Assembly: GCF_024723255.1 (NCBI RefSeq) | Contig: NZ_JANIAC010000001.1 | Location: 263,548-327,547 of the forward strand | DNA from: Aestuariibaculum sp. M13 | GTDB lineage: Bacteria > Bacteroidota > Bacteroidia > Flavobacteriales > Flavobacteriaceae | Reading direction: 5' to 3' | DNA: 64,000 bases | Shown: positions 1-64,000 of the stretch, piece by piece | Numbering within the stretch: the first letter of the stretch is position 1 | How the letters are laid out: each line of letters starts with the position of its first letter | Notes under the pieces: generated by a model | What the model was told of the DNA's origin: nothing | The model's input: the letters and a program-made list of their open reading frames with translations, nothing else | Databases searched by the model: none | Made by a program: the position numbers and the translations under genes

Positions 1-130
1 TAATAAAAATGAATAATTAACTTCTTATGTTTTGCAAATTTAGAGCATTAAAACCAAATTTGGCATAAATTCTAATCATTTTGCCAATTTATTTTAACCC
101 AAATTCTAAATAAATTTCGGTTAGATATAA

Positions 131-163
131 AAAAAAAGCTCCTCTAGAAAAGAGAAGCTTTTT
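131..163 (-). terminator. Rho-independent terminator of rpsT
   Basis: An inverted repeat (arms about 135-145 and 151-161, one C/A mismatch, 5-base loop) lies 27 bases beyond the rpsT stop. Read on the minus strand the hairpin is followed by a run of T. The rest of 1-189 shows no gene. Confidence 0.85.
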
Positions 164-189
164 CAAATATTTATTATGGGATCAAGCTA

Positions 190-441
190 TTAAAGCGCAG
201 CTACGTGCTTAGCTAAACCAGATTTAAGGTTAGCAGCTTTATTAGCGTGAATAATGTTTTTCTTAGCTAATTTATCTAACATAGACACTACTGAAGGAAA
301 TAAAGCCTCAGCTTCAGTTTTATCAGTTAACTCACGTAATTTCTTAATAGCATTACGAGTTGTTTTGTGCTGATACTTATTGATTAAACGCTTAGCTTCG
401 TTACTTCTTATTCTTTTTAATGCTGACTTATGATTTGCCAT
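190..441 (-). CDS. rpsT: 30S ribosomal protein S20 (bS20)
   Basis: Small basic protein of 83 residues, the normal bS20 length, which binds 16S rRNA early in 30S assembly. The N-terminus [12 protein letters not shown] and the Lys/Arg-rich helical pattern with few aromatic residues are characteristic. The ATG start leaves only 27 bases to the preceding tRNA-Glu, so it is probably cotranscribed with that tRNA from the promoter at 564-594. A hairpin terminator follows. No oddity seen. Confidence 0.97.
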
Positions 442-468
442 TTTCTTTTGTATATTATTAAAATATTG

Positions 469-540
469 TAGCCCGTAGGGGAATCGAACCCCTCTTACCA
501 GGATGAAAACCTGGCGTCCTAGCCGATAGACGAACGGGCC
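469..540 (-). tRNA. tRNA-Glu (anticodon UUC), copy 1
   Basis: On the minus strand the sequence folds as a cloverleaf. The acceptor stem GGCCCGT pairs with ACGGGCT, the anticodon arm CCAGG-TTTTCAT-CCTGG presents TTC, and the T arm is GGGGTTCGATTCCCC. The first acceptor pair is G-U, and position 73 is A. No CCA is encoded. The 72 bases are identical to the second copy at 639-710. It lies directly upstream of rpsT. Confidence 0.96.
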
Positions 541-563
541 ATTATTATTGTTTTTCGAGAGCG

Positions 564-594
564 CAAATGTAAAACTTATTTCTTACACTCACAA
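564..594 (-). promoter_or_regulatory. Promoter of tRNA-Glu copy 1 and rpsT
   Basis: On the minus strand, TTG (594-592), 20 bases, then TACATTTG (571-564) matches the Bacteroidota -33/-7 consensus TTG-N19-21-TAnnTTTG. Transcription should begin roughly 15-20 bases before the tRNA 5' end at 540. Confidence 0.75.
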
Positions 595-638
595 CTTCTT
601 TTCAATAAATTAATGTACTTTTTTTTCGAGAAAAATAG

Positions 639-710
639 TAGCCCGTAGGGGAATCGAACCCCTCTTACCAGGATGAAAACCTGGCGTCCTAGCCGATAGA
701 CGAACGGGCC
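639..710 (-). tRNA. tRNA-Glu (anticodon UUC), copy 2
   Basis: Identical over all 72 bases to the copy at 469-540, with the same cloverleaf and TTC anticodon. The spacer between the two genes (541-638) is unrelated to the flank upstream of this copy, so only the tRNA itself is duplicated or kept identical. It lies between proS and the first tRNA on the same strand. Confidence 0.96.
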
Positions 711-796
711 ATGGTATCTTAAAAAGCGTAAACATTTTTACAACTTCAAACTTGCGATACTTTTCAAATAACTAGCAATTTTCTCGATTGCGGTTG

Positions 797-826
797 CAAA
801 ATTACACCTTTTTCTGAATGCTGCAA
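797..826 (-). promoter_or_regulatory. Promoter of tRNA-Glu copy 2
   Basis: Minus-strand TTG (826-824), exactly 19 bases, then TAATTTTG (804-797): a full match to the Bacteroidota promoter. It lies just past the proS stop codon and implies a leader of about 80 bases before the tRNA at 710. Confidence 0.72.
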
Positions 827-859
827 TACCTTTTCAAACTTTTTTTAAAAAAATTTCAA

Positions 860-2338
860 TTAATATGCTTTTGCAAATAATACCCGACCTTTAGAAGGCT
901 TACCAGAATATACACATACACCTTCTTCTTCTTTCATTTCCAAAGGAATACATCTAATAGTCGCTTTTGTAAGCTCTTTTATCTTTTCTTCGGTCTCATT
1001 TGAGCCATCCCAGTGCGCAGAGATAAATCCTGTCTTATTTTCTAAAACATCCTTAAACTCTTCGAATGTTTCCACCTCTGTAATGTGACTATTTCTAAAT
1101 TCTAACGCTTTATTAAATAAAGTCTCCTGAATCTCCTTTAACAAATCATCTACAGTCGTAGTTAAATCATCTATAGCAACTACAGACTTAGTTAATGTAT
1201 CACGACGAGCTAACTCCACCGTTCCGTTTTCCAAATCTTTTGGACCAATAGCAATACGTAATGGCACCCCTTGTAATTCGTGTTGTGCAAATTTAGCTCC
1301 CGGACGTTGTGTGGTTCTATTATCAAACTTCACTGAAACTCCTTTAGCTCTTAAATTACTCATTATAGTATTGGCTACTTCAGTAATCTTATCTAAATCT
1401 TCGTCACTTTTATAAATAGGTACAATAACAACCTGGTTAGGTGCCAATGTTGGAGGCAACACCAAACCATTATCATCACTGTGTGTCATAATTAAAGCTC
1501 CCATTAAACGCGTAGAAACTCCCCAAGAGGTTGCCCAAACATAATCCTGTTTACCTTCTTTGCTCGCGTACTTCACATCAAAAGCTTTTGCGAAGTTCTG
1601 ACCTAAGAAGTGAGACGTTCCTGCCTGTAATGCCTTTCCATCCTGCATTAAAGCTTCAATACAATAAGTCTCCTCTGCCCCAGCAAAACGTTCGCTTTCG
1701 GTTTTTACCCCTTGAACCACTGGAATAGCCATAAAGTTCTCCACAAACGTTGCATAAACATTATTCATAGTTTTTGCTTCCGTTAATGCTTCTGCTTTTG
1801 TTTCATGCGCTGTATGTCCTTCCTGCCATAAAAACTCTGCCGTACGTAAAAATAAACGGGTACGCATTTCCCAACGCACCACATTAGCCCACTGGTTAAT
1901 TAATATGGGTAAATCTCTATACGACTGAATCCAGCTTCGATAAGTATTCCAAATAATAGCTTCAGAAGTTGGGCGTACCACTAATTCTTCCTCTAACTTT
2001 GCTTCAGGGTCAACTCTCAATTTACCTGGTTTATCAGGGTCGTTTTGTAATCTATAATGTGTGACTACAGCACACTCTTTTGCAAATCCCTCAGCATTCT
2101 TTTCTTCAGCTTCAAACAAACTTTTAGGAACGAACAACGGGAAATAGGCATTTTGATGACCGGTTTCTTTAAACATTCGGTCTAATTCCGCCTGCATTTT
2201 TTCCCAAATGGCATATCCGTATGGCTTAATAACCATACATCCTCTAACTGCTGAATTCTCCGCTAATTCAGCCTTTACAACAAGTTCGTTGTACCATTTT
2301 GAATAATCTTCTGATCTACTGGTAAGTTTTTTACTCAT
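860..2338 (-). CDS. proS: Prolyl-tRNA synthetase (archaeal/eukaryotic-type, short form)
   Basis: Class II synthetase charging tRNA-Pro in the cytoplasm. Class II landmarks are visible: the RPTSEAII segment, [13 protein letters not shown], and the motif-3 region [17 protein letters not shown]. These are followed by an anticodon-binding domain and a C-terminal domain ending in Tyr (FAKAY), the hallmark of the archaeal-like ProRS group that lacks the bacterial editing insertion; about 490 residues is normal for that group. The ORF is open to an ATG at 2356, but the family normally begins close to the second Met ([16 protein letters not shown]), so I place the start at 2338. Predicted promoter at 2392-2422. 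The two tRNA-Glu genes follow downstream. Confidence 0.96.
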
Positions 2339-2391
2339 ATTAGTATTTTGGCACAAATATTGTGATTATGTTAAATATAAAAATAGTTCAG

Positions 2392-2422
2392 CAAAACTAA
2401 CTATTTTTGTTATGTTCAACAA
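2392..2422 (-). promoter_or_regulatory. proS promoter
   Basis: Minus strand: TTG (2422-2420), 20 bases, TAGTTTTG (2399-2392). It overlaps a plus-strand -7 box at 2402-2409 for the divergent lipoprotein gene, so the two promoters are back to back. Confidence 0.65.
2402..2409 (+). promoter_or_regulatory. -7 promoter box of the 2438 lipoprotein gene
   Basis: TATTTTTG matches TAnnTTTG, 28 bases before the ATG. No TTG is found at the expected -33 distance, so this is a partial promoter match. Confidence 0.5.
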
Positions 2423-2437
2423 TAAAAATCTAATGAT

Positions 2438-3586
2438 ATGCTATTTCACAACTACTTAACCAAGAAAATGCCAATTTTAGCCGTTATAGGCTTGGCAATT
2501 GGCTTGTCTTCATGTGGTTCTTATCAATATGTTGGCGCTAATGATGGGATTTACGGAAGCACAGAACAATACGATCGCTACGAGGAAGCTGTTGTTGAAG
2601 TGCCTAAGGAAAATTCTAAAAACAATTACTACTCTAATTACTTTAAAAATAAATCTATGGAAGCTGATTATATGGTTTCCAGTGGAGAAATTTTTACCGA
2701 TATCGATGATTATGAAACATCGGGGTACTCTGAAGATGATGCTCAGGCCAATGACTACCAAGGATATGGTGGCTGGGGACAGGAAAACAGCAGTGTAACT
2801 ATTAACTTCAATACAGGATATGGCTATTGGGGTGACCCATATTGGAACAACTGGAGTTGGAACAATTGGGGCTGGAACTACGGCTGGAATTACGGTTACA
2901 ACAACTGGAATTGGGGCTGGGGTTGGAACAGCTGGGGTTATTGCGATCCTTTCTGGTATGGTGGTTATTATGGCTGGGGATACCCTTGGCGCTATGGATA
3001 TGTAGGCTACTATGGCACTCCTTATGGCAGATATTATGGTTACAACACATATTATGGTGGTTACTGGGGCAACAATGGTATTTACGACAGAAGAAATGTT
3101 GCTTATAGCGCAAGCCGAAGAGGCACCTATGCTAACAGAGCTACAAATTCTACCATAAATAGAAGAACCAGTTACACAAGTTCCGATAGAACTTCAAAGT
3201 ATACTACTCGAAGAAGCACTGTAAATACCAATGGCGTGAGTGCCGACAGAAGAAATTACAATACAACTAATAGTTCGCGTAATTATACAAGTAGCTCACA
3301 AAGACGCTCAACTTCGACTTACACGCCATCAACAAACTCAACATCCAGAGCATCTTCAAGCAGAAGAACAAGCTCGGGAACCTATTCACCTTCAAACAGT
3401 AATAATAGTAATTACTCTAGAAGATCATCAGGAAGTAGTAACTCATCTTACACTCCTAGTAGAAGTTACAGTTCCGGATCAAGTTCCAGTTCAGGCTCAA
3501 GTATGAGATCGTCTTCTGGAAGCAGTAGTCGTTCCAGTAGTGGTGGTGGAAGTTCAAGATCTTCAAGTGGAGGACGAAGAGGATAA
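2438..3586 (+). CDS. Low-complexity lipoprotein (Trp/Tyr/Gly/Asn-rich then Ser/Arg-rich)
   Basis: Function not recognised. The N-terminus has a hydrophobic signal and a lipobox ending at Cys26 (GLSSC), so a lipoprotein is predicted. Residues about 27-120 are acidic and ordinary. About 125-220 is a striking aromatic tract built from W, G, Y and N (for example GWNYGWNYGYNNWNWGWGW). From about 225 to the end the protein is Ser/Thr/Arg/Asn-rich with SSR and SSG repeats and looks disordered. An internal Met at residue 11 is an alternative start with a tighter signal peptide. The FadL-like gene begins 29 bases later and is likely cotranscribed. Genes like this in Flavobacteriaceae are sometimes labelled after vitellogenin because of Ser richness; that label carries no functional meaning. 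Confidence 0.8.
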   Translation: MLFHNYLTKKMPILAVIGLAIGLSSCGSYQYVGANDGIYGSTEQYDRYEEAVVEVPKENSKNNYYSNYFKNKSMEADYMVSSGEIFTDIDDYETSGYSEDDAQANDYQGYGGWGQENSSVTINFNTGYGYWGDPYWNNWSWNNWGWNYGWNYGYNNWNWGWGWNSWGYCDPFWYGGYYGWGYPWRYGYVGYYGTPYGRYYGYNTYYGGYWGNNGIYDRRNVAYSASRRGTYANRATNSTINRRTSYTSSDRTSKYTTRRSTVNTNGVSADRRNYNTTNSSRNYTSSSQRRSTSTYTPSTNSTSRASSSRRTSSGTYSPSNSNNSNYSRRSSGSSNSSYTPSRSYSSGSSSSSGSSMRSSSGSSSRSSSGGGSSRSSSGGRRG

Positions 3587-3615
3587 AAAGCATAAAAAAA
3601 AAGAAAAATTAAACT

Positions 3616-5133
3616 ATGAAAAAGTTAAACCTGTTATTTATAGGTATACTATCGGCATGCGCACTAAATGCTCAGGATATTAGTGATGCTTTGCGTTACT
3701 CGCAAAGTGAAATTCAAGGAACAGCGCGTTTCAGAGCCTTAAGCGGAGCCTTTGGAGCCTTAGGTGGCGACATGAGTGCCGTGAGTTTAAACCCGGCCAG
3801 TTCGGCAGTATTTAATGCGAGTCATGTTTCGTTTTCATTATCAAACGCCGATGTAAAAAATGAAACGCAATATTTCAACGGGTTTAACAAAGTCAATAAT
3901 TCCAAGTTTGACTTAAATCAGGGAGGTGCTTCGTTTGTATTCGCTGCAAGAAATAATTCACCTTGGCGCAAGTTTTCTTTAGGTGTGGCTTATGAGAAAA
4001 CCAACAATCATGAAAATGTATGGAATGCTATTGGCACAAACACCAATGATGATGGCCAATTTAGCAACTCCATTGCAAGTTATTTTTACGATTACGCCGA
4101 TGGAGTAAGACTTGTAGAGATTTCACTTAACGACAGATATATTGAAGAAGCCTATCAAGCTATCGGTGGTAAATACGGGTTTGCGCATCAACAAGCTTTT
4201 TTAGGTTATCAGGCCTATATTTTAGACCCGGTTACTGATAGCGACGACAACACCGAATATATAGCAAACGTGGCAACCGGAAACTTTGCTCACGATTACG
4301 CTTACATTTCAACCGGATACAACGGTAAAATATCCTTCAACTTTGCCACGCAGTACCAAGACAAGTTATATTTAGGACTTAACTTAAATTCACACTTTAT
4401 AGATTATGATCGTTTAACCAGCATAATGGAGGACAATAACAATGGTGGAGATATCGAGCTTATCGATTTCGACAATACCTTATCTACCACAGGAAATGGT
4501 TTTTCATTTCAGTTAGGTGGTATTTTAAAACTTTCACAAGAATTTAGAGTTGGTGCAACGTACGACTCTCCTACCTGGTATACCATTAGAGAAGAAACAA
4601 CACAATATATCAATACCAATCTTGCAGATCCCGATGTTGACTATATTCCATCCATCATTAATGTTTACCCGCAATACAGAATTCAAACTCCTGGTAAATT
4701 CACAGGAAGTTTAGCTTATATTTTCGGAAGTCAAGGCTTAATCAGTTTTGATTACTCTATTAAAGATTACAGCAATACAAAATTTAAACCTACATCTGAT
4801 AGCTTCTTTGCTGAGCAAAACACTGTCATGAATAATATTTTAACCTCCGCTTCTACTTACCGCATTGGTGGAGAATACCGTATAAAGCAATTAAGTTTAC
4901 GAGGTGGTTACCGCTATGAAGAAAGTCCGTATGCCGATGGTATTACCGTTGGAGATTTAAACGGGTTCTCTGTAGGTTTAGGTTATAGCTTTGGAAACAC
5001 GAAATTTGATGTCACTTTCGATCAGTCGCAACGCTCGTTCGAAACGCCCTTATATAATGTTGGCTTGATAGATTCTGCATCAATAGATCAAACGAATTCG
5101 AACGTTACGTTCTCGTTAAGTTTCAACTTGTAA
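3616..5133 (+). CDS. Outer membrane protein transport protein, OmpP1/FadL family
   Basis: A 505-residue exported protein with signal peptide MKKLNLLFIGILSACALNAQ. After the cut the sequence ALRYSQSEIQGTARFRALSGAFGALGGDMSAVSLNPAS is the classic FadL/OmpP1 N-terminal hatch region (GGDMSAVSLNPA), followed by alternating beta-strand sequence ending in a C-terminal strand NVTFSLSFNL. FadL-family barrels carry hydrophobic compounds such as fatty acids or aromatics across the outer membrane by lateral diffusion; the Bacteroidota members are often misnamed hemin receptors and their substrate is not readable from sequence. It follows the lipoprotein gene in the same direction and ends in a strong terminator. 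Confidence 0.88.
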   Translation: MKKLNLLFIGILSACALNAQDISDALRYSQSEIQGTARFRALSGAFGALGGDMSAVSLNPASSAVFNASHVSFSLSNADVKNETQYFNGFNKVNNSKFDLNQGGASFVFAARNNSPWRKFSLGVAYEKTNNHENVWNAIGTNTNDDGQFSNSIASYFYDYADGVRLVEISLNDRYIEEAYQAIGGKYGFAHQQAFLGYQAYILDPVTDSDDNTEYIANVATGNFAHDYAYISTGYNGKISFNFATQYQDKLYLGLNLNSHFIDYDRLTSIMEDNNNGGDIELIDFDNTLSTTGNGFSFQLGGILKLSQEFRVGATYDSPTWYTIREETTQYINTNLADPDVDYIPSIINVYPQYRIQTPGKFTGSLAYIFGSQGLISFDYSIKDYSNTKFKPTSDSFFAEQNTVMNNILTSASTYRIGGEYRIKQLSLRGGYRYEESPYADGITVGDLNGFSVGLGYSFGNTKFDVTFDQSQRSFETPLYNVGLIDSASIDQTNSNVTFSLSFNL

Positions 5134-5153
5134 AACGAAACCAAACAATATTT

Positions 5154-5188
5154 AAAAAAGCTTGGATTAATTAATTCAAGCTTTTTTT
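5154..5188 (+). terminator. Terminator after the FadL-like gene
   Basis: Perfect 11-bp arms AAAAAAGCTTG and CAAGCTTTTTT with a 12-base AT-rich loop, followed by further T residues. Confidence 0.88.
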
Positions 5189-5277
5189 ATTTTTCATGTA
5201 ATTAATACATAAAAAAACAGACCTACTCTTTAAATTAATTGTGTAATAATACAAATCATAACAAAACAGTTTTGCTT

Positions 5278-5285
5278 ATCTTTGC
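5278..5285 (+). promoter_or_regulatory. -7 promoter box upstream of folE
   Basis: TATCTTTG fits TAnnTTTG; no TTG at the canonical distance. The leader to the folE ATG would be about 60 bases and contains a short inverted repeat (AATGAT / ATCATT) near 5311-5328 of unknown meaning. Confidence 0.45.
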
Positions 5286-5353
5286 AAACTTAAAGTGATT
5301 TTTTTAGTTAATGATATGACAATCATTCAACTAAACAACAATGAAATGAACAG

Positions 5354-6031
5354 ATGAAAATTGAGAATAACTTAGAAGAATTTGAATCTTTAGGAGACGA
5401 CCACATTGGAACTTCATCAGACACCCCATTAAGAGGTGATGCTTTTAAATTGTCTAATGAAGAAAAAATAGAAATTATTAAAGACGATGTTCGTCACATC
5501 ATGGAAACATTGGGTCTTGATTTAACAGACGACAGTTTAAGCGGTACGCCAAACCGTGTTGCCAAAATGTTTGTTAAAGAAATTTTTGGAGGTTTAGATC
5601 CAAAAAGAAAGCCAAGTGCTTCAACTTTCGACAATAAATATAAATACGGTGAAATGCTTGTTGAAAAAAACATTACTGTGTATTCAACCTGTGAACACCA
5701 CTTATTACCTATCGTTGGTAAAGCTCATATTGCTTACATCTCTAACGGTTCGGTTGTTGGTTTATCTAAAATGAATCGAATTGTAGATTACTACGCTAAA
5801 CGCCCGCAAGTACAGGAACGTTTAACGATTCAAATTGTTAAAGAACTTCAGGAAGTTTTAGGCACAGACGATGTTGCCTGCGTTGTAGATGCAAAACACT
5901 TATGTGTAAACTCAAGAGGTATTCGCGATATTGAAAGTAGTACCGTAACCTCAGAATTTGGTGGTAAATTCAAAGAAGAATCTGTGCGCAGAGAATTTTT
6001 AGATTACATAAAATTAGACACTAAGTTTTAA
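5354..6031 (+). CDS. folE: GTP cyclohydrolase I (type IA)
   Basis: Converts GTP to 7,8-dihydroneopterin triphosphate, the first step of folate and pterin synthesis. The 225-residue length is normal. The family signatures are all present: the zinc-binding segment STCEHHLLPI, GLSKMNRIVDYYAKRPQVQERL, and the second zinc Cys in AKHLCVNSRGI, with DDVACVVDA before it. The N-terminal about 40 residues are acidic and variable as usual. A two-codon minigene (ATG AAA TGA) sits just before the start and is probably meaningless. cysS follows after about 31 bases, so the pair is likely an operon. Confidence 0.97.
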   Translation: MKIENNLEEFESLGDDHIGTSSDTPLRGDAFKLSNEEKIEIIKDDVRHIMETLGLDLTDDSLSGTPNRVAKMFVKEIFGGLDPKRKPSASTFDNKYKYGEMLVEKNITVYSTCEHHLLPIVGKAHIAYISNGSVVGLSKMNRIVDYYAKRPQVQERLTIQIVKELQEVLGTDDVACVVDAKHLCVNSRGIRDIESSTVTSEFGGKFKEESVRREFLDYIKLDTKF

Positions 6032-6062
6032 GTTAAACTAATTGCTTATCAACCCAACATCA

Positions 6063-7544
6063 ATGCAACTTTTTCAAGATCAACAGATAAAAATATATAA
6101 TTCTCTTACTGGTAAAAAAGAACTTTTTAAACCTATAAACGAAGGCCACGTGGGTATGTATGTATGTGGCCCAACGGTTTACAGCAACGTGCATTTAGGA
6201 AATGTAAGAACCTTTATGTCTTTCGATATGATATTCAGATATCTAAAGCATTTAGGTTATAAAGTTCGTTATGTAAGGAATATTACCGATGCTGGTCACT
6301 TAGAAAATGACGCCGATGCAGGTGAAGATAAAATCACTAAAAAAGCACGTTTAGAACAAATTGAACCTATGGAAGTTGTGCAACGCTACACTGTAGATTT
6401 TCATAACATTCTAAACATCTTTAATTTCCTGCCGCCAAGCATTGAGCCTACAGCAACAGGACATATTATTGAACAAATTGAACTTATAAAAAGCATTATC
6501 GATAATGGTTTTGCTTACGAAGTAAACGGATCGGTATATTTCGATGTATATAAGTTTAATGAAAGTCATGAGTACGGAAAATTAAGCAAACGAAAACTGG
6601 ACGATTTAATCCACAATACGCGTGAATTAGACGGACAAAGCGATAAAAAGAATCCGCAGGATTTTGCCCTTTGGAAAAAAGCCGAACCGCAACACATTAT
6701 GCGCTGGCCTTCGCCTTGGGGAGACGGTTTCCCGGGTTGGCATTTAGAATGTACAGCCATGAGCACTAAATATTTAGGTGATAAATTTGATATTCATGGT
6801 GGAGGAATGGATTTAAAATTCCCGCACCACGAATGTGAAATTGCTCAAAATGAAGCCGCTAAAGGAGAATCACCAGTAAACTATTGGATGCATGCCAATA
6901 TGTTGGAATTAAACGGACAACGTATGTCTAAAACTACTGGAAACACAGTGAATCCGGATGAGTTATTATCTGGAAATAACAAATTTTTCAGTAAGGCTTA
7001 CGCGCCAAGTGTGATTCGTTTCTTCATAGCTCAATCGTCCTACAGAAGTGTTTTAGACTTAACCGATGATGGGTTATTAGCAAGCGAAAAAGGTTTTTAC
7101 AGATTAATGGATGCCATTAATCAATTAGATAGTCTGCAAGCTTCTAAAACCTCAACGATAGATATCAGTGCATGGAAACAAGCTTGTTATGATGCTATGA
7201 ATGACGATTTTAATTCACCTATTGTTATTGCGCATTTATTCGAAGCTGTAAAATATATTAATCAGATTAAAGAAGGTGTAGAAACCTTAACCGAAACCGA
7301 TCTAGAATTATTAAAAGAAACGATTAGCATCTTTACTTTTGATATTTTAGGGCTTGAAAACGTGACTAAAAAGGAATCGGGTACCGATAAATTATCGGCA
7401 GCTGTAGATATTTTAATAAAATTAAGACAAGAAGCCAGAGCGAATAGAGATTTTGCCTTATCTGATCAAATTCGTGATGAATTGGCAAACGCTGGAATTC
7501 AACTAAAAGACGGTAAAGACGGTACGACTTTTTCCGTAAATTAA
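6063..7544 (+). CDS. cysS: Cysteinyl-tRNA synthetase
   Basis: Class I synthetase for cysteine. The HIGH-type motif ([13 protein letters not shown]), the zinc-ligand context GWHLECTAM, the [18 protein letters not shown] segment and the KMSKS-type loop (RMSKTTGN) are all visible in the right order; the C-terminal helical domain ends in the usual [10 protein letters not shown]. The frame is open upstream to a TTG at 6042, but the first ATG at 6063 ([13 protein letters not shown]) gives the usual N-terminus and 493 residues. Same strand as folE, close behind it. Confidence 0.97.
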
Positions 7545-7553
7545 ATATTGATA

Positions 7554-7606
7554 GTTTGAGCGCAGTTGAGAATTTGCTAACTAAAAGTTCTCGACTCCGC
7601 TCGAAC
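7554..7606. repeat. Imperfect palindrome of a flavobacterial dispersed type (cysS-yidD gap)
   Basis: Left arm 7554-7572 and right arm 7588-7606 pair over 19 positions with one mismatch and two G-U pairs; the right arm contains TCTCGACTCCGCTCGAAC. From memory, palindromes with the core CTCGACTCCGCTCGA recur in intergenic regions of many Flavobacteriaceae genomes. No second copy lies in this window. It may also act as a transcript-end stabiliser for cysS. Confidence 0.65.
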
Positions 7607-7615
7607 TAACAAAAG

Positions 7616-7636
7616 AACCTGAAACAAGTTCAGGTT
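7616..7636. repeat. Short palindrome of the CCTGAA/TTCAGG type
   Basis: AACCTGAA (7616-7623) and TTCAGGTT (7629-7636) form a perfect 8-bp stem with a 5-base loop, 10 bases after the preceding palindrome and 9 bases before yidD. It resembles, from memory, another dispersed Bacteroidota repeat containing CCTGAACTTGTTTCAGG. No T-run follows on the plus strand, so a terminator is not supported. Confidence 0.6.
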
Positions 7637-7645
7637 AACAAAAAC

Positions 7646-7867
7646 ATGAAAAAACTACTTGTTGCACCGTTTCTATTTCTAATAAAGATTTATCAAACCT
7701 TTATTTCTCCGCTAACACCAGCAACCTGTAGATACACGCCTACCTGTTCGCATTACAGCAAAGAAGCTTTACAAAAATATGGTTTGTTTAAAGGTGGATG
7801 GCTGGCAATAAAGCGCATTTTTAGTTGTCACCCTTGGGGAGGTTCAGGTTACGACCCTGTACCTTAA
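7646..7867 (+). CDS. yidD: Membrane protein insertion efficiency factor YidD
   Basis: Small 73-residue protein that assists YidC/Sec-dependent insertion of inner-membrane proteins. It has an amphipathic N-terminal helix ([20 protein letters not shown]) and the three conserved cysteines in the [11 protein letters not shown] and [15 protein letters not shown] segments that define the family. Length is typical. It stands alone after two palindromic repeats and converges on pepD. Confidence 0.96.
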
Positions 7868-7893
7868 TTCAATCTTAGTATTTTAAATCTCTC

Positions 7894-7988
7894 TTAGTGA
7901 AAAAATAAAAAGCATTATTCCGAATGTTTCTTTTTAGAGGCCATTTGGGGCTTACTTTATGTTTCATTCAAAAAATGCTTTTCACTAA
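7894..7988. repeat. Long-loop inverted repeat between yidD and pepD
   Basis: TTAGTGAAAA at 7894-7903 and TTTTCACTAA at 7979-7988 are perfect inverted copies with a 75-base gap, and an AAAGCATT / AATGCTTT pair lies just inside. It sits between two converging genes and could be a poor bidirectional terminator or a remnant of a longer palindrome. Confidence 0.35.
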
Positions 7989-8045
7989 ACAAATATGCAA
8001 AACACATCGATTAAACGCAAATTTATTCGATAAAATACACTTTAA

Positions 8046-9509
8046 TTAATTTTTACTCGGAATGTTCTTTAGTATTTCTAAAACAAATGCCCAGTATTTT
8101 TGAACTGAAGAAATCTGTGCACGTTCATCTGGACTGTGTGCTCCTTTAATATTAGGACCAAAACTAATCATATCCATTTCAGGATAATTTTGCCCAAGAA
8201 TACCACATTCTAATCCGGCATGACAAGCAGCTACATGCGCCTGTTCTCCATTTAAATCCTCGTATAATTTACTCATCACTTTTAAAATGGCAGAATCCAT
8301 ATTTGGCGCCCAACCAGGATAATCGCCTGAAAACTCAACTTCACAACCCGTTAATTCAAATGTCGCTCTTAAGGTATTCGCTAAATCCATTTTTGAACTC
8401 TCAACCGAAGATCGCGTTAAACATCCTACGTGAATATTTCCATTTTTAATAATAACCTTAGCTATATTATTTGATGTTTCCACCAAATTAGGAATATCTG
8501 CACTCATACGGTAAACACCATTATGTGCAGCATAAAGTGCTCTGGTAAACCCTTCCTGAATACCTAAATCCATAATTTTCTCTGGCGTATCACATTTAGA
8601 AACTAAAATTTCTAAATCTGGTTCCATGATTTTTAACTCATTCTTAATAACATCTGCTAAAATCTTAGTTTCTAATACAAATGCTTCTTCATGAATGGCA
8701 TCGATAGCCACAACAGCAACACTCTCGCGAGGAATGGCATTACGTAAACTTCCTCCTTCTAATTGCGAAATACGTAATCCATAATTTTCGAAACCGTCAA
8801 ATAACATGCGGTTCATAATTTTGTTGGCATTACCAAGACCTTCATGAATCTGCATTCCTGAATGTCCTCCTTGCAACCCTTTTACTTTTATCTCGAATCC
8901 AATTTTAAATTCCGGTGTTTCTTCTTCCTCATAAGTTCTGGTGGCCGTAACATCGATTCCTCCGGCGCAACCTACACCAATCTCATCATCTTCTTCGGTA
9001 TCTAAATTCAATAAAATACCACCTGAAAGCAATCCGCCTTTTAAGCCCATTGCTCCAGTCATTCCTGTTTCTTCATCAATGGTAAATAAAGCTTCTATGG
9101 CAGGATGAGCAATATCGGTGCTTTCTAAAATAGCCATAATCGTTGCCACACCTAAACCGTTATCGGCACCAAGGGTCGTTCCTTTCGCGCGTACCCAATC
9201 GCCATCAATATACATATCAATACCCTGAGAATCGAAATCGAAAACGGTATCGTTATTTTTTTGGTGAACCATATCTAAATGCGACTGCATCACCACAGTA
9301 ATTTTATCTTCCATTCCTGCGGTTGCAGGCTTCTTTATGATGACATTCCCAACAGCATCAACTACTGTTTCTAAACCTAAGTTTTCACCGAAACTTTTCA
9401 TAAACGCTATAACACGCTCTTCTTTTTTTGAAGGACGTGGAACTTCGTTTAAATCGGCGAATTTATTCCACAATTGTTGGGGTTGAAGTTGTCTTATTTC
9501 TGAACTCAT
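8046..9509 (-). CDS. pepD: Aminoacyl-histidine (cytosol non-specific) dipeptidase, M20C
   Basis: Zinc dipeptidase of the PepD family hydrolysing dipeptides such as carnosine-type Xaa-His in the cytoplasm. The M20 metal-site pattern is intact: MQSHLDMVH (His and Asp ligands), TTLGADNGLG, FTIDEETGMTGAMG (catalytic Glu), and the C-terminal AACHAGLECG and GPNIKGAHSPDER segments. A length of 487 residues is the E. coli PepD size. No signal peptide. Divergent from the DUF3810 gene. A -7 box TACCTTTG lies at 9532-9539. Confidence 0.96.
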   Translation of the reverse strand: MSSEIRQLQPQQLWNKFADLNEVPRPSKKEERVIAFMKSFGENLGLETVVDAVGNVIIKKPATAGMEDKITVVMQSHLDMVHQKNNDTVFDFDSQGIDMYIDGDWVRAKGTTLGADNGLGVATIMAILESTDIAHPAIEALFTIDEETGMTGAMGLKGGLLSGGILLNLDTEEDDEIGVGCAGGIDVTATRTYEEEETPEFKIGFEIKVKGLQGGHSGMQIHEGLGNANKIMNRMLFDGFENYGLRISQLEGGSLRNAIPRESVAVVAIDAIHEEAFVLETKILADVIKNELKIMEPDLEILVSKCDTPEKIMDLGIQEGFTRALYAAHNGVYRMSADIPNLVETSNNIAKVIIKNGNIHVGCLTRSSVESSKMDLANTLRATFELTGCEVEFSGDYPGWAPNMDSAILKVMSKLYEDLNGEQAHVAACHAGLECGILGQNYPEMDMISFGPNIKGAHSPDERAQISSVQKYWAFVLEILKNIPSKN

Positions 9510-9531
9510 TTTTATATAGTTTTAGTACTTG

Positions 9532-9539
9532 CAAAGGTA
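9532..9539 (-). promoter_or_regulatory. -7 promoter box of pepD
   Basis: Minus-strand TACCTTTG, 22 bases before the pepD ATG. No TTG at the canonical -33 distance. Confidence 0.5.
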
Positions 9540-9566
9540 GCAAAAACCCACAGATTTAAGTCGCTA

Positions 9567-9632
9567 CTCCTGATGGAAGTGGCATCCTTTTTTTAGAAGC
9601 ATGACAAAAAAAGATATAACGAACAGCAGGAA
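9567..9632 (+). ncRNA. Structured RNA-like element, resembles the Flavo-1 motif
   Basis: TCCTG (9568-9572) pairs with CAGGA (9627-9631). Inside, ATCcTTTTTTT (9584-9594) pairs with AAAAAAAGAT (9606-9615), with one bulged C and a terminal loop of 11 bases. The unpaired joining strands ATGGAAGTGGC and ATAACGAACAG complete the element. From memory, the pattern GAnGGAAGnGGCATCC - variable hairpin - GATATAnCGAACAGCAGG recurs across Flavobacteriia intergenic regions and I believe it matches the Rfam Flavo-1 RNA, whose function is unknown; the name needs a covariance-model check. A second mini-hairpin (CCGA-CCA-TCGG) follows at about 9653-9663. Confidence 0.6.
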
Positions 9633-9677
9633 GAAACCTTAACGGATAAACACCGACCATCGGGTACTTATTTTTAT

Positions 9678-9685
9678 TATTTTTG
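9678..9685 (+). promoter_or_regulatory. -7 promoter box only four bases from the DUF3810 start codon
   Basis: TATTTTTG at 9678-9685, ATG at 9690. If used, the transcript would begin at or very near the A of the start codon, so the mRNA would be leaderless. Confidence 0.5.
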
Positions 9686-9689
9686 AAAT

Positions 9690-10757
9690 ATGCAGATAAA
9701 GAAAAAGACCATTATTGCCCTGCTTATTATTCCGCAATATCTGTTTGTTAAGCTACTGGGCAAGTATCCTGAATTTGTTGAAACCTATTACAGTAATGGA
9801 CTGTATCCAATAATTTCGAAGCTATTTCGATATACGCTGGGCTGGTTACCGTTTTCGTTTGGTGATTTAATCTATGCTTTTGCCATAATCTATATATTAA
9901 GATGGCTGTATTTAAACAAAACCCGTATTTTGAAAGATAGTCTGAATTGGGTGATTGATGTAACTGTAGCACTGTCTGTTATTTTCTTTTTGTTTCATTT
10001 ATGCTGGGGATTAAATTACCACCGATTACCGCTTCATAAAAACTTAAACCTAAATCGCGATTATACTACAGAACAATTGGTCGCTGTTACCGAAAAGCTC
10101 ATTAAAAAATCGAACGAGCTGCATTTAAAAATCACCAATAATGATACTATTAAAGTTACCGTCCCCTATAGCAAAACAGTAATTTTAAACATGGCGCCTA
10201 TAGGTTATGAAAACTTAAAAACCATATTTCCACATTTGGAATACCACCCAAAAAGTGTAAAAAAGTCGCTATTTAGTTACCCGCTAACATATATGGGTTT
10301 TAGTGGTTATTTAAATCCGTTAACCAACGAGGCTCAAGTTGACGCCATTATTCCAACCATTAAAATACCAACAACATCTTCTCATGAAATTGCTCACCAG
10401 CTGGGCTATGCTGCTGAAAACGAAGCTAATTTTATAGGCTGTTTAGCGGCTATTAATCATGATGATATTTACTTTAATTATGCCGGCTTTACTTTTGGAT
10501 TACGCTATTGCTTAAACGAAGTCTATTCTCGAGATGAATGTCTTTACGACGACTTAGTTGCCGATGTTAATGAGGGCGTTTTAAAAAATTATAAAGAAAC
10601 CCGCGACTTCTGGGAAGCTCATGCCAATCCGTTAGAACCCTTTTTCAAAATCTTTTACAGTAACTATTTAAAAGCCAACCAACAAAGCAAAGGCATGGAA
10701 AGTTACAGTTATGTGGTAGCATTACTGAGCAATTACTTCAATGAAAAATCTTTATGA
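9690..10757 (+). CDS. DUF3810 membrane protein with metalloprotease-like HExxH motif
   Basis: A 355-residue protein with about three N-terminal membrane segments (residues about 5-25, 50-75 and 85-110) followed by a soluble domain. That domain holds SSHEIAHQLGYAAENEANF near residue 230: an HExxH zinc motif followed by a downstream Glu, as in gluzincin-type metallopeptidases. I recognise this as the DUF3810 family common in Bacteroidota and Firmicutes; its substrate is not known to me. The segment LHLCWGLNYHRLPL is also typical. The start ATG lies very close to a -7 box, suggesting a leaderless mRNA. It is divergent from pepD and precedes the amidohydrolase pair. Confidence 0.85.
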   Translation: MQIKKKTIIALLIIPQYLFVKLLGKYPEFVETYYSNGLYPIISKLFRYTLGWLPFSFGDLIYAFAIIYILRWLYLNKTRILKDSLNWVIDVTVALSVIFFLFHLCWGLNYHRLPLHKNLNLNRDYTTEQLVAVTEKLIKKSNELHLKITNNDTIKVTVPYSKTVILNMAPIGYENLKTIFPHLEYHPKSVKKSLFSYPLTYMGFSGYLNPLTNEAQVDAIIPTIKIPTTSSHEIAHQLGYAAENEANFIGCLAAINHDDIYFNYAGFTFGLRYCLNEVYSRDECLYDDLVADVNEGVLKNYKETRDFWEAHANPLEPFFKIFYSNYLKANQQSKGMESYSYVVALLSNYFNEKSL

Positions 10758-10833
10758 AAAGTTAAAATTTACTGAATATTATTCAATAAAATTAGATTTT
10801 TCGTACATTTAAAACTTAACTAACCTCTATCAC

Positions 10834-13803
10834 ATGCTGAAAAATTATTTAGCAGGTATGGCCATTGTATTTTCAACGAGCCTATTTGCACAGGATTATT
10901 TTCCAAAAAATGATGGCGTACACACTGTGAACAAAAACTACACCGCCATAACAAACGCCAAGCTATTTGTTACTCCCTCACAAATTATTGAAAACGGAAC
11001 TCTTCTTATTCAAGATGGAAAAGTAGTTGCTACCGGATCATCGGTTTCCATTCCAAAAAATTCAATTATTATCGATGTTGAAGGTAAAAGCATCTACCCA
11101 TCTTTTATCGATGTCTTTTCTTCTTTCGGAATTGAAGTTCCAAACGCATCTTCTGCTTCAAGTAGAAGATCAAGGCAATATGATTCTTCACGTACAGGTT
11201 ATTACTGGAACGACCATATCATGCCTGAAAAACATGCAACAGATGCATTTAATTACAATACTAAAGAAGCTACCGAATTATTAAAAGCCGGGTTTGGAGT
11301 TGTAAACACACATATTCCTGATGGTATTGTTAGAGGTACAGGCGTATTGATTGCATTGAATAATGAGCAAGGCAACCAATACCGTATTATAGATGAAAAT
11401 TCAGGACAATATTCCTCTTTTAGTAAAAGTATAACATCTCAACAAGCCTATCCTACTTCTTTAATGGGAAGCATGGCTTTATTAAGACAGGTATTTATTG
11501 ATGCCGACTGGTATGCTGGTGGCCATATAGATACCAAAGACTTATCATTAGAAGCCTTTAACGACAATAAAAATCTGGTTCAGTTTTTTGATGCCGGAAG
11601 TCGAGCCAACATTATGCGAGCCGACAAAGTTGGTGATGCTTATGGCGTGCAATACGTGATGTTAGGCGGTGGTGATGAATATGAGCGCATTGCCGATATT
11701 AAAGCCTCTCAAGCCAAACTTATATTGCCATTAAATTTCCCTGATGCTTACGATGTGGAAGATCCGTTTTTATCATCGGCATTAACTTTGGGAGATATGA
11801 GAGCCTGGAATCAAAGACCTTCAAATCCTAAAATATTATCTGAGAATGATATTATCTTTGCATTTACGACACACAGTTCAAAATCTCTAAAAGAATTTAG
11901 GGAAAACTTACTCAAAGCAATTGAAACGGGGCTTTCTAAAGAAAAAGCTCTGGAAGCCTTAACTATGATTCCAGCGCAACTTTTAGGAAAAGAACAACTT
12001 ATTGGTTCTCTCGAAAAAGGGCATCTGGCGAATTTTATTGTAACCTCAGGTGATATCTTCGACAAAAAGACCACCATTTACGAAAACTGGGTACAGGGCA
12101 ATAAAACAACATTTGAAGACATCAATAAAAAGGATATAAAAGGTGATTACAAAGTAACTTTAGCAAATGAGAACTATAGCATGTCTATTTCAGGCGAATT
12201 GAGTAAACCTAAAATTGAAGTTAAACAAGGTGAACAAAAGCTAAATGCCAACCTGACTTACAAAGATGACTGGGTTAATATTGCAATCGCATCAAAAGAT
12301 TCTACCAAACAGGAGTTTATAAGAATAACTGCTTTAACTGAAAAGGATCGCGTGTTAAGAGGAAAGTATATTCTACCAAACGGCAGTGAATTTCCTTTAA
12401 AAATTACGGCTGAAGAAAAAGAAGCTGAAGATTCCAAATCGGAAACCGAAACAAAAGACACAAACATTCTTTTACCTGTTACCTACCCAAATAAAGCCTA
12501 CGGTTTCGCCGAAATGCCAAAGGCTGAAACCTTGTTATTTAAAAATGCCACGGTTTGGACAAACGAAAAAGACGGCATTTTAGAAAACACCGATGTACTA
12601 ATTAAAGACGGTAAAATTTCTAAAATTGGCAAAAACCTATCCAATGGAAAAGCTACAGTAATCGACGCCACTGGTAAGCATTTAACAGCTGGAATTATAG
12701 ACGAGCACTCTCATATTGCCGCTGCCGCAATTAATGAAGCTGGACAAAACTCATCTGCCGAAGTTACCATCGAAGATGTTATTAATGAAACCGATGTTAA
12801 TATTTACCGAAACCTTGCCGGCGGCGTTACCTCCATTCAAATTCTACATGGTTCGGCGAACCCTATTGGTGGACGTTCGGCTATCATCAAACTAAAATGG
12901 GGAGAATCGGCAAATAATTTAGTTTACGACAACACCCCTAAATTCATAAAATTTGCCCTTGGTGAAAATGTCAAGCAGTCTAACTGGAGTGGTGGCAGAT
13001 TTCCGCAAACACGTATGGGGGTTGAACAGGTATATATCGATTACTTTACCCGAGCTAAGGAATACGATGCTTTAAAGAAAAGCGGAAAACCTTATAAAAC
13101 AGACTTAGAATTGGAGGTTTTAGCTGAAATTCTAAACAAAGAACGCTTCATTTCCTGTCACTCCTATGTACAAAGCGAAATTAATATGCTTATGAAAGTA
13201 GCCGAAAAATTCGACTTCAACATTAATACATTTACCCATATTCTTGAAGGCTATAAAGTAGCCGATAAAATGGTTGAGCATGGCGTTGGCGGATCGACAT
13301 TTAGCGATTGGTGGGCTTATAAATTCGAAGTTAACGACGCTATTCCGTACAATGCGAGCATTATGCACAATGCTGGTGTTACGGTTGCTATTAATAGTGA
13401 CGATGCCGAAATGTCTCGCAGACTAAATCAGGAAGCTGCAAAAACCATTAAATATGGTGGCGTTAGTGAAGAAGATGCCTGGAAGTTTGTGACTTTAAAC
13501 CCTGCCAAATTATTACATCTCGATGATCGTGTTGGAAGCATAAAGGTTGGTAAAGATGCTGATGTCGTTTTATGGTCTCACAATCCTTTAAGTATTTACG
13601 CTAAAGCTGAAAAAACAATTATAGAAGGTGTTACCTATTTCGATATTGAGCAAGATAAAAAGATGCGTAAAGCCATTAAAACAGAAAAAAACCAGTTGAT
13701 TAATATGATGCTTCAATCTAAAAACAAAGGTGATAAAACGCAACCTGTTAAAAAGAAAGAACACAAACACTTACACTGCGATTCTATTGAAAATGAGATT
13801 TAA
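10834..13803 (+). CDS. Exported tandem amidohydrolase-family protein (one degenerate, one intact module)
   Basis: A 989-residue protein with signal peptide MLKNYLAGMAIVFSTSLFAQ, so periplasmic or outer-membrane facing. It contains two imidazolonepropionase-like amidohydrolase modules joined by a beta-rich linker (about residues 440-540). In the first module the usual metal-binding GFIDxHxH is replaced by SFIDVFSSFG and the late Asp is also missing, so it is probably not catalytic. The second keeps IIDEHSHIAA (near residue 623), CHSYVQSE, THILEGY and the Asp in INSDDAEMSRR, so it should bind metal. The C-terminus is Lys/His-rich. Substrate unknown; cyclic amide or dipeptide hydrolysis is typical of the superfamily. 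Cotranscribed with the next gene, 10 bases on. Confidence 0.85.
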   Translation: MLKNYLAGMAIVFSTSLFAQDYFPKNDGVHTVNKNYTAITNAKLFVTPSQIIENGTLLIQDGKVVATGSSVSIPKNSIIIDVEGKSIYPSFIDVFSSFGIEVPNASSASSRRSRQYDSSRTGYYWNDHIMPEKHATDAFNYNTKEATELLKAGFGVVNTHIPDGIVRGTGVLIALNNEQGNQYRIIDENSGQYSSFSKSITSQQAYPTSLMGSMALLRQVFIDADWYAGGHIDTKDLSLEAFNDNKNLVQFFDAGSRANIMRADKVGDAYGVQYVMLGGGDEYERIADIKASQAKLILPLNFPDAYDVEDPFLSSALTLGDMRAWNQRPSNPKILSENDIIFAFTTHSSKSLKEFRENLLKAIETGLSKEKALEALTMIPAQLLGKEQLIGSLEKGHLANFIVTSGDIFDKKTTIYENWVQGNKTTFEDINKKDIKGDYKVTLANENYSMSISGELSKPKIEVKQGEQKLNANLTYKDDWVNIAIASKDSTKQEFIRITALTEKDRVLRGKYILPNGSEFPLKITAEEKEAEDSKSETETKDTNILLPVTYPNKAYGFAEMPKAETLLFKNATVWTNEKDGILENTDVLIKDGKISKIGKNLSNGKATVIDATGKHLTAGIIDEHSHIAAAAINEAGQNSSAEVTIEDVINETDVNIYRNLAGGVTSIQILHGSANPIGGRSAIIKLKWGESANNLVYDNTPKFIKFALGENVKQSNWSGGRFPQTRMGVEQVYIDYFTRAKEYDALKKSGKPYKTDLELEVLAEILNKERFISCHSYVQSEINMLMKVAEKFDFNINTFTHILEGYKVADKMVEHGVGGSTFSDWWAYKFEVNDAIPYNASIMHNAGVTVAINSDDAEMSRRLNQEAAKTIKYGGVSEEDAWKFVTLNPAKLLHLDDRVGSIKVGKDADVVLWSHNPLSIYAKAEKTIIEGVTYFDIEQDKKMRKAIKTEKNQLINMMLQSKNKGDKTQPVKKKEHKHLHCDSIENEI

Positions 13804-13813
13804 TAATATAAAG

Positions 13814-15115
13814 ATGAAAACATTCTTATCATACATAGCTTTTGTTTGTTGCCTTAACGCATTTGCACAACAAACACCTGCTACAAAACAAACAAAGGAC
13901 ATTGCTATCCTGGGAGCAAAGGCTCATATAGGTAATGGTACTGTTATTGAAAACAGTGTTATTATATTAAGTGACGGGAGAATTACAAACATTGTTGATG
14001 GCGATGTAGTAAAACTAAATTTAACCAACATCGATGTTATTAATGCTAATGGCAAACATGTTTATCCTGGTTTTATTTTACCAAACTCCACTCTTGGGTT
14101 GGTAGAAATCGATGCTGTAAAAGCCTCAGATGATGAAAAAGAAATGGGAGCCTGGAACCCCCACATTAGAAGTTTAATTGCCTATAATGCCGAATCTAAA
14201 ATTGTTGAAAGTTTAAGACCTAACGGCGTACTTATCGGGCAAATTACCCCGCAAGGCGGACGTATGTCAGGAACATCATCTGTCGTTCAATTTGATGCCT
14301 GGAACTGGGAAGACGCTGCTATTAAAATTAATGATGCCATTCATCTGAACTGGCCAAGTAATTTTTCAGCTTCTCATGCCTTATTTTCAAATACCCGTAC
14401 AGGAATTTCAGCGAATGAAAACTACAACGAACAGATTAAAGAAATTGAAACTTATTTTCAAAATGCAATAGCCTATAATAAGGGCGATAAAAAACCGACC
14501 AATCTGCCTTTTACTTCTATGGAGGGTCTTTTTAATGGAAATCAAAAATTGTTCATCCATGTTAATGAAGAAAAAGGTATTATCGATGCTACTAACTTTT
14601 GTAAAACCTTTCAATTAAATAATGTCGTAATTGTTGGTGGAAAAGAAGCTTATAAGACTATTGATATTTTAAAAGAAAACAACATTCCTGTGGTTTTAAA
14701 TCGCGTGCATTCGCTTCCTGATAGCGACGACGATGATTATAATCTACCCTACAAAACCGCGCGTTTATTGGTTAATCAAGGTATAACGGTTTGTTTGGAC
14801 AGCAGTGGTGATATGGAACGTATGAGTTCAAGAAACCTACCTTTTTATGCAGGAACTACAGTTACTTACGGTTTATCTCAGGAACAGGCTTTACAATTAA
14901 TAACTCTAAATGCAGCAAAAGTTTTAGGGATCGATACCGATTATGGTTCTTTAGAAAAAGGGAAAAGTGCTACATTATTTATTTCAGAAGGTGATGCACT
15001 TGATATGAAAACAAATACTATTTCTCATGCCTTTATTGATGGCAGACAAATTAGTTTGGAAACGCACCAAACGGAACTTTGGAAACGGTATTCAGAAAAA
15101 CTTAAAACCAAATAA
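13814..15115 (+). CDS. Exported amidohydrolase-like protein with degenerate metal site
   Basis: A 433-residue protein starting at ATG 13814 (MKTFLSYIAFVCCLNAFAQ, a good signal peptide), 10 bases after the previous gene; the frame is open upstream but that part overlaps the neighbour. It has the N-terminal beta-sandwich (AILGAKAHIGNGTVIENSVIIL) and C-terminal composite domain of imidazolonepropionase-like amidohydrolases. However, VYPGFILPNSTLGLVEID replaces the HxH metal motif and CLDSSGDMERMSS lies where the catalytic Asp region should be. It resembles the degenerate first module of its neighbour and likely works with it rather than alone. A strong terminator follows. Confidence 0.82.
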   Translation: MKTFLSYIAFVCCLNAFAQQTPATKQTKDIAILGAKAHIGNGTVIENSVIILSDGRITNIVDGDVVKLNLTNIDVINANGKHVYPGFILPNSTLGLVEIDAVKASDDEKEMGAWNPHIRSLIAYNAESKIVESLRPNGVLIGQITPQGGRMSGTSSVVQFDAWNWEDAAIKINDAIHLNWPSNFSASHALFSNTRTGISANENYNEQIKEIETYFQNAIAYNKGDKKPTNLPFTSMEGLFNGNQKLFIHVNEEKGIIDATNFCKTFQLNNVVIVGGKEAYKTIDILKENNIPVVLNRVHSLPDSDDDDYNLPYKTARLLVNQGITVCLDSSGDMERMSSRNLPFYAGTTVTYGLSQEQALQLITLNAAKVLGIDTDYGSLEKGKSATLFISEGDALDMKTNTISHAFIDGRQISLETHQTELWKRYSEKLKTK

Positions 15116-15116
15116 T

Positions 15117-15146
15117 AAAAAAGCGAGCAGTATAGCTCGCTTTTTT
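15117..15146 (+). terminator. Terminator after the amidohydrolase pair
   Basis: Perfect 12-bp arms AAAAAAGCGAGC and GCTCGCTTTTTT with a 6-base loop immediately after the stop codon. Confidence 0.92.
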
Positions 15147-15172
15147 ATTTACTTCAAGTCTTTTTAAATACG

Positions 15173-15180
15173 TATTTTTG
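15173..15180 (+). promoter_or_regulatory. -7 promoter box close to the RNA methyltransferase start
   Basis: TATTTTTG followed by only eight bases before ATG 15189, again implying a very short or absent leader. Confidence 0.5.
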
Positions 15181-15188
15181 TCCTCCAT

Positions 15189-15986
15189 ATGAGCAAACAA
15201 ATAACAAGCATACAGAATTCGTATATAAAGCAATTAGTTCAACTAAAAGATAAATCTCGTGAACGTAAAAAATCGGGGGTGTTTTTAATTGAAGGTGTTC
15301 GTGAACTTTCTTTAGCTGTAAAAGGTGGTTATCAACTTGATACTGTTTTATTTTACCCGGATTTAATTTCTGAATCTGAAATTAAGGATTTTGTTAACTC
15401 TTCTATCAATCTTATTGAAATCTCGAAAGAGGTCTATGAGAAATTAGCCTATCGCGACACTACAGAAGGGGTTTTAGCTGTTGCAAAATGTAAAACACAT
15501 CAGTTTGAAAATTTGAAATTCAACACCAAAACGCCTTTAATTTTAGTTGCCGAAGCGCCAGAAAAACCAGGAAATATTGGAGCCTTGTTAAGAACAGCCG
15601 ACGCAGCCAATGCCGATGCTGTAATTATTGCCAATCCCAAAACCGACTTATACAACCCGAACATTATCCGTTCAAGTGTAGGTTGTGTGTTTACAAACCA
15701 GATTGCAACCGGAACAACCGAAGAAATCATCTCTTTTTTAAGTTCTCAGAACATCAATATTTACTGCGCTGCACTACAAGCTTCAGTTGATTATCACACA
15801 CAGGATTTCACCAAACCAACCGCTATTGTTGTTGGTACCGAAGCGACTGGATTAAGTAATACCTGGCAAAAACATTCAACCCAAAACATCATCATTCCCA
15901 TGCAAGGCGAGATCGATTCTATGAACGTGTCGGTTGCTGCCGGCATCCTGATTTTTGAAGCCAAACGCCAAAGAAATTTCAAATAA
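15189..15986 (+). CDS. TrmH/SpoU-family RNA 2'-O-ribose methyltransferase
   Basis: A 265-residue SPOUT-fold enzyme using S-adenosylmethionine to methylate ribose in rRNA or tRNA. The N-terminal L30e-like RNA-binding domain covers about residues 5-95 (KDKSRERKKSGVFLIEGVREL). The three SPOUT motifs are intact: EKPGNIGALLRTADAA, VVGTEATGLS and MQGEIDSMNVSVAAGILIFE, which form the trefoil knot. It groups with RlmB/TsnR-like proteins but the exact site cannot be read from sequence. The Ste24-like gene starts four bases after its stop, so the two are cotranscribed. Confidence 0.93.
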   Translation: MSKQITSIQNSYIKQLVQLKDKSRERKKSGVFLIEGVRELSLAVKGGYQLDTVLFYPDLISESEIKDFVNSSINLIEISKEVYEKLAYRDTTEGVLAVAKCKTHQFENLKFNTKTPLILVAEAPEKPGNIGALLRTADAANADAVIIANPKTDLYNPNIIRSSVGCVFTNQIATGTTEEIISFLSSQNINIYCAALQASVDYHTQDFTKPTAIVVGTEATGLSNTWQKHSTQNIIIPMQGEIDSMNVSVAAGILIFEAKRQRNFK

Positions 15987-15990
15987 AAAC

Positions 15991-17223
15991 ATGACTTCCA
16001 CTACTCTATTTTATATTATTATAGCCATAATTATTGTCAATTTTATTGTCGATAAAATTCTTGATGCGCTTAACGCAAAACATTTTAATGATGCTTTACC
16101 TAAAGATTTGCAAGATGTTTACGATGAAGCTGAATACAAAAAATCACAAAGCTATAAGTCTACCAAATATAAATTTGGCATTATAACCTCAACATTTTCT
16201 ATTGTTTTAACCTTGGGGTTTCTATTGTTAGATGGCTTTGCATGGGTTGATAACATAGCCAGAATCTATAGTGAAAATCCGATTATAATTGCTTTAATTT
16301 TCTTCGGAATTATCATGATTGGAAGCGACATTTTAACCACACCATTTTCATATTACAGCACCTTTGTTATTGAAGAACAATTCGGATTCAACAAAACAAC
16401 CCTTAAAACATTCATTCTCGATAAAATAAAAGGCTGGTTGATGATGGCTATTGTTGGCGGAGGTATTTTAGCTTTAATCATTTGGTTTTATCAATTTTCA
16501 GGAGAAGAATTCTGGTTATATGCCTGGGGACTGGTTACTGTTTTCACCGTGTTTATGAATATGTTTTATTCTAAACTAATCGTGCCGCTATTCAATAAAC
16601 AAACCCCTTTAGAGGCTGGCGATTTACGCGACAAAATTTCAGCATATGCCAATACAGTAGGTTTTAAACTTGATAAGATTTTTGTAATTGACGGCTCTAA
16701 GCGTAGCACCAAAGCCAATGCATATTTTTCAGGATTTGGAAGTGAAAAACGTGTAACCCTCTACGATACGTTGATTAATGATTTAGACGATAAAGAAATT
16801 GTTGCGGTTTTGGCACATGAAGTTGGGCATTACAAAAAGAAACACATTATTTTCAATTTAATTTCTTCAATATTACTTACCGGATTGACGCTTTATGTGT
16901 TATCACTTTTTATTTCGAATCCGTTACTTTCAAATGCTTTAGGAGTAGATATGCCAAGCTTTCACATTGGTTTAATAGCCTTCGGAATGCTGTATTCGCC
17001 TATTTCAGAAATTACAGGATTAATCATGAATGTGTTTTCACGTAAGTTTGAATACCAAGCCGATGATTATGCCAAAACAACATATAAAGCTGACCCTTTA
17101 ATTACCTCGTTAAAAAAACTATCTAAAAATAGTTTAAGTAATTTAACACCACATCCGGCTTATGTGTTTATGCATTATTCGCACCCAACACTTTTACAAC
17201 GTATTCAGAACTTAAGAAAATAG
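15991..17223 (+). CDS. M48-family zinc metalloprotease, Ste24/CAAX-protease-like
   Basis: Integral membrane metallopeptidase of 410 residues. The zinc motif AVLAHEVGHYKKKH (HExxH, near residue 275) and the third ligand region SRKFEYQADDYA are present. The architecture of N-terminal helices, CAAX_prenyl_protease N-domain (ITSTFSIVLTLGFLLLDGFAW, TTPFSYYSTFVIEEQFGFNKTT) and C-terminal VFMHYSHPTLLQRI matches Ste24. Bacterial members act on membrane or misfolded proteins; no prenylated CAAX substrate is expected. The ORF is open upstream to 15955 but overlaps the methyltransferase; ATG 15991 is the natural start. Confidence 0.93.
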   Translation: MTSTTLFYIIIAIIIVNFIVDKILDALNAKHFNDALPKDLQDVYDEAEYKKSQSYKSTKYKFGIITSTFSIVLTLGFLLLDGFAWVDNIARIYSENPIIIALIFFGIIMIGSDILTTPFSYYSTFVIEEQFGFNKTTLKTFILDKIKGWLMMAIVGGGILALIIWFYQFSGEEFWLYAWGLVTVFTVFMNMFYSKLIVPLFNKQTPLEAGDLRDKISAYANTVGFKLDKIFVIDGSKRSTKANAYFSGFGSEKRVTLYDTLINDLDDKEIVAVLAHEVGHYKKKHIIFNLISSILLTGLTLYVLSLFISNPLLSNALGVDMPSFHIGLIAFGMLYSPISEITGLIMNVFSRKFEYQADDYAKTTYKADPLITSLKKLSKNSLSNLTPHPAYVFMHYSHPTLLQRIQNLRK

Positions 17224-17390
17224 ATTTTTTAAAAAATTCGAAAATAATTTTAACTATAACATGAATAAAACCTCATAAAAAGCAGTCTGTTTATATCTTA
17301 TTAATTCTCTTAATTAATTTTGGAGCGTTTTTTGTGTCAAAACAATTAAACTTTAGAAATATCGTTATTTTTGCTACAAACTTTTTAATC

Positions 17391-19544
17391 TTGAAAAAAT
17401 TAAACCCCATATACTTTTTACTTTTCTTGTTCCTATTTATAATTGGTAATATTTCCGCTCAAGAAAAGAAAAAAATAGAAATCAAATATTCCGGTAGACT
17501 TAATGTTGACGAAGAAAACTATCCTGGAGCGAAACTTTTAACCAGAGACGATGCTCAGCAAGTACATATTGCTCATGGAAGTATTGAAATGTGGTGTGAT
17601 AAAGCGATTCACTATAGTGCTGAAAATTTTATTGAAGCGTACGGAAATGTAAAAATGATTCAGGGAGACACCATCAATATGTCTTCTAAATATATTGAAT
17701 ACAGTGGTATTTCACAGCTGGCTTTTGCCAGTGGTGACGTGGTTTTAAAAGACCCCAATTCTACTATTTCAAGCGACACTTTATATTTCGACAGAATCAA
17801 TCAGGAAGCTTTTTACAAAAGTGGCGGCACCGTTTTAAAGGACACTTCAGGAACCATTACCAGTCAAATTGGTCGTTATTTGATGCAACAAAAAAAATAT
17901 CGTTTTACAGAAAATGTCGTTTTAACAAATGACGACGCTGTTATAAATTCAAATTACTTTGATTTTTATTCCGATACGGGGAAAGCATATTTATATGGAC
18001 CATCGACTATTGTGACCGAAACCAGCAAAACCTATTGCGAAAAAGGCTTTTACGATACCAAAAACAAAACGGGTTTTGCTGTTAAAAATTCAAGGATCGA
18101 TTATGACAATCGGATTATAGAAGGTGATAGCTTATATTTTGACAACAACATAAGCTTTGCTTCAGCTACAAATAATATTAAAGTAACCGATACTATAAAC
18201 AAAACCATTGTTAAAGGTCATTATGCTGAAGTTTTTAAAGAAAATGATTCTATTTTCATTACAAAACGCGCTTTAGCAGTTACTAAACAGGAAAACGATT
18301 CCATCTACATGCACGCCGATAAAATTATGGTTACAGGCAAACCCGATGAACGTATTTTAAGAGCCTATTACAAAGCTAAAATCTTTAAAACAGACTTAAG
18401 TGGTAAAGCAGACTCCATTCACTCCAATCAAAAAACAGGTTTAACACAACTTATAAATCTAAACCGTTTAGCTACTACTGATAAGTTTTCTACCATAAAA
18501 AAACCTATCATGTGGAATGCCGAAAGCCAGATGACAGGTGATACAATACATCTATTTTCAAATACAAAAACTGAAAAATTAGATTCTCTTCTTGTTTTCA
18601 ACAATGCGTTTATCATTAGTAAAGACACCCTTACCGATGATGGTTACAATCAAATTAACGGATTAAAATTATTAGGGTTATTTGATAACGAAAATCAGTT
18701 ACGAACAGTTGACATTACCAAAAACGCACAATCTATTTTCTATGTTCGTAATGATAAGCAAGAATTGGTTGGTATTGACAAGGCTAAATCAGGAAGTATT
18801 TCTATTCTTTTTGCTAATGGTGATATTGAAGAATACACCCGTTTCAATCAAGTTGACGGAACCCTGCCTCCAGAATCCAAATACCTTGACAAAGACAAAC
18901 GTTTAAAAGGCTTTGACTGGCGTGAAGATGAAAGACCAAAATCTGTTGAAGATTTATTTAAAGAAGATGAACCTATAGTACTTCCAAAAATACAAGGACT
19001 TGAAGACTACATTCCTGAAGATGATTTCTTCAATGAAGAGATGATGCAGCGAATTAATATGGCGGGGAATAGTCAGGATTTTATTGGGAATAATCCTGAT
19101 AATTTGTTAAAAACGCCAAACAACTTGTATAACAGTGATAAATGGCAACAGCAATATACAACCTTGACTAATAAAAATATTCCCTCCCCCAATAATTATG
19201 AGTCAGTATATGCCATTACAGGAAATAATAAAAATAAATCAACTGGACAAATCATTCAATATGTAAACAAAACTAAAGGAAACTTCGAATTTTCAATTTG
19301 GCTAAAAGGTAATGGAAAAATAAAAATTAGAATTCAAAAAACAGGTACTCCTTGGACAACTTACAATTTTCTAGAAATACAACTCACGAATATCTGGAAA
19401 AAATACAGTATTAGAGCTAATAAACCTGAAGACCAATCCATTTTTAGATGCCTAATCAGTGACATTAATCCAAATGACGAAGTCTACGCCTGGGGCGCTT
19501 CCCTTATCGAAATCAAAGAAAACCCTGCTGAACCCAAAAAATAA
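17391..19544 (+). CDS. OstA-like LPS-transport family protein with a C-terminal carbohydrate-binding-like domain
   Basis: Exported protein of about 717 residues. The OstA/LptA-type repeats (GNVKMIQGDTINMSSKYIEYSG, SGDVVLKDPNSTISSDTLYFD) run over the first about 470 residues; this family in Bacteroidota is linked to lipopolysaccharide transport to the outer membrane. An acidic stretch follows, then a separate domain (nucleotides about 19120-19520) with FEFSIWLKGNGKIKIRI, W..YSIRA and VYAWGASL, the pattern of the jelly-roll module of phage fibres and carbohydrate-binding proteins; this is unusual. Start: the frame is open to GTG 17334, but a -7 box TATTTTTG at 17366-17373 and the signal peptide KKLNPIYFLLFLFLF argue for TTG 17391. 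The aminotransferase starts 7 bases after the stop. Confidence 0.85.
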   Translation: MKKLNPIYFLLFLFLFIIGNISAQEKKKIEIKYSGRLNVDEENYPGAKLLTRDDAQQVHIAHGSIEMWCDKAIHYSAENFIEAYGNVKMIQGDTINMSSKYIEYSGISQLAFASGDVVLKDPNSTISSDTLYFDRINQEAFYKSGGTVLKDTSGTITSQIGRYLMQQKKYRFTENVVLTNDDAVINSNYFDFYSDTGKAYLYGPSTIVTETSKTYCEKGFYDTKNKTGFAVKNSRIDYDNRIIEGDSLYFDNNISFASATNNIKVTDTINKTIVKGHYAEVFKENDSIFITKRALAVTKQENDSIYMHADKIMVTGKPDERILRAYYKAKIFKTDLSGKADSIHSNQKTGLTQLINLNRLATTDKFSTIKKPIMWNAESQMTGDTIHLFSNTKTEKLDSLLVFNNAFIISKDTLTDDGYNQINGLKLLGLFDNENQLRTVDITKNAQSIFYVRNDKQELVGIDKAKSGSISILFANGDIEEYTRFNQVDGTLPPESKYLDKDKRLKGFDWREDERPKSVEDLFKEDEPIVLPKIQGLEDYIPEDDFFNEEMMQRINMAGNSQDFIGNNPDNLLKTPNNLYNSDKWQQQYTTLTNKNIPSPNNYESVYAITGNNKNKSTGQIIQYVNKTKGNFEFSIWLKGNGKIKIRIQKTGTPWTTYNFLEIQLTNIWKKYSIRANKPEDQSIFRCLISDINPNDEVYAWGASLIEIKENPAEPKK

Positions 19545-19551
19545 TAAAAGT

Positions 19552-20736
19552 ATGAAAAACGACTTTTTAAAATATCAAGCCCAAACTTCACCATTTCCAT
19601 TAGCTATGGAAATTTCTCATGCTAAAGGCAGCTATATTTATGACACTGATAATAATGCCTTTTTAGATTTTGTTTCCGGGGTTTCTGCGACACCACTTGG
19701 CCATAATCATCCTAAAGTGGTTAATGCTATAAAAGATCAATTGGACAAATATATGCATGTTATGGTGTATGGCGAATATGTCCAAAAAGCACCTGTAGAG
19801 CTTTGTAAACTAATTGCAGAACATTTACCTAATCCATTAGATAAAACTTATTTAACCAATTCAGGAACTGAGGCCATTGAAGGTGCGCTTAAACTTACCA
19901 AACGTATTACCGGTAGAAGTGAAATAATCGCGGCTAAAAAAGCGTATCATGGTAACACCATGGGTTCTATGAGTGTTATGGGCTACGAAGAACGTAAACA
20001 AGCGTTTAGACCCTTACTTCCCGGCATTCGATATATTGAATTTAATAATGAAGAAGATCTTTTAAGAATAACAGATAAAACTGCCGGAGTCATTTTAGAG
20101 ACTATTCAAGGAGGTGCTGGTTTTATAGAGCCACAAAATGATTACTTAACTAAAGTTAGAAAACGTTGTGATGAAGTTGGTGCTGTTCTTATTTTAGATG
20201 AAATTCAACCGGGTATTGGTCGTACGGGAAAATTATTTGGTTTCGACAACTATAACTGTATACCTGATATTGTGGTTATGGGTAAAGGTCTTGGTGGCGG
20301 GATGCCTATTGGTGCGTTTACAGCTTCAACAGCTCATATGGATTTATTGATGGACAATCCAAAAATGGGACACATTACCACTTTCGGCGGGCATCCGGTG
20401 ATCGCCGCGGCAGCTTTAGCTACATTAAAAGAAATTACAGAAACCAACCTGATGACTGAAGCTTTGGAAAAAGAACAACTTTTCCGAAAACTTCTGGTAC
20501 ATCCTTTAATAACCGAAGTACGAGGAAAAGGCCTTATGCTTGCCCCAATAATGCAATCTGTTGACATTGCTAACACCGTTATTTTAAAGAGTCAGGAAGC
20601 CGGTTTAATTCTCTTTTGGTTGCTCTTCGAAGGTCGGGCAGTAAGAATAACGCCACCTCTAACGATTTCAAATGAAGAAATAATGAAAGGATGTTCTATT
20701 ATTATTTCCATTTTAGACGATATTCTTGAAAGCTAA
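19552..20736 (+). CDS. Class III PLP-dependent aminotransferase (aspartate aminotransferase family)
   Basis: A 394-residue fold-type I enzyme related to acetylornithine/ornithine aminotransferases. The PLP-site features are clear: NSGTEAIEGALKLTKRITGR, YHGNTMGSMS, LDEIQPGIGRTG (Asp binding the pyridine nitrogen) and VVMGKGLGGGMPIGAF containing the Schiff-base Lys. Substrate not assigned; it is not in an arginine operon here. The frame is open upstream inside the preceding gene, but ATG 19552 gives the normal N-terminus. Seven bases separate it from the OstA-like gene, indicating cotranscription. Confidence 0.92.
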   Translation: MKNDFLKYQAQTSPFPLAMEISHAKGSYIYDTDNNAFLDFVSGVSATPLGHNHPKVVNAIKDQLDKYMHVMVYGEYVQKAPVELCKLIAEHLPNPLDKTYLTNSGTEAIEGALKLTKRITGRSEIIAAKKAYHGNTMGSMSVMGYEERKQAFRPLLPGIRYIEFNNEEDLLRITDKTAGVILETIQGGAGFIEPQNDYLTKVRKRCDEVGAVLILDEIQPGIGRTGKLFGFDNYNCIPDIVVMGKGLGGGMPIGAFTASTAHMDLLMDNPKMGHITTFGGHPVIAAAALATLKEITETNLMTEALEKEQLFRKLLVHPLITEVRGKGLMLAPIMQSVDIANTVILKSQEAGLILFWLLFEGRAVRITPPLTISNEEIMKGCSIIISILDDILES

Positions 20737-20890
20737 AACATCGACAAACGACTAACTACCAACAAACAACTTAATTTTTCAAATAAACTCCTTAACTGTT
20801 CATTACTTTGTTAAAAACATTTAAGTCTTGAACGTTAATCGTCAAAATAGAACATTAAATTTATAGTAGTAGAACTTTACAAATGTGCCT

Positions 20891-22279
20891 ATGGAGTTTA
20901 GTCAAGATGAAAACAACAATTTACCTCTAACCAAATTCGAGTCGATGTTAAAAACAAACCACGTTTTGTTTTTTGACTCAGAGGAATTTGAAAACATCAT
21001 TCATCACTATCTAAATCAAGGAAAGATAGCTTTAGCAAAAAAAGCCATCAAACTTGGTCTAGATCAACATCCTACCTCCGTCAATCTAAGACTTTTTAAA
21101 GTTGAAGTTTACGTGTTTGAAAACAAACTTGTTGAAGCAGACACCTTACTTAATGAACTTTATAATCTGGATCCGATGAATGAAGAGATCTACATCCAGA
21201 AAGCCAATATCTTTTCCAAAAAAGACGACCATCAGCAAGCTATCGATGTGCTTAAAAGAGCCCTAGAACTGACCGATGACGTTGTAGATTTGTATTCGCT
21301 TATAGGAATGGAATACCTTTTTCTTGATGAATTTGAAAAAGCTAAAGAATGTTTTATGAAGTGTTTAGAAGAAGATCTTGAAGATTATTCGGCACTGTAT
21401 AACGTGATTTATTGTTTCGAATTTTTAAATCAATCTGAAGAAGCTATTGAGTACCTTAATATCTTTTTAGACAAAAACCCGTATTGTGAAGTTGCCTGGC
21501 ATCAACTAGGAAAACAGTACTACAATCTTAAAAATTACAAAAAAGCGTTAGCTGCTTACGATTTCGCAATTATCTCAGATGACACCTTTGTTGGTGCTTA
21601 TTTAGAACGTGGTAAGGTTTTAGAAAAACTGAAACGTTTTAACGAGGCTATTGAAAACTATACCATTACTTTAGAGTTGGACGACCCAACCTCGTTTGCG
21701 TTGCTACGTATTGGTAGCTGTCATGAAAAACTTAAAAATGATGAATTAGCGGTTCAATATTATTATAAAACTGTTCATGAAGATCCGTTATTAGATAAAG
21801 GTTGGATTGCGATTACGCGTTTTTATAACAAAAAAAGAAACTACGATAAAGCCTTATACTATATCAATAAAGCCATTAATATAGATTCTGAAAACGTAGT
21901 TTACTGGAAGTTGTATGCGCAAATCAATCATCGCTTAAATCATTTAGAAGAAGCTGAACGTGGTTTTAAGAAAGCTTTAGAGCTAGGAAATTACGAATTA
22001 AACACATGGCTTTCCAGAGGTGATATTTTAATTAAACTTGGCGAACCTGAAGCTGCTATTTATAACTTTGAGCAAGCCATAGAATTTTACCCGGAAAATT
22101 CTGAAATAGAATATCGTTTAGCTGGTTTATATTTTTCTCTAAATGAAAATGATAAAGGTATTTTTTATCTGAAAAATGGTATAGATCATAACGAAGATTA
22201 CGCTTTTATTATCGAAGAGCTTTTCCCTGAAGTTGCCAATAAGATACTTGTTAAAAACATACTAAAAACAAATCAATAA
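20891..22279 (+). CDS. Tetratricopeptide repeat protein
   Basis: A cytoplasmic 462-residue protein made almost wholly of TPR helix pairs from about residue 30 to 440. Typical repeats include CFMKCLEEDLEDYSALYNV, ALAAYDFAIISDDTFVGAYLERGKVLEKL and EEAERGFKKALELG; there is no signal peptide or catalytic domain. Partner unknown. The frame begins at GTG 20885, but ATG 20891 (MEFSQDENNN) is the likely start. The 148-base gap before it shows no clear promoter. It starts a conserved-looking run with two DUF368 genes, aroE and a DUF349 gene. Confidence 0.9.
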   Translation: MEFSQDENNNLPLTKFESMLKTNHVLFFDSEEFENIIHHYLNQGKIALAKKAIKLGLDQHPTSVNLRLFKVEVYVFENKLVEADTLLNELYNLDPMNEEIYIQKANIFSKKDDHQQAIDVLKRALELTDDVVDLYSLIGMEYLFLDEFEKAKECFMKCLEEDLEDYSALYNVIYCFEFLNQSEEAIEYLNIFLDKNPYCEVAWHQLGKQYYNLKNYKKALAAYDFAIISDDTFVGAYLERGKVLEKLKRFNEAIENYTITLELDDPTSFALLRIGSCHEKLKNDELAVQYYYKTVHEDPLLDKGWIAITRFYNKKRNYDKALYYINKAINIDSENVVYWKLYAQINHRLNHLEEAERGFKKALELGNYELNTWLSRGDILIKLGEPEAAIYNFEQAIEFYPENSEIEYRLAGLYFSLNENDKGIFYLKNGIDHNEDYAFIIEELFPEVANKILVKNILKTNQ

Positions 22280-22301
22280 GCGTCTGTTTAATTAAAATGT
22301 A

Positions 22302-22309
22302 TACCTTTG
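22302..22309 (+). promoter_or_regulatory. -7 promoter box close to the first DUF368 start
   Basis: TACCTTTG six bases before ATG 22316 and 21 bases before the next in-frame ATG at 22331. If used, either translation starts at 22331 or the mRNA is leaderless from 22316. Confidence 0.45.
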
Positions 22310-22315
22310 GTTTTT

Positions 22316-23251
22316 ATGCAAAACCAAAATATGCAACGACGCTTAATTGATTATTTAATCATTACTTTTAAAGGTTTAGCCATGGGTGCAGCCGATGCTG
22401 TTCCTGGTGTTTCAGGTGGTACTATCGCTTTCATTTCCGGAATTTACGAAGAGTTAATTTCTACCATTAGTAACGTTAATCTTTCGCTGTTTAAAACACT
22501 TTTTACCAAAGGGGTTAAAGCCTTTTGGATTGAAGTAAACGGTAATTTTATTCTTGCACTTTTAAGCGGAATTGTTATTAGCTACGTTTCTTTTATGAAA
22601 CTGGCTAAATACCTGCTTGAAAATCAACCTATTTTAATCTGGTCTTTCTTTTTTGGTTTAATTGTAGCGAGTATTTATTTTGTTGGAAAACAAGTAACAA
22701 AATGGGATGCTTCTGTAATTTCAGCTCTTATCGTAGGTGCTGTTATTGCTTTTTACATTAGCTCATTACCTGCAATGGAAAATAGCGATAGTGATTGGTT
22801 TCTGTTTTTTTCAGGAGCCATTGCCATTTGCGCTATGATTCTTCCGGGTATTTCTGGCTCTTTCATTTTAATTATATTAGGCGCTTATAAAACCTTAAGT
22901 GATGCCATTCACGACGTAGATATTAAAAAATTAATTATCTTTTTTTCAGGAGCTCTTATTGGTTTGTTGAGTTTTAGTCATGCGTTAAAATGGTTATTCA
23001 AAAACTATCACAATATCACCTTAGCTCTGCTTACCGGATTTATTTTTGGGTCTTTAAACAAAGTATGGCCTTGGAAAAATACTTTGTCATGGCATACAAA
23101 TTCCGAAGGCATAAAATCACCATTAATTCAGGAAAGCATCTCTCCCTTTGCTTTTGAAGGGAATAATCAAATTGTATTTGCCATAACTTTAATGTTACTG
23201 GGATTTTTAACTATTTTTATTCTTGAAAAAGTAGGAGCAAAAAAAGCATAA
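22316..23251 (+). CDS. DUF368 (PopT-type) undecaprenyl-phosphate translocase, copy A
   Basis: Polytopic inner-membrane protein of 311 residues. The DUF368 signature GAADAVPGVSGGTIAFISGIYEELI is near the N-terminus and its inverted counterpart ICAMILPGISGSFILIILG near residue 175. DUF368 members were shown to recycle undecaprenyl phosphate across the membrane (PopT), serving peptidoglycan and surface-glycan synthesis. An alternative start at 22331 (MQRRLIDYLII) fits the family and the promoter position better. The second copy follows with no gap, so the two are cotranscribed. Confidence 0.9.
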   Translation: MQNQNMQRRLIDYLIITFKGLAMGAADAVPGVSGGTIAFISGIYEELISTISNVNLSLFKTLFTKGVKAFWIEVNGNFILALLSGIVISYVSFMKLAKYLLENQPILIWSFFFGLIVASIYFVGKQVTKWDASVISALIVGAVIAFYISSLPAMENSDSDWFLFFSGAIAICAMILPGISGSFILIILGAYKTLSDAIHDVDIKKLIIFFSGALIGLLSFSHALKWLFKNYHNITLALLTGFIFGSLNKVWPWKNTLSWHTNSEGIKSPLIQESISPFAFEGNNQIVFAITLMLLGFLTIFILEKVGAKKA

Positions 23252-24271
23252 ATGGAAAGCACTAGAACACTAAAAGACAAAATTTTTCTGGTTCTAAAAG
23301 GATTAGGAATGGGTGCTGCTAATAAAGTACCTGGTGTGTCTGGAGGTGTTGTGGCTTTTGTAGCTGGCTTTTACGAGGAATTTATTTATTCCTTAAAAAA
23401 GATAAATGGAAAAGCTTTTAAACTACTAATTAACGGTCGTTACAAAAGCTTTTACAATTACATTAACGGACGATTTATTAGTCTGCTATTCTTCGGAATG
23501 ATTGTTAGCTATTTTAGTGTTTCAAAAGTGTTGGATTATCTTATTGAGCACTACGAACTCTACGTCTGGAGTGTGTTTTTTGGAATGATTATCGGCTCCA
23601 TTTATTACATCAACAAAGATTTTAAAGATTGGAATTACCGCACCTACACCTCTTTAGCCATTGGTATTTTATTGGGCGCTGGTATTAGTTTTTTAAATCC
23701 TGCTAAAGAAAACGACAACCTTTGGTTTGTATTTTTCTGCGGGATTATTAGTGTTTCAGGAATGACTTTACCAGGATTTTCAGGGTCTTTCATTCTTATT
23801 TTATTAGGTAATTATGTCCTTCTGCTAGTCGATTCGGTAAATGCCTTATACGATACGTTTTCAGACATCTTCAGCGGAAACTTCGACTTTATACACAATT
23901 CGCAACGTATTCGTATGTTAAAGGTTTTAGCGGTTTTTACCCTAGGGTCTATAACAGGTTTAGTTACCTTTTCCCATATGCTAAGCTATATTTTAAAACG
24001 CTACAAAAGCATTACGCTTTCTGCTATTATCGGCTTTATTGTTGGATCATTAGGAGTTGTATGGCCTTGGAAACATACCATTTATAAACTTACTGAAGAC
24101 GGCGAACCATTATTCGATTCTACAGGAACTAAAATCGTAGCCAACTACCAACGCTATATACCGGAACTGAATACAGAAACCTATTACGCCATTGCTTATA
24201 TCTTTTTAGGCGTTACCATCGTTTTAGCTTTAGAGTATTACGGACAAAAAACACGAAAAATTAATGAATAA
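23252..24271 (+). CDS. DUF368 (PopT-type) undecaprenyl-phosphate translocase, copy B
   Basis: A 339-residue paralogue of the preceding gene, starting on the base after its stop codon. Both family motifs recur: GAANKVPGVSGGVVAFVAGFYEEF and ISVSGMTLPGFSGSFILILLG. It differs by a longer insert after the second motif (LYDTFSDIFSGNFDFIHNSQR, about residues 200-225) and a longer C-terminal loop, so the two are diverged, not a recent duplication. aroE overlaps its end by eight bases. Confidence 0.9.
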   Translation: MESTRTLKDKIFLVLKGLGMGAANKVPGVSGGVVAFVAGFYEEFIYSLKKINGKAFKLLINGRYKSFYNYINGRFISLLFFGMIVSYFSVSKVLDYLIEHYELYVWSVFFGMIIGSIYYINKDFKDWNYRTYTSLAIGILLGAGISFLNPAKENDNLWFVFFCGIISVSGMTLPGFSGSFILILLGNYVLLLVDSVNALYDTFSDIFSGNFDFIHNSQRIRMLKVLAVFTLGSITGLVTFSHMLSYILKRYKSITLSAIIGFIVGSLGVVWPWKHTIYKLTEDGEPLFDSTGTKIVANYQRYIPELNTETYYAIAYIFLGVTIVLALEYYGQKTRKINE

Positions 24272-25007
24272 ACTAGGCCTTTTAGGTAGAAATATCTCCT
24301 ACTCTTTCTCAAGATCTTACTTCAAAAAAAAGTTTGAGGACGCTGAAATAACGAATACAACTTACGAAAATTTCGATATTCCTTCGATTGATGACCTTCA
24401 AAACATCATTAAAAACACACCAGACTTAAAGGGTATGAATGTAACCATTCCTTATAAAGAGGAGGTTATTCCTTTTCTGGATAAACTGAATAAAAAAGCA
24501 AAAGCAATTGGAGCCGTTAACACCATAAAAGTTACTAAAAAAGGAAAACTTATTGGCTACAACACCGACTGTTACGGATTTAAGAAATCGCTAAAACCTC
24601 ACTTAAAAAAGCGTCATAAAAAGGCTTTAATACTAGGAACCGGTGGCGCAAGTAAAGCCATTGCTTACACTCTGAAAAAACTAGGTATAAAATATCACTA
24701 TGTATCACGTACAGCTTCAGAGCATGTTAAATTCACATACGATCAGTTAACAGAATCTATTGTAGCAGACCATCAGCTTATTATCAACTGTACTCCTCTT
24801 GGAACATTTCCAAATATTGAAAATCATCCAGACATTCCATACAGCGGTATCACCGACAAACATATTTTATTCGATTTAATTTATAATCCGGAAGAAACCA
24901 CCTTTTTAAAATTAGGAAAAGAACGTCAGGCAACCACAGTAAACGGCTTAGACATGTTGGTTTTTCAAGCTGAAAAAGCATGGTCTATCTGGAATGTTAC
25001 TATTTAA
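24264..25007 (+). CDS. aroE: Shikimate dehydrogenase
   Basis: NADPH-dependent reduction of 3-dehydroshikimate in aromatic amino acid synthesis. The substrate-site NISYSFSRSYF, the catalytic Lys in KGMNVTIPYKEE, GAVNTIK, and the catalytic Asp in GYNTDCYGF are present, followed by the nucleotide motif ILGTGGASKAIA and the C-terminal VNGLDMLVFQAEKAW. At 247 residues it is slightly shorter than E. coli AroE but complete. Its start overlaps the preceding gene by eight bases, implying translational coupling. Confidence 0.96.
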   Translation: MNKLGLLGRNISYSFSRSYFKKKFEDAEITNTTYENFDIPSIDDLQNIIKNTPDLKGMNVTIPYKEEVIPFLDKLNKKAKAIGAVNTIKVTKKGKLIGYNTDCYGFKKSLKPHLKKRHKKALILGTGGASKAIAYTLKKLGIKYHYVSRTASEHVKFTYDQLTESIVADHQLIINCTPLGTFPNIENHPDIPYSGITDKHILFDLIYNPEETTFLKLGKERQATTVNGLDMLVFQAEKAWSIWNVTI

Positions 25008-25135
25008 ACTCATTAAAAATTTCAAAATTTCTTACATCAGACACAAATAATTTGCCTTCTAAATATTTGTAAATAATAGACTTGTTAGTATCTTTAAACA
25101 CACAAAGCTGTATTACGAACCCTAACATTGTTAAA

Positions 25136-27109
25136 ATGTCTGATTTAAATAACCTGAACGGAAAAGAAGAGCTAAGTAAGAATGAGGAACATTCTGAAGA
25201 AAAAATAGTTGAAAACACGTCAATAGAATCTACCGAAACTACTGATGCCAAAGAGTCTGAAATTACGGAAGAAGACAAAACTGTCCCTGCTTCTGTTTCA
25301 GAGTCTGATAGCGATGATCACGGTTTAGATGAAATTGATGAATCTAATGCTGAAGACGCCGAGGATGAAGGTCATAAAGACAGACATACCATTGAGCTTA
25401 AAGCTTACGACACCATGTCGCTTGAAGCTCTTGCTATTGAGTTAGAGCGTTTACTTAGAACCGAAAAAGTACAGGCGATAAAAACTCATGTTGAAGCTAT
25501 CAATAATGAGTTTAAAGATAAATTTCAAGCGCTTCTAGATGAGAAAAAAGACGATTTCTTAAATGAAGGCGGTAACGAAATAGACTTTTATTACAGCTCT
25601 CCGGTTCAAAAACGTTACAAAGCAGCTTACAACGATTATCGCAGAAAGCGTAACGAATACTATCAAAACATTGAAAAAAATCTAAAACAAAATTTAACCG
25701 ATAAACTTGAAATTATAGAAGAGCTTAAAGGTTTAATTAACGTTGAAGAAAATATAAATACCACATACAAGCACTTTAAAGAACTTCAGGAGCGCTGGAA
25801 AAATACAGGTCCAATTCCTCGAGATAAATACAACAATGCCTGGAATAGCTACCACCACCACGTAGAAATGTTTTACGATTTTCTGCACCTAAACAGAGAT
25901 TTACGCGACCTAGACTTTAAGCACAATTTAGAACAAAAGCTTAAGATTATTGAGCGCGCTGAGGAACTAGCCAAAGATGACAATGTTATGCGTGCCTTTA
26001 GAGAGTTGCAAGAGCTTCACAAAATGTGGAAAGAAGAACTAGGTCCGGTACAAAGGGAATATCGTGAAGATATCTGGAATAAATTTAAGGTAGCAACAAA
26101 AACGATAAACGATAAACGTCAGCTGTATTTCCAAGAAATCGATAAAGTTTACGATAAAAATCTTGAAACGAAACTTGATATTATTGAGGCTATTAAAACC
26201 ATAACAGCCGAAAACATTACTTCTCATAACGGTTGGCAAAAGAAAATTAAGGAAGTTGAAGATCTTAGAGAATCCTTCTTTAACGCAGGTAAAGTTCCTA
26301 TAAAGGAAAATGAAAATACCTGGGCTAAATTCAAGGAGGCTGTAAGAACGTTTAACCGAAGTAAAAACGGATTCTACAAAGACCTTAAGAAAGAACAGTA
26401 CACCAATCTTCAAAAGAAACTGGATTTAATTAAAATTGCTGAAGACAATAAAGACAGTGAAGATTACGAGGTTACCACGCCGTTGATGAAGAAAATTCAA
26501 AGTGACTGGAAAAAAATAGGTCATGTGCCTCGTAAAGACAGTGATAAAATCTGGAAACGATTTAAAACCGCATGTAATTTTTACTTCGATAAGTTACATG
26601 CCAAAAAGAATGCAGCTAACAAGGAAGGACTGGAAGCATTTGGTAAAAAGTTAGAACTTTTAGATACCCTAAAAAACCTAAAACCTTTTACAGATAAAGA
26701 AAAGGGCATTGAACAAATTAAAGAGTTCACCAATCAATGGAAAGATTTAGGGCGTGTACCTAACGATAAACGCTATATTGAGGGTAAATTTAATAAAGCT
26801 GTAGATGATTTGTTATCGAACCTTGAAATGGATAAAAACGAAGTTGAAATGATTAAGTTCGAAAACAAGCTTGATCATATGAATACTGAAGATGACAATA
26901 GAGATTTAGACAACGAACGTTCATTCATTCGTAAAAAAATTGATGAAGTTAAGAGCCAAATCAACCAATTGGAAAACAACTTACAGTTTTTCACGAATGT
27001 TGATGAAAATAATCCATTAGTTAAAGAAGTTCATAATAATATTAAGACTCACAAAGAAGCCTTAGAACTATGGGAAACCAAGTTGAGTAAAATTAAAGAA
27101 CTGTATTAA
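25136..27109 (+). CDS. DUF349 domain protein (five repeats)
   Basis: A 657-residue hydrophilic protein. The N-terminal 75 residues are strongly acidic (many Glu, Asp, Ser) and probably disordered. Five DUF349 repeats follow, each with a W..xG.VPR....W..F pattern: for example ERWKNTGPIPRDKYNNAW, MWKEELGPVQREYREDIW, DWKKIGHVPRKDSDKIW and QWKDLGRVPNDKRYIEGKF. The end is a coiled coil. I know of no established function for DUF349 in this group. The start is ATG 25136; the frame is open upstream to a TTG without support. A perfect terminator follows. Confidence 0.9.
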   Translation: MSDLNNLNGKEELSKNEEHSEEKIVENTSIESTETTDAKESEITEEDKTVPASVSESDSDDHGLDEIDESNAEDAEDEGHKDRHTIELKAYDTMSLEALAIELERLLRTEKVQAIKTHVEAINNEFKDKFQALLDEKKDDFLNEGGNEIDFYYSSPVQKRYKAAYNDYRRKRNEYYQNIEKNLKQNLTDKLEIIEELKGLINVEENINTTYKHFKELQERWKNTGPIPRDKYNNAWNSYHHHVEMFYDFLHLNRDLRDLDFKHNLEQKLKIIERAEELAKDDNVMRAFRELQELHKMWKEELGPVQREYREDIWNKFKVATKTINDKRQLYFQEIDKVYDKNLETKLDIIEAIKTITAENITSHNGWQKKIKEVEDLRESFFNAGKVPIKENENTWAKFKEAVRTFNRSKNGFYKDLKKEQYTNLQKKLDLIKIAEDNKDSEDYEVTTPLMKKIQSDWKKIGHVPRKDSDKIWKRFKTACNFYFDKLHAKKNAANKEGLEAFGKKLELLDTLKNLKPFTDKEKGIEQIKEFTNQWKDLGRVPNDKRYIEGKFNKAVDDLLSNLEMDKNEVEMIKFENKLDHMNTEDDNRDLDNERSFIRKKIDEVKSQINQLENNLQFFTNVDENNPLVKEVHNNIKTHKEALELWETKLSKIKELY

Positions 27110-27128
27110 CTAAAATAATTACAACATA

Positions 27129-27156
27129 AAAAAAGCGGCTAAAAAGCCGCTTTTTT
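27129..27156. terminator. Bidirectional terminator between the DUF349 gene and mqo
   Basis: AAAAAAGCGGC and GCCGCTTTTTT form a perfect stem with a 6-base loop, giving T-runs on both strands between two converging genes. Confidence 0.92.
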
Positions 27157-27173
27157 ATTTCATATATTAAATG

Positions 27174-28538
27174 TTAGAAACATTTTTCAATAACATTTTT
27201 CATTACAGAATACGAAGTTGATGCTCCTGGTGAAGCTCCTAATAAAGCGGCAATTGTTTTATCTTTAGAAACAATAATTTCAGTTCCGAATTCTAGCTTA
27301 CCAAAACCTTTTTTGTTTCGCTTAATAATCTGTACACGCTGTCCTGCAACTACAATTTTCCAATCATCGTCGTGAGCTTCCGGATAAAACTCTCTAAGCA
27401 TTTCCATACGATCTTTAAAATTTAAACTTACCTGCTTAATTAAATACTTAACCAAAGGTAAATTTTGATAACCTGCTCCAAGAAGACTCATTATATTATC
27501 AAACTCTACCGATCGTGGTAAGTCAAACATCGAACCATGTTTTAAGAACTTAGTGGTAAATCCGGCAAACGGACCAAACAATAATTCTTTACGGCCATTA
27601 ATCATACGTGTATCCATATGAGGTACAGACATTGGTGGTGAGCCTTTTTTAGCTTTACCATAAACCTTTGCCTGATGTCTTTCAATAACTTCAGGATTTG
27701 TACAGCGTAACCATAAGCCACTAATTGGGAATCCACCGTAGCCTCTAGCCTCTTTAATATTCGATTTTTCTAATAAAGGCAAAGCACCACCTCCAGCACC
27801 AATAAACACATAATTTGTTACAATCTTCCAGTGTTTACCCACATTTTGTCCTTTAACCGAAATTAACCATCGTTTATTATCGGTTTGCTGTAAGTTGTAA
27901 ACATTACTGTTGTTTACCAACTCAACATTATCCTGTTTTCCTAAAAAGTTAAATAACTGGTCGGCTATTTCACCAAAATTAACATCATATCCTTTCTCAA
28001 AATAGGTAGCAGCAACGATTTCTTTTTCGTCTCTCCCTTCCATCATTAGAGGAATCCATTCTCTAATTTCATTAATCTCCTTAGAAAACTGCATATCTCT
28101 AAAATGAGGAACTTCCTTTAAAGCATGCCAACGCTTCTCTAAAAACTCTACATTCTTTTCGCCTTCAACAAAACTGATATGGGGTACTTCGTTAATACAC
28201 TTTGACAGGTTTTTGATATATCCTTTTTCGGCACAATCTTTCCAAAACCCTAGTGTTTCGTTGAACTGCTCTGAAATATTTATTGCTTTAGTGGTATCAA
28301 TTGAACCCTTTTTAACAGCACCTTTCTTTTCCGGAGTATAATTTAACTCACAATTACCTGCATGACCAGTTCCTGCATTATTCCATGCTTCAGAACTTTC
28401 TTCTGCCATTTTAGGCAGCTTTTCAATAATTGTTATTTTCTTACCAGGAAATTTCTCAAAAAGTTGGATTGCCAATGTGGCACTCATTATTCCACCTCCG
28501 ATGAGAACAAACTCGGAGTGCTTAATCGTTTTAGCCAT
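27174..28538 (-). CDS. mqo: Malate:quinone oxidoreductase, C-terminally short
   Basis: FAD-dependent peripheral membrane enzyme oxidising malate to oxaloacetate and passing electrons to menaquinone in place of malate dehydrogenase. The FAD motif LIGGGIMSATLA (residues 12-23), NNAGTGHAGNCELNYTP, GAGGGALPLL, GFPISGLWLRC, FGPFAGFTTKFLKHGS and the final LLGASPGASTS are all family-specific. The protein stops right after VIEKCF at residue 454, whereas E. coli-type Mqo continues for some 40 or more residues with a W..L..IVPSYG-like tail; that tail is missing and a terminator follows at once. -7 box TATCTTTG at 28571-28578. Confidence 0.93.
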   Translation of the reverse strand: MAKTIKHSEFVLIGGGIMSATLAIQLFEKFPGKKITIIEKLPKMAEESSEAWNNAGTGHAGNCELNYTPEKKGAVKKGSIDTTKAINISEQFNETLGFWKDCAEKGYIKNLSKCINEVPHISFVEGEKNVEFLEKRWHALKEVPHFRDMQFSKEINEIREWIPLMMEGRDEKEIVAATYFEKGYDVNFGEIADQLFNFLGKQDNVELVNNSNVYNLQQTDNKRWLISVKGQNVGKHWKIVTNYVFIGAGGGALPLLEKSNIKEARGYGGFPISGLWLRCTNPEVIERHQAKVYGKAKKGSPPMSVPHMDTRMINGRKELLFGPFAGFTTKFLKHGSMFDLPRSVEFDNIMSLLGAGYQNLPLVKYLIKQVSLNFKDRMEMLREFYPEAHDDDWKIVVAGQRVQIIKRNKKGFGKLEFGTEIIVSKDKTIAALLGASPGASTSYSVMKNVIEKCF

Positions 28539-28570
28539 TTCTGAAACCTTGTTTCTTTTTTAATCGCTTG

Positions 28571-28578
28571 CAAAGATA
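28571..28578 (-). promoter_or_regulatory. -7 promoter box of mqo
   Basis: Minus-strand TATCTTTG, 32 bases before the mqo ATG; no TTG at the canonical distance. Confidence 0.5.
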
Positions 28579-28709
28579 ATCGTTTCTTAAAGATATAAAA
28601 TCGATACCCTAAACAATATTTTTAATTTTTTAGTATTGAAATAATTCGCAATTAATATTAGAAATATGTTAAGGTTATAGACGCAGAGTCAAGATATTAG
28701 TAAATTGTT

Positions 28710-29483
28710 TTACAACTTTTTAGCCTCTTCCCAAAACACATCCATCTCGGTTAAGGTCATTTCTTTAAGCGGTTTATTTAATCCCTGAGCTTTTTCTTCT
28801 AAATATTTAAAACGTTTTGAGAACTTTTTGTTGGTACGTTCTAAAGCATTTTCAGGGTTTACATTTAAAAATCTGGCATAATTTACCATTGAAAAAAGTA
28901 CATCTCCAAATTCACTTTCAATGGCATCCTGATTATTTGAATCTATTTCGGCTTTTAATTCCTGAAGTTCTTCTTCAACCTTTTCCCAAACCTGATGCGG
29001 CTCTTCCCAATCAAACCCTACCCCGGCAACTTTCTCCTGAATTCTGTTAGCTTTAACTAAAGCTGGCAAACTGTTAGGCACCCCTTCAAGAACGCTTTTT
29101 TTACCTTCTTTAAGCTTCAGGTTTTCCCAGTTGCGCTTCACGTCTTCTTCATTTTCAACTTTTACATCACCATAAATATGTGGATGTCTATTAATTAACT
29201 TTTCACTAATACTATTACAAACATCAGCAATATCAAAGTCGTTAGTTTCACTGCCTATTTTTGAATAAAATACAATATGAAGCAACACATCCCCCAATTC
29301 CTTTTTAACCTCTTCCAAATCGTTATCTAAAATGGCATCACCTAACTCGTAGGTTTCTTCTATGGTTAAATGACGAAGCGTTTCCATGGTTTGCTTTTTA
29401 TCCCATGGGCACTGTGCTCTAAGCTCATCCATGATGGTTAACAATCTATCAAATGCTTTAAGTTGCTCTGCTCTTGTATTCAT
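28710..29483 (-). CDS. mazG: Nucleoside triphosphate pyrophosphohydrolase MazG
   Basis: Hydrolyses NTPs to NMP and pyrophosphate as a house-cleaning enzyme. It has two MazG modules. The first has CPWDKKQTMETLRHLTIEETYELGDAI with the EExxE...ExxD metal pattern (EEVKKELGDVLLHIVF); the second has VEEELQELKAEI and ESEFGDVLFSMVNYAR. A length of 257 residues matches E. coli MazG. The start is taken at ATG 29483 (MNTRAEQLKAFD); the frame is open to 29510 but the extra nine residues look non-coding. Confidence 0.95.
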   Translation of the reverse strand: MNTRAEQLKAFDRLLTIMDELRAQCPWDKKQTMETLRHLTIEETYELGDAILDNDLEEVKKELGDVLLHIVFYSKIGSETNDFDIADVCNSISEKLINRHPHIYGDVKVENEEDVKRNWENLKLKEGKKSVLEGVPNSLPALVKANRIQEKVAGVGFDWEEPHQVWEKVEEELQELKAEIDSNNQDAIESEFGDVLFSMVNYARFLNVNPENALERTNKKFSKRFKYLEEKAQGLNKPLKEMTLTEMDVFWEEAKKL

Positions 29484-29541
29484 TGAGATAAGTTTTTTGT
29501 AAAAATACAATTCTATACGTTTTTCAAGCTTTATTGCAATA

Positions 29542-29569
29542 AAAAATCCAGCTAATAAGCTGGATTTTT
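29542..29569 (-). terminator. Terminator after the aconitase gene
   Basis: AAAAATCCAGCT and AGCTGGATTTTT form a perfect 12-bp stem with loop AATA, giving T-runs on both strands. It lies 20 bases past the aconitase stop. Confidence 0.92.
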
Positions 29570-29589
29570 ATTTGTATATTCTTTAAAGA

Positions 29590-31857
29590 TTAAGCATTTT
29601 CTGCAGCAATAAGGTTTAATGCCGAACCGGCTTTATACCAGGCTATTTGAGCATCATTATATGTATGATTTAACTTGATAATATCCTTGCTTCCATCGGC
29701 ATGAACGACCTCTAAAGTTAACTGCTTATCCGGAGCAAATTCATTTAAGTCTAAGAAATTAAATGTATCATCTTCCTGAATTAAATCGTAATCGGCTTCA
29801 TTAGCAAACGTTAAACCTAACATCCCTTGTTTTTTAAGGTTTGTTTCGTGAATACGCGCAAACGATTTTACAATAACGCCCGCAACACCTAAATGTCTTG
29901 GTTCCATAGCTGCGTGTTCTCTAGAAGACCCTTCACCATAATTATGATCGCCAACAACTACCGTTTTAATACCTGCTTTTTTATACTCACGTTGTACATC
30001 TGGTACTCCGCCATAATCACCCGTTAATTGATTTTTAACAAAGTTTGTTTGTTGGTTATAAGCGTTTACGGCACCAATTAAACAGTTATTAGAAATATTA
30101 TCTAAATGACCGCGGAAACGTAACCAAGGACCCGCCATAGAAATATGATCGGTTGTACATTTTCCGAAGGCTTTTATTAATAATTTGGCGCCTTTAATAT
30201 CATCACCAATTGGCGTGAATGGCGTTAATAATTGTAATCTTTCAGATTTTGGATCTACAATCACCTGAACATGACTACCATCTGCCTCAGGTTCGATATA
30301 GCCATTATCTTTAACTTCGAAACCTTTTGGTGGTAACTCCCATCCTGTTGGCTCATCGAACATGACTTCTTCGCCTTCTTCGTTGATTAATTTATCGGTC
30401 ATCGGGTTGAAATCAAGTCGACCCGCAATAGCAATCGCGGCTGTTAATTCGGGTGAAGCTACAAAAGCATGCGTATTCGGGTTACCATCGGCACGTTTGG
30501 CAAAGTTTCGGTTGAATGAATGCACGATACTGTTTTTTGGTGCATTTTTCGGATCGCTGTAACGTGCCCACTGCCCTATACATGGTCCGCAGGCATTCGT
30601 AAAAATTTTAGCGTCTAATTTTTCAAAAACTTCAAGAATGCCATCACGTTCGGCAGTATATCGCACTTGCTCTGAACCGGGATTAATGCCTAATTCGGCT
30701 TTCATTTTAACACCCTTATCAATAGCTTGCTGAGCAATAGAAGACGCTCGTGATAAATCTTCATACGATGAGTTTGTACACGACCCTATTAAGCCCCACT
30801 CGACCACAATTGGCCAATCGTTAGCTTTAGCTTTCTCGCTCATTTCCTTTCCTGCAGGAGTTGATAAATCTGGTGTGAAAGGTCCATTTAATAACGGATT
30901 TAATTCCGACAAGTTTATTTCAATCACCTGATCGAAATACTGTTCAGGATTGGCATAAACTTCAGGATCGGCAGTTAAGTATTCTTTCACTTTTTTAGCT
31001 GCATCGGCAACATCGGCTCTTTCGGTAGAACGTAGATAACGCTCCATAGATTCATCGTAACCAAAAGTAGATGTCGTTGCACCAATTTCGGCTCCCATGT
31101 TACAAATGGTTCCTTTACCAGTACACGACATGGCAGTTGCTCCTGGTCCGAAATATTCAACAATAGCTCCCGTTCCTCCTTTTACGGTAAGAATTTCAGC
31201 TACTTTTAAAATCACATCTTTCGGTGCTGTCCACCCGGATAATTTACCGGTTAATTTCACACCAATAAGCTTAGGGAATTTAAGCTCCCAGGCCATACCT
31301 GCCATAACATCTACGGCATCGGCACCACCAACACCAATAGCCACCATTCCTAATCCGCCTGCATTAACTGTATGTGAATCGGTACCAATCATCATGCCGC
31401 CAGGGAACGCATAATTTTCCAAAACCACCTGATGAATAATCCCTGCTCCAGGTTTCCAGAAACCAATGCCATATTTATTTGAAACAGATTCCAAAAAATT
31501 AAATACTTCACTACTCACACTATTCGCTTGCCTTAAATCGGTTGCAGCTCCATCTTTTGCCTGAATTAAGTGATCACAATGCACGGTTGTAGGCACAGCA
31601 ACTTTACTTTTTCCGGCTTGCATAAATTGTAGTAACGCCATTTGCGCAGTTGCATCCTGACATGCGATTCTATCTGGAGCGAAATCGACATAATCTTTAC
31701 CTCTTGTAAATGCGGTGGTTGGATTCCCATCCCATAGGTGATTATACAATATTTTCTCAGAAAGCGTTAAAGGTTTACCCACCACTTTACGAGCAGCATC
31801 AACACGCTCGGCCATTCGGGAATAAACGCCTTTAATCATTTCAATATCAAATGCCAT
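29590..31857 (-). CDS. Aconitate hydratase, mitochondrial-type
   Basis: Iron-sulfur enzyme interconverting citrate and isocitrate in the TCA cycle; 755 residues, the length of the mitochondrial-type group. The cluster ligands are in GSCTNSS and [10 protein letters not shown]. Substrate-site segments [32 protein letters not shown] and [16 protein letters not shown] are intact, and the swivel domain is C-terminal. Its upstream region carries a partial version of the ATTTAGA...AAAT operator (31869-31885). It lies downstream of acnB on the same strand but a terminator separates them, so it probably has its own promoter. Confidence 0.96.
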
Positions 31858-31868
31858 ATTTTTTCTTT

Positions 31869-31885
31869 ATTTAGATTGTTTAAAT
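31869..31885. promoter_or_regulatory. Partial iron-operator-like palindrome upstream of aconitase
   Basis: ATTTAGATTGTTTAAAT starts like the four operator candidates at 45.4 and 56.4 kb, but its right half-site lies two bases closer. It sits 14 bases downstream of a near -7 box TATTTTTA (minus, 31907-31900) and 11 bases before the start codon, similar to the downstream operator of the DUF4856 gene. Confidence 0.35.
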
Positions 31886-32000
31886 TCCCTCTAATTTATT
31901 AAAAATATCGCGACAGGACTTACTAATTAACTAAATATTAGCCTATTTATACTGATTTTAGAAAGCTGAAATACGAAAATTTTTCCCTAAAAATCCATAA

Positions 32001-32033
32001 AAAAAGAGCCTGAATAAAATCCAGGCTCCTTTT
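32001..32033 (-). terminator. Terminator after acnB
   Basis: GAGCCTG (32006-32012) and CAGGCTC (32022-32028) form the stem core, with an A-run before it that reads as T on the minus strand. Confidence 0.85.
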
Positions 32034-32077
32034 CTACTTATTTTTGAGATATTCTGAAATATCTAATTATCCTTTAT

Positions 32078-34885
32078 TTAGTATGCTACCGCAGCAGTAC
32101 TCAATTGTTTGTGAGGTGGTTTAAACTTCGTTAAAACAATACCCTCAACAGCCGCTTGATACTCTTCAATATTTGGTGTTCTACCTAAAATTGTAGATAA
32201 TACCACTACTGGAGTAGAAGATAATAAAGATTCTCCTTTTTTCTCACCAGAATCTTTTACGACACGACCTTGGAATAAACGCGTAGATGTTGCCATTACG
32301 GTATCTCCTGGCTCAGCTTTCTCCTGGTTACCCATACATAAGTTACAACCCGGACGCTCTAAGTAAAGCATGTTTTCGTATTTAGTACGAGCTAAACCTT
32401 TTGGTTCGTTATCGTCAAATTCAAATCCTGAGTATTTTTGTAATACTTCCCAGTCACCTTCAGCTTTTAACTCATCCACAATGTTATATGTTGGAGGGGC
32501 TACTACTAGAGGCGCTTTAAATTCAACTTTTCCTTGTTGCGCTTCGATATTTTTTAACATCTGAGCTAAAATTTTCATATCGCCTTTGTGAACCATACAA
32601 GATCCTACGAAACCTAAATCTACCTGCTTAGTACCACCGTAGAACGATAACGGACGAATAGTATCGTGTGTATAACGCTTAGAAACATCGTCATTGTTTA
32701 CGTCTGGATCGGCGATCATTGGCTCAACGATTTCATCTAAATCGATAACAACTTCTGCAAAATAATTCGCGTTAGCATCAGGACGTAAAGCTGGTTTCGC
32801 TCCAGATTTAATTTCCTCGATTCTTGCGTTTGCTTTATCAATAAGTCCTTGAAGCACTTGTTTTGCGTTATCCATACCTTTATCAATCATGATCTGGATA
32901 CGATCTCTTGCGATTTCTAAAGATTCTATTAAGGTTTCATCTTCTGAAATACAGATAGATGCTTTGGCTTTCATTTCAGCTGTCCAATCGGTAAATGTAA
33001 AGGCCTGATCTGATGTTAAGGTACCTATGTGCACTTCAATTACACGACCCTGGAATACGTTTTCACCACCAAATTGCTTTAACATTTGTTGTTGTGTTGC
33101 GTGTACCACATCACGGAAATCCATATAAGGTTTCATTTCACCTTTGAAGGTTACTTTTACCGACTGCGGAATTGGCATCGTTGCTTCACCCGTTGCTAAA
33201 GCTAAAGCTACAGTTCCAGAATCGGCACCGAAAGCCACACCTTTAGACATACGTGTATGTGAGTCACCACCAATGATGATTGCCCAGTCGTCAATAGTAA
33301 TATCATTTAATACTTTGTGAATAACGTCGGTCATGGCGTGGTATTCTCCTTTAGGGTCACGCGCTGTGATTAATCCGAAGTCATTCATAAACTTCATTAA
33401 TTTAGGAATGTTCGCTTTTGATTTGTTATCCCAAACTGAAGCCGTGTGACACCCTGATTGGTAAGCACCGTCAACAATTGGAGAAATAACTGTAGCAGCC
33501 ATAGCCTCTAATTCCTGAGACGTCATTAATCCGGTAGTATCCTGAGATCCTACAATATTTACTTCAACACGAACATCTGAACCCGCATGTAATGTTTTAC
33601 CTGGCGTTGTTCCAACAGCATTTTTGTTGAAAATTTTCTCTACAGCAGTTAAACCTTGTCCTTCAACAGAAATTTCTTTAGAAGGTGCATAAACAGTTGG
33701 CGCCTCAATACCTAAAATACCTGCTGCAATAGTTTGTAATTTTTTACCAAAAACTACAGCGTAAGATCCTCCTGCTTTAATAAATTCTACTTTTTGAGGT
33801 GTTAATGCTGCAGAAATATCTTTTAATTCAACGTCTCCGTTGTATAATTTTTTCTCTTTTGTATTAATTGTAAGAACAGTTCCTGTTTCAACAGAATACG
33901 CTTGCTCTAATACAGGATCACCGTTTTCATCTAAAACTGTATTTCCAGATTCATCAGTTTTCTTAACCCAGTTTTTAAGGTCGATACCAATACCACCAGT
34001 TACACCAACCGTTGTTAAGAAAATTGGAGAAATACCATTTGTTCCAGCAATAATCGGTGCAATATTAATAAACGGCACGTAAGGACTTGCTTGAATACCT
34101 GTCCATAAGGCTACGTTGTTTACACCAGACATTCTTGAAGATCCAACTCCCATGGTACCTTTCTCAGCGATTAACATCACACGTTTGTCCGGGTGTTGTT
34201 CTTTTAATGCAGATAATTCCTTCTGCATCTCCTTATTGTGTTCGAAAATACACTGACCGTGTAATTCTCTATCTGATCTTGAATGCGCATCTGCTCCTGG
34301 CGATAATAAATCTGTTGAAATATCACCTGTACCTGCAATAAACGTAACGATTTCGATTTTTTCGTCAACCTCCGGAAGATTAGTAAAGAATTCAGCTTTA
34401 GCGTAGCTCTCTAATAAATCTTTAGCAACGGCATTCCCTCCTTTATAAGCTTCTTCTAAACGATTAGTATCTGCATCATATAAGAAAACCTGAGTTTTTA
34501 AAACTTCAGCAGCTTGCTTAGCGATAGCTTCGTCGTTTCCTAAAGCTAAATCTAAAAGTACCTCAATAGAAGGTCCGCCTTTCATGTGCGATAACAATTC
34601 AAAAGCGAAGGTCGGAGTAATTTCTTCAACAACAGCATTACCAAGAATAATCTCTTTTAAAAACTTTGCTTTTACACCAGCTGCACCAGTAGTTCCCGGC
34701 ACCACATTGTAAATAAAAAATTTAAGCGAATCTTCACGATTTGCGTTGTTCAAATCCTTAATTTGTGCAATAATCTCGCTTAATAAATCAGCTCCATCAA
34801 TTGGTTTTGGGTGAAGTCCCTGAGCTTTTCGTTCTTCGATTTCCTTGATGTAATCGTTGTACATATTCATATTATTAGAAGTCAT
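32078..34885 (-). CDS. acnB: Aconitate hydratase B / 2-methylisocitrate dehydratase
   Basis: A 935-residue AcnB-type aconitase with the N-terminal HEAT-like domain (MYNDYIKEIEERKAQG) typical of this branch. Cluster ligands are in FVGSCMVHKGD and RPGCNLCMGNQ, and GGDSHTRMSKGVAFGADSGTVALAL is the substrate loop. Besides citrate isomerisation, AcnB-type enzymes can serve the methylcitrate cycle. Start: ATG 34885 (MTSNNMNMYNDY); Met6 or Met8 are possible. A length slightly above E. coli AcnB (865) reflects an insert with a TKEKKLYNGDVELKD stretch. A -7 box TACTTTTG at 34994-35001 implies a leader of about 100 bases. Confidence 0.95.
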   Translation of the reverse strand: MTSNNMNMYNDYIKEIEERKAQGLHPKPIDGADLLSEIIAQIKDLNNANREDSLKFFIYNVVPGTTGAAGVKAKFLKEIILGNAVVEEITPTFAFELLSHMKGGPSIEVLLDLALGNDEAIAKQAAEVLKTQVFLYDADTNRLEEAYKGGNAVAKDLLESYAKAEFFTNLPEVDEKIEIVTFIAGTGDISTDLLSPGADAHSRSDRELHGQCIFEHNKEMQKELSALKEQHPDKRVMLIAEKGTMGVGSSRMSGVNNVALWTGIQASPYVPFINIAPIIAGTNGISPIFLTTVGVTGGIGIDLKNWVKKTDESGNTVLDENGDPVLEQAYSVETGTVLTINTKEKKLYNGDVELKDISAALTPQKVEFIKAGGSYAVVFGKKLQTIAAGILGIEAPTVYAPSKEISVEGQGLTAVEKIFNKNAVGTTPGKTLHAGSDVRVEVNIVGSQDTTGLMTSQELEAMAATVISPIVDGAYQSGCHTASVWDNKSKANIPKLMKFMNDFGLITARDPKGEYHAMTDVIHKVLNDITIDDWAIIIGGDSHTRMSKGVAFGADSGTVALALATGEATMPIPQSVKVTFKGEMKPYMDFRDVVHATQQQMLKQFGGENVFQGRVIEVHIGTLTSDQAFTFTDWTAEMKAKASICISEDETLIESLEIARDRIQIMIDKGMDNAKQVLQGLIDKANARIEEIKSGAKPALRPDANANYFAEVVIDLDEIVEPMIADPDVNNDDVSKRYTHDTIRPLSFYGGTKQVDLGFVGSCMVHKGDMKILAQMLKNIEAQQGKVEFKAPLVVAPPTYNIVDELKAEGDWEVLQKYSGFEFDDNEPKGLARTKYENMLYLERPGCNLCMGNQEKAEPGDTVMATSTRLFQGRVVKDSGEKKGESLLSSTPVVVLSTILGRTPNIEEYQAAVEGIVLTKFKPPHKQLSTAAVAY

Positions 34886-34993
34886 TTCAATTTTTTGGCT
34901 CTTTAAAAACGCTAAACTGTAGTTCAGATTATCTGATTACAGCCCCTATATATTGTTTTAAAGCCGTTTAACTTAGTTTTTTCTTTAGCCTCG

Positions 34994-35001
34994 CAAAAGT
35001 A
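34994..35001 (-). promoter_or_regulatory. -7 promoter box of acnB
   Basis: Minus-strand TACTTTTG. The leader to the start codon would be about 100 bases; I see no clear riboswitch or strong hairpin in it. Confidence 0.45.
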
Positions 35002-35143
35002 CTGAATTAATACAAAGTTTTAAAAATAAAACAAGGAATACAATACCGAATAATACTTAATTATTATTGTGCTATAATTATTAAGTATGGTTTGAAATTT
35101 TTTAATGAAATTCAATAAAAAAATGCTTTTTTGGTAACTTCAC

Positions 35144-35359
35144 TTAATTCAATATTCTTTTAAAAAATGGTTTATCTCTTAAATTCGTCATTGGTTTTTC
35201 GAAATACGTATATAACAAATGACTTAAATAAAAAGATAATCCCCAATAAGTCAGCAAAGTTATGATTTTAATTATCATTGAAGCTTCACAAATACCGCCA
35301 ATATGTTGAATACTTAACAAAAACACAACATAATGAAGTAAACAGGAAGAATATAATAC
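35144..35359 (-). pseudogene. C-terminal remnant of an acyltransferase-3 (OafA-like) membrane acyltransferase
   Basis: On the minus strand the frame from 35359 to the stop at 35144 reads YSSCLLHYVVFLLSIQHIGG ... LLTYWGLSFYLSHLLYTYFEKPMTNLRDK. This matches the last two membrane segments and the closing EKPxxxLR motif of acyltransferase-3 proteins, including the ISYSIYLxHxPV-like segment. It is preceded by a stop codon (35362-35360) and by moxR, so only about 72 residues of a roughly 350-residue family remain. The codons inside are still in frame, which suggests fairly recent decay or truncation. It fills most of the only gap over 300 bases (34886-35411). Confidence 0.65.
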
Positions 35360-35411
35360 TTATTTTTAAAATTAAGTATTATTACGTATAATAAAATATT
35401 TAGGAACCGAT

Positions 35412-36365
35412 TTAAAACAAACTCTTGATGATTTGATCTTCGGTAATACCTTCCGCTTCAGCTTTATAGTTCTTGATAATTCTATGACGTAAGATACCAT
35501 TAGCCACAGCCTGTACATTTTCAATATCCGGTGAAAATTTACCGTGAATGGCTGCATGGGTTTTTGCCGCCAATATTAAATTTTGAGAAGCTCTAGGTCC
35601 AGCACCCCAATCGATATAATTCTTAACTAAATCTATGGCAGATTCAGAATTTGGTCTTGTTTTACCAACCATGGTTACGGCATATTCAACCACATTATCA
35701 GCAACAGGAATACGACGAATTAATTGCTGGAAATCGATAATCTGCTTAGCTGTAAATAAAGCCTTGACTTCCTTTTTAGAATCTGTTGTTGTCGATTTTA
35801 CAACTTCTACTTCTTCTTCAAAGGTAGGGTAATCTAAATTAATGGCGAACATAAAACGGTCTAACTGTGCTTCGGGTAATGGATACGTTCCCTCCTGCTC
35901 AATCGGGTTTTGTGTTGCTAAAACAAAATATGGTAAATCTAATTTGTAGTGATGCCCAGCCACAGTTACCGCACGCTCCTGCATAGCTTCCAATAAAGCT
36001 GCCTGTGTTTTTGGTGGCGTTCTGTTTATCTCATCGGCTAAGATAATATTCGAAAAAATAGGACCTTTAATAAACTTAAAGTGACGGTCTTCATCTAAGA
36101 TTTCACTACCTAAAATATCACTTGGCATTAAATCAGGCGTAAACTGAATACGTTTAAAATCTAAACCTAACGCCTGAGCAATGGTATTAACCATTAAAGT
36201 TTTGGCTAGTCCAGGCACACCTATTAAAAGTGAATGTCCGCCAGAAAAAATGGAAATTAATATTTGATTTACAACCTCGTCCTGACCAACAATGACCTTT
36301 GCGATTTCGGTTTTTAAATCTTTATACTGCTTTACAAATTGTTCAATAGCGGAAACATCAGACAT
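35412..36365 (-). CDS. MoxR-family AAA+ ATPase
   Basis: A 317-residue ATPase that usually acts as a chaperone for metal-containing or envelope proteins together with VWA proteins. Walker A-like LLIGVPGLAKTLM, Walker B ILADEINRTPPKTQAALLEAMQE, sensor ATQNPIEQEGTYPLPEAQLDRF and the lid segment GAGPRASQNLILAAK are present. No VWA or DUF58 gene follows; instead the decayed acyltransferase does. It begins three bases after the foldase gene upstream, so it is the last gene of that operon. Confidence 0.95.
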   Translation of the reverse strand: MSDVSAIEQFVKQYKDLKTEIAKVIVGQDEVVNQILISIFSGGHSLLIGVPGLAKTLMVNTIAQALGLDFKRIQFTPDLMPSDILGSEILDEDRHFKFIKGPIFSNIILADEINRTPPKTQAALLEAMQERAVTVAGHHYKLDLPYFVLATQNPIEQEGTYPLPEAQLDRFMFAINLDYPTFEEEVEVVKSTTTDSKKEVKALFTAKQIIDFQQLIRRIPVADNVVEYAVTMVGKTRPNSESAIDLVKNYIDWGAGPRASQNLILAAKTHAAIHGKFSPDIENVQAVANGILRHRIIKNYKAEAEGITEDQIIKSLF

Positions 36366-36368
36366 ATA

Positions 36369-37817
36369 TTATTTTTTTAACCAGTTACTAGAAAAGTTAC
36401 AATCTCTATACTCACCACTAATTTTTATGTAAGTATCCATGATTTTTTCCTGTTGCCATTTAGCAATAGCATCAATTTTCTTTTCGTCTAAAGCTAATTG
36501 TTTTATTTTTAAATAATCGCGGGCATAGTTCGCTTCATGCTCATCAATCCTATCGGTAACCATTAGTATTTTAAACTTAACACCGCCTGTACGATCTTCT
36601 TCTTTATATACCAAACTTACCTCGTTATCTTTTAAATTCTGAATCTGAGTATATAACTCGGTATCCATTCTGGTTAATTCAAAATTATAATCTTGTGTTG
36701 CCGGATTAATTAACTGTCCGCCATCACCTCTGGTTTCTTTTTCATCACTGGCTTCTCTTGCAGCATCGGCAAAAGAAATCTCGCCATCAACAATACGCTG
36801 TCTTACTTTTTCCAAACGTTCTTTAGCTTCTTTAATCGCCTCGTCTGATACCTTTGGTGTTAATAAGATATGTGCGACATCTCGTTCCTGTCCTCTAACT
36901 TTTTCACAGTAAATAATGTGATAACCATAATCCGTTTTAAAGGGTTCTGAAATCTCACCTTCCTGAAGCGCAAAAGCTACCTGTCTGAACTCTCTAACCA
37001 TTCGAGGCTGATTTCTGTTCAAGGTGTACTTTCCTCCCTTACTTGCCGAACCCGGATCTTCTGAATATAAAACGGCTTTAGAACGGAAACTTGATCCGTT
37101 TTCTAAAATATCTCTTTTAAATTCTTTTAAACGATTGATTACACGTTGCCTTTCCTCTTCAGCCACTTTAGGCTCTGCTACAATCTGAGCTACTTTCAAC
37201 TCAGTACCAAATGTCGGACGCTGATCTTTTGGAATTTTATTGAAAAACTCACGAACTTCTTCTGGAGTAATTTCAATTTCACCAACAATCTTTTTCTGCA
37301 TTTCCTGAGCTAACATGTTCGCTTTATTGATTTCGAACATCTCATCTCTAAAACTTTGCTCATCATCTTTATTATAGAACTTCAACAAAGCCTCCATAGA
37401 ACCATTTGTAGACTGTAAAAACTGTTCGATTTGATAATCTACATTTTGTCTGATTTGCGCATCAGACACCACAATACTATCCTGAATGGCGTGATGTGCG
37501 TATAATTTATCTTCTAAAAGTTTACCAAACAATTCGCAACGACCAATATCTTTGGTATTTACACCCTGTGCCTGTAATTGCACATAAGCCTTATCGACAT
37601 CTGAATCTAATAAAATATAGTCTCCAACTACAGCAGCAACGCCATCTACTTTTTTAGCATTTTGGTTTGCAGGAGCTGCTTCCTTTACCTCTTCCTTAAC
37701 TTCGTCTTCAATGATTTCCTGAGCAACCATTACCTGTGCCCCAAGTAATGCTATGCATAAACCCAATATGTGTTTCAAATTATTTATAGATTTCGAATTG
37801 TTTATTTGTAATGGCAT
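36369..37817 (-). CDS. SurA-like periplasmic peptidyl-prolyl isomerase (two parvulin domains)
   Basis: A 482-residue exported foldase. After the signal region (LKHILGLCIALLGAQVMVAQ) comes a SurA N-terminal helical domain (DGVAAVVGDYILLDSDVDKAY), then two parvulin-type domains. The first is about residues 200-300 (KVAQIVAEPKVAEEER, YSEDPGSASKGGKY, FALQEGEISEPFKTDYGYHII); the second is about 305-405 (DVAHILLTPKVSDEAIKEA, GDGGQL). It chaperones outer-membrane proteins. The ATG at 37817 overlaps the previous gene by 38 bases; a TTG at 37778, one base after that gene's stop, would give a compact signal peptide and is a real alternative. Confidence 0.92.
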   Translation of the reverse strand: MPLQINNSKSINNLKHILGLCIALLGAQVMVAQEIIEDEVKEEVKEAAPANQNAKKVDGVAAVVGDYILLDSDVDKAYVQLQAQGVNTKDIGRCELFGKLLEDKLYAHHAIQDSIVVSDAQIRQNVDYQIEQFLQSTNGSMEALLKFYNKDDEQSFRDEMFEINKANMLAQEMQKKIVGEIEITPEEVREFFNKIPKDQRPTFGTELKVAQIVAEPKVAEEERQRVINRLKEFKRDILENGSSFRSKAVLYSEDPGSASKGGKYTLNRNQPRMVREFRQVAFALQEGEISEPFKTDYGYHIIYCEKVRGQERDVAHILLTPKVSDEAIKEAKERLEKVRQRIVDGEISFADAAREASDEKETRGDGGQLINPATQDYNFELTRMDTELYTQIQNLKDNEVSLVYKEEDRTGGVKFKILMVTDRIDEHEANYARDYLKIKQLALDEKKIDAIAKWQQEKIMDTYIKISGEYRDCNFSSNWLKK

Positions 37818-38631
37818 CTTTAGTTATATCTTTTTCTAATTTTCGAATAAGCTCGAGCTTTCTTTTGTTGATTACAATTTGATCGATGGTTGGTTTTACA
37901 TATTCCAACGGTGCCGTATCTTTAGGCAATAACACATCGTTCACCTGCATCAAATATACTCCTAATGAATCTTTGAGCTGCACAAAATTAGATTTTTTTA
38001 ACAGTTGATCTTTATTTTCCGGGGTAATTGCTGTAATTTTTTTAACCACCTGACTGGCCTTAATCCAAATGGAATCGTTAAGTGAATACGATTTAAACTG
38101 AATAGACAAGGAGTCTAGTACGCGCTTATCTTTATCATTAAAACGTTTAAACCGCTCAACTACAGATTTATAATTATTCATATTTTCATCAATATGAATA
38201 TATCTAAACTTAATTAATTCTTCATTCAGTTTAAAAGCATCCTTATTTATATTATAATAGGTTTCTGCTTCCTCTTTTGAAATCACAGAATCGATACTTC
38301 TCGCCACTAAAGCCTCAACATAAGCTTTGGTGTACAAATCGTTTTTATACTGATTAACCAGCTTGTTGAAATTATTTTGTGTTGCTTCACTTAAATTAAG
38401 CTTTGCTCCATCGACCAATAACTGTTGCGTTGCCCATTGATTAATGTAATTCTGAACCACTAAAGTACTGTCTTCTTTTGAAGTACCTTCAGATACTAAA
38501 TCTTTAATATCGTCGTAATACAAATAGCTTTCATTAACTCGTGCAACAGGGATACGGTCATCGACTTCTTTAAAGAAATGACACGAGGTTGCCAAAAGCA
38601 ACACTAATATCGAGAGACTTTTAAAACGCAC
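37780..38631 (-). CDS. PpiC/SurA-like lipoprotein without an evident catalytic rotamase site
   Basis: A 283-residue lipoprotein (lipobox ending Cys17, LLLATSC). The N-terminal part resembles the SurA/PpiC chaperone core (RIPVARVNESYLYYDDIKDLV, INQWATQQLLVDGAK). In place of a parvulin domain with its GG..G signature there is only KFRYIHIDENMNNYKSVVERF, so isomerase activity is doubtful and a chaperone role is more likely. It sits between two real parvulin foldases in one operon, 5 bases after the upstream gene. Confidence 0.8.
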   Translation of the reverse strand: MRFKSLSILVLLLATSCHFFKEVDDRIPVARVNESYLYYDDIKDLVSEGTSKEDSTLVVQNYINQWATQQLLVDGAKLNLSEATQNNFNKLVNQYKNDLYTKAYVEALVARSIDSVISKEEAETYYNINKDAFKLNEELIKFRYIHIDENMNNYKSVVERFKRFNDKDKRVLDSLSIQFKSYSLNDSIWIKASQVVKKITAITPENKDQLLKKSNFVQLKDSLGVYLMQVNDVLLPKDTAPLEYVKPTIDQIVINKRKLELIRKLEKDITKDAITNKQFEIYK

Positions 38632-38636
38632 TTGAT

Positions 38637-40595
38637 TTACTTATTTAGTTTTAGTTGAGATTTTACCTGATTTAAAACCTCCTGGTTTACCTCTACAGGA
38701 TATTTTGCAGCCAATTCGGCTACCCATTGTTCCTCCTTATAGGTTTGATAATCGCTAAGCACTAACCCTTTTGATTCCTCGAATGTTCTTTGAGTTTCCG
38801 GTATTATATCTTTTACATTCACTAATACAAACGCATCGTTGTGCTTGTAAATTTTAGACACCCCTTTTTTAAATTCAAAGTTCTCTGGTAACACCTGATG
38901 GCCAGCATCCATAATTTCCTCTGTAAAGATAACATCTATTTTATCATTACTATTCACTAAAGCCTTAATATCTTCAACAGACATACCTTGTTCTATTAAT
39001 TTTGATACTTTCTTAAGTGTTTTTTGCTGGGCTGAAGACGCTACAACAGCATCAATTTTTTCTGGCGCCATATACTTAGCTTTATGAGCTTGATAATAAT
39101 TTATAACTCCTAAAGAATCAGTTTTAGCTGCATCCCAAATGGTAGACTCCATTAAATCGAATAACAATAAACCATCGCGATACTCTCCTACAATGTGCGC
39201 AAAATCTTCATCCTCTTCTTCTAAATGCTCTTCCTGATATTTAACAAGATTTGTATTTAAAAAGGTCTGGTAAGCCTGATTTACAATGTTTTCAAAAGTA
39301 TCTGCGCTTCTGTTGTAATGTTGATTTTTAACTAAGAAATTACCAAAATCAACAAATAACAATTGTTCATCTCCAATTTTAACCAAAGGCTTATTCGCCT
39401 CAAAAGCGACAGGAAGCTTCCATGATAATTTATAATAATCGTCATTTAAAAGTCCTACAAAATATGGTAAAGCAGGTTGTTCTTCTGATACGCCGTACTT
39501 AGCTCTTAACTTAGCATACAACGCTTCATCAATTAACTTTGAACGTTCGTCACGCTTAACCATTTGTTCCAGTTCCGGACGCATATCTTCAAAACTTGCG
39601 ATTGGTTTTTTATTTAACAATTTTATGATGTGCCAACCGTATTCTGTTTTTATGGGTTCTGAAATATCACCAACTTCCTCTAATCCAAATACCGTATCCT
39701 CAAACTCTTTTGAATTAAGCTGTCCGCTGCTTATAGGTGTTAATCGTCCACCATTTGAAGCCGTACTTTTATCTTCTGAAAATTGTTTTGCTAAGGTTTC
39801 AAAAGTTTCACCTTGTTGTAGTTTTTTATAAATATCCTGAATTCTTTCAGCAGATTGTTCCTGATTAGCATCTTCCTTTTTTTGGAAAATCATAATATGA
39901 GCCACAGTGCGCTCACCTCTAGACTTACGTTTATCCTGAACAGATACAATATGATAACCAAAACGCGTTCTAAACGGCATTGAAATTTCTCCTACTGGTG
40001 TATTGTAAGCCGCGTTTTCAAACTTGTACACCATTTTAAAACCAGAAAACCAATCTAGATCTTCTCCGTAAATGGTTTGTCCGTTATGCACTTCTTCTCT
40101 TACCTTTTCAAAACCTTCAACTAAAGCTCGGTCCCGAAGTTTTATGATATCGTTATAAGCTACAAGTGTATCACTTGGACTGGCATGCTCAGGTAATTTA
40201 ATGAGAATATGACTGGCCTTTACGTCGTAAGACACCCTATTGTAAGCTTCTTCTACCAACTCTTCGGTTACCTTATTGTCGGTAATATAACTGTTTGCCA
40301 ATTGCTTCTTATAATTCGATAATTCCCGAATGTAAGATGGCTTTTCATCTAACTTTAAAGCTCTGGCTTCTTTTAACTTTAATTTGTAATTGGTAAAAAG
40401 TTTCAAATACTCGTCAACATCTTTTTGAGATTCATCCTGTACTAAATCTAAATTCTTATTGTAAACCCTCATAAATTCAGAAGCTGTAACGGGTTCACTA
40501 TCGACTGTAAATAACACGTCTTCTTTAGATGTTTGGGCCTTTACCTGAAGTAAAAACAAAGTGAAGAATAAAACAAAAATATACTTTATATTCAT
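38637..40595 (-). CDS. Periplasmic peptidyl-prolyl isomerase with two parvulin domains
   Basis: A 652-residue exported protein (signal MNIKYIFVLFFTLFLLQVKAQ). Helical N-domain (VDSEPVTASEFMRVYNKN), parvulin 1 at about 120-220 (KASHILIKLPEHASPSDT, DLDWFSGFKMV, FRTRFGYHIVSV), parvulin 2 at about 225-325 (TVAHIMIFQKKEDA, FSEDKSTASNGGRL, IKTEYGWHII), then a long C-terminal region without a known domain. First gene of a four-gene operon with two further foldase genes and moxR, served by the promoter at 40619-40648. Confidence 0.92.
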   Translation of the reverse strand: MNIKYIFVLFFTLFLLQVKAQTSKEDVLFTVDSEPVTASEFMRVYNKNLDLVQDESQKDVDEYLKLFTNYKLKLKEARALKLDEKPSYIRELSNYKKQLANSYITDNKVTEELVEEAYNRVSYDVKASHILIKLPEHASPSDTLVAYNDIIKLRDRALVEGFEKVREEVHNGQTIYGEDLDWFSGFKMVYKFENAAYNTPVGEISMPFRTRFGYHIVSVQDKRKSRGERTVAHIMIFQKKEDANQEQSAERIQDIYKKLQQGETFETLAKQFSEDKSTASNGGRLTPISSGQLNSKEFEDTVFGLEEVGDISEPIKTEYGWHIIKLLNKKPIASFEDMRPELEQMVKRDERSKLIDEALYAKLRAKYGVSEEQPALPYFVGLLNDDYYKLSWKLPVAFEANKPLVKIGDEQLLFVDFGNFLVKNQHYNRSADTFENIVNQAYQTFLNTNLVKYQEEHLEEEDEDFAHIVGEYRDGLLLFDLMESTIWDAAKTDSLGVINYYQAHKAKYMAPEKIDAVVASSAQQKTLKKVSKLIEQGMSVEDIKALVNSNDKIDVIFTEEIMDAGHQVLPENFEFKKGVSKIYKHNDAFVLVNVKDIIPETQRTFEESKGLVLSDYQTYKEEQWVAELAAKYPVEVNQEVLNQVKSQLKLNK

Positions 40596-40618
40596 ATTAA
40601 AAATTTAAACCATAGCAA

Positions 40619-40648
40619 CAAAAATACTAATATAATGCTATAATGCAA
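40619..40648 (-). promoter_or_regulatory. Promoter of the foldase-moxR operon
   Basis: Minus strand: TTG (40648-40646), exactly 19 bases, TATTTTTG (40626-40619): a full consensus match. Start of translation is at 40595, giving a leader of about 15-18 bases. Confidence 0.8.
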
Positions 40649-40742
40649 GTTGCTTTAAGTAAGCTTTGAAAAGATATATTTTAAGTGCTATTTTAATTAT
40701 ATCTTTTTAACTTTCGGCATTCATTTTTATTGCATAAAATTC

Positions 40743-40979
40743 ATGCGCAAACTAAAATTAATATGGGACTTTAGAGGCCCTGCAGCACATAAAACAGCCG
40801 AACATCATAATATTCATTTAAAAGAATATGTTCAAATTGAAAAATTAGAAAACATCTTAACTGGTTGTGAGGTGATAAATGAATTTCATGCCATTGCCTA
40901 TCTGGTGGTTGATGAAGACAAGATGAAACCGCTTAGAGATGCTTTGAAACCACACAGAGGACAAGTTTACCAAGGATAA
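40743..40979 (+). CDS. Small conserved-looking protein of unknown function
   Basis: 78 residues, MRKLKLIWDFRGPAAHKTAEHHNIHLKEY..., with a His-rich N-terminal part (AHKTAEHHNIH) and a beta-alpha pattern AIAYLVVDEDKMKPLRDALKPHRG. No signal peptide or membrane segment. I do not recognise a named family, though short proteins with the IWDFRGPAA...H and LRDALKPHRG segments seem familiar from Bacteroidota annotations. The stop codon is one base away from the stop codon of the converging fatty acid hydroxylase gene. No strong promoter match. Confidence 0.75.
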   Translation: MRKLKLIWDFRGPAAHKTAEHHNIHLKEYVQIEKLENILTGCEVINEFHAIAYLVVDEDKMKPLRDALKPHRGQVYQG

Positions 40980-40980
40980 A

Positions 40981-41631
40981 TTATGCGTCTTTGCGCCGTG
41001 GTTTAGGTGGCATGGTACCAAAAACCTTATCCCAAAATGTATTAGATACACCATATGCTTTATCTGGATATTGGTAATGATGTAAATTATGATGGAGCCA
41101 TAAGTATTTAAATCGTTTTGGTGGTCGTTTTACATGAATAGCTCTGTGTACAAACGAATACATTAAGTACCCAAAAAAGAAACCAGGAAAATACCCGAAG
41201 GTGTAAATTGAAACCCCAAATACCCAAAATAAAAGGTAGAAAATACAGAAAAGTAACGAGGCTAAAATTAGTCCTGGAACTGGAGGCATTAATAAACGCT
41301 CTTTATCTTTTGGATATTCATGATGTGAACCATGCATAATGAAATGAAAGCGTTGTGTCCATTTCCAGTCGTTATACCAATGAAACAAAAACCTATGAAG
41401 TAAATACTCGGCCAAGGTCCAGGAAACAAAACCGATGCAAAATAAAGTTATAAAACTTATTACTGAAAGCCCAATAACACCTATAGCCAGATACGCCAGA
41501 AGTAGAATAGTAATACCATAAATAACAATGTTTGAGGCAGGATTGGTTTTAGTTAACCGTTCTAAAAAAGGATTTTTAAATATTTGTGCCTGACCGGTAG
41601 AAAAATCTGTGGTTACTCTGTGTTGTTTCAT
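40981..41631 (-). CDS. Fatty acid hydroxylase / sterol desaturase-family membrane protein
   Basis: A 216-residue di-iron membrane oxygenase with about four membrane segments. The His-box set is complete: EYLLHRFLFH, FIMHGSHHEYPKD, SFVHRAIH and LHHNLHHYQYPDKAYGVSN. The layout with SHHEYPKDKERLLMPP is that of the fatty acid 2-hydroxylase (Scs7-like) branch, which hydroxylates acyl chains of sphingolipids or other lipids; Bacteroidota do make hydroxylated sphingolipids and amino lipids. Exact substrate not shown. It converges on the 40743 gene with one base between the stops. Confidence 0.9.
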   Translation of the reverse strand: MKQHRVTTDFSTGQAQIFKNPFLERLTKTNPASNIVIYGITILLLAYLAIGVIGLSVISFITLFCIGFVSWTLAEYLLHRFLFHWYNDWKWTQRFHFIMHGSHHEYPKDKERLLMPPVPGLILASLLFCIFYLLFWVFGVSIYTFGYFPGFFFGYLMYSFVHRAIHVKRPPKRFKYLWLHHNLHHYQYPDKAYGVSNTFWDKVFGTMPPKPRRKDA

Positions 41632-41767
41632 CTGTTTAAATTTTTATTATTATTTATCTGTCAGATGTAATTCGCTAATAATCATTTTAGCTCATTTCAT
41701 AACTTTTAATTTTACCTCTCTTAAAGATAACAAAATCAACGAAATAACGATTCTTAAAATTATAGAT

Positions 41768-41799
41768 AAAAAAAGGCCTCTGTAAAAACAGAAGCCTTT
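41768..41799 (-). terminator. Terminator after the PepSY gene
   Basis: Arms AAAAGGCcTCTGT and ACAGAaGCCTTT with one mismatch and a 4-base loop; T-run on the minus strand. It closes the receptor-PepSY operon. Confidence 0.85.
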
Positions 41800-41827
41800 A
41801 ATATAAAAAACTAAGCTAATTAAAGCT

Positions 41828-42988
41828 TTAAACAACTTTACGTAAAACCGGAGTTGCCTTCTGCTTTCTCTTATTTTTCTTCTTCAACTTATTAATCCAA
41901 ATTATTGTTCCTGTTACAGGTAGACTAGTACCTATTAAACAAGCCAAAAAGTATATTATCTTAGAAAATGTTCCGTAGATTTCTCCGGTATGAATAGGTC
42001 GTATTAAAGACGCTATTTGTATATTTAAAGGCTTCTCATCAAACCGTTCTACTTTTAATACGTCTCCTGAAACATCCATATATAATTTATCTGATGCGAC
42101 CGGAGACCAGTTGGCATCAGCTACTTTAGAAAATCGGTAATAGTTATTACGCTTATCTGGAAAACCAACGGAAAGCTCTCCGTCGTAGTTCAGGATTGTG
42201 TTGGCATTAGCAATAGCTTCATCAATAGTTACAGCTAACCCCTCATTATTTTCCGCTTTGTATTCAAATCCACCACGATCAAAAATCTTAGCTCCTATTA
42301 AATTGCCCAATCCTTCTCTATAACCTTCAAAAGACCAGCACAATCCTGTTATTGCCATAATAAGAATAAAAATACAGGAATAAAACCCTAAGGTATTATG
42401 CAAATCATGATTGATACGTTTCCAGTTCGCATCGGTTTTAATTTTAAACCCTTGTTTTATCTGTTTCCATTTTATTTTTTTAGGAAACCATAATACCAAC
42501 CCAGAAACCGATAATATTAAAAAGATAATGGTTGCAATGCCTACAATTGGACGGCCTATATTAATATCTAACAACAGCCATCTATGTAATTTAAACATGA
42601 CCATTAGAAAGTTGTCTGCTCCAGATTTTTCTACTTTATGAATTTCTGAAGTATAAGGGTTAACCAACACTTTCGAACCACGTCTTTCTTTCGAGTCTTT
42701 CTTTACTGAAAACTCATAAGGCTCATCTGAATCACTCGGAATTGTTAACCCAGTTACGAAACCCAAATTTGATGTTCGTAACGAACTTATAAGTTCTTCT
42801 ACAGAAACCCTATCTCCCTTCGGTTGAACCTTTATTGATGAAGAAAAAGCATCTTTAATCTCATGCTCAAATGCAAGAATTGTTCCACTAAAACACACAA
42901 AAAAAATAACAATTCCACTGGCTATTCCCAACCACAAGTGAATATCGTTAATTAACTTTCTAAAACTGTAGGTTCCTTTTTTTGACAT
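41828..42988 (-). CDS. PepSY-associated TM-helix protein (putative siderophore iron reductase)
   Basis: A 386-residue inner-membrane protein with about four membrane segments (HLWLGIASGIVIFFVCFSGTILA; IVGIATIIFLILSVSGLVLWF; TLGFYSCIFILIMAITGLCW; IIYFLACLIGTSLPVTGTIIW) and periplasmic PepSY parts between. Members of this family next to TonB-siderophore receptors are linked to reduction of imported ferric siderophores. Conserved His residues in NDIHLWLG, HRWLLLD, HDLHNTLG and RPIHTGEIYG are good heme or metal ligands. It follows the receptor gene by 71 bases and shares its iron-responsive-looking promoter. Confidence 0.9.
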   Translation of the reverse strand: MSKKGTYSFRKLINDIHLWLGIASGIVIFFVCFSGTILAFEHEIKDAFSSSIKVQPKGDRVSVEELISSLRTSNLGFVTGLTIPSDSDEPYEFSVKKDSKERRGSKVLVNPYTSEIHKVEKSGADNFLMVMFKLHRWLLLDINIGRPIVGIATIIFLILSVSGLVLWFPKKIKWKQIKQGFKIKTDANWKRINHDLHNTLGFYSCIFILIMAITGLCWSFEGYREGLGNLIGAKIFDRGGFEYKAENNEGLAVTIDEAIANANTILNYDGELSVGFPDKRNNYYRFSKVADANWSPVASDKLYMDVSGDVLKVERFDEKPLNIQIASLIRPIHTGEIYGTFSKIIYFLACLIGTSLPVTGTIIWINKLKKKNKRKQKATPVLRKVV

Positions 42989-43059
42989 ATATAAAAGCTA
43001 TAAACACACAAAGTGCAACCTTAAAAAGATTACACTCTGAGTGATTAAATATTTACTAA

Positions 43060-45438
43060 TTAAAATGAATATGTTAACATACCTGCAAAATTTCTTGGAT
43101 CAGTTTGGTTAATATAACTCGTTCTATAGGCGTTATAACCAATTTCGTCAAAAATATTGTTTAGTATAAATCTGAAATTCCAATGGCGATTAAAGTTGTA
43201 TGCTACCTGAGCATTTACCTGTGTGTAAGCATCAACATTAAATGGCTCCTGGTTTGGTAGAATACCTTCGTGAGTAACAGCTCCTGAACTCCAATCATTA
43301 ACAGGTCTTTCACCAGTGTAATAAATTCCTGCTCCCAAAGATAAACCATCTAATTTCTTTTTAAACTTATAGTTTGCATAAGCATTAAAGGTATGCTTAG
43401 GTGTATTTAAAGGCGCCGAACCATAAACGTACGATGTGTGTTCCTTGTACTGCGCATCAATATAAGAATAACCGGTTATCACCTCTAAATTGTCTAATAT
43501 ATGCCCGCTAAGCTCAACCTCTACGCCTTTTCTTTCGTCGTTACCTCCTTTTTGATAATATCCGGTTGCTACCCAGTTTTCATCGTAAACCGGTAAATTA
43601 ATATCCTTGTTATTTATCTTAAAGAATGTAAAGTTGAAACGTAAACGGCTATCTAACCAATTGGTTTTTATCCCTGTTTCAAACTGATCGAAACGCTCAT
43701 TACCTAACTGATTTCCGTTAACATCTAAACGAGTTCCTGTTCTGGGGTAAGAACTGTTTGTGTAGGATACAAACAGATTTGCATTTTTAACTGGTGTAAA
43801 AATAGCACCAACTAAAGGATTTATAGCATCGCTCTCAGTTGTTTCGGTTGCTGCAATTGTTTGTGTTTTACTATAACGAAGCCCCAAGAAGGTTTTTACC
43901 CAATTATTAAAAGTAATAACATCTTGTGCTACAAAACCTAAAGCTCTTGATTTTGATCCTGCTAAACTAATACTTCCAAAGTTTAAGTTATCGGGTAACA
44001 CATGATTTACTGAAGTAAATACATCTATAGTATCTATTGTCGTTATACGCTGAGATTTTGTACTATACTTGGTTGTTCTATAATCGAATCCAACCTGAAA
44101 ACTATGAGAGACACTTCCTGTTTTTAATTCATCTCCTACTAAATCGAATTGCAAAACGCTATTGGCATCTTTTCTTGTAGAAACTGAATAACCACGTTTA
44201 CGTTGATTGTAAATGGGATCTCCAAATTCGTCATTTACCACGCTTCCTAAGCTTGCTCCTTTATCATCAAGATCTAAATCTGATTTAAAATAAGCAGCTT
44301 TCAACGTTAACTTTTCGGTTAATGCCCTGTCAAAACGCACAGAATATGTACTATTTGTAGTTAATGATTTATCGTTTGAATAACCTAAAAACTGATCATA
44401 TGGCAAATCGTAAATTGCATTGGTATCATTACCTGCTAAATTTACCGTTCCTAAATCCGGTGTTCTGCTATCATCCATATAATCCATTTCTAAAGTAATG
44501 GTCGATTTACTATCTACTTTCCATTGTAAAGATGGATTGATATAAAAACGATCAGAAGAAATGCCATCTCTAAAACCATCGGCACGTTCTAATGCCCCAT
44601 TAACTCTAAAGGCTACATTTTCCGTTTTTGCTAAAGGACCGTAAACATCGAAAGTTGTTCGGGCTTGTCCAAAACTACCAATACGTTGAGATACATTACC
44701 ACCAAAATAATATTTAGGCGTTTTGGTTACAATGTTTATAACACCACCCGGACTCCCTAAGTCGGTTGCAACCCCTTGTGTAATAGCCGCCGCTCCTTTT
44801 AATACCTGAATATTATCAACACCCTGCATATCTGTTAAAATTCCGGTTCCTCTAAAATCTGAATGTACACGCACCCCATTTTTTAATATTGGAATTCCTC
44901 TGAATCCACGAGAAGACATACTCTCTCTCTTGTTTCCGTAAGTTGCAAACGTGTATACCCCAGGCACATTTTTCGTAGCATCTGAAATGGTTAAATTTCC
45001 TTGTTGCGTAATTACTTTATCTGATATAATGGAAATACTCTGAATTTGCTCGTAAGGTTCCAATGGTAACCTTGTTAAGGCTTCAATTTTATCAGGGTGC
45101 TCGAATCGATTTCCAAAAAGTTCAATTTCTTCTAAATCTGAATCGGTCTCTAAAGTAATAGACAACTTTAAAGTTTGATTATCTTCTAACACTACAGTTT
45201 TAGTTGTTTGCTTATAGCCAACAAAACTAACTTTTATGGTATATGAGCCAGCCGAAAGGTTCTTAAATTCAAAAACACCAGCGTTGTCTGTAGAAGTTCC
45301 TGTATTTGTACCAGACAATAAAATATTAGCAAAAGCAACGGTATCCTTATTCGAATCAAATATTGTTCCTACTATTTTAGATTGTGAAAATGACATTTGT
45401 ACTGCCAAAATCAGAAATAAACTTAATTTATTAAACAT
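43060..45438 (-). CDS. TonB-dependent siderophore receptor
   Basis: A 792-residue outer-membrane receptor. Signal peptide MFNKLSLFLILAVQMSFSQ, then a carboxypeptidase-regulatory-like beta domain (residues about 20-105), a plug domain (SISIISDKVITQQGNLTISDATKNVPG, SRGFRGIPILKNGVRVHSDFRG, VLKGAAAITQGV, GSPGGVINIVTKTP) and a barrel ending in GMLTYSF. The plug resembles ferrichrome/ferric-siderophore receptors; the exact ligand is open. The PepSY reductase-like gene follows. Two operator-like palindromes bracket its promoter. Confidence 0.93.
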   Translation of the reverse strand: MFNKLSLFLILAVQMSFSQSKIVGTIFDSNKDTVAFANILLSGTNTGTSTDNAGVFEFKNLSAGSYTIKVSFVGYKQTTKTVVLEDNQTLKLSITLETDSDLEEIELFGNRFEHPDKIEALTRLPLEPYEQIQSISIISDKVITQQGNLTISDATKNVPGVYTFATYGNKRESMSSRGFRGIPILKNGVRVHSDFRGTGILTDMQGVDNIQVLKGAAAITQGVATDLGSPGGVINIVTKTPKYYFGGNVSQRIGSFGQARTTFDVYGPLAKTENVAFRVNGALERADGFRDGISSDRFYINPSLQWKVDSKSTITLEMDYMDDSRTPDLGTVNLAGNDTNAIYDLPYDQFLGYSNDKSLTTNSTYSVRFDRALTEKLTLKAAYFKSDLDLDDKGASLGSVVNDEFGDPIYNQRKRGYSVSTRKDANSVLQFDLVGDELKTGSVSHSFQVGFDYRTTKYSTKSQRITTIDTIDVFTSVNHVLPDNLNFGSISLAGSKSRALGFVAQDVITFNNWVKTFLGLRYSKTQTIAATETTESDAINPLVGAIFTPVKNANLFVSYTNSSYPRTGTRLDVNGNQLGNERFDQFETGIKTNWLDSRLRFNFTFFKINNKDINLPVYDENWVATGYYQKGGNDERKGVEVELSGHILDNLEVITGYSYIDAQYKEHTSYVYGSAPLNTPKHTFNAYANYKFKKKLDGLSLGAGIYYTGERPVNDWSSGAVTHEGILPNQEPFNVDAYTQVNAQVAYNFNRHWNFRFILNNIFDEIGYNAYRTSYINQTDPRNFAGMLTYSF

Positions 45439-45445
45439 GATTATT

Positions 45446-45464
45446 ATTTAGATTGATTTTAAAT
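45446..45464. promoter_or_regulatory. Putative Fur-type operator, site C (downstream)
   Basis: ATTTAGATTGATTTTAAAT, a 19-bp near-palindrome (7 of 9 pairs match around the centre). It ends six bases from the -7 box, so it should cover the transcription start, and lies eight bases before the receptor ATG. Confidence 0.6.
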
Positions 45465-45470
45465 TGCAAG

Positions 45471-45500
45471 CAAATATATCATCCAAATCTTTCAAAACAA
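45471..45500 (-). promoter_or_regulatory. Promoter of the siderophore receptor
   Basis: Minus strand: TTG (45500-45498), exactly 19 bases, TATATTTG (45478-45471). It is bracketed by the operator-like sites at 45446-45464 and 45506-45524. Confidence 0.8.
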
Positions 45501-45505
45501 AACTT

Positions 45506-45524
45506 ATTTAGACTAAATACAAAT
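45506..45524. promoter_or_regulatory. Putative Fur-type operator, site D (upstream)
   Basis: ATTTAGACTAAATACAAAT, containing the perfect 13-bp palindrome ATTTAGACTAAAT. It starts five bases upstream of the TTG, the same distance as site B at the DUF4856 promoter. Confidence 0.55.
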
Positions 45525-45566
45525 AAAAATCATAACTAAATGAAAACCAACAATATGTTATTGCAT

Positions 45567-45597
45567 AAAAAAACCCGACAATTACTTGCCGGGTTCT
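45567..45597 (-). terminator. guaB terminator
   Basis: AACCCGaCAA (45572-45581) pairs with TTGcCGGGTT (45586-45595), with one mismatch and loop TTAC; T-run on the minus strand. Confidence 0.88.
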
Positions 45598-45619
45598 TTC
45601 TATAAATATTTCGATTCAA

Positions 45620-47092
45620 CTATCTTGAGTAGTTAGGTGATTCTTTAGTGATTGTTACATCGTGTGGGTGACTTTCGTTAATACCACTTGCTGTAATTTT
45701 TACAAATTGACCTTTTTCTTTTAAAGTCTCGATATCTTTAGCCCCACAGTATCCCATACCTGCACGTAAACCACCTATAAATTGGTGAATACTTTCGTAT
45801 AAATCACCTTTGTAAGGTACACGTCCAACGATTCCTTCCGGAACTAATTTTTTTATATCGTCTTCTACATCCTGGAAATAACGGTCTTTACTACCTTCTT
45901 TCATAGCCTCTACAGACCCCATACCACGGTAAGACTTAAATTTACGTCCTTCGTAGATAATCGTTTCTCCCGGAGATTCTTTAGTACCTGCTAAAAGCGA
46001 TCCTAACATCACACAGTCTGCACCAGCAGCAATCGCCTTAGGAATATCTCCTGTATAACGAATACCACCATCTGCAATTACAGGAACTCCTGAACCTTTA
46101 ATAGCAGCAGCCACTTCTAATACCGCAGAAAACTGAGGGAAACCTACACCTGCTACAACACGTGTTGTACAGATAGAACCCGGACCAATACCAACTTTAA
46201 CTGCATCGGCACCAGCTTCTACTAAATACTTAGCAGCTTCTGCTGTAGCGATATTTCCAACGATAACATCTAACTTTGGAAACTTAGCTTTTACTTCTTT
46301 TAATACGTTAACCACACCTTGAGTATGTCCGTGTGCCGTATCAATAACAACAGCATCAACACCGGCATTAACTAAAGCTTCAGCTCTAACCACTGCATCA
46401 GCTGTCACTCCTAAAGCTGCAGCAACACGTAAACGACCAAACTCATCTTTATTAGCGATTGGCTTTTGCTTTAATTTAGTAATATCTCTAAAGGTGATTA
46501 AACCTGACAATTTATAATTGTCGTCTACAATAAGTAGTTTTTCAATTTTATGTTTTTGAAGAATAGTTTCGGCATCTTTTAAAGACGTTCCAACTGCAGC
46601 CGTTACCAAGTTCTCACTTGTCATAACTTCAACGATAGGACGTTTGTTATCGTGCTCGAAACGTAAATCACGGTTAGTAACGATACCTTTTAATGTACCT
46701 TCGTCATCAACGATTGGAATACCACCAATACCGTGTTCTGCCATGAATGATTTCGCATCTTTAACTTTAGCTGTAAGTGGTAAAGTAACAGGATCGATAA
46801 TCATACCGCTTTCTGCACGTTTAACACGTCTTACTTTTAAAGCCTGTGCTTCAATTGTCATGTTCTTATGTAACACACCAATACCACCCTCTTGCGCCAT
46901 AGCAATAGCCATTTTGCTTTCGGTAACCGTATCCATAGCTGCCGAAATAATTGGCACGTTTATGGTAATGTTTCTGGTAAATTTTGTTTGGATATTTACT
47001 TCGCGAGGAAGAACTTCTGAATAAGCCGGAACTAAAAGGACATCATCGTAGGTTAGTCCTTCTCCTACTATTTTATTTTGATGTGCGATCAT
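45620..47092 (-). CDS. guaB: Inosine-5'-monophosphate dehydrogenase
   Basis: NAD-dependent oxidation of IMP to XMP, the rate-limiting step of GMP synthesis. 490 residues from ATG 47092 ([20 protein letters not shown]), the standard length; the frame is open to 47128 but that part overlaps the likely promoter. Tandem CBS domains occupy residues about 95-215. The catalytic loop [13 protein letters not shown] carries the active Cys, and the flap GMGSVEAM and C-terminal [12 protein letters not shown] are normal. -7 box TATATTTG at 47118-47125. Confidence 0.97.
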
Positions 47093-47117
47093 GATGCAAT
47101 TACATTTTAATTGCGTG

Positions 47118-47125
47118 CAAATATA
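47118..47125 (-). promoter_or_regulatory. -7 promoter box of guaB
   Basis: Minus-strand TATATTTG, 25 bases before the ATG at 47092; no TTG at the standard distance. Confidence 0.5.
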
Positions 47126-47203
47126 CACATTTTTTAAGTTGATTCTGTATAATAATAAACTAAATTAATGTTAAGATTGGCTTTTGGTGTTAAATGGACA
47201 CGA

Positions 47204-47237
47204 AAACGTCCGATTACAAATTAGCAACCGGACGTTT
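47204..47237 (-). terminator. Hairpin after the outer-membrane barrel gene
   Basis: AAACGTCCG (47204-47212) and CGGACGTTT (47229-47237) form a perfect 9-bp stem with a 16-base loop, 10 bases past the stop. The T-run is short (TTTTC), so termination strength is uncertain. Confidence 0.6.
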
Positions 47238-47247
47238 AAATATCTAT

Positions 47248-50010
47248 TTATTGACGACGGTAACCGCCTCGACCGCCACCTCCGCCTGGTGGACTTCCTT
47301 CAACAACATTCATGGGTTGTCCGGCAAAGCTTCCGAATTTATACGTAAAATTAAGCATAAAATACTGCTCCAATATTTTATTCTCAACATCTTCGATATA
47401 AGTCTCCGTGACATTACGTCTGTATCCATTGTTCTTTCCTAAAACGTCGTACCCTACTAAAGTTACCGTTGCTTTATTATTCCAAAGCTCCATGCCTATT
47501 CCGGCATTCCAAAACACCGCATCACCGTCAAAAGCATCACCTACACGGCTGTTATAACGATAAGACACTTTGTTAGAAACAAACAGGTTTTTAATGATAA
47601 AGATGGATGAATCGAAATTCACGTTTTGTACAAAATAATCATTATCGTTAAAAGCATCTGTGTCATACACATTTTTAAATGCCGAATAACTGTATCGCGC
47701 ACTTAAATCTATTTTATTGTCATACGCATATCTGAACGATACCGACGGACTCAATCTTGTTGTTTGGCCGGTAAATTTAACACCATTCTGCATTGACAAA
47801 CTATTATTAAAACTTGCTGCAAATGCCCCATTAATATTAATATTTGTCTTTTTACTGTAAATAGATTTAGAAATCGACGCATTCCCGTCAACAGAATAAT
47901 CCCCGTTAATGTTGGTATAAGTCGTTAACTTATTTAAATCGCTGTCGGTTGTTGTTGAATTAATAATCTTATCCTGGGTGATTCCCGCATTGGCATTTCC
48001 TGAAATATTAATGTTATGAAACGCCAAATTGTTTTGATATCTAAATCGTAATCTGTGATCAATCTGTGGTTCTAAAAGTGGGTTACCCACACGAATATGT
48101 GTAATATTGCTTACATCTTCTACAGGTTGCAGCTGACTCATTGATGGCAAATTCACATTTTGATTATAATCTAAACTAATATTTTTATAACCATTTTGAT
48201 CGCGATAACGAATACGTCCTGAATAGGTCAAATATTGAAAATCGGCTTTAAAGTTACGTGCTTCCACAATTTGATCCCTATAACTTCTGTAGGTGGTTGT
48301 ATGTCCGGCTTCAACTTCAAAACGGAAATCGTTAAGGTTATATCTTAATTTTAATGCCGGTCTGATAGTCGTGGCAATATATTTACTATCACTACTTAAC
48401 AAGTCATTAAAACTATCATACGCCTGACTATCTTCATCAAAATCGTAAATATAGCGCTCACTACTTTGTGAATTTACACTTGCATTATAGCTTGGTATGA
48501 TTCTAAAATCTTCAAATAATTCGGCACTCCATTCGGCATCAATACCAATATTACTGCTATTACTGTCGTTATTACTTATTTGGTCTTGTATAACCGTTTC
48601 TCCTCTATTGTATAATATATTTTCTGAATACTTTTTACTGTCTGAAGACGACTTACTAAAATCGGTATTTAAACCAATATTGAAATAGTTTCCACCACCA
48701 CCTCTTACTGGCGTTACACGAAACTTATTACTAATATCGTAGTTTGATGAACTGGACGCGTTAGTACTTGTATAATCACTTACCAAATCGCCATTAGTAT
48801 ATTCTGAAGTACTCTGAGAGGTTGACCCAGAGTCGGTATTTGCAGTATTAAACGAGGTTTCATTGGAAATTTGAACTTTATTATTTGAAGCCTTATTTTT
48901 AGGTTCAACAATAAATTTAAGGTCTGAGCTTCCATTGTGTGAATCTGAATCGCTAAACCCACTGTTAGTAGATTCGGTTAAATAATTTAAATCTGGTAAA
49001 AAGGTTTCTCTGGTACTCTTACGTTCAGTATCCGAACTTTGGGCGCTATACCTGTAATTGGCATTAATACGGGTTTCATCCCATCTTCCCTTAGAAAAGT
49101 TAGCTCCAACAAAATCCGATTCTATGTACCCGTTACTGGTATCGGTATCTGGTAAGGCATTAAAACCTCGAGACATATTTATATTATTGGTTCCGGCGAT
49201 AATCCCTATTTGTTTACCATCAATCATTTGAAACAAATTGGCATTGGCCTGATACTTATCATCGGTTCCATAGCCTCCTTTAATGTCGCCAAAGGTTGCT
49301 CGATTCTGTCCCTTCTTAATTTTTAAATTGATTTCTTTAGTGCCAGAAGTCGATTCTTCACCGGTAAACTTTTGCATATCGGTTTTATAATCGGTCACCT
49401 GAACTTTACTTATGGCTTGACTCGGTATATTTTTTAAGGCTATATCACCACGCTTTTCACCAAAAAAGCGCATACCATCAACATTTACAGCCTCTACCTC
49501 TACACCATTTACCGTAATATTTCCATCGATATCTATATCGACACCTGGTAATTTCTTCAATAAATCTTCTGCCTTATCGTTTGGAAGTGTTTTAAAACTA
49601 TCGGCATTGTATTCAATTGTATCTTTTTTAATGACTACCGGCGGAGCCTTACCAACAATTGATACCACATTAAGCTCTTCAACCTGATCTGTTAAAGTTA
49701 CTACACCTAAATTCAGTTTATTTCCTTTAGGAACATCGATATCTTTCATGTAAGGTTTGTAACCTAGATATGCAATGTTGAAAATAGCTTTTTTATCGTC
49801 TTCAGCATTAACATTAATGGAAAATTCGCCATTTTTATTGGTAATACCATAAGCCATAGGAACACTATCCTTTATACTTTGAAGATATACGGTAGCGCCT
49901 TCTAAAACAGCAGCGTACTCATCTTTAACAATTCCTTCTAAAGTAAACTTTTGGGCAAAAAGAACCGAAGTGAAGCATAATGCTAAAACAAACAATAATT
50001 TTTTCAACAT
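47248..50010 (-). CDS. TonB-receptor-like outer-membrane beta-barrel protein with Gly/Arg tail
   Basis: A 920-residue exported protein (signal MLKKLLFVLALCFTSVLFAQ) with a carboxypeptidase-regulatory-like domain (residues about 22-110), a plug-like region (VVIKKDTIEYNADSFKTLPND, LLKKLPGVDIDIDGNITVNG, VEAVNVDGMRFFGEK) and a long barrel. The plug is of the type seen in OMP_b-brl/outer membrane beta-barrel family proteins rather than classical siderophore receptors. The C-terminus ends in a flexible SPPGGGGGRGGYRRQ tail instead of a final aromatic strand residue. Substrate unknown. It lies 89 bases after the FecA-like gene on the same strand, with no terminator visible between them. Confidence 0.88.
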   Translation of the reverse strand: MLKKLLFVLALCFTSVLFAQKFTLEGIVKDEYAAVLEGATVYLQSIKDSVPMAYGITNKNGEFSINVNAEDDKKAIFNIAYLGYKPYMKDIDVPKGNKLNLGVVTLTDQVEELNVVSIVGKAPPVVIKKDTIEYNADSFKTLPNDKAEDLLKKLPGVDIDIDGNITVNGVEVEAVNVDGMRFFGEKRGDIALKNIPSQAISKVQVTDYKTDMQKFTGEESTSGTKEINLKIKKGQNRATFGDIKGGYGTDDKYQANANLFQMIDGKQIGIIAGTNNINMSRGFNALPDTDTSNGYIESDFVGANFSKGRWDETRINANYRYSAQSSDTERKSTRETFLPDLNYLTESTNSGFSDSDSHNGSSDLKFIVEPKNKASNNKVQISNETSFNTANTDSGSTSQSTSEYTNGDLVSDYTSTNASSSSNYDISNKFRVTPVRGGGGNYFNIGLNTDFSKSSSDSKKYSENILYNRGETVIQDQISNNDSNSSNIGIDAEWSAELFEDFRIIPSYNASVNSQSSERYIYDFDEDSQAYDSFNDLLSSDSKYIATTIRPALKLRYNLNDFRFEVEAGHTTTYRSYRDQIVEARNFKADFQYLTYSGRIRYRDQNGYKNISLDYNQNVNLPSMSQLQPVEDVSNITHIRVGNPLLEPQIDHRLRFRYQNNLAFHNINISGNANAGITQDKIINSTTTDSDLNKLTTYTNINGDYSVDGNASISKSIYSKKTNININGAFAASFNNSLSMQNGVKFTGQTTRLSPSVSFRYAYDNKIDLSARYSYSAFKNVYDTDAFNDNDYFVQNVNFDSSIFIIKNLFVSNKVSYRYNSRVGDAFDGDAVFWNAGIGMELWNNKATVTLVGYDVLGKNNGYRRNVTETYIEDVENKILEQYFMLNFTYKFGSFAGQPMNVVEGSPPGGGGGRGGYRRQ

Positions 50011-50099
50011 ATTTATAGTTAGGTTAATGGTAGCTTAGACCTTACTTTATTTGTAAAGTTTAACCTAAGTATGTTAAAAAAAACCTAAGATTTCAAGCA
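50011..50099. other. Gap with repeated CCTAAG motif between two outer-membrane genes
   Basis: The 89 bases contain two direct copies of AACCTAAG (near 50063-50070 and 50086-50093) and an ACTTT / AAAGT inverted pair at about 50044-50059. No TAnnTTTG box on the minus strand and no terminator hairpin. Meaning unknown. Confidence 0.35.
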
Positions 50100-52523
50100 T
50101 TAAAACTTTATTTGAAGTGTTGTATACCAGTTTCTTGGTGCCGATGGAATGATACCTGGACCTGGATATCCTGTTGCTCGTCTTGTAAAATAAGCATTGT
50201 CTAAAACATTGTTTATTCCGGTTTCCAGTTTAAAGCATTTATAGGTATAAGCTAAAGATACATCTAACACATCGTAGCTAGGTATTTCACCAATCACACC
50301 ACTTATCCCTCCTTCTACAGAATTCGTTGCATCGGTAAATTGCTGTGATAAATAGGTATACTGAACGCTTGAAGACAAGTCTTTAAAGGCAAATTTTAAA
50401 CCAGTTTTTAAGTTCACATCCGGCACAAACTCCACTTTATTTCCTTCAACTCCGGTCGCTTCAGAAGATGTATATTCAGAATTTATAAAAGATGTATTAA
50501 TAAAATAATTAAAACTAAAATCGTTATTTAATCCTAACACTTGTTTCAGATTAAAATCGAAAAGCGATTCTACACCATACATCACGGCATCTCCAATATT
50601 ACCACGTTCGCTTTTTATTCCCTGACTGGTTTCAATTTGCTTAAACCCTATACGTCCGTTATAAAATAAGGCGAAAGTTCCCAAATCGTAAGACACAATA
50701 TTATTTAGGTTACCACGAATCCCTAAGTCGGTTGTAAATCCTTTTTCATCGGTGATGTCCGGATTTATTTCAAACGCAGGGTTATTAATATTAATATCAG
50801 AAAAAGTTACCGAACGGTAATTTTGCGAAATATTTCCATATACTTCCATACCATTAACAGGTTTATAACTCACTCCCAAACCTAATAACACAAAAGCACG
50901 GTCGAAATCCCTGTTATCATCAATAGTTTGGTCTAATATAACATTGCCCGCTGCATCTGTATTGATATTTCTGTAAAACCCTTCGCTTTGAGTTCTGATG
51001 TATTCGAAACGGAAACCTGGCGTTACCGAAAACTTATCGTTTAAATAGAAAATATTTTCTCCAAAAACCGAGACATTTAAATTAGGCAAGTCAAATTGTG
51101 ATTGATTTTGATAATCTGAAAACTCATCGTTATAAAAATTAAAATCAGCGTCACTTCCATTACTCCCTGCGCCTTGTTGCTGATAGTTATTCGCCTTATA
51201 GAATTTACTTCCAATTAAAAACGTTGCGTCCTTTTCACCAATATTATATTTACTTAATAAACGCGCTTCAAATCCGTAATTTTTAAAATCGCCTTTTATT
51301 AAATCTCGTTCCTCTCCAGAATCCACCTGATCCACACGGTTCGACCTAAAGCCTAACGCATCTCTGGACGCATTTAAACCATAAAAGTTAAAGGTAAAAT
51401 TGGTTTGTTCTGAAAACTTATGGTCGAATTTTAAATTATATAACAACCAATCTACCTGAAACCAATTACGCTCACGATTGCTTTGGTATGGATCAGAGGC
51501 AAACATATTATCGGTTAAACCACCGCCCTGCTGTGCCAGGTAACGCATATACGTTATATCTCCAGTGACTTTAGTTTTATCTGTAAACTGATACCCTAAA
51601 TGTGCAAAGGCATTTTTAGATTCAAATTCTGAATTTGGTCGGAATCCATCACCTTTTTTGTAGTTGAAATAACTGTAATAACTGAACTTATCTTTTGTTC
51701 CGCTAATGCTTGTAAAATTGGTATACAATCCGAAACTTCCCAAGGTATTTCTTGTAATTAATTCAAACGGTTTGTTCGGATTAGGCGCTTTCATTTTAAA
51801 GTTAATTAAACCTCCAAACTGCGTTCCGTACTGCAACGATGCCGCCCCACGAATCACCTGAATTTCCTTTAACCCTTCTGATGCCGGCGTATAATAACTT
51901 TCAGGATATCCCAAAACATCAGCACTAATGTCATACCCATTTTGGCGCGTATTGAAATTGGCCGTTCGGTTTGGATCTAATCCACGACCACCAACATTTA
52001 ACTGTAATCCCGCATCATCATTCTGATATATGTTTAGACCTGCAACCTGACTGAAAATCTGACGTGCATTATTAGATGCTAAATTCGCCATAGACTGATC
52101 TACCAAAACCACTTCCGTCTTCTTTCCGGCATAAATAGCCGTGCCTTCAACATCTTTTAAACGCGATAATTCGAAAAGTTTAGCTTTTCTCGCAGTGATT
52201 TCTACTTCAGAAAGATTAACCGAAATAGAAACTAACTCCACGTTTATTTCCGCGTCATTGGCTACAGCAACAGGTAGTTCTTTCACTTGAAATTCATAAG
52301 AAAAAAAGATTAAATCTAAATTCTGCTTATCGGTATTAAACTGGTAATACCCTGAAGCATTCGTAGTTGCTTTTAAGCCCGCAGTTTTATCGTAAATTTC
52401 AACGCCTGCAACCGGTTGTTTAGTTCCTGTATTGGTTACTGTTCCATAAATTTTGTGTTGTGCCTGTACTGCACTTACAAACAAAAACAACACTACTAAT
52501 AACTTAAAGTCCTTTAATTTCAT
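50100..52523 (-). CDS. TonB-dependent receptor, FecA-like (ferric citrate type)
   Basis: An 807-residue outer-membrane receptor. The start is at ATG 52523 (MKLKDFKLLVVLFLFVSAVQA, a clear signal peptide); the longer frame to 52595 lies inside the upstream gene. Then follow a carboxypeptidase-regulatory-like domain, a plug (QIFSQVAGLNIYQNDDAGLQLNVGGRGLDPNRTANFNTRQNGY, EIQVIRGAASLQYGTQFGGLINFK) and a barrel ending LQIKF. The NFNTRQNGYDISADVLGYPESYYTP segment is the FecA type. Its first 20 bases overlap the end of the HTTM gene, so the two are translationally coupled. Fourth gene of the DUF4856-imelysin-HTTM-receptor set. Confidence 0.92.
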   Translation of the reverse strand: MKLKDFKLLVVLFLFVSAVQAQHKIYGTVTNTGTKQPVAGVEIYDKTAGLKATTNASGYYQFNTDKQNLDLIFFSYEFQVKELPVAVANDAEINVELVSISVNLSEVEITARKAKLFELSRLKDVEGTAIYAGKKTEVVLVDQSMANLASNNARQIFSQVAGLNIYQNDDAGLQLNVGGRGLDPNRTANFNTRQNGYDISADVLGYPESYYTPASEGLKEIQVIRGAASLQYGTQFGGLINFKMKAPNPNKPFELITRNTLGSFGLYTNFTSISGTKDKFSYYSYFNYKKGDGFRPNSEFESKNAFAHLGYQFTDKTKVTGDITYMRYLAQQGGGLTDNMFASDPYQSNRERNWFQVDWLLYNLKFDHKFSEQTNFTFNFYGLNASRDALGFRSNRVDQVDSGEERDLIKGDFKNYGFEARLLSKYNIGEKDATFLIGSKFYKANNYQQQGAGSNGSDADFNFYNDEFSDYQNQSQFDLPNLNVSVFGENIFYLNDKFSVTPGFRFEYIRTQSEGFYRNINTDAAGNVILDQTIDDNRDFDRAFVLLGLGVSYKPVNGMEVYGNISQNYRSVTFSDININNPAFEINPDITDEKGFTTDLGIRGNLNNIVSYDLGTFALFYNGRIGFKQIETSQGIKSERGNIGDAVMYGVESLFDFNLKQVLGLNNDFSFNYFINTSFINSEYTSSEATGVEGNKVEFVPDVNLKTGLKFAFKDLSSSVQYTYLSQQFTDATNSVEGGISGVIGEIPSYDVLDVSLAYTYKCFKLETGINNVLDNAYFTRRATGYPGPGIIPSAPRNWYTTLQIKF

Positions 52524-53859
52524 TGGTAAATGGTAATATCCATGCCTTATGGCAGAATGATTCTTTTTCTTTATATAAATCGACGGTATTGTCAATAAAC
52601 GGTTTGCTCAACCTTCCGTTAAGCGCGACGTAACTTTCGACAAACACCTGTACATTTTTATGACCTTGCGATGTAAAATGATCCCCTAAATAATGAGCGT
52701 ATTCCAAAATAAAATCAGGCTGAAAACTCATTTGTTTTTCCTGAAAGGAACTCAGAAAATCACGGTTTCTAACTACAAAGGACGCTCCCGTTTTTGCATT
52801 TCTAATGGTAAACGTGGTATGCCCCATTTTTTCCATGAGCATCACGCGCCAGGAAAATCGATAACCTTCTTCGGTCCAGAACAATTCACCAGGATACAAT
52901 ATATATCGAAATGGAAATAGCAACTGAATGACAAAAAATACCGTTAAAAATGGCACCAGGACTTTTTCCTTTTTAACCTCTAAAACAGGCTTCAAATCTA
53001 CCGTAGTTTTAAGTTTTAAAACACCTTTTATAGTATTGATTATTTTATGATGAAAATCGGCTTCGAAGAAAATCAACGTCGACACAATCATAATAAACGG
53101 AAACATACCTATTGGAAACAACACCCTGGTAAATACATGGAAAAATACAACCAAAGCAAAAGCAAACCATCTTGTACGTTTATAAAGTAGTAAAAACGGA
53201 ATGGCTAAATCGTATAGCATACCACACCAACTCATGGCATAATGAAACCATTCCTGCTGCATGAGGTTTTCGCCTATAAATGGTAAGTCGTATTTTGATG
53301 GTAACCATATTTTTAACGGCATGGCTCGAAATAACCAATCGGAATTTATTTTTGCCAGCCCGGCATAAAAATACACGATTCCTAAAAACAGTTTCACACT
53401 ATCTACACACCATTTAGGAATGGCCTTATACGAGGTTTTTCTTAATAAATTATCAACTGAAAAGTAAGCATTAGCAGGTAAAAAAATCATTAAAAAACTC
53501 AGTAAACTAATAAAATAATAATGATTTAAATAGGTGGTTTTATCCATGAGTTCGATATAGGTAAAACTCAAAAAGAAAACTATAATCGCTATTCTGTACT
53601 TTAACCCCAGTGCAATAAAAAGGGCTGCCAAACCACAAATAACAAATAGTAAATAGGTATAATCTCCTAAAGGTTTTACCCACTCAAAACCATAATAGGA
53701 AAAATGAAATTTAGGTGTAATATAAAGCTTTTCAATCCAGCCATTAGCCCAAAAGCGAATAATACTAAACAGCATCATGATACCGAATAGTATTCTGAAC
53801 ACCGCTAAGGGTGCTGCGTCTGTTTTGCTTTGTAGATATGCTTTTGTATTAAACCCCAT
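52504..53859 (-). CDS. HTTM protein, vitamin-K-dependent gamma-carboxylase homologue
   Basis: A 451-residue polytopic membrane protein with an N-terminal multi-helix HTTM domain and a soluble C-terminal part. Two blocks match human gamma-glutamyl carboxylase: DKTTYLNHYYF (residues 106-116) against the DKTSWNNHSYL block with essential His160, and YFYAGLAKINSDW (163-175) against the AGVKKLDADW block with catalytic Lys218. The equivalent His113 and Lys170 are both kept. Vertebrate GGCX uses reduced vitamin K to carboxylate Glu to Gla; Bacteroidota make menaquinone, so the cofactor is available. Activity of this bacterial form is not established. It starts just after a hairpin terminator and overlaps the FecA-like gene by 20 bases. 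Confidence 0.88.
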   Translation of the reverse strand: MGFNTKAYLQSKTDAAPLAVFRILFGIMMLFSIIRFWANGWIEKLYITPKFHFSYYGFEWVKPLGDYTYLLFVICGLAALFIALGLKYRIAIIVFFLSFTYIELMDKTTYLNHYYFISLLSFLMIFLPANAYFSVDNLLRKTSYKAIPKWCVDSVKLFLGIVYFYAGLAKINSDWLFRAMPLKIWLPSKYDLPFIGENLMQQEWFHYAMSWCGMLYDLAIPFLLLYKRTRWFAFALVVFFHVFTRVLFPIGMFPFIMIVSTLIFFEADFHHKIINTIKGVLKLKTTVDLKPVLEVKKEKVLVPFLTVFFVIQLLFPFRYILYPGELFWTEEGYRFSWRVMLMEKMGHTTFTIRNAKTGASFVVRNRDFLSSFQEKQMSFQPDFILEYAHYLGDHFTSQGHKNVQVFVESYVALNGRLSKPFIDNTVDLYKEKESFCHKAWILPFTNEIKGL

Positions 53860-53869
53860 ATAAAAATGA

Positions 53870-53899
53870 AAAGATTCCCTAACGCATCAGGGAATCTTT
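53870..53899 (-). terminator. Terminator between imelysin and HTTM genes
   Basis: AAAGATTCCCT and AGGGAATCTTT form a perfect 11-bp stem with an 8-base loop; TTCATTTTTAT follows on the minus strand. It lies 10 bases before the HTTM start codon, so it would partly block or set the level of read-through into HTTM and the receptor. Confidence 0.8.
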
Positions 53900-53922
53900 A
53901 AATCATTTATTTTATTATCAAA

Positions 53923-55041
53923 CTAATCGCCATCAGCATCAATATAATCAACACTAATGTTCATAGCCTGTACCATATCTAATTTAAGTAACACCACGAC
54001 TTTTTGTAACTCGTCGTAAGACAAAGTCATTTTTGTATTATCGGTATTAACCTGATTAGAAAAATTAACATCTAATGCTTGAATTTGAGTACGAGCAGCA
54101 TTCATTTGATTATTGATTAAAGTAGTTAAATCTTCACCATCTGTAATGGTTTGTAAATAATCTAGATAATCATCGAAACTACTTCCATCTGTAGTTCCTT
54201 TGTAAGCTTTTCCGTTAAATATATCTTGACTAGCCTTTAAAGCTGCTAATGCCAACTCTTTAGAAACTTCCTGATTGTGGTAGGCTTCTACTTTCTCAGG
54301 ATACAAAACTCCAGCAGAAAAAATTCCGGCAGGAATTCCAAATTTGGTGGCTCTTAATCCCTTTTCGAAATAATAAATAAAATCGTTTGTTAATTTGTTT
54401 GTCGAACTGGTGGCTGTATTTCCTGTACTATTAACAAAAGTATCTCTGTAGGTGGATGTCCAATCGTTTAACACAGTTTCAGTTAACGACTTCATTTTAT
54501 CAACCAAATCACTTAAATACGTTTTATATCCGTTAGCATTTGTATTTATTGTATAAATCTCTAAAATAGCTGAATCATCAGAAGCAACACCGTATAATAA
54601 ATAATCTAACGCAGGAAAACCAACAGCATCCTGATTATTAGTATGAGTTAAATCGTAAGTACCACTTGCAATGTTTGCTTCTATTTCAGTAACACTGGCT
54701 GGATAGATATTCATTTGAGAACTATAATAGATTGCTTCAGCTTTACCAATGTTAAACATTTCAGCATATTGCCAAACTTTATAAGCTTCCAACCATGCTG
54801 TGCGCAGTGCCTCTAAATTGGTTTGATCTACAGTTGTTGTAAAGGTGTTTTTAGCTTCAGCCAAAACACTTAATTTACTATCTAAATCCTGATATACCGG
54901 AATAATAATATTATCAGCCCAGTTAACCAACATGGTTTGTCTATCAAAATTATCTGTCGGCTTACTTTCGCCACCGTCAGAGCTACTACACGCTATAATA
55001 ACGAGCGCTAAAAGGACTACAGAAACAACTTTTTTAATCAT
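53923..55041 (-). CDS. Imelysin (M75) family lipoprotein
   Basis: A 372-residue lipoprotein (lipobox ending Cys18, VIIACSSSDGGES). Imelysin-type features: an N-terminal helical repeat around RTAWLEAYKVWQYAEMFNIGKAEA, the domain signature AVGFPALDYLLYG near residue 145, and a second helical repeat with DYLDYLQT. M75 proteins are iron-regulated periplasmic or surface proteins related to EfeO and are thought to bind iron; proteolysis is doubtful. It lies between the DUF4856 and HTTM genes. A hairpin at 55081-55110 precedes it and a terminator follows. Confidence 0.92.
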   Translation of the reverse strand: MIKKVVSVVLLALVIIACSSSDGGESKPTDNFDRQTMLVNWADNIIIPVYQDLDSKLSVLAEAKNTFTTTVDQTNLEALRTAWLEAYKVWQYAEMFNIGKAEAIYYSSQMNIYPASVTEIEANIASGTYDLTHTNNQDAVGFPALDYLLYGVASDDSAILEIYTINTNANGYKTYLSDLVDKMKSLTETVLNDWTSTYRDTFVNSTGNTATSSTNKLTNDFIYYFEKGLRATKFGIPAGIFSAGVLYPEKVEAYHNQEVSKELALAALKASQDIFNGKAYKGTTDGSSFDDYLDYLQTITDGEDLTTLINNQMNAARTQIQALDVNFSNQVNTDNTKMTLSYDELQKVVVLLKLDMVQAMNISVDYIDADGD

Positions 55042-55080
55042 AACCTATTGTGTTCTTTAATATTTTGCAAATATCAACAA

Positions 55081-55110
55081 GCAGTTGGAATTATTAAAAA
55101 TTCCAACTGC
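55081..55110. repeat. Perfect 12-bp hairpin between DUF4856 and imelysin genes
   Basis: GCAGTTGGAATT (55081-55092) and AATTCCAACTGC (55099-55110) with a 6-base loop. On the minus strand no T-run follows, so it is more likely an RNA-stability or processing element inside the operon than a terminator. Confidence 0.6.
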
Positions 55111-55139
55111 TTTATTTTAGAAAAACTAATATTATTCGC

Positions 55140-56342
55140 TTAGTTAGCTGCCGCCTCAACTGTAAAGCCAAATGCTGCTGCTATCTCTGCTGAAATTGTA
55201 TCTAATGTTTCAGGAGTTACATCCCAAAATCCATTCGCATTATTGTTTAATAACGCATCAACATAAGCGTTAACTTCGTTATGTGTAAAATAAGGTGCAT
55301 CAGTACCAGGTTTTCTTGTAAACTGTAAACTGTAAACAAAACCAAATCCTTCAGATAACTCATGGAATGCATGTGCATAATCTACAGTCTCTGCTTCTAA
55401 ATCTGATTTAGCCCCTTGTAAATAATGTACGGCACGAACTGCAATCGCTTTAGAAATATTTTCTCTAATTACAGCTACCTGTGCATCTCTAACTCCATAC
55501 TCTCCTGCGACAATCGCTGCACGTCCTAATTTTAAAGCTTGATAAACTTCATCGGCAATACCCGCAAAATCAGCGTCATCATTTACTTGTCTTAGGTAAG
55601 TGTTTAGGAAACGGTCGGCATCTAAAACCGGACTTGCCGGGTCAACTTCAGCTCCGTATAAATATCCGTAAGCTTCATCCCATTTATGCTCCATTGTTGT
55701 ATAAGACTTACCCGCTTCAACAACACCACTATCATTATTAGCAACATTCGATCCTGCATCTAGTACCGCATCACTTAAATAGTTATTTAACATCTGGTCT
55801 GTCATTAAACCTCCTATTAAACCTTTAGCTACCGCCTGGTTTAATTCTAAACCTTTAGCATTAAAATAACGAACTGTAGTACTTCCTAATTGTTGTAAAT
55901 TTCCAGCTACACTAGCCTGAGCAGTAACACTCCAATTTACAAATACGACATCTGCCTGCTCGGAAATCCAAGAATCAAAATCTGTTTTAATTTCATTTGA
56001 AACTGTAGTATTTGCTGCGAAGAAATCGTTAGAAGCTGCTACTTTACTACGTACATTTTTATCTGAAGCATCTAAGTTATCATCCGAAAAATCGTCATTA
56101 CCTACTTCATGATTAAACATTGCTAATAGCTGTGCTTTTGTTTTAGTATTATCACTTAAAGCAGAAACCAATTCGGTTGCCATGGCTATTCTTGTGGTTT
56201 GGCCATTAAAATCAACTGTTGAAACTCCATTTCTAGTAAACGTATAAGTTGCCGGATTTTCTACATTGTTTGATTCATTATCATCTGAACACGATGTGAA
56301 TAGCACTGCCACTACGGCTGCCATCGATAAAAATTTTTTCAT
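55140..56342 (-). CDS. DUF4856 lipoprotein
   Basis: A 400-residue lipoprotein (lipobox ending Cys18, VLFTSCSDDNESNN). After an acidic linker, the body is mostly helical: LVSALSDNTKTKAQLLAMFNHE, KGLIGGLMTDQMLNNYLSD, YTTMEHKWDEAYGYLYG, VHYLQGAKSDLEAETVDYAHAFHELSEGFGF. I recognise this as the DUF4856 family, which repeatedly occurs next to imelysin in Bacteroidota. The HKWDEAYGY and HELSEGFGF motifs are good metal-ligand candidates. First gene of the iron set; its promoter is bracketed by two operator-like palindromes. Confidence 0.88.
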   Translation of the reverse strand: MKKFLSMAAVVAVLFTSCSDDNESNNVENPATYTFTRNGVSTVDFNGQTTRIAMATELVSALSDNTKTKAQLLAMFNHEVGNDDFSDDNLDASDKNVRSKVAASNDFFAANTTVSNEIKTDFDSWISEQADVVFVNWSVTAQASVAGNLQQLGSTTVRYFNAKGLELNQAVAKGLIGGLMTDQMLNNYLSDAVLDAGSNVANNDSGVVEAGKSYTTMEHKWDEAYGYLYGAEVDPASPVLDADRFLNTYLRQVNDDADFAGIADEVYQALKLGRAAIVAGEYGVRDAQVAVIRENISKAIAVRAVHYLQGAKSDLEAETVDYAHAFHELSEGFGFVYSLQFTRKPGTDAPYFTHNEVNAYVDALLNNNANGFWDVTPETLDTISAEIAAAFGFTVEAAAN

Positions 56343-56348
56343 TTTTTT

Positions 56349-56367
56349 ATTTAGACTTAGTATAAAT
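56349..56367. promoter_or_regulatory. Putative Fur-type operator, site A (downstream)
   Basis: ATTTAGACTTAGTATAAAT: a 19-bp palindrome in which 8 of 9 pairs match around a central T. It lies seven bases before the DUF4856 ATG and 13 bases from the -7 box. It is the best-formed of the four sites. Confidence 0.65.
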
Positions 56368-56380
56368 TAATTGACAGCAG

Positions 56381-56410
56381 CAAATTTAAAATACTAAATC
56401 AAATTAACAA
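56381..56410 (-). promoter_or_regulatory. Promoter of the DUF4856-imelysin operon
   Basis: Minus strand: TTG (56410-56408), exactly 19 bases, TAAATTTG (56388-56381). Same layout as the siderophore-receptor promoter at 45471-45500. Confidence 0.8.
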
Positions 56411-56415
56411 AGTTT

Positions 56416-56434
56416 ATTTAGATTAAAAATAAAT
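56416..56434. promoter_or_regulatory. Putative Fur-type operator, site B (upstream)
   Basis: ATTTAGATTAAAAATAAAT, 7 of 9 palindromic pairs, starting five bases upstream of the TTG, the same distance as site D. Confidence 0.58.
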
Positions 56435-56486
56435 AAAGTGATGTTTTCAAAAAAATCACCATATCTTTTAGAATCCTTTAAAGAAT

Positions 56487-57350
56487 TTAAAAGTATCTTT
56501 TAAATATTTTAGAAGCCACATTAAAAGCACTTTCAAAACTTAAAGCATTTAAATTGTTATTATGCTTAGAAGTAAAATAAGATAGTAATTTTTCGGTAGG
56601 CATATTCCCTATTAATTCATCCTTTGCCATGGGGCAACCACCAAATCCCTGAATAGCTCCGTCGAAACGTTTGCATCCGGCTTTATAGGCGGCATCAATT
56701 TTCTCGAACCAGGTTGAAGGCGTGGTATGCAAATGCGCCCCGAATTCAATATGTGAATATTTCGGAATTAACTCTGAAAATAAATAATTGATACTCTCCG
56801 GATTGGAGCTACCAATAGTATCACTTAAGGATAAAATTTTCACGCCCATTTTATGAAGACGTTCGGTCCACTCGCTTACTATATCAACATCCCAAGGATC
56901 TCCGTAAGGGTTACCAAATCCCATAGAAATATAAACAACGACTTCTTTATTGGTTTTATCGGCTATATTTAAAATTTCCTGAAGGGTCACTACTGACTGT
57001 GCAATGGTTTTATGCGTATTACGCATCTGGAAGTTCTCAGAAATAGAAAACGGATAACCTAAATAATCAATTTCTTTATGGGTACTGGCATCGCTTGCGC
57101 CTCGGGTATTCGCAATAATTGCCAGTAATTTACTAGTCGTTTTACTCAAATCTAATTGTGCCAAAACCTCAGCTGTGTCTGCCATTTGTGGAATAGCCTT
57201 AGGCGATACGAAGCTTCCGAAATCAATAGTATCATAGCCTACACGTAATAAAGACTGAATATATTGCACCTTTTTTTCGGTAGGAATAAAAGTCTTGATA
57301 CCTTGCATGGCATCACGCGGACATTCAATAATTTTTATCGGACTTGACAT
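56487..57350 (-). CDS. Hydroxymethylglutaryl-CoA lyase
   Basis: A 287-residue TIM-barrel enzyme of the HMGL-like family, splitting HMG-CoA to acetoacetate and acetyl-CoA, the last step of leucine degradation. IIECPRDAMQG holds the catalytic Arg-Asp, SLSDTIGSSNPE and FGAHLHTTP the metal His residues, and FDGAIQGFGGCPMAKDELIGNMPTE the signature Cys loop. It follows pyrD by 79 bases on the same strand. A weak GTGAT/ATCAC hairpin at about 56438-56459 may end the transcript. Confidence 0.92.
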   Translation of the reverse strand: MSSPIKIIECPRDAMQGIKTFIPTEKKVQYIQSLLRVGYDTIDFGSFVSPKAIPQMADTAEVLAQLDLSKTTSKLLAIIANTRGASDASTHKEIDYLGYPFSISENFQMRNTHKTIAQSVVTLQEILNIADKTNKEVVVYISMGFGNPYGDPWDVDIVSEWTERLHKMGVKILSLSDTIGSSNPESINYLFSELIPKYSHIEFGAHLHTTPSTWFEKIDAAYKAGCKRFDGAIQGFGGCPMAKDELIGNMPTEKLLSYFTSKHNNNLNALSFESAFNVASKIFKRYF

Positions 57351-57429
57351 TGATTTTTAAAGAATAAACTGAAGATAAAAATACTACAATTTTTGCATCA
57401 AAATTTAGAAAAGCAACAAGTAATTTGAT

Positions 57430-58464
57430 TTATTTCCCTTGAAGAATGGCTTTGTTAATCGACTTAACTAAACTCGGTCCTTCGTAAATAAATCCGGTAT
57501 ACACCTGAACTAAATCGGCTCCGGCTTCAATCTTTTCTAAAGCATCTTCGGCAGAATGAATACCTCCTACTCCAATAATTGGGAACGATTTATTACTCTT
57601 ATCTGCCAGGTATTTTATAGTTTTTGTACTCTTGGCTTTAATCGGCTGTCCACTTAAACCACCGTTACCAATTTCGGCTAACTGTTCTTTAGTCGCTTTA
57701 AGTCCGCTTCTATCGGTAGAGGTATTACTCGCTATTACCCCATCAAGTTTAGTATCTTGAACCAATTCTACAATTTCATCAAGCTGATTATTATTTAAAT
57801 CGGGAGCAATTTTTAAAAGAATCGGTTTTTGCTTTTCAAAATTCTTGTTGGCCTGTTGCACAGCGCCAATCAATTCTTCTAAATAATCTTTATCATTTAG
57901 CTTGGCATGGCTACCAACATTAGGGCAACTTACGTTCAACACAAAATAATCTACATACGGATGCAGCGCATTAAAACACTCTAAATAATCTTTTGTGTAA
58001 TCTTCTGGCTTCGTACTGGTATTTTTACCAATATTTCCACCAATAATTAACTGACCTTTATTTTTCTTTAATGCTTCAATTGCAGCTTCTAAGCCTTCAT
58101 TATTAAAGCCCATGCGATTAATAATTCCTTGATCGGCTTTTAAACGGAATAAACGGGTTTTCGGATTTCCTGGTTGTGTTTTGGGTGTCACGGTTCCAAT
58201 TTCAATAAAACCAAAACCAAAATTAGCTAGTTCGTTATACAACACAGCATTTTTATCGAAACCAGCGGCCAGTCCCACAGGGTTTTTAAACGTTAAACCA
58301 AACAAATTGCGCTCTAAACGTTTGTCGTTAACCACATATAAACTTCTAAATATAGTTTTGAAACCAGGTATTTTAGAGGTTATTTTTATTAATGAAAACG
58401 TAAAGTGATGGATCTTTTCCGGATCGAACGCGAAAAATATTGGGCGAAGTAGTAATTTATACAT
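57430..58464 (-). CDS. pyrD: Dihydroorotate dehydrogenase (quinone), class 2
   Basis: Membrane-associated FMN enzyme of pyrimidine synthesis using menaquinone. 344 residues from ATG 58464 ([21 protein letters not shown]), which gives the typical class 2 N-terminal membrane-binding helices; the frame is open to 58530 without support. FMN and active-site segments: [42 protein letters not shown] (catalytic Ser), [16 protein letters not shown] and [28 protein letters not shown]. -7 box TACTTTTG at 58479-58486. Confidence 0.96.
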
Positions 58465-58478
58465 CTCGATTATTTGTG

Positions 58479-58486
58479 CAAAAGTA
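58479..58486 (-). promoter_or_regulatory. -7 promoter box of pyrD
   Basis: Minus-strand TACTTTTG, 14 bases before the pyrD ATG; no TTG at the canonical distance. Confidence 0.5.
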
Positions 58487-58545
58487 CTCTTATTTCTTCT
58501 AAATAAAAAATCAGTAAATTCTAAAAGCAAAAAAATTATTAATCG

Positions 58546-58553
58546 TACTTTTG
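58546..58553 (+). promoter_or_regulatory. -7 promoter box of pepT
   Basis: TACTTTTG, 69 bases before the pepT ATG. The leader has a short AGGTATAATTTATACC inverted repeat at about 58570-58585. Confidence 0.45.
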
Positions 58554-58622
58554 AAGCCTGAAAAACACTAGGTATAATTTATACCAGAACACTCAAATTT
58601 AATCCATTTAATTGTCTCTAAT

Positions 58623-59864
58623 ATGATTTCTAAAGAACATATTATAAACCGATTTGTAAGTTACGTAACTGTAGATACCGAATCGGATCCAAAATCTGAA
58701 ACCACCCCGAGTACTGAAAAACAATGGGATCTTGCTAACAAACTTGCCGAAGAGCTTAAAGCTATTGGTATGCAGGATGTTAGTATCGACGAGAATGCTT
58801 ACATTATGGCAACTCTACCGAGTAATGTAGATTACGATGTGCCCGTTATTGGATTTGTATCACATTTCGATACCTCGCCAGACTTTACCGGTGCCAATGT
58901 AAAACCACAAATTATTGAAAAATACGACGGAAAAGATATTGTTTTAAACAAAGCTGAAAACATAGTTTTATCTCCGGATTATTTTGAAGATTTATTACAA
59001 TACAAAGGTCAGACCTTAATTACTACAGACGGAACAACCCTTTTAGGTGCAGACGATAAAGCTGGAATTACCGAAATTGTTTCGGCTATGGAATACCTGA
59101 TTAACCATCCGGAAATTAAACACGGAACCATTCGCGTAGGCTTTACTCCCGATGAAGAAATTGGTCGTGGCGCCCATAAGTTTGATGTCGAAAAATTTGG
59201 TGCAAACTGGGCTTATACTATGGATGGCAGCCAGATTGGGGAGTTAGAATACGAAAACTTTAACGCGGCTGGGGCGGTAGTAAAAGTAAAAGGGAAAATT
59301 GTACATCCAGGGTATGCCAAAGGCAAAATGGTAAACTCGATGTACATTGCTCAGGAATTTATCAGTTCACTTCCTCGTTTTGAAACTCCAGAACATACCG
59401 AAGGATACCAAGGCTTTTTTCACTTATGTTCTATTGAAGGAGAAGTAGAAGAAACGACCTTACAATATATTATTCGCGACCACGATTTAGGACACTTTGA
59501 AGCCCGTAAAGAAGTTCTAAAAAAATTAACCGATGAGTTAAACTCGCAATACGGTCGTGAAGTGATTACTACCGAAATTAAAGACCAATACTTTAATATG
59601 CGCGAAAAAGTAGAGCCGGTAATGCATATTGTTGATATCGCTGAAGAAGCTATGAAACAATTAGATATTACACCTCTTATTAAACCTATTCGGGGCGGTA
59701 CCGATGGATCTCAGTTAAGTTATATGGGCTTACCTTGCCCAAATATTTTTGCTGGTGGGCACAACTTTCACGGTCGTTACGAGTACGTTCCTGTAGAAAG
59801 TATGATTAAAGCAACCGAAGTGATTTGCAAAATTGCAGAACTTACAGCTTTAAAACAACAATAA
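58623..59864 (+). CDS. pepT: Peptidase T (tripeptide aminopeptidase)
   Basis: Zinc aminopeptidase releasing the N-terminal residue from tripeptides; M20B family, 413 residues as in E. coli. Metal-site segments: [38 protein letters not shown] (catalytic Glu), and the C-terminal [20 protein letters not shown] and [13 protein letters not shown]. No signal peptide. Divergent from pyrD; a strong terminator follows. Confidence 0.97.
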
Positions 59865-59884
59865 ACGTATTTCACTATATTTTT

Positions 59885-59917
59885 AAAACGCCTGAGACTA
59901 AAGTTTCAGGCGTTTTT
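59885..59917 (+). terminator. pepT terminator
   Basis: AAAACGCCTGA (59885-59895) and TCAGGCGTTTT (59906-59916) form a perfect stem followed by T residues. Confidence 0.92.
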
Positions 59918-60024
59918 CTTTTGGAATTTTCACAAAAATTTGATTTTGATTGTATAAAATAGCGACTTATATTGTCAGAAAATTAAAATATTTAAAATAA
60001 TAAATCTTGACAAAACTTCATTAA

Positions 60025-60951
60025 ATGAACAACCTACATCTTTATTTTGCGCTACTTATTGGTTTTACCATAATATCTTGTTCATCAAATAGTGATGAAA
60101 CAAACTCTAACCCGGAAAAAAAATTAATTCAAATCAAATATCAAGCTTTAGATGATTCCCTATATTTTTATGAAAGTAATATAGTTTATGATGATAATGG
60201 AAATATTATTGAAATGAAAAATGAAGTTGGGCAAACAACAAATACATATTCTTATAACGCTTCAAACCAAATGGTTCTTCAAGAATACTTTGAATATGTT
60301 GATAAAACTTCAAATGATCTAGATTTTAAAGAAATAACTACCTTTTCATACGGCAATGACAATAAATTTTCAACCATTCAGGAAACTTACATTAATTATA
60401 TTCCTGGCAGTACTCCCAACGAAAATACAGTAACTCATAACATTACTTATTTAACCAATTTAATGATTAAAACTTCAGATGACTATCATCAAACAAAAGT
60501 TGAATACGGGTTAAGTGATAACAATCTTATTACATCAATAAAAGTATTTAAAAATGGTGAATTAAAAAGTGATATGCAATTTACTTACGATGATAACGGA
60601 AACTGTATTTCTGGTACCGGACCTATTAATGAAGGCTCTTATGACTCTATAACAGGTAACATCGCTTTAAATGTTTTATACGGAACGGAAGAAAAAGCTC
60701 CAATTTTAAATGTTTTCTTCAACTACAACATACTTACATGGGGAACAAGTTTTGGGAATTTTAAAGAATTACTGGTTAAACAACAAGGTAAAAATTATCC
60801 AATTGAAATAGAATGGTATCAATACAGTAATTATCCTTATAAAGAAATTTTAAATAACTCATTTGATAGTTCTGGGAATATTCAATCTATCACACTAAGT
60901 GAAATACCCAACTATCCAAATTATGGATCTATGTTCTATAAATGGGAATAA
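60025..60951 (+). CDS. Putative lipoprotein with YD-repeat-like sequence
   Basis: A 308-residue predicted lipoprotein (lipobox ending Cys19, TIISCSSNSD). The body has loosely repeated units with YDDNGNIIEM, YSYNASNQMVLQEYF, FTYDDNGNCISG and FDSSGNIQSI, which is the YD/RHS-like beta-repeat style seen in many small Bacteroidota lipoproteins. No enzyme motif. Function unknown. It is AT-rich relative to its neighbours and begins a less conserved block (60-64 kb). The membrane methyltransferase-like gene follows by 24 bases. Confidence 0.75.
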   Translation: MNNLHLYFALLIGFTIISCSSNSDETNSNPEKKLIQIKYQALDDSLYFYESNIVYDDNGNIIEMKNEVGQTTNTYSYNASNQMVLQEYFEYVDKTSNDLDFKEITTFSYGNDNKFSTIQETYINYIPGSTPNENTVTHNITYLTNLMIKTSDDYHQTKVEYGLSDNNLITSIKVFKNGELKSDMQFTYDDNGNCISGTGPINEGSYDSITGNIALNVLYGTEEKAPILNVFFNYNILTWGTSFGNFKELLVKQQGKNYPIEIEWYQYSNYPYKEILNNSFDSSGNIQSITLSEIPNYPNYGSMFYKWE

Positions 60952-60975
60952 GAATATGTTACATCTTTCTTAAAA

Positions 60976-61647
60976 ATGAAAATCCTTAAACACCAATTCT
61001 GGCATTTAGTTTTCTTAACCTTATCATTAGTTAGTGTTTATTGGTATATTGGCAAAACACCTGAAGTATTGGACGGAGCTTTTCTAAATCTTCCAACAGC
61101 TGTTTGGCTGGCAATAGCTATTATTTCTTCTATAGCACACCAAATCTACGTGTTAATTTGCTGGCGATTAGAACTACACCGTCAATCAATCTCCAAAAGT
61201 TTTGGACCAAAGGGTTTTAAATTTTATAAATTGGGTTTTGCCATACTTATTCTCTCAAGGGTAGTTACGATTATTATATTAGCATTTTCAAACAACCATA
61301 CCTTTAACATCAATACTATTTTACATTATACCCTAATCGCTGTATGTTTAATACCTTCAGCTTATCTTTTTTATTCCGTAAAAAAATATTTTGGAATGGA
61401 CAGAGCCTTTGGCATCGACCACTTTCAACCGGATACATATAAAGACAAACCTTTTATAAAAAGAGGTATTTTTAAATACACATCTAATGGCATGTATATT
61501 TATGGTTTTCTGGCTCTTTATTTGCCTGGTTTTTTACTTCAATCGAAAGCTGCAATTTTAGTCGCCGTTTTCAATCACACCTACATTTGGGTCCATTATT
61601 ATTTCACCGAATTACCTGATATAAAATATATTTACAGGAATAATTAA
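60976..61647 (+). CDS. Isoprenylcysteine/phospholipid methyltransferase-like membrane protein
   Basis: A 223-residue protein with about five membrane segments. The C-terminal block KKYFGMDRAFGIDHFQPDTY...FIKRGIFKYTSNGMYIYGFLALYLPGF matches the PEMT/ICMT-type layout, where a short SAM-binding segment (RGxFKYxxNxMY) precedes the last helices. The usual Pro of RHPxY is Gly here (SNGMY), so the catalytic state is uncertain. Substrate unknown. It follows the lipoprotein closely. Confidence 0.72.
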   Translation: MKILKHQFWHLVFLTLSLVSVYWYIGKTPEVLDGAFLNLPTAVWLAIAIISSIAHQIYVLICWRLELHRQSISKSFGPKGFKFYKLGFAILILSRVVTIIILAFSNNHTFNINTILHYTLIAVCLIPSAYLFYSVKKYFGMDRAFGIDHFQPDTYKDKPFIKRGIFKYTSNGMYIYGFLALYLPGFLLQSKAAILVAVFNHTYIWVHYYFTELPDIKYIYRNN

Positions 61648-61690
61648 AATAAACACATAATACCCCTTCTATTATTAAACCTACAATACC

Positions 61691-61966
61691 ATGTCCCTAA
61701 TTGTAAAACGTAAAAAACATCTTTTAACCAGAATTCCTCTTATTACTTTCTTAATCCTCTTTATTGGTTTCGCACCTGTAATTATTGGATTAGTTGGTGC
61801 TTATTTTTCTGAATTAACTACAGGAGAACCTTGCCATGAAGGCAATTGCGGTTGGATGGTACTACCTTGGTTAGGTATGATTACCATACCTATTGGCTTA
61901 TTATTATTTATTGTTTTCTTTGTGATTGTATTGGTTGACATAATATCCTTAAACAATAATAAATAA
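61691..61966 (+). CDS. Small membrane protein, unknown function
   Basis: 91 residues with two hydrophobic helices (PLITFLILFIGFAPVIIGLVGAYF and MITIPIGLLLFIVFFVIVLVDI) separated by a short loop with two cysteines (GEPCHEGNCGW), positioned for a periplasmic disulfide or metal site. Lys-rich N-terminus (KRKKHL). No family recognised. 43 bases after the methyltransferase-like gene. Confidence 0.65.
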   Translation: MSLIVKRKKHLLTRIPLITFLILFIGFAPVIIGLVGAYFSELTTGEPCHEGNCGWMVLPWLGMITIPIGLLLFIVFFVIVLVDIISLNNNK

Positions 61967-62101
61967 GTTATTAATTAAAAATCCATCAAATAACACTTTC
62001 ACTGCCCCAAAAGCTCTATCTGTCGAAGTTTATTGCTAGACCGGGCTCTCTTTTGTTAACTTGAACTCAAATAAATCCAAAACATATATTTTCTTTTCTT
62101 T

Positions 62102-63667
62102 ATGAAAATCATCACTTTATTTATCAGTCTACTTACATTTTTAAGTGTCATTCCATTTAAAGAATCACCTAAAAAATATAAACAACCGAATATCATTTAT
62201 GTTTTAGCTGACGATTTAGGCTATGGTGATCTTTCTGTCTATAACAAAAACAGCAAAATACAAACCCCACATCTCGACCAATTAGCAACCGATGGATTAA
62301 TGTTTACCGATGCTCATACTTCATCAGCCGTTTGTACGCCTACACGATATGGCATCATTACCGGCCGATATAACTGGCGTAGTAAATTAAAATCAGGAGT
62401 GCTTACCGGCAATTCAAAAGCTTTAATTTCACCTGACAGAACTACCGTTGCATCCATGCTTAAACAGCAAGGTTATCATACCGCTTTTATTGGTAAATGG
62501 CATTTAGGCTGGGACTGGAGTCTTAAAGATAAAAACGCACCTGAAAAAAAAGGTTGGAACCCAAAAGATTTCGATAATATCGATTTTTCTAAGCCGATAC
62601 AAAATGGCCCGAAAGAACTTGGTTTCGACTACTCCTATGGGCATAGCGGCTCTCTGGACATGGCACCATATGTGTATGTTGAAAATGGCATGCCTACTCA
62701 GGTTCCCGATACAGTTTCCGCAAGAGGTGGTAAATTTCATTGGTGGCGAAAAGGGCCAACCGCAAGAGACTTTATTCATGAAGATGTAACCCCTAATTTC
62801 TTTAGAAAGTCGTTTAAACATATTGAAAAGCAAGCAAAAACAGACCAACCGTTTTTCTTATATCTGGCACTACCATCGCCCCACACCCCTATTTTACCTA
62901 CCGAAGAATGGCAGGGTAAAAGTAATTTGAACCCTTACGGTGATTTTGTTATGATGGTTGATGATTATATGGGACAACTCATAAAAGCTATAAAAGACGC
63001 CGGCATTGAAGACAACACCCTGGTAATTTTTACAAGCGACAATGGTTGCTCTCCTGCAGCGGATATTAAAGGATTGGAAGAATTAGGTCATTATCCAAGT
63101 GACAAGTACCGTGGTCATAAAGCTGATATTTTTGAAGGCGGTCACCGTGTTCCTTTTATTGTTAAATGGCCGGATTATATTAAGAAAGGCATGGTATCTA
63201 ACGATATTATCTGTACTACCGATTTCATGGCTACTGCTGCCGATATTACAAACTACAAATTATCAGATAGCGAAGGTGAAGACAGCTACAGCATGTTGTC
63301 TCTATTTAAAAAACCAAATCCTAAAAAACCAACACGTGAAGCTACAGTCCATCATTCTATTAATGGAAGTTTTGCCATCAGACAAGGCGACTGGAAATTA
63401 ACGATGTGTCCAGGATCTGGAGGGTGGAGTTATCCTAAACCAGGCAATAAAGAAGTTATTGAAACCTTACCAAATGTTCAGCTATACAACCTAAAAACTG
63501 ACCCTGGAGAAACAACGAATTTAGAAGCCAAATATCCTGAAAAAGTTAAAGCGTTAAAAGCCCTGTTAATCAAGTATATTGAAGAAGGCAGAAGTACACC
63601 TGGAATACCACAAAACAATGATAAAATTGATTTTACTTGGAAACAAATCGATTTTGCAAACCAATAA
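62102..63667 (+). CDS. Type I sulfatase (arylsulfatase family)
   Basis: A 521-residue exported sulfatase (signal MKIITLFISLLTFLSVIPF). The formylglycine motif is present as SSAVCTPTRYGIITGRYNWR (C-x-P-x-R, Cys-type), with metal-binding VLADDLGYGDLS at the N-terminus, GKWHLGW, LPSPHTPI and FTSDNGC. It desulfates sulfate esters, probably of algal glycans or host mucins. No SusC/SusD pair, glycoside hydrolase or formylglycine-generating enzyme lies in the window, so it is a stand-alone sulfatase. The start is 135 bases after the previous gene, with no full promoter match. Confidence 0.95.
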   Translation: MKIITLFISLLTFLSVIPFKESPKKYKQPNIIYVLADDLGYGDLSVYNKNSKIQTPHLDQLATDGLMFTDAHTSSAVCTPTRYGIITGRYNWRSKLKSGVLTGNSKALISPDRTTVASMLKQQGYHTAFIGKWHLGWDWSLKDKNAPEKKGWNPKDFDNIDFSKPIQNGPKELGFDYSYGHSGSLDMAPYVYVENGMPTQVPDTVSARGGKFHWWRKGPTARDFIHEDVTPNFFRKSFKHIEKQAKTDQPFFLYLALPSPHTPILPTEEWQGKSNLNPYGDFVMMVDDYMGQLIKAIKDAGIEDNTLVIFTSDNGCSPAADIKGLEELGHYPSDKYRGHKADIFEGGHRVPFIVKWPDYIKKGMVSNDIICTTDFMATAADITNYKLSDSEGEDSYSMLSLFKKPNPKKPTREATVHHSINGSFAIRQGDWKLTMCPGSGGWSYPKPGNKEVIETLPNVQLYNLKTDPGETTNLEAKYPEKVKALKALLIKYIEEGRSTPGIPQNNDKIDFTWKQIDFANQ

Positions 63668-63704
63668 ACGTTTTCTTTTTTATGTATTAGAGCACATATT
63701 TGAA

Positions 63705-63980
63705 ATGAACAAAACCTACAAAGTCCTAAAATATTTTCTTTATACCATCAGTTTATTATTTACCATATACTCTATAATAACTGATGGTATTGGCGGTAGC
63801 CATACACCTCCTCTAGGGTTTGTAATCCCAGTACTAATCATTTTAACTTCCTTATTTTTTATAGTCATGGACTTTCTTTTCAGAAAAAGACTAAAAAACT
63901 ATCAATCGCATCTCAGTATAAACATTGCGGCCATTTCTATTAATTTGTTAATTATAGTTTCCATACTTGCTGTTGTTTAA
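63705..63980 (+). CDS. Small membrane protein, unknown function
   Basis: 91 residues from ATG 63705 (MNKTYKVLKYFLYTISLLF); the frame is open upstream but overlaps the sulfatase. Three hydrophobic stretches (YTISLLFTIYSII, VIPVLIILTSLFFIVMDFLF, NIAAISINLLIIVSILAVV) and a basic loop (RKRLKNY). No family recognised; it is 37 bases after the sulfatase stop and may be cotranscribed. The frame closes with TAA at 63978-63980, 20 bases before the window edge. Confidence 0.6.
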   Translation: MNKTYKVLKYFLYTISLLFTIYSIITDGIGGSHTPPLGFVIPVLIILTSLFFIVMDFLFRKRLKNYQSHLSINIAAISINLLIIVSILAVV

Positions 63981-64000
63981 TATTCAAAAGCACATACCAA

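Follow-up and report, generated by a model that had tools for sequence, protein, structure and literature searches.

The window, a 64,000-nucleotide stretch of DNA from Aestuariibaculum sp. M13, carries on its minus strand a four-gene operon in which a member of the HTTM/VKGC (GGCX) family, here called VKGC, lies between two lipoprotein genes and the gene for a TonB-dependent receptor. The features of the locus and of its surroundings are the following.

41828..42988, minus strand: PepSY_TM protein, downstream of the receptor at 43060..45438; possible regulon neighbour outside the operon
43060..45438, minus strand: TonB-dependent siderophore receptor, scoring 250 bits and over the TIGR01783 cut-off; preceded by a box of the same type, it may share the regulon but lies outside the operon
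47248..50010, minus strand: OMP_b-brl_3 protein, downstream of the operon receptor; present in 12 of 81 loci and no conserved part of the operon
50100..52523, minus strand: TonB-dependent receptor, siderophore/ferric-citrate-like, 807 aa from the ATG at 52523
52504..53859, minus strand: VKGC/GGCX-type gene, 451 aa, ATG start; HTTM at residues 12-268 and VKGC lumenal domain at 298-446
53350..53352, minus strand: Lys170 codon (human Lys218, catalytic base); K in 122 of 122 homologues
53521..53523, minus strand: His113 codon (human His160); H in 122 of 122 homologues
53923..55041, minus strand: M75/imelysin-like lipoprotein, 372 aa, Cys18; GFPALD in place of GxHxxE, DGD near the C-terminal end
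55140..56342, minus strand: DUF4856 lipoprotein (Pfam), 400 aa, with a model of pLDDT 93; the operon begins with this gene
56349..56367, minus strand: putative Fur-type box 1, ATTTATACTAAGTCTAAAT; its start lies 25 bp before the DUF4856 ATG
56416..56434, minus strand: putative Fur-type box 2, ATTTATTTTTAATCTAAAT; its start lies 92 bp before the same ATG

An earlier note on this DNA, made from the letters alone, had described the open reading frame at 52504..53859 as a GGCX homologue, placed it between the M75 lipoprotein and the receptor, and reported a 20-bp overlap with the receptor gene and the motifs DKTTYLNHYYF and YFYAGLAKINSDW; all of this was recovered, coordinates included. The protein matches PF05090 (HTTM) at 275.1 bits (model positions 3-258 of 259) and PF22777 (VKGC_lumenal_dom) at 201 bits (positions 2-151 of 152), both against a cut-off of 27.7. 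A phmmer search of the GGCX chains in the PDB covered human residues 55-507 (E=4.4e-44), a profile built from 56 relatives matched GGCX at E=5.2e-56, and the human enzyme shares 132 of the 430 aligned residues; all 48 human residues that were looked up carry the expected letter. The AF2 model (pLDDT 80.5, pTM 0.82, low confidence at residues 108-112, 318-331 and 333-345), computed from an alignment of 56 of 81 VKGC sequences (54 of 79 for DUF4856), retrieved 16 PDB matches with Foldseek at E<=0.001, all of them GGCX, with a best TM of 0.80. Family membership is nearly certain. For the superposition on GGCX suggested in the note, the predicted fold agrees, while the placement of individual residues comes from the alignment.

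The catalytic Lys and His are retained. The phmmer and profile alignments agree with the note in equating His113 with human His160 and Lys170 with human Lys218; Asn112, whose codon precedes that of His113 in the gene, corresponds to human Asn159 and is N in 122 of 122 homologues. VKGC keeps the equivalents of K218, H160, N159, Y395, F286, F294, F299, V210, W223, A214, G259 and M402, and among these K218, H160, N159, W223, F286 and F299 are common to all 122 homologues. According to PMC12589487, from which the pocket and catalytic roles of the human residues were taken, Asn159 and His160 contact the substrate Glu, and His160 also lines the quinone pocket. Most residues that line the vitamin K ring pocket are retained; in the Glu pocket the alignment keeps N159, H160 and Y395 and changes N158 and R436; the Tyr395 position is Phe in 24 of the 105 operon VKGCs described below.

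Compared with human GGCX (PDB 9bvk, 9l6q, 9wfc and others), VKGC shares the fold, the HTTM and lumenal domains and Lys218, His160, Asn159 and Tyr395, but differs by the replacements Lys217 to Ala, Asn158 to Leu, Arg436 to Gln, Met401 to Val and Leu394 to Gly, by alteration of four of the six tail-tunnel residues, by Val at the exosite Tyr425, and by its end at human position 507, without the arch and the propeptide-binding region beyond it. The positions of the C99-C450 disulphide align with Phe and Tyr, so this bond is absent from VKGC. It also differs in belonging to an iron operon that has no VKOR partner. VKOR recycles vitamin K in animals; there were no VKOR matches in the genome of the window, and among 296 Bacteroidota genomes VKOR did not co-occur with VKGC (16 of 69 genomes with VKGC versus 56 of 227 others), and a classical vitamin K cycle through VKOR was accordingly rejected. 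The host should make menaquinone, as the note had supposed, since MenD scores 366 bits in its genome against a cut-off of 244.

The gene order, an M75 lipoprotein followed by VKGC and a TonB receptor and commonly preceded by a DUF4856-like lipoprotein, is conserved widely. In the 296 genomes, 62 of 79 VKGC matches lie in the operon, 60 of them found automatically with the same strand and order across 34 genera and 15 families and two (L175, L176) after reading; three lone places (G234:C1, G084:C8, G235) were left unread. VKGC and M75 occur together in 62 genomes, VKGC alone in 7, M75 alone in 9 and neither in 218 (Fisher p=1e-45, uncorrected for relatedness). With the VKGC protein alone as query, 80 loci were fetched. 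They are close relatives, being the best of at least 587 confirmed candidates, and all 80 have M75 upstream of VKGC and a TonB receptor downstream of it, in one orientation. A chance neighbourhood, for which no supporting point was found, is refuted by this constancy and by that of order and strand in 60 matches from 15 families, and its probability is negligible. The 80 close loci and 25 distant ones form a set of 105 operons, without L175 and L176 and without L144 and L147 (genomes G030 and G179), in which a simple ORF caller missed genes. VKGC stands beside the receptor in 102 of the 105, and an iterated HMM of our own found a DUF4856-like gene in 99; with Pfam, the diverged members L128 and L130 went unscored and L129 reached 26.5 bits. 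In the VKGC tree, all 38 sampled operon VKGCs and one displaced gene form one clade (support 100/100). In G030 and G179, DUF4856, M75 and VKGC nonetheless stand together, and in locus L058 M75 and VKGC are separated by a single gene of 604 aa.

Several of the neighbours resist a narrower label. The wording "FecA-like" used in the note is too strong for the operon receptor, which scores 100.7 bits against a cut-off of 1100 for FecA (NF041676) and also stays below the TIGR01783 cut-off (129.2 versus 223.5 bits). The canonical GxHxxE motif is missing from the window M75, and at the motif place in the 105 operon M75 proteins Gly is found in 105, Pro in 89 at the His position, and Asp in 92 and Glu in 13 at the Glu position. 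An imelysin or FEA1 fold found no support for DUF4856, whose model had no solved relative in the PDB at E<=0.001 and which scores 31.8 bits against a cut-off of 250 as an FEA1-related lipoprotein (NF038033). Nothing in 47000-58700 reached an Rfam gathering score.

The two putative boxes fit the published Riemerella Fur box at 15-16 of 19 positions. With this box as reference and a threshold of at least 15 of 19, a match lies upstream of 77 of 77 close relatives versus 37 of 910 control regions, and in 19 of 25 distant loci, the control regions being those for the close loci. A 13-base pattern counted across the whole genome gave 11 occurrences versus 11 for a reversed control, and the box is hence informative by its placement only and not by genome-wide frequency. 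DtxR is the less probable regulator: although the genome encodes two DtxR-type C-terminal domains, the box agrees with the Fur box in print. In Table 4 of PMC5609570, an RNA-seq study of Riemerella anatipestifer, the set RAYM_09779-09794 rises in low iron, with wild-type -Fe/+Fe ratios of 2.11 for a TBDR, 2.64 for a "Vitamin K-dependent gamma-carboxylase", 3.07 for an imelysin and 2.41 for a hypothetical protein. The set is listed there as Fur-regulated and still responds to iron in a fur deletion (carboxylase 2.77), so Fur is not shown as its sole regulator. Its four annotations match the gene set of the window, a likeness at the level of annotation, and the carboxylase figures in that table simply as a row; by annotation, the four-gene set is thus already in print as iron-responsive in one relative. 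The conserved operon, the Fur-type boxes and this published response uphold the tie to iron uptake drawn in the note, and a role in iron uptake is very probable.

Imelysin loci without VKGC offer a comparison. In all four that were read (L171-L174, in the genome of the window and three others), a di-haem oxidoreductase gene (DHOR) follows imelysin, and the same nine-base box lies upstream of imelysin. DHOR appears on the same strand within the examined stretch in 2 of 105 VKGC operons (L149, L153). In the VKGC tree these two and L133 make up the group that branches off first within the operon clade (support 91/66, unstarred). As far as the sections consulted of PMC3143127 describe the known imelysin iron loci (ICMP/PA4370-4373, EfeUOB), the likeness includes an M75 with Pro for the motif His, as in IPPA, and L149 and L153 combine both systems; the VKGC operons differ in that, except for these two, they have no same-strand DHOR in the examined stretch, and in having VKGC, accompanied in 99 of the 105 by a DUF4856-like gene.

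The note had named a Glu-rich lipoprotein surface as the nearest substrate candidate, a description that the composition does not support, for in close relatives M75 and DUF4856 contain 4.2% and 5.8% Glu, against 8.7% and 8.1% Asp. Just two Glu of M75, E226 and E252, are invariant, each kept in 105 of 105 operon members (alignment A3, without L127). Together with K233, they align with the pocket residues Glu111, Glu137 and Lys116 of PIBO, the Bacteroides ovatus imelysin (PDB 3n8u), in a numbering whose offset of 23 is our own estimate anchored on His368/Glu371 as named in the consulted part of PMC3143127; against PDB 3pf0, E226 aligns with a Glu and E252 has no Glu partner. This proposal thus found no support, M75 being poor in Glu and its two invariant Glu matching an ordinary imelysin pocket. 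In M75 homologues away from VKGC (L171, L173, L174), E252 is kept in three of three and E226 in two of three, but these are weak controls because their genomes (G108, G187, G182) have VKGC elsewhere. E331 of DUF4856 is invariant within the operons (99 of 99) and recurs in two of four homologues from genomes without a VKGC match. The receptor has the invariant residues E137, E208, E507 and E698, without a Glu partner in three other receptors, a comparison that says little since identity is merely 18-22%. Conservation in the 105 operons, 80 close and 25 distant, set against a few weak controls, revealed no lipoprotein Glu dependent on VKGC.

From the computed family, fold, catalytic residues, operon conservation and Fur-type boxes, we infer the following chemistry, orientation, substrate and purpose. 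VKGC, which probably retains vitamin K oxygenase chemistry, would be an inner-membrane protein whose active site faces the periplasm, as that of GGCX faces the ER lumen, and would draw menaquinol from the respiratory pool. With O2 and CO2, it would carboxylate Glu side chains of a protein from its own operon, be it one of the lipoproteins or the TonB receptor, while this is bound for the outer membrane, and the modification would create or tune an iron-binding carboxylate site. This reading, in which menaquinol-dependent carboxylation modifies an exported product of the operon in the service of iron uptake, is given a probability of about 0.4, and carboxylation of an operon protein as such the same. 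Against it count the aligned changes at Tyr425, Lys217, Asn158, Arg436 and Met401, the end of the protein at human 507, Phe for Tyr395 in 24 of 105, the absence of VKOR, and the failure to find a VKGC-dependent lipoprotein Glu.

The main rival, itself rather unlikely, is an oxygenase or epoxidase that oxidises menaquinol with O2, carboxylates nothing and serves the operon by redox or O2 chemistry; VKGC may then take the place of DHOR, the redox gene of the four VKGC-less loci, and the early parting of DHOR-bearing L149 and L153 with L133 fits this, as does loss of the propeptide exosite. A VKGC homologue of Leptospira is said to epoxidise without carboxylating. The existence of this bacterial GGCX homologue is mentioned in PMC4555120. 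However, two operons contain both DHOR and VKGC, the DHOR loci read without VKGC number just four, and the Glu-contacting Asn159 and His160 are invariant in 122 of 122, which is not decisive because His160 also lines the quinone pocket.

Three other readings are less likely still. Carboxylation of a small molecule, such as a ligand or an iron chelator precursor, would account for the missing exosite in a protein that ends at the equivalent of human 507, and agrees with finding no VKGC-dependent lipoprotein Glu, but the distant operons read, whose neighbours were not annotated one by one, hold no additional constant neighbour, and this reading appears improbable. Slightly more improbable is a menaquinol-dependent ferric reductase in a GGCX scaffold, suggested by the mostly kept quinone ring pocket and the iron operon; Pfam matched only the HTTM and VKGC-lumenal domains and no haem, Fe-S or flavin domain, and the invariant Glu-binding Asn and His would go unexplained. 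A non-catalytic scaffold or assembly factor for the receptor and the lipoproteins would explain the constant place beside the receptor (102 of 105), but the catalytic Lys, His and Asn and two pocket Phe in 122 of 122 make it very improbable.

GGCX is known for clotting and bone proteins, and to our knowledge no physiological role has been established for its bacterial homologues. Tentatively, menaquinol-dependent gamma-glutamyl carboxylation for iron uptake could be widespread in Bacteroidota, giving surface proteins a Gla iron ligand without exosite or VKOR; if true, the enzyme family behind vertebrate blood clotting would have iron acquisition as a major role outside animals. The conserved four-gene context and iron-type operators in many Bacteroidota families mark a precise place to seek bacterial Gla or quinol-epoxidase chemistry, and the three genes that accompany VKGC each encode a candidate protein substrate. 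Since the catalytic residues are intact and the iron operon is conserved, the role of this enzyme outside animals is directly testable, and either outcome would reveal its non-animal function and the way in which iron uptake can draw on a quinol.

The operon that carries the GGCX-like VKGC gene (GGCX, human vitamin K-dependent gamma-glutamyl carboxylase) is real, conserved and linked to iron. Its genes run in the order DUF4856 lipoprotein, M75 imelysin-like lipoprotein, VKGC and TonB receptor, and the first three are:

55140-56342, minus strand, DUF4856 lipoprotein, first gene of the operon
53923-55041, minus strand, M75 lipoprotein
52504-53859, minus strand, VKGC gene, 451 aa

The VKGC protein alone served as query for close loci; of 587 that were confirmed, the best 80 were compared (81 by the script's total, which counts the window's own locus); their record titles name flavobacterial genera, Flavobacteriaceae and Bacteroidia/Bacteroidetes MAGs. 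In these best 80 of 587, M75 and a TonB receptor lie on the VKGC strand in all 80 and DUF4856 in 78. Among 296 genomes drawn from the phylum, VKGC was found in 69, M75 in 71 and DUF4856 in 50. A same-strand M75 lies within 6 kb of 60 of the 79 VKGC hits, 46 of them also with DUF4856, and these 60 represent 34 genera and 15 families; in each, the distance from the end of the nearest M75 domain down to the lumenal-domain match is 952-1256 bp, a gap that includes the HTTM part. Reading added two further members (62/79), one with DUF4856, VKGC and receptor and no adjacent M75 (L175), the other with M75 cut by the contig (L176). Of 52 DUF4856 hits, 47 are VKGC-linked; locus L169 (5203-9079) carries DUF4856 and a TonB receptor with neither VKGC nor M75 adjacent. 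Of 105 operons read as sequence, 99 have a DUF4856-like gene and 102 a receptor; in the other three the receptor is cut at the contig end (L047), the operon ends with the contig (L151) or other genes stand there (L153).

The tree, which took in 38 of 106 operon VKGC sequences, places all 38 in one clade (100/100) together with one displaced member, L124; the clade excludes 16 of the 17 non-operon VKGCs. A second flavobacterial VKGC group (L112-L119) sits immediately after a ribF-type gene. Pfam calls that gene an FAD synthetase/riboflavin kinase in L112, and it belongs to one BLAST cluster in all 8 loci; in 6 of them the VKGC is followed by seryl-tRNA synthetase, identified by Pfam in L112 and by shared cluster in the rest. 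A lone alphaproteobacterial homologue occurs on Paracoccus albus plasmid p1, with no imelysin annotated adjacent.

The VKGC protein scores 275.1 bits against the Pfam family HTTM and 201 bits against VKGC_lumenal_dom, each with a cut-off of 27.7. A PDB sequence search at E<=1 returned eight GGCX sequences, the best at E=4.4e-44, and a single further match at E=0.2; a profile built from 56 relatives recovered these eight again, with E-values of 5e-56 to 8e-56, spanning human residues 51-506. The predicted model (pLDDT 80.5, pTM 0.82) resembles cryo-EM structures of GGCX (best TM 0.80), and 16/16 matches at E<=0.001 are GGCX. The model is poorly resolved at residues 108-112, 318-331 and 333-345, so the active site is compared by alignment.

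According to the part of PMC12589487 used here for human residue roles, Lys218 is the base of GGCX, and His160, Asn159 and Tyr395 surround the substrate Glu. In the alignment the base is kept as Lys170 and the other three as His113, Asn112 and Tyr333, and of the quinone ring pocket Phe286, Phe294, Phe299, Val210 and Trp223 are retained. In the tail tunnel, Ala214 and Gly259 align with identical residues, whereas Gly258, Val254, Val255 and Asn290 are changed; Met402 is kept, and Met401 and Leu394 are changed. Other changes are to Asn158 and Arg436 (Gla-domain backbone), Lys217 (coupling), the C99-C450 disulphide and exosite Tyr425. In the Cap network, Asp222, Thr391, Ser398 and Arg476 are kept, unlike Asp220, His404, Glu230, Ser251 and Tyr379. 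Since VKGC ends at human 507, all of GGCX past that point, arch included, is absent. Asn112, His113, Lys170, Trp175, Phe240 and Phe253 occur in all 122 homologues (105 operon, 17 non-operon); at position 333 the 105 operon VKGCs divide into 81 with Tyr and 24 with Phe, and 16 of the 17 non-operon ones carry His. Judged by sequence, VKGC is catalytically intact. A MenD match in the host genome (366 bits including neighbours in frame; cut-off 244) suggests menaquinone synthesis. VKOR gave no match in the host genome and did not co-occur with VKGC in the phylum sample (16/69 VKGC genomes vs 56/227 others, p=0.87).

The link to iron is visible upstream of DUF4856, where a k-mer search found a conserved box. 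TCTAAATAA occurs in 76/77 target regions vs 62/904 control upstream regions; 50 of the 77 have two forward boxes, spaced 72-73 bp in 33 of those 50. The published Riemerella Fur box is ATTTAGAATTATTCTAAAT in the part of PMC5609570 consulted, the abstract giving GATAATGATAATCATTATC instead. At least 15 of the 19 positions of ATTTAGAATTATTCTAAAT are matched in 77/77 target regions, 37/910 control regions and 19/25 distant operons; being related to one another, the target loci do not count as independent cases. In the host genome TWARTCTAAATAA has 11 exact sites, equal to the reversed control. Of these, four fall within open frames (L161, L162, L163, L166) and seven outside: two precede the VKGC operon, one a siderophore receptor above the TIGR01783 cut-off followed by a PepSY_TM protein, one another TonB receptor, one a canonical imelysin followed by a di-haem oxidoreductase (DHOR), and two, L165 and L160, are not before known iron genes. 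The L165 box (near 1501) lies between divergent genes for a membrane protein and ribosomal protein L31, upstream of L31; a gene for a small lipoprotein lies some 420 bp away from the L160 site.

Published data bear on similarly annotated genes. Table 4 of PMC5609570 lists in Riemerella RAYM_09779 (TonB-dependent receptor), 09784 (Vitamin K-dependent gamma-carboxylase), 09789 (Imelysin) and 09794 (hypothetical), likened to the operon by annotation. In that order the wild-type -Fe/+Fe ratios are printed as 2.11, 2.64, 3.07 and 2.41, on a scale not given in that section; the iron response of the fur mutant is 2.70, 2.77, 2.92 and 3.07, and mutant/wild type at +Fe is 1.90, 1.39, 1.93 and 1.36. The persisting iron response and the mutant/wild-type values count against a simple Fur story. 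The main text of a second Riemerella iron study (PMC5429918) names neither carboxylase nor imelysin. According to the portion of PMC9478572 consulted, an imelysin-like gene, possibly not that of the operon, and a TonB receptor drop in an iron-regulator mutant of Bizionia argentinensis, the species of locus L006. Outer-membrane vesicles of Tenacibaculum maritimum, as described in part of PMC10288586, are rich in a FecA homologue with four associated imelysin-like lipoproteins (likened by description). A literature search of partial coverage returned nothing joining HTTM with imelysin, nor 'HTTM domain' with iron, and no publication interpreting the operon; in the consulted part of PMC5609570 the carboxylase is a table row.

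Imelysin loci of the host and three other genomes have the order imelysin-DHOR, and three of these four then carry an M75 recognised by the operon M75 profile. The L149 and L153 operons read M75-DHOR-M75-VKGC, uniting imelysin, DHOR, M75 and VKGC on one strand. Their VKGCs, with that of L133, form the earliest branch among the operon VKGCs (91/66, not starred), and an opposite-strand DHOR is nearby in 9 of the best 80 of 587 loci. From these few loci, VKGC may have joined, then partly replaced, a di-haem module.

The earlier note proposed a Glu/Asp-rich lipoprotein, M75 or DUF4856, as carboxylation substrate, and this gained no support. Both have Cys at position 18 (M75 105/106, DUF4856 100/100), usually followed by acidic residues, from which we infer surface export. 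M75 has little Glu (4.2% among close relatives and 5.0% among distant ones), and its sole invariant Glu residues, E226 and E252, match an ordinary imelysin pocket: with K233 they align with Glu111, Glu137 and Lys116 of a Bacteroides imelysin (pocket residues from part of PMC3143127). The control genome, Bacteroides ihuae (a stand-in species, not B. ovatus itself), has no PF22777 match. Three M75 homologues not adjoining VKGC keep E252 in 3/3 and E226 in 2/3, but VKGC occurs elsewhere in their genomes. The GxHxxE motif reads GFPALD in this window's M75. A C-terminal DGD closes M75 in 105/105 operon members, and is also present in those three homologues and PDB 3pf0. DUF4856 has E331 and H327 in 99/99 operon members; homologues from genomes without a VKGC match have them in 2/4 and 1/4. 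The confident DUF4856 model (window 55140-56342; pLDDT 93, pTM 0.90) resembles nothing in the PDB at E<=0.001; its fold may lack a solved relative. These Glu conservation tests single out no residue as a Gla site. Since each lipoprotein is missing beside some VKGCs (DUF4856 in L126, M75 in L175) and the receptor is nearly constant, the receptor is at least an equally good substrate candidate.
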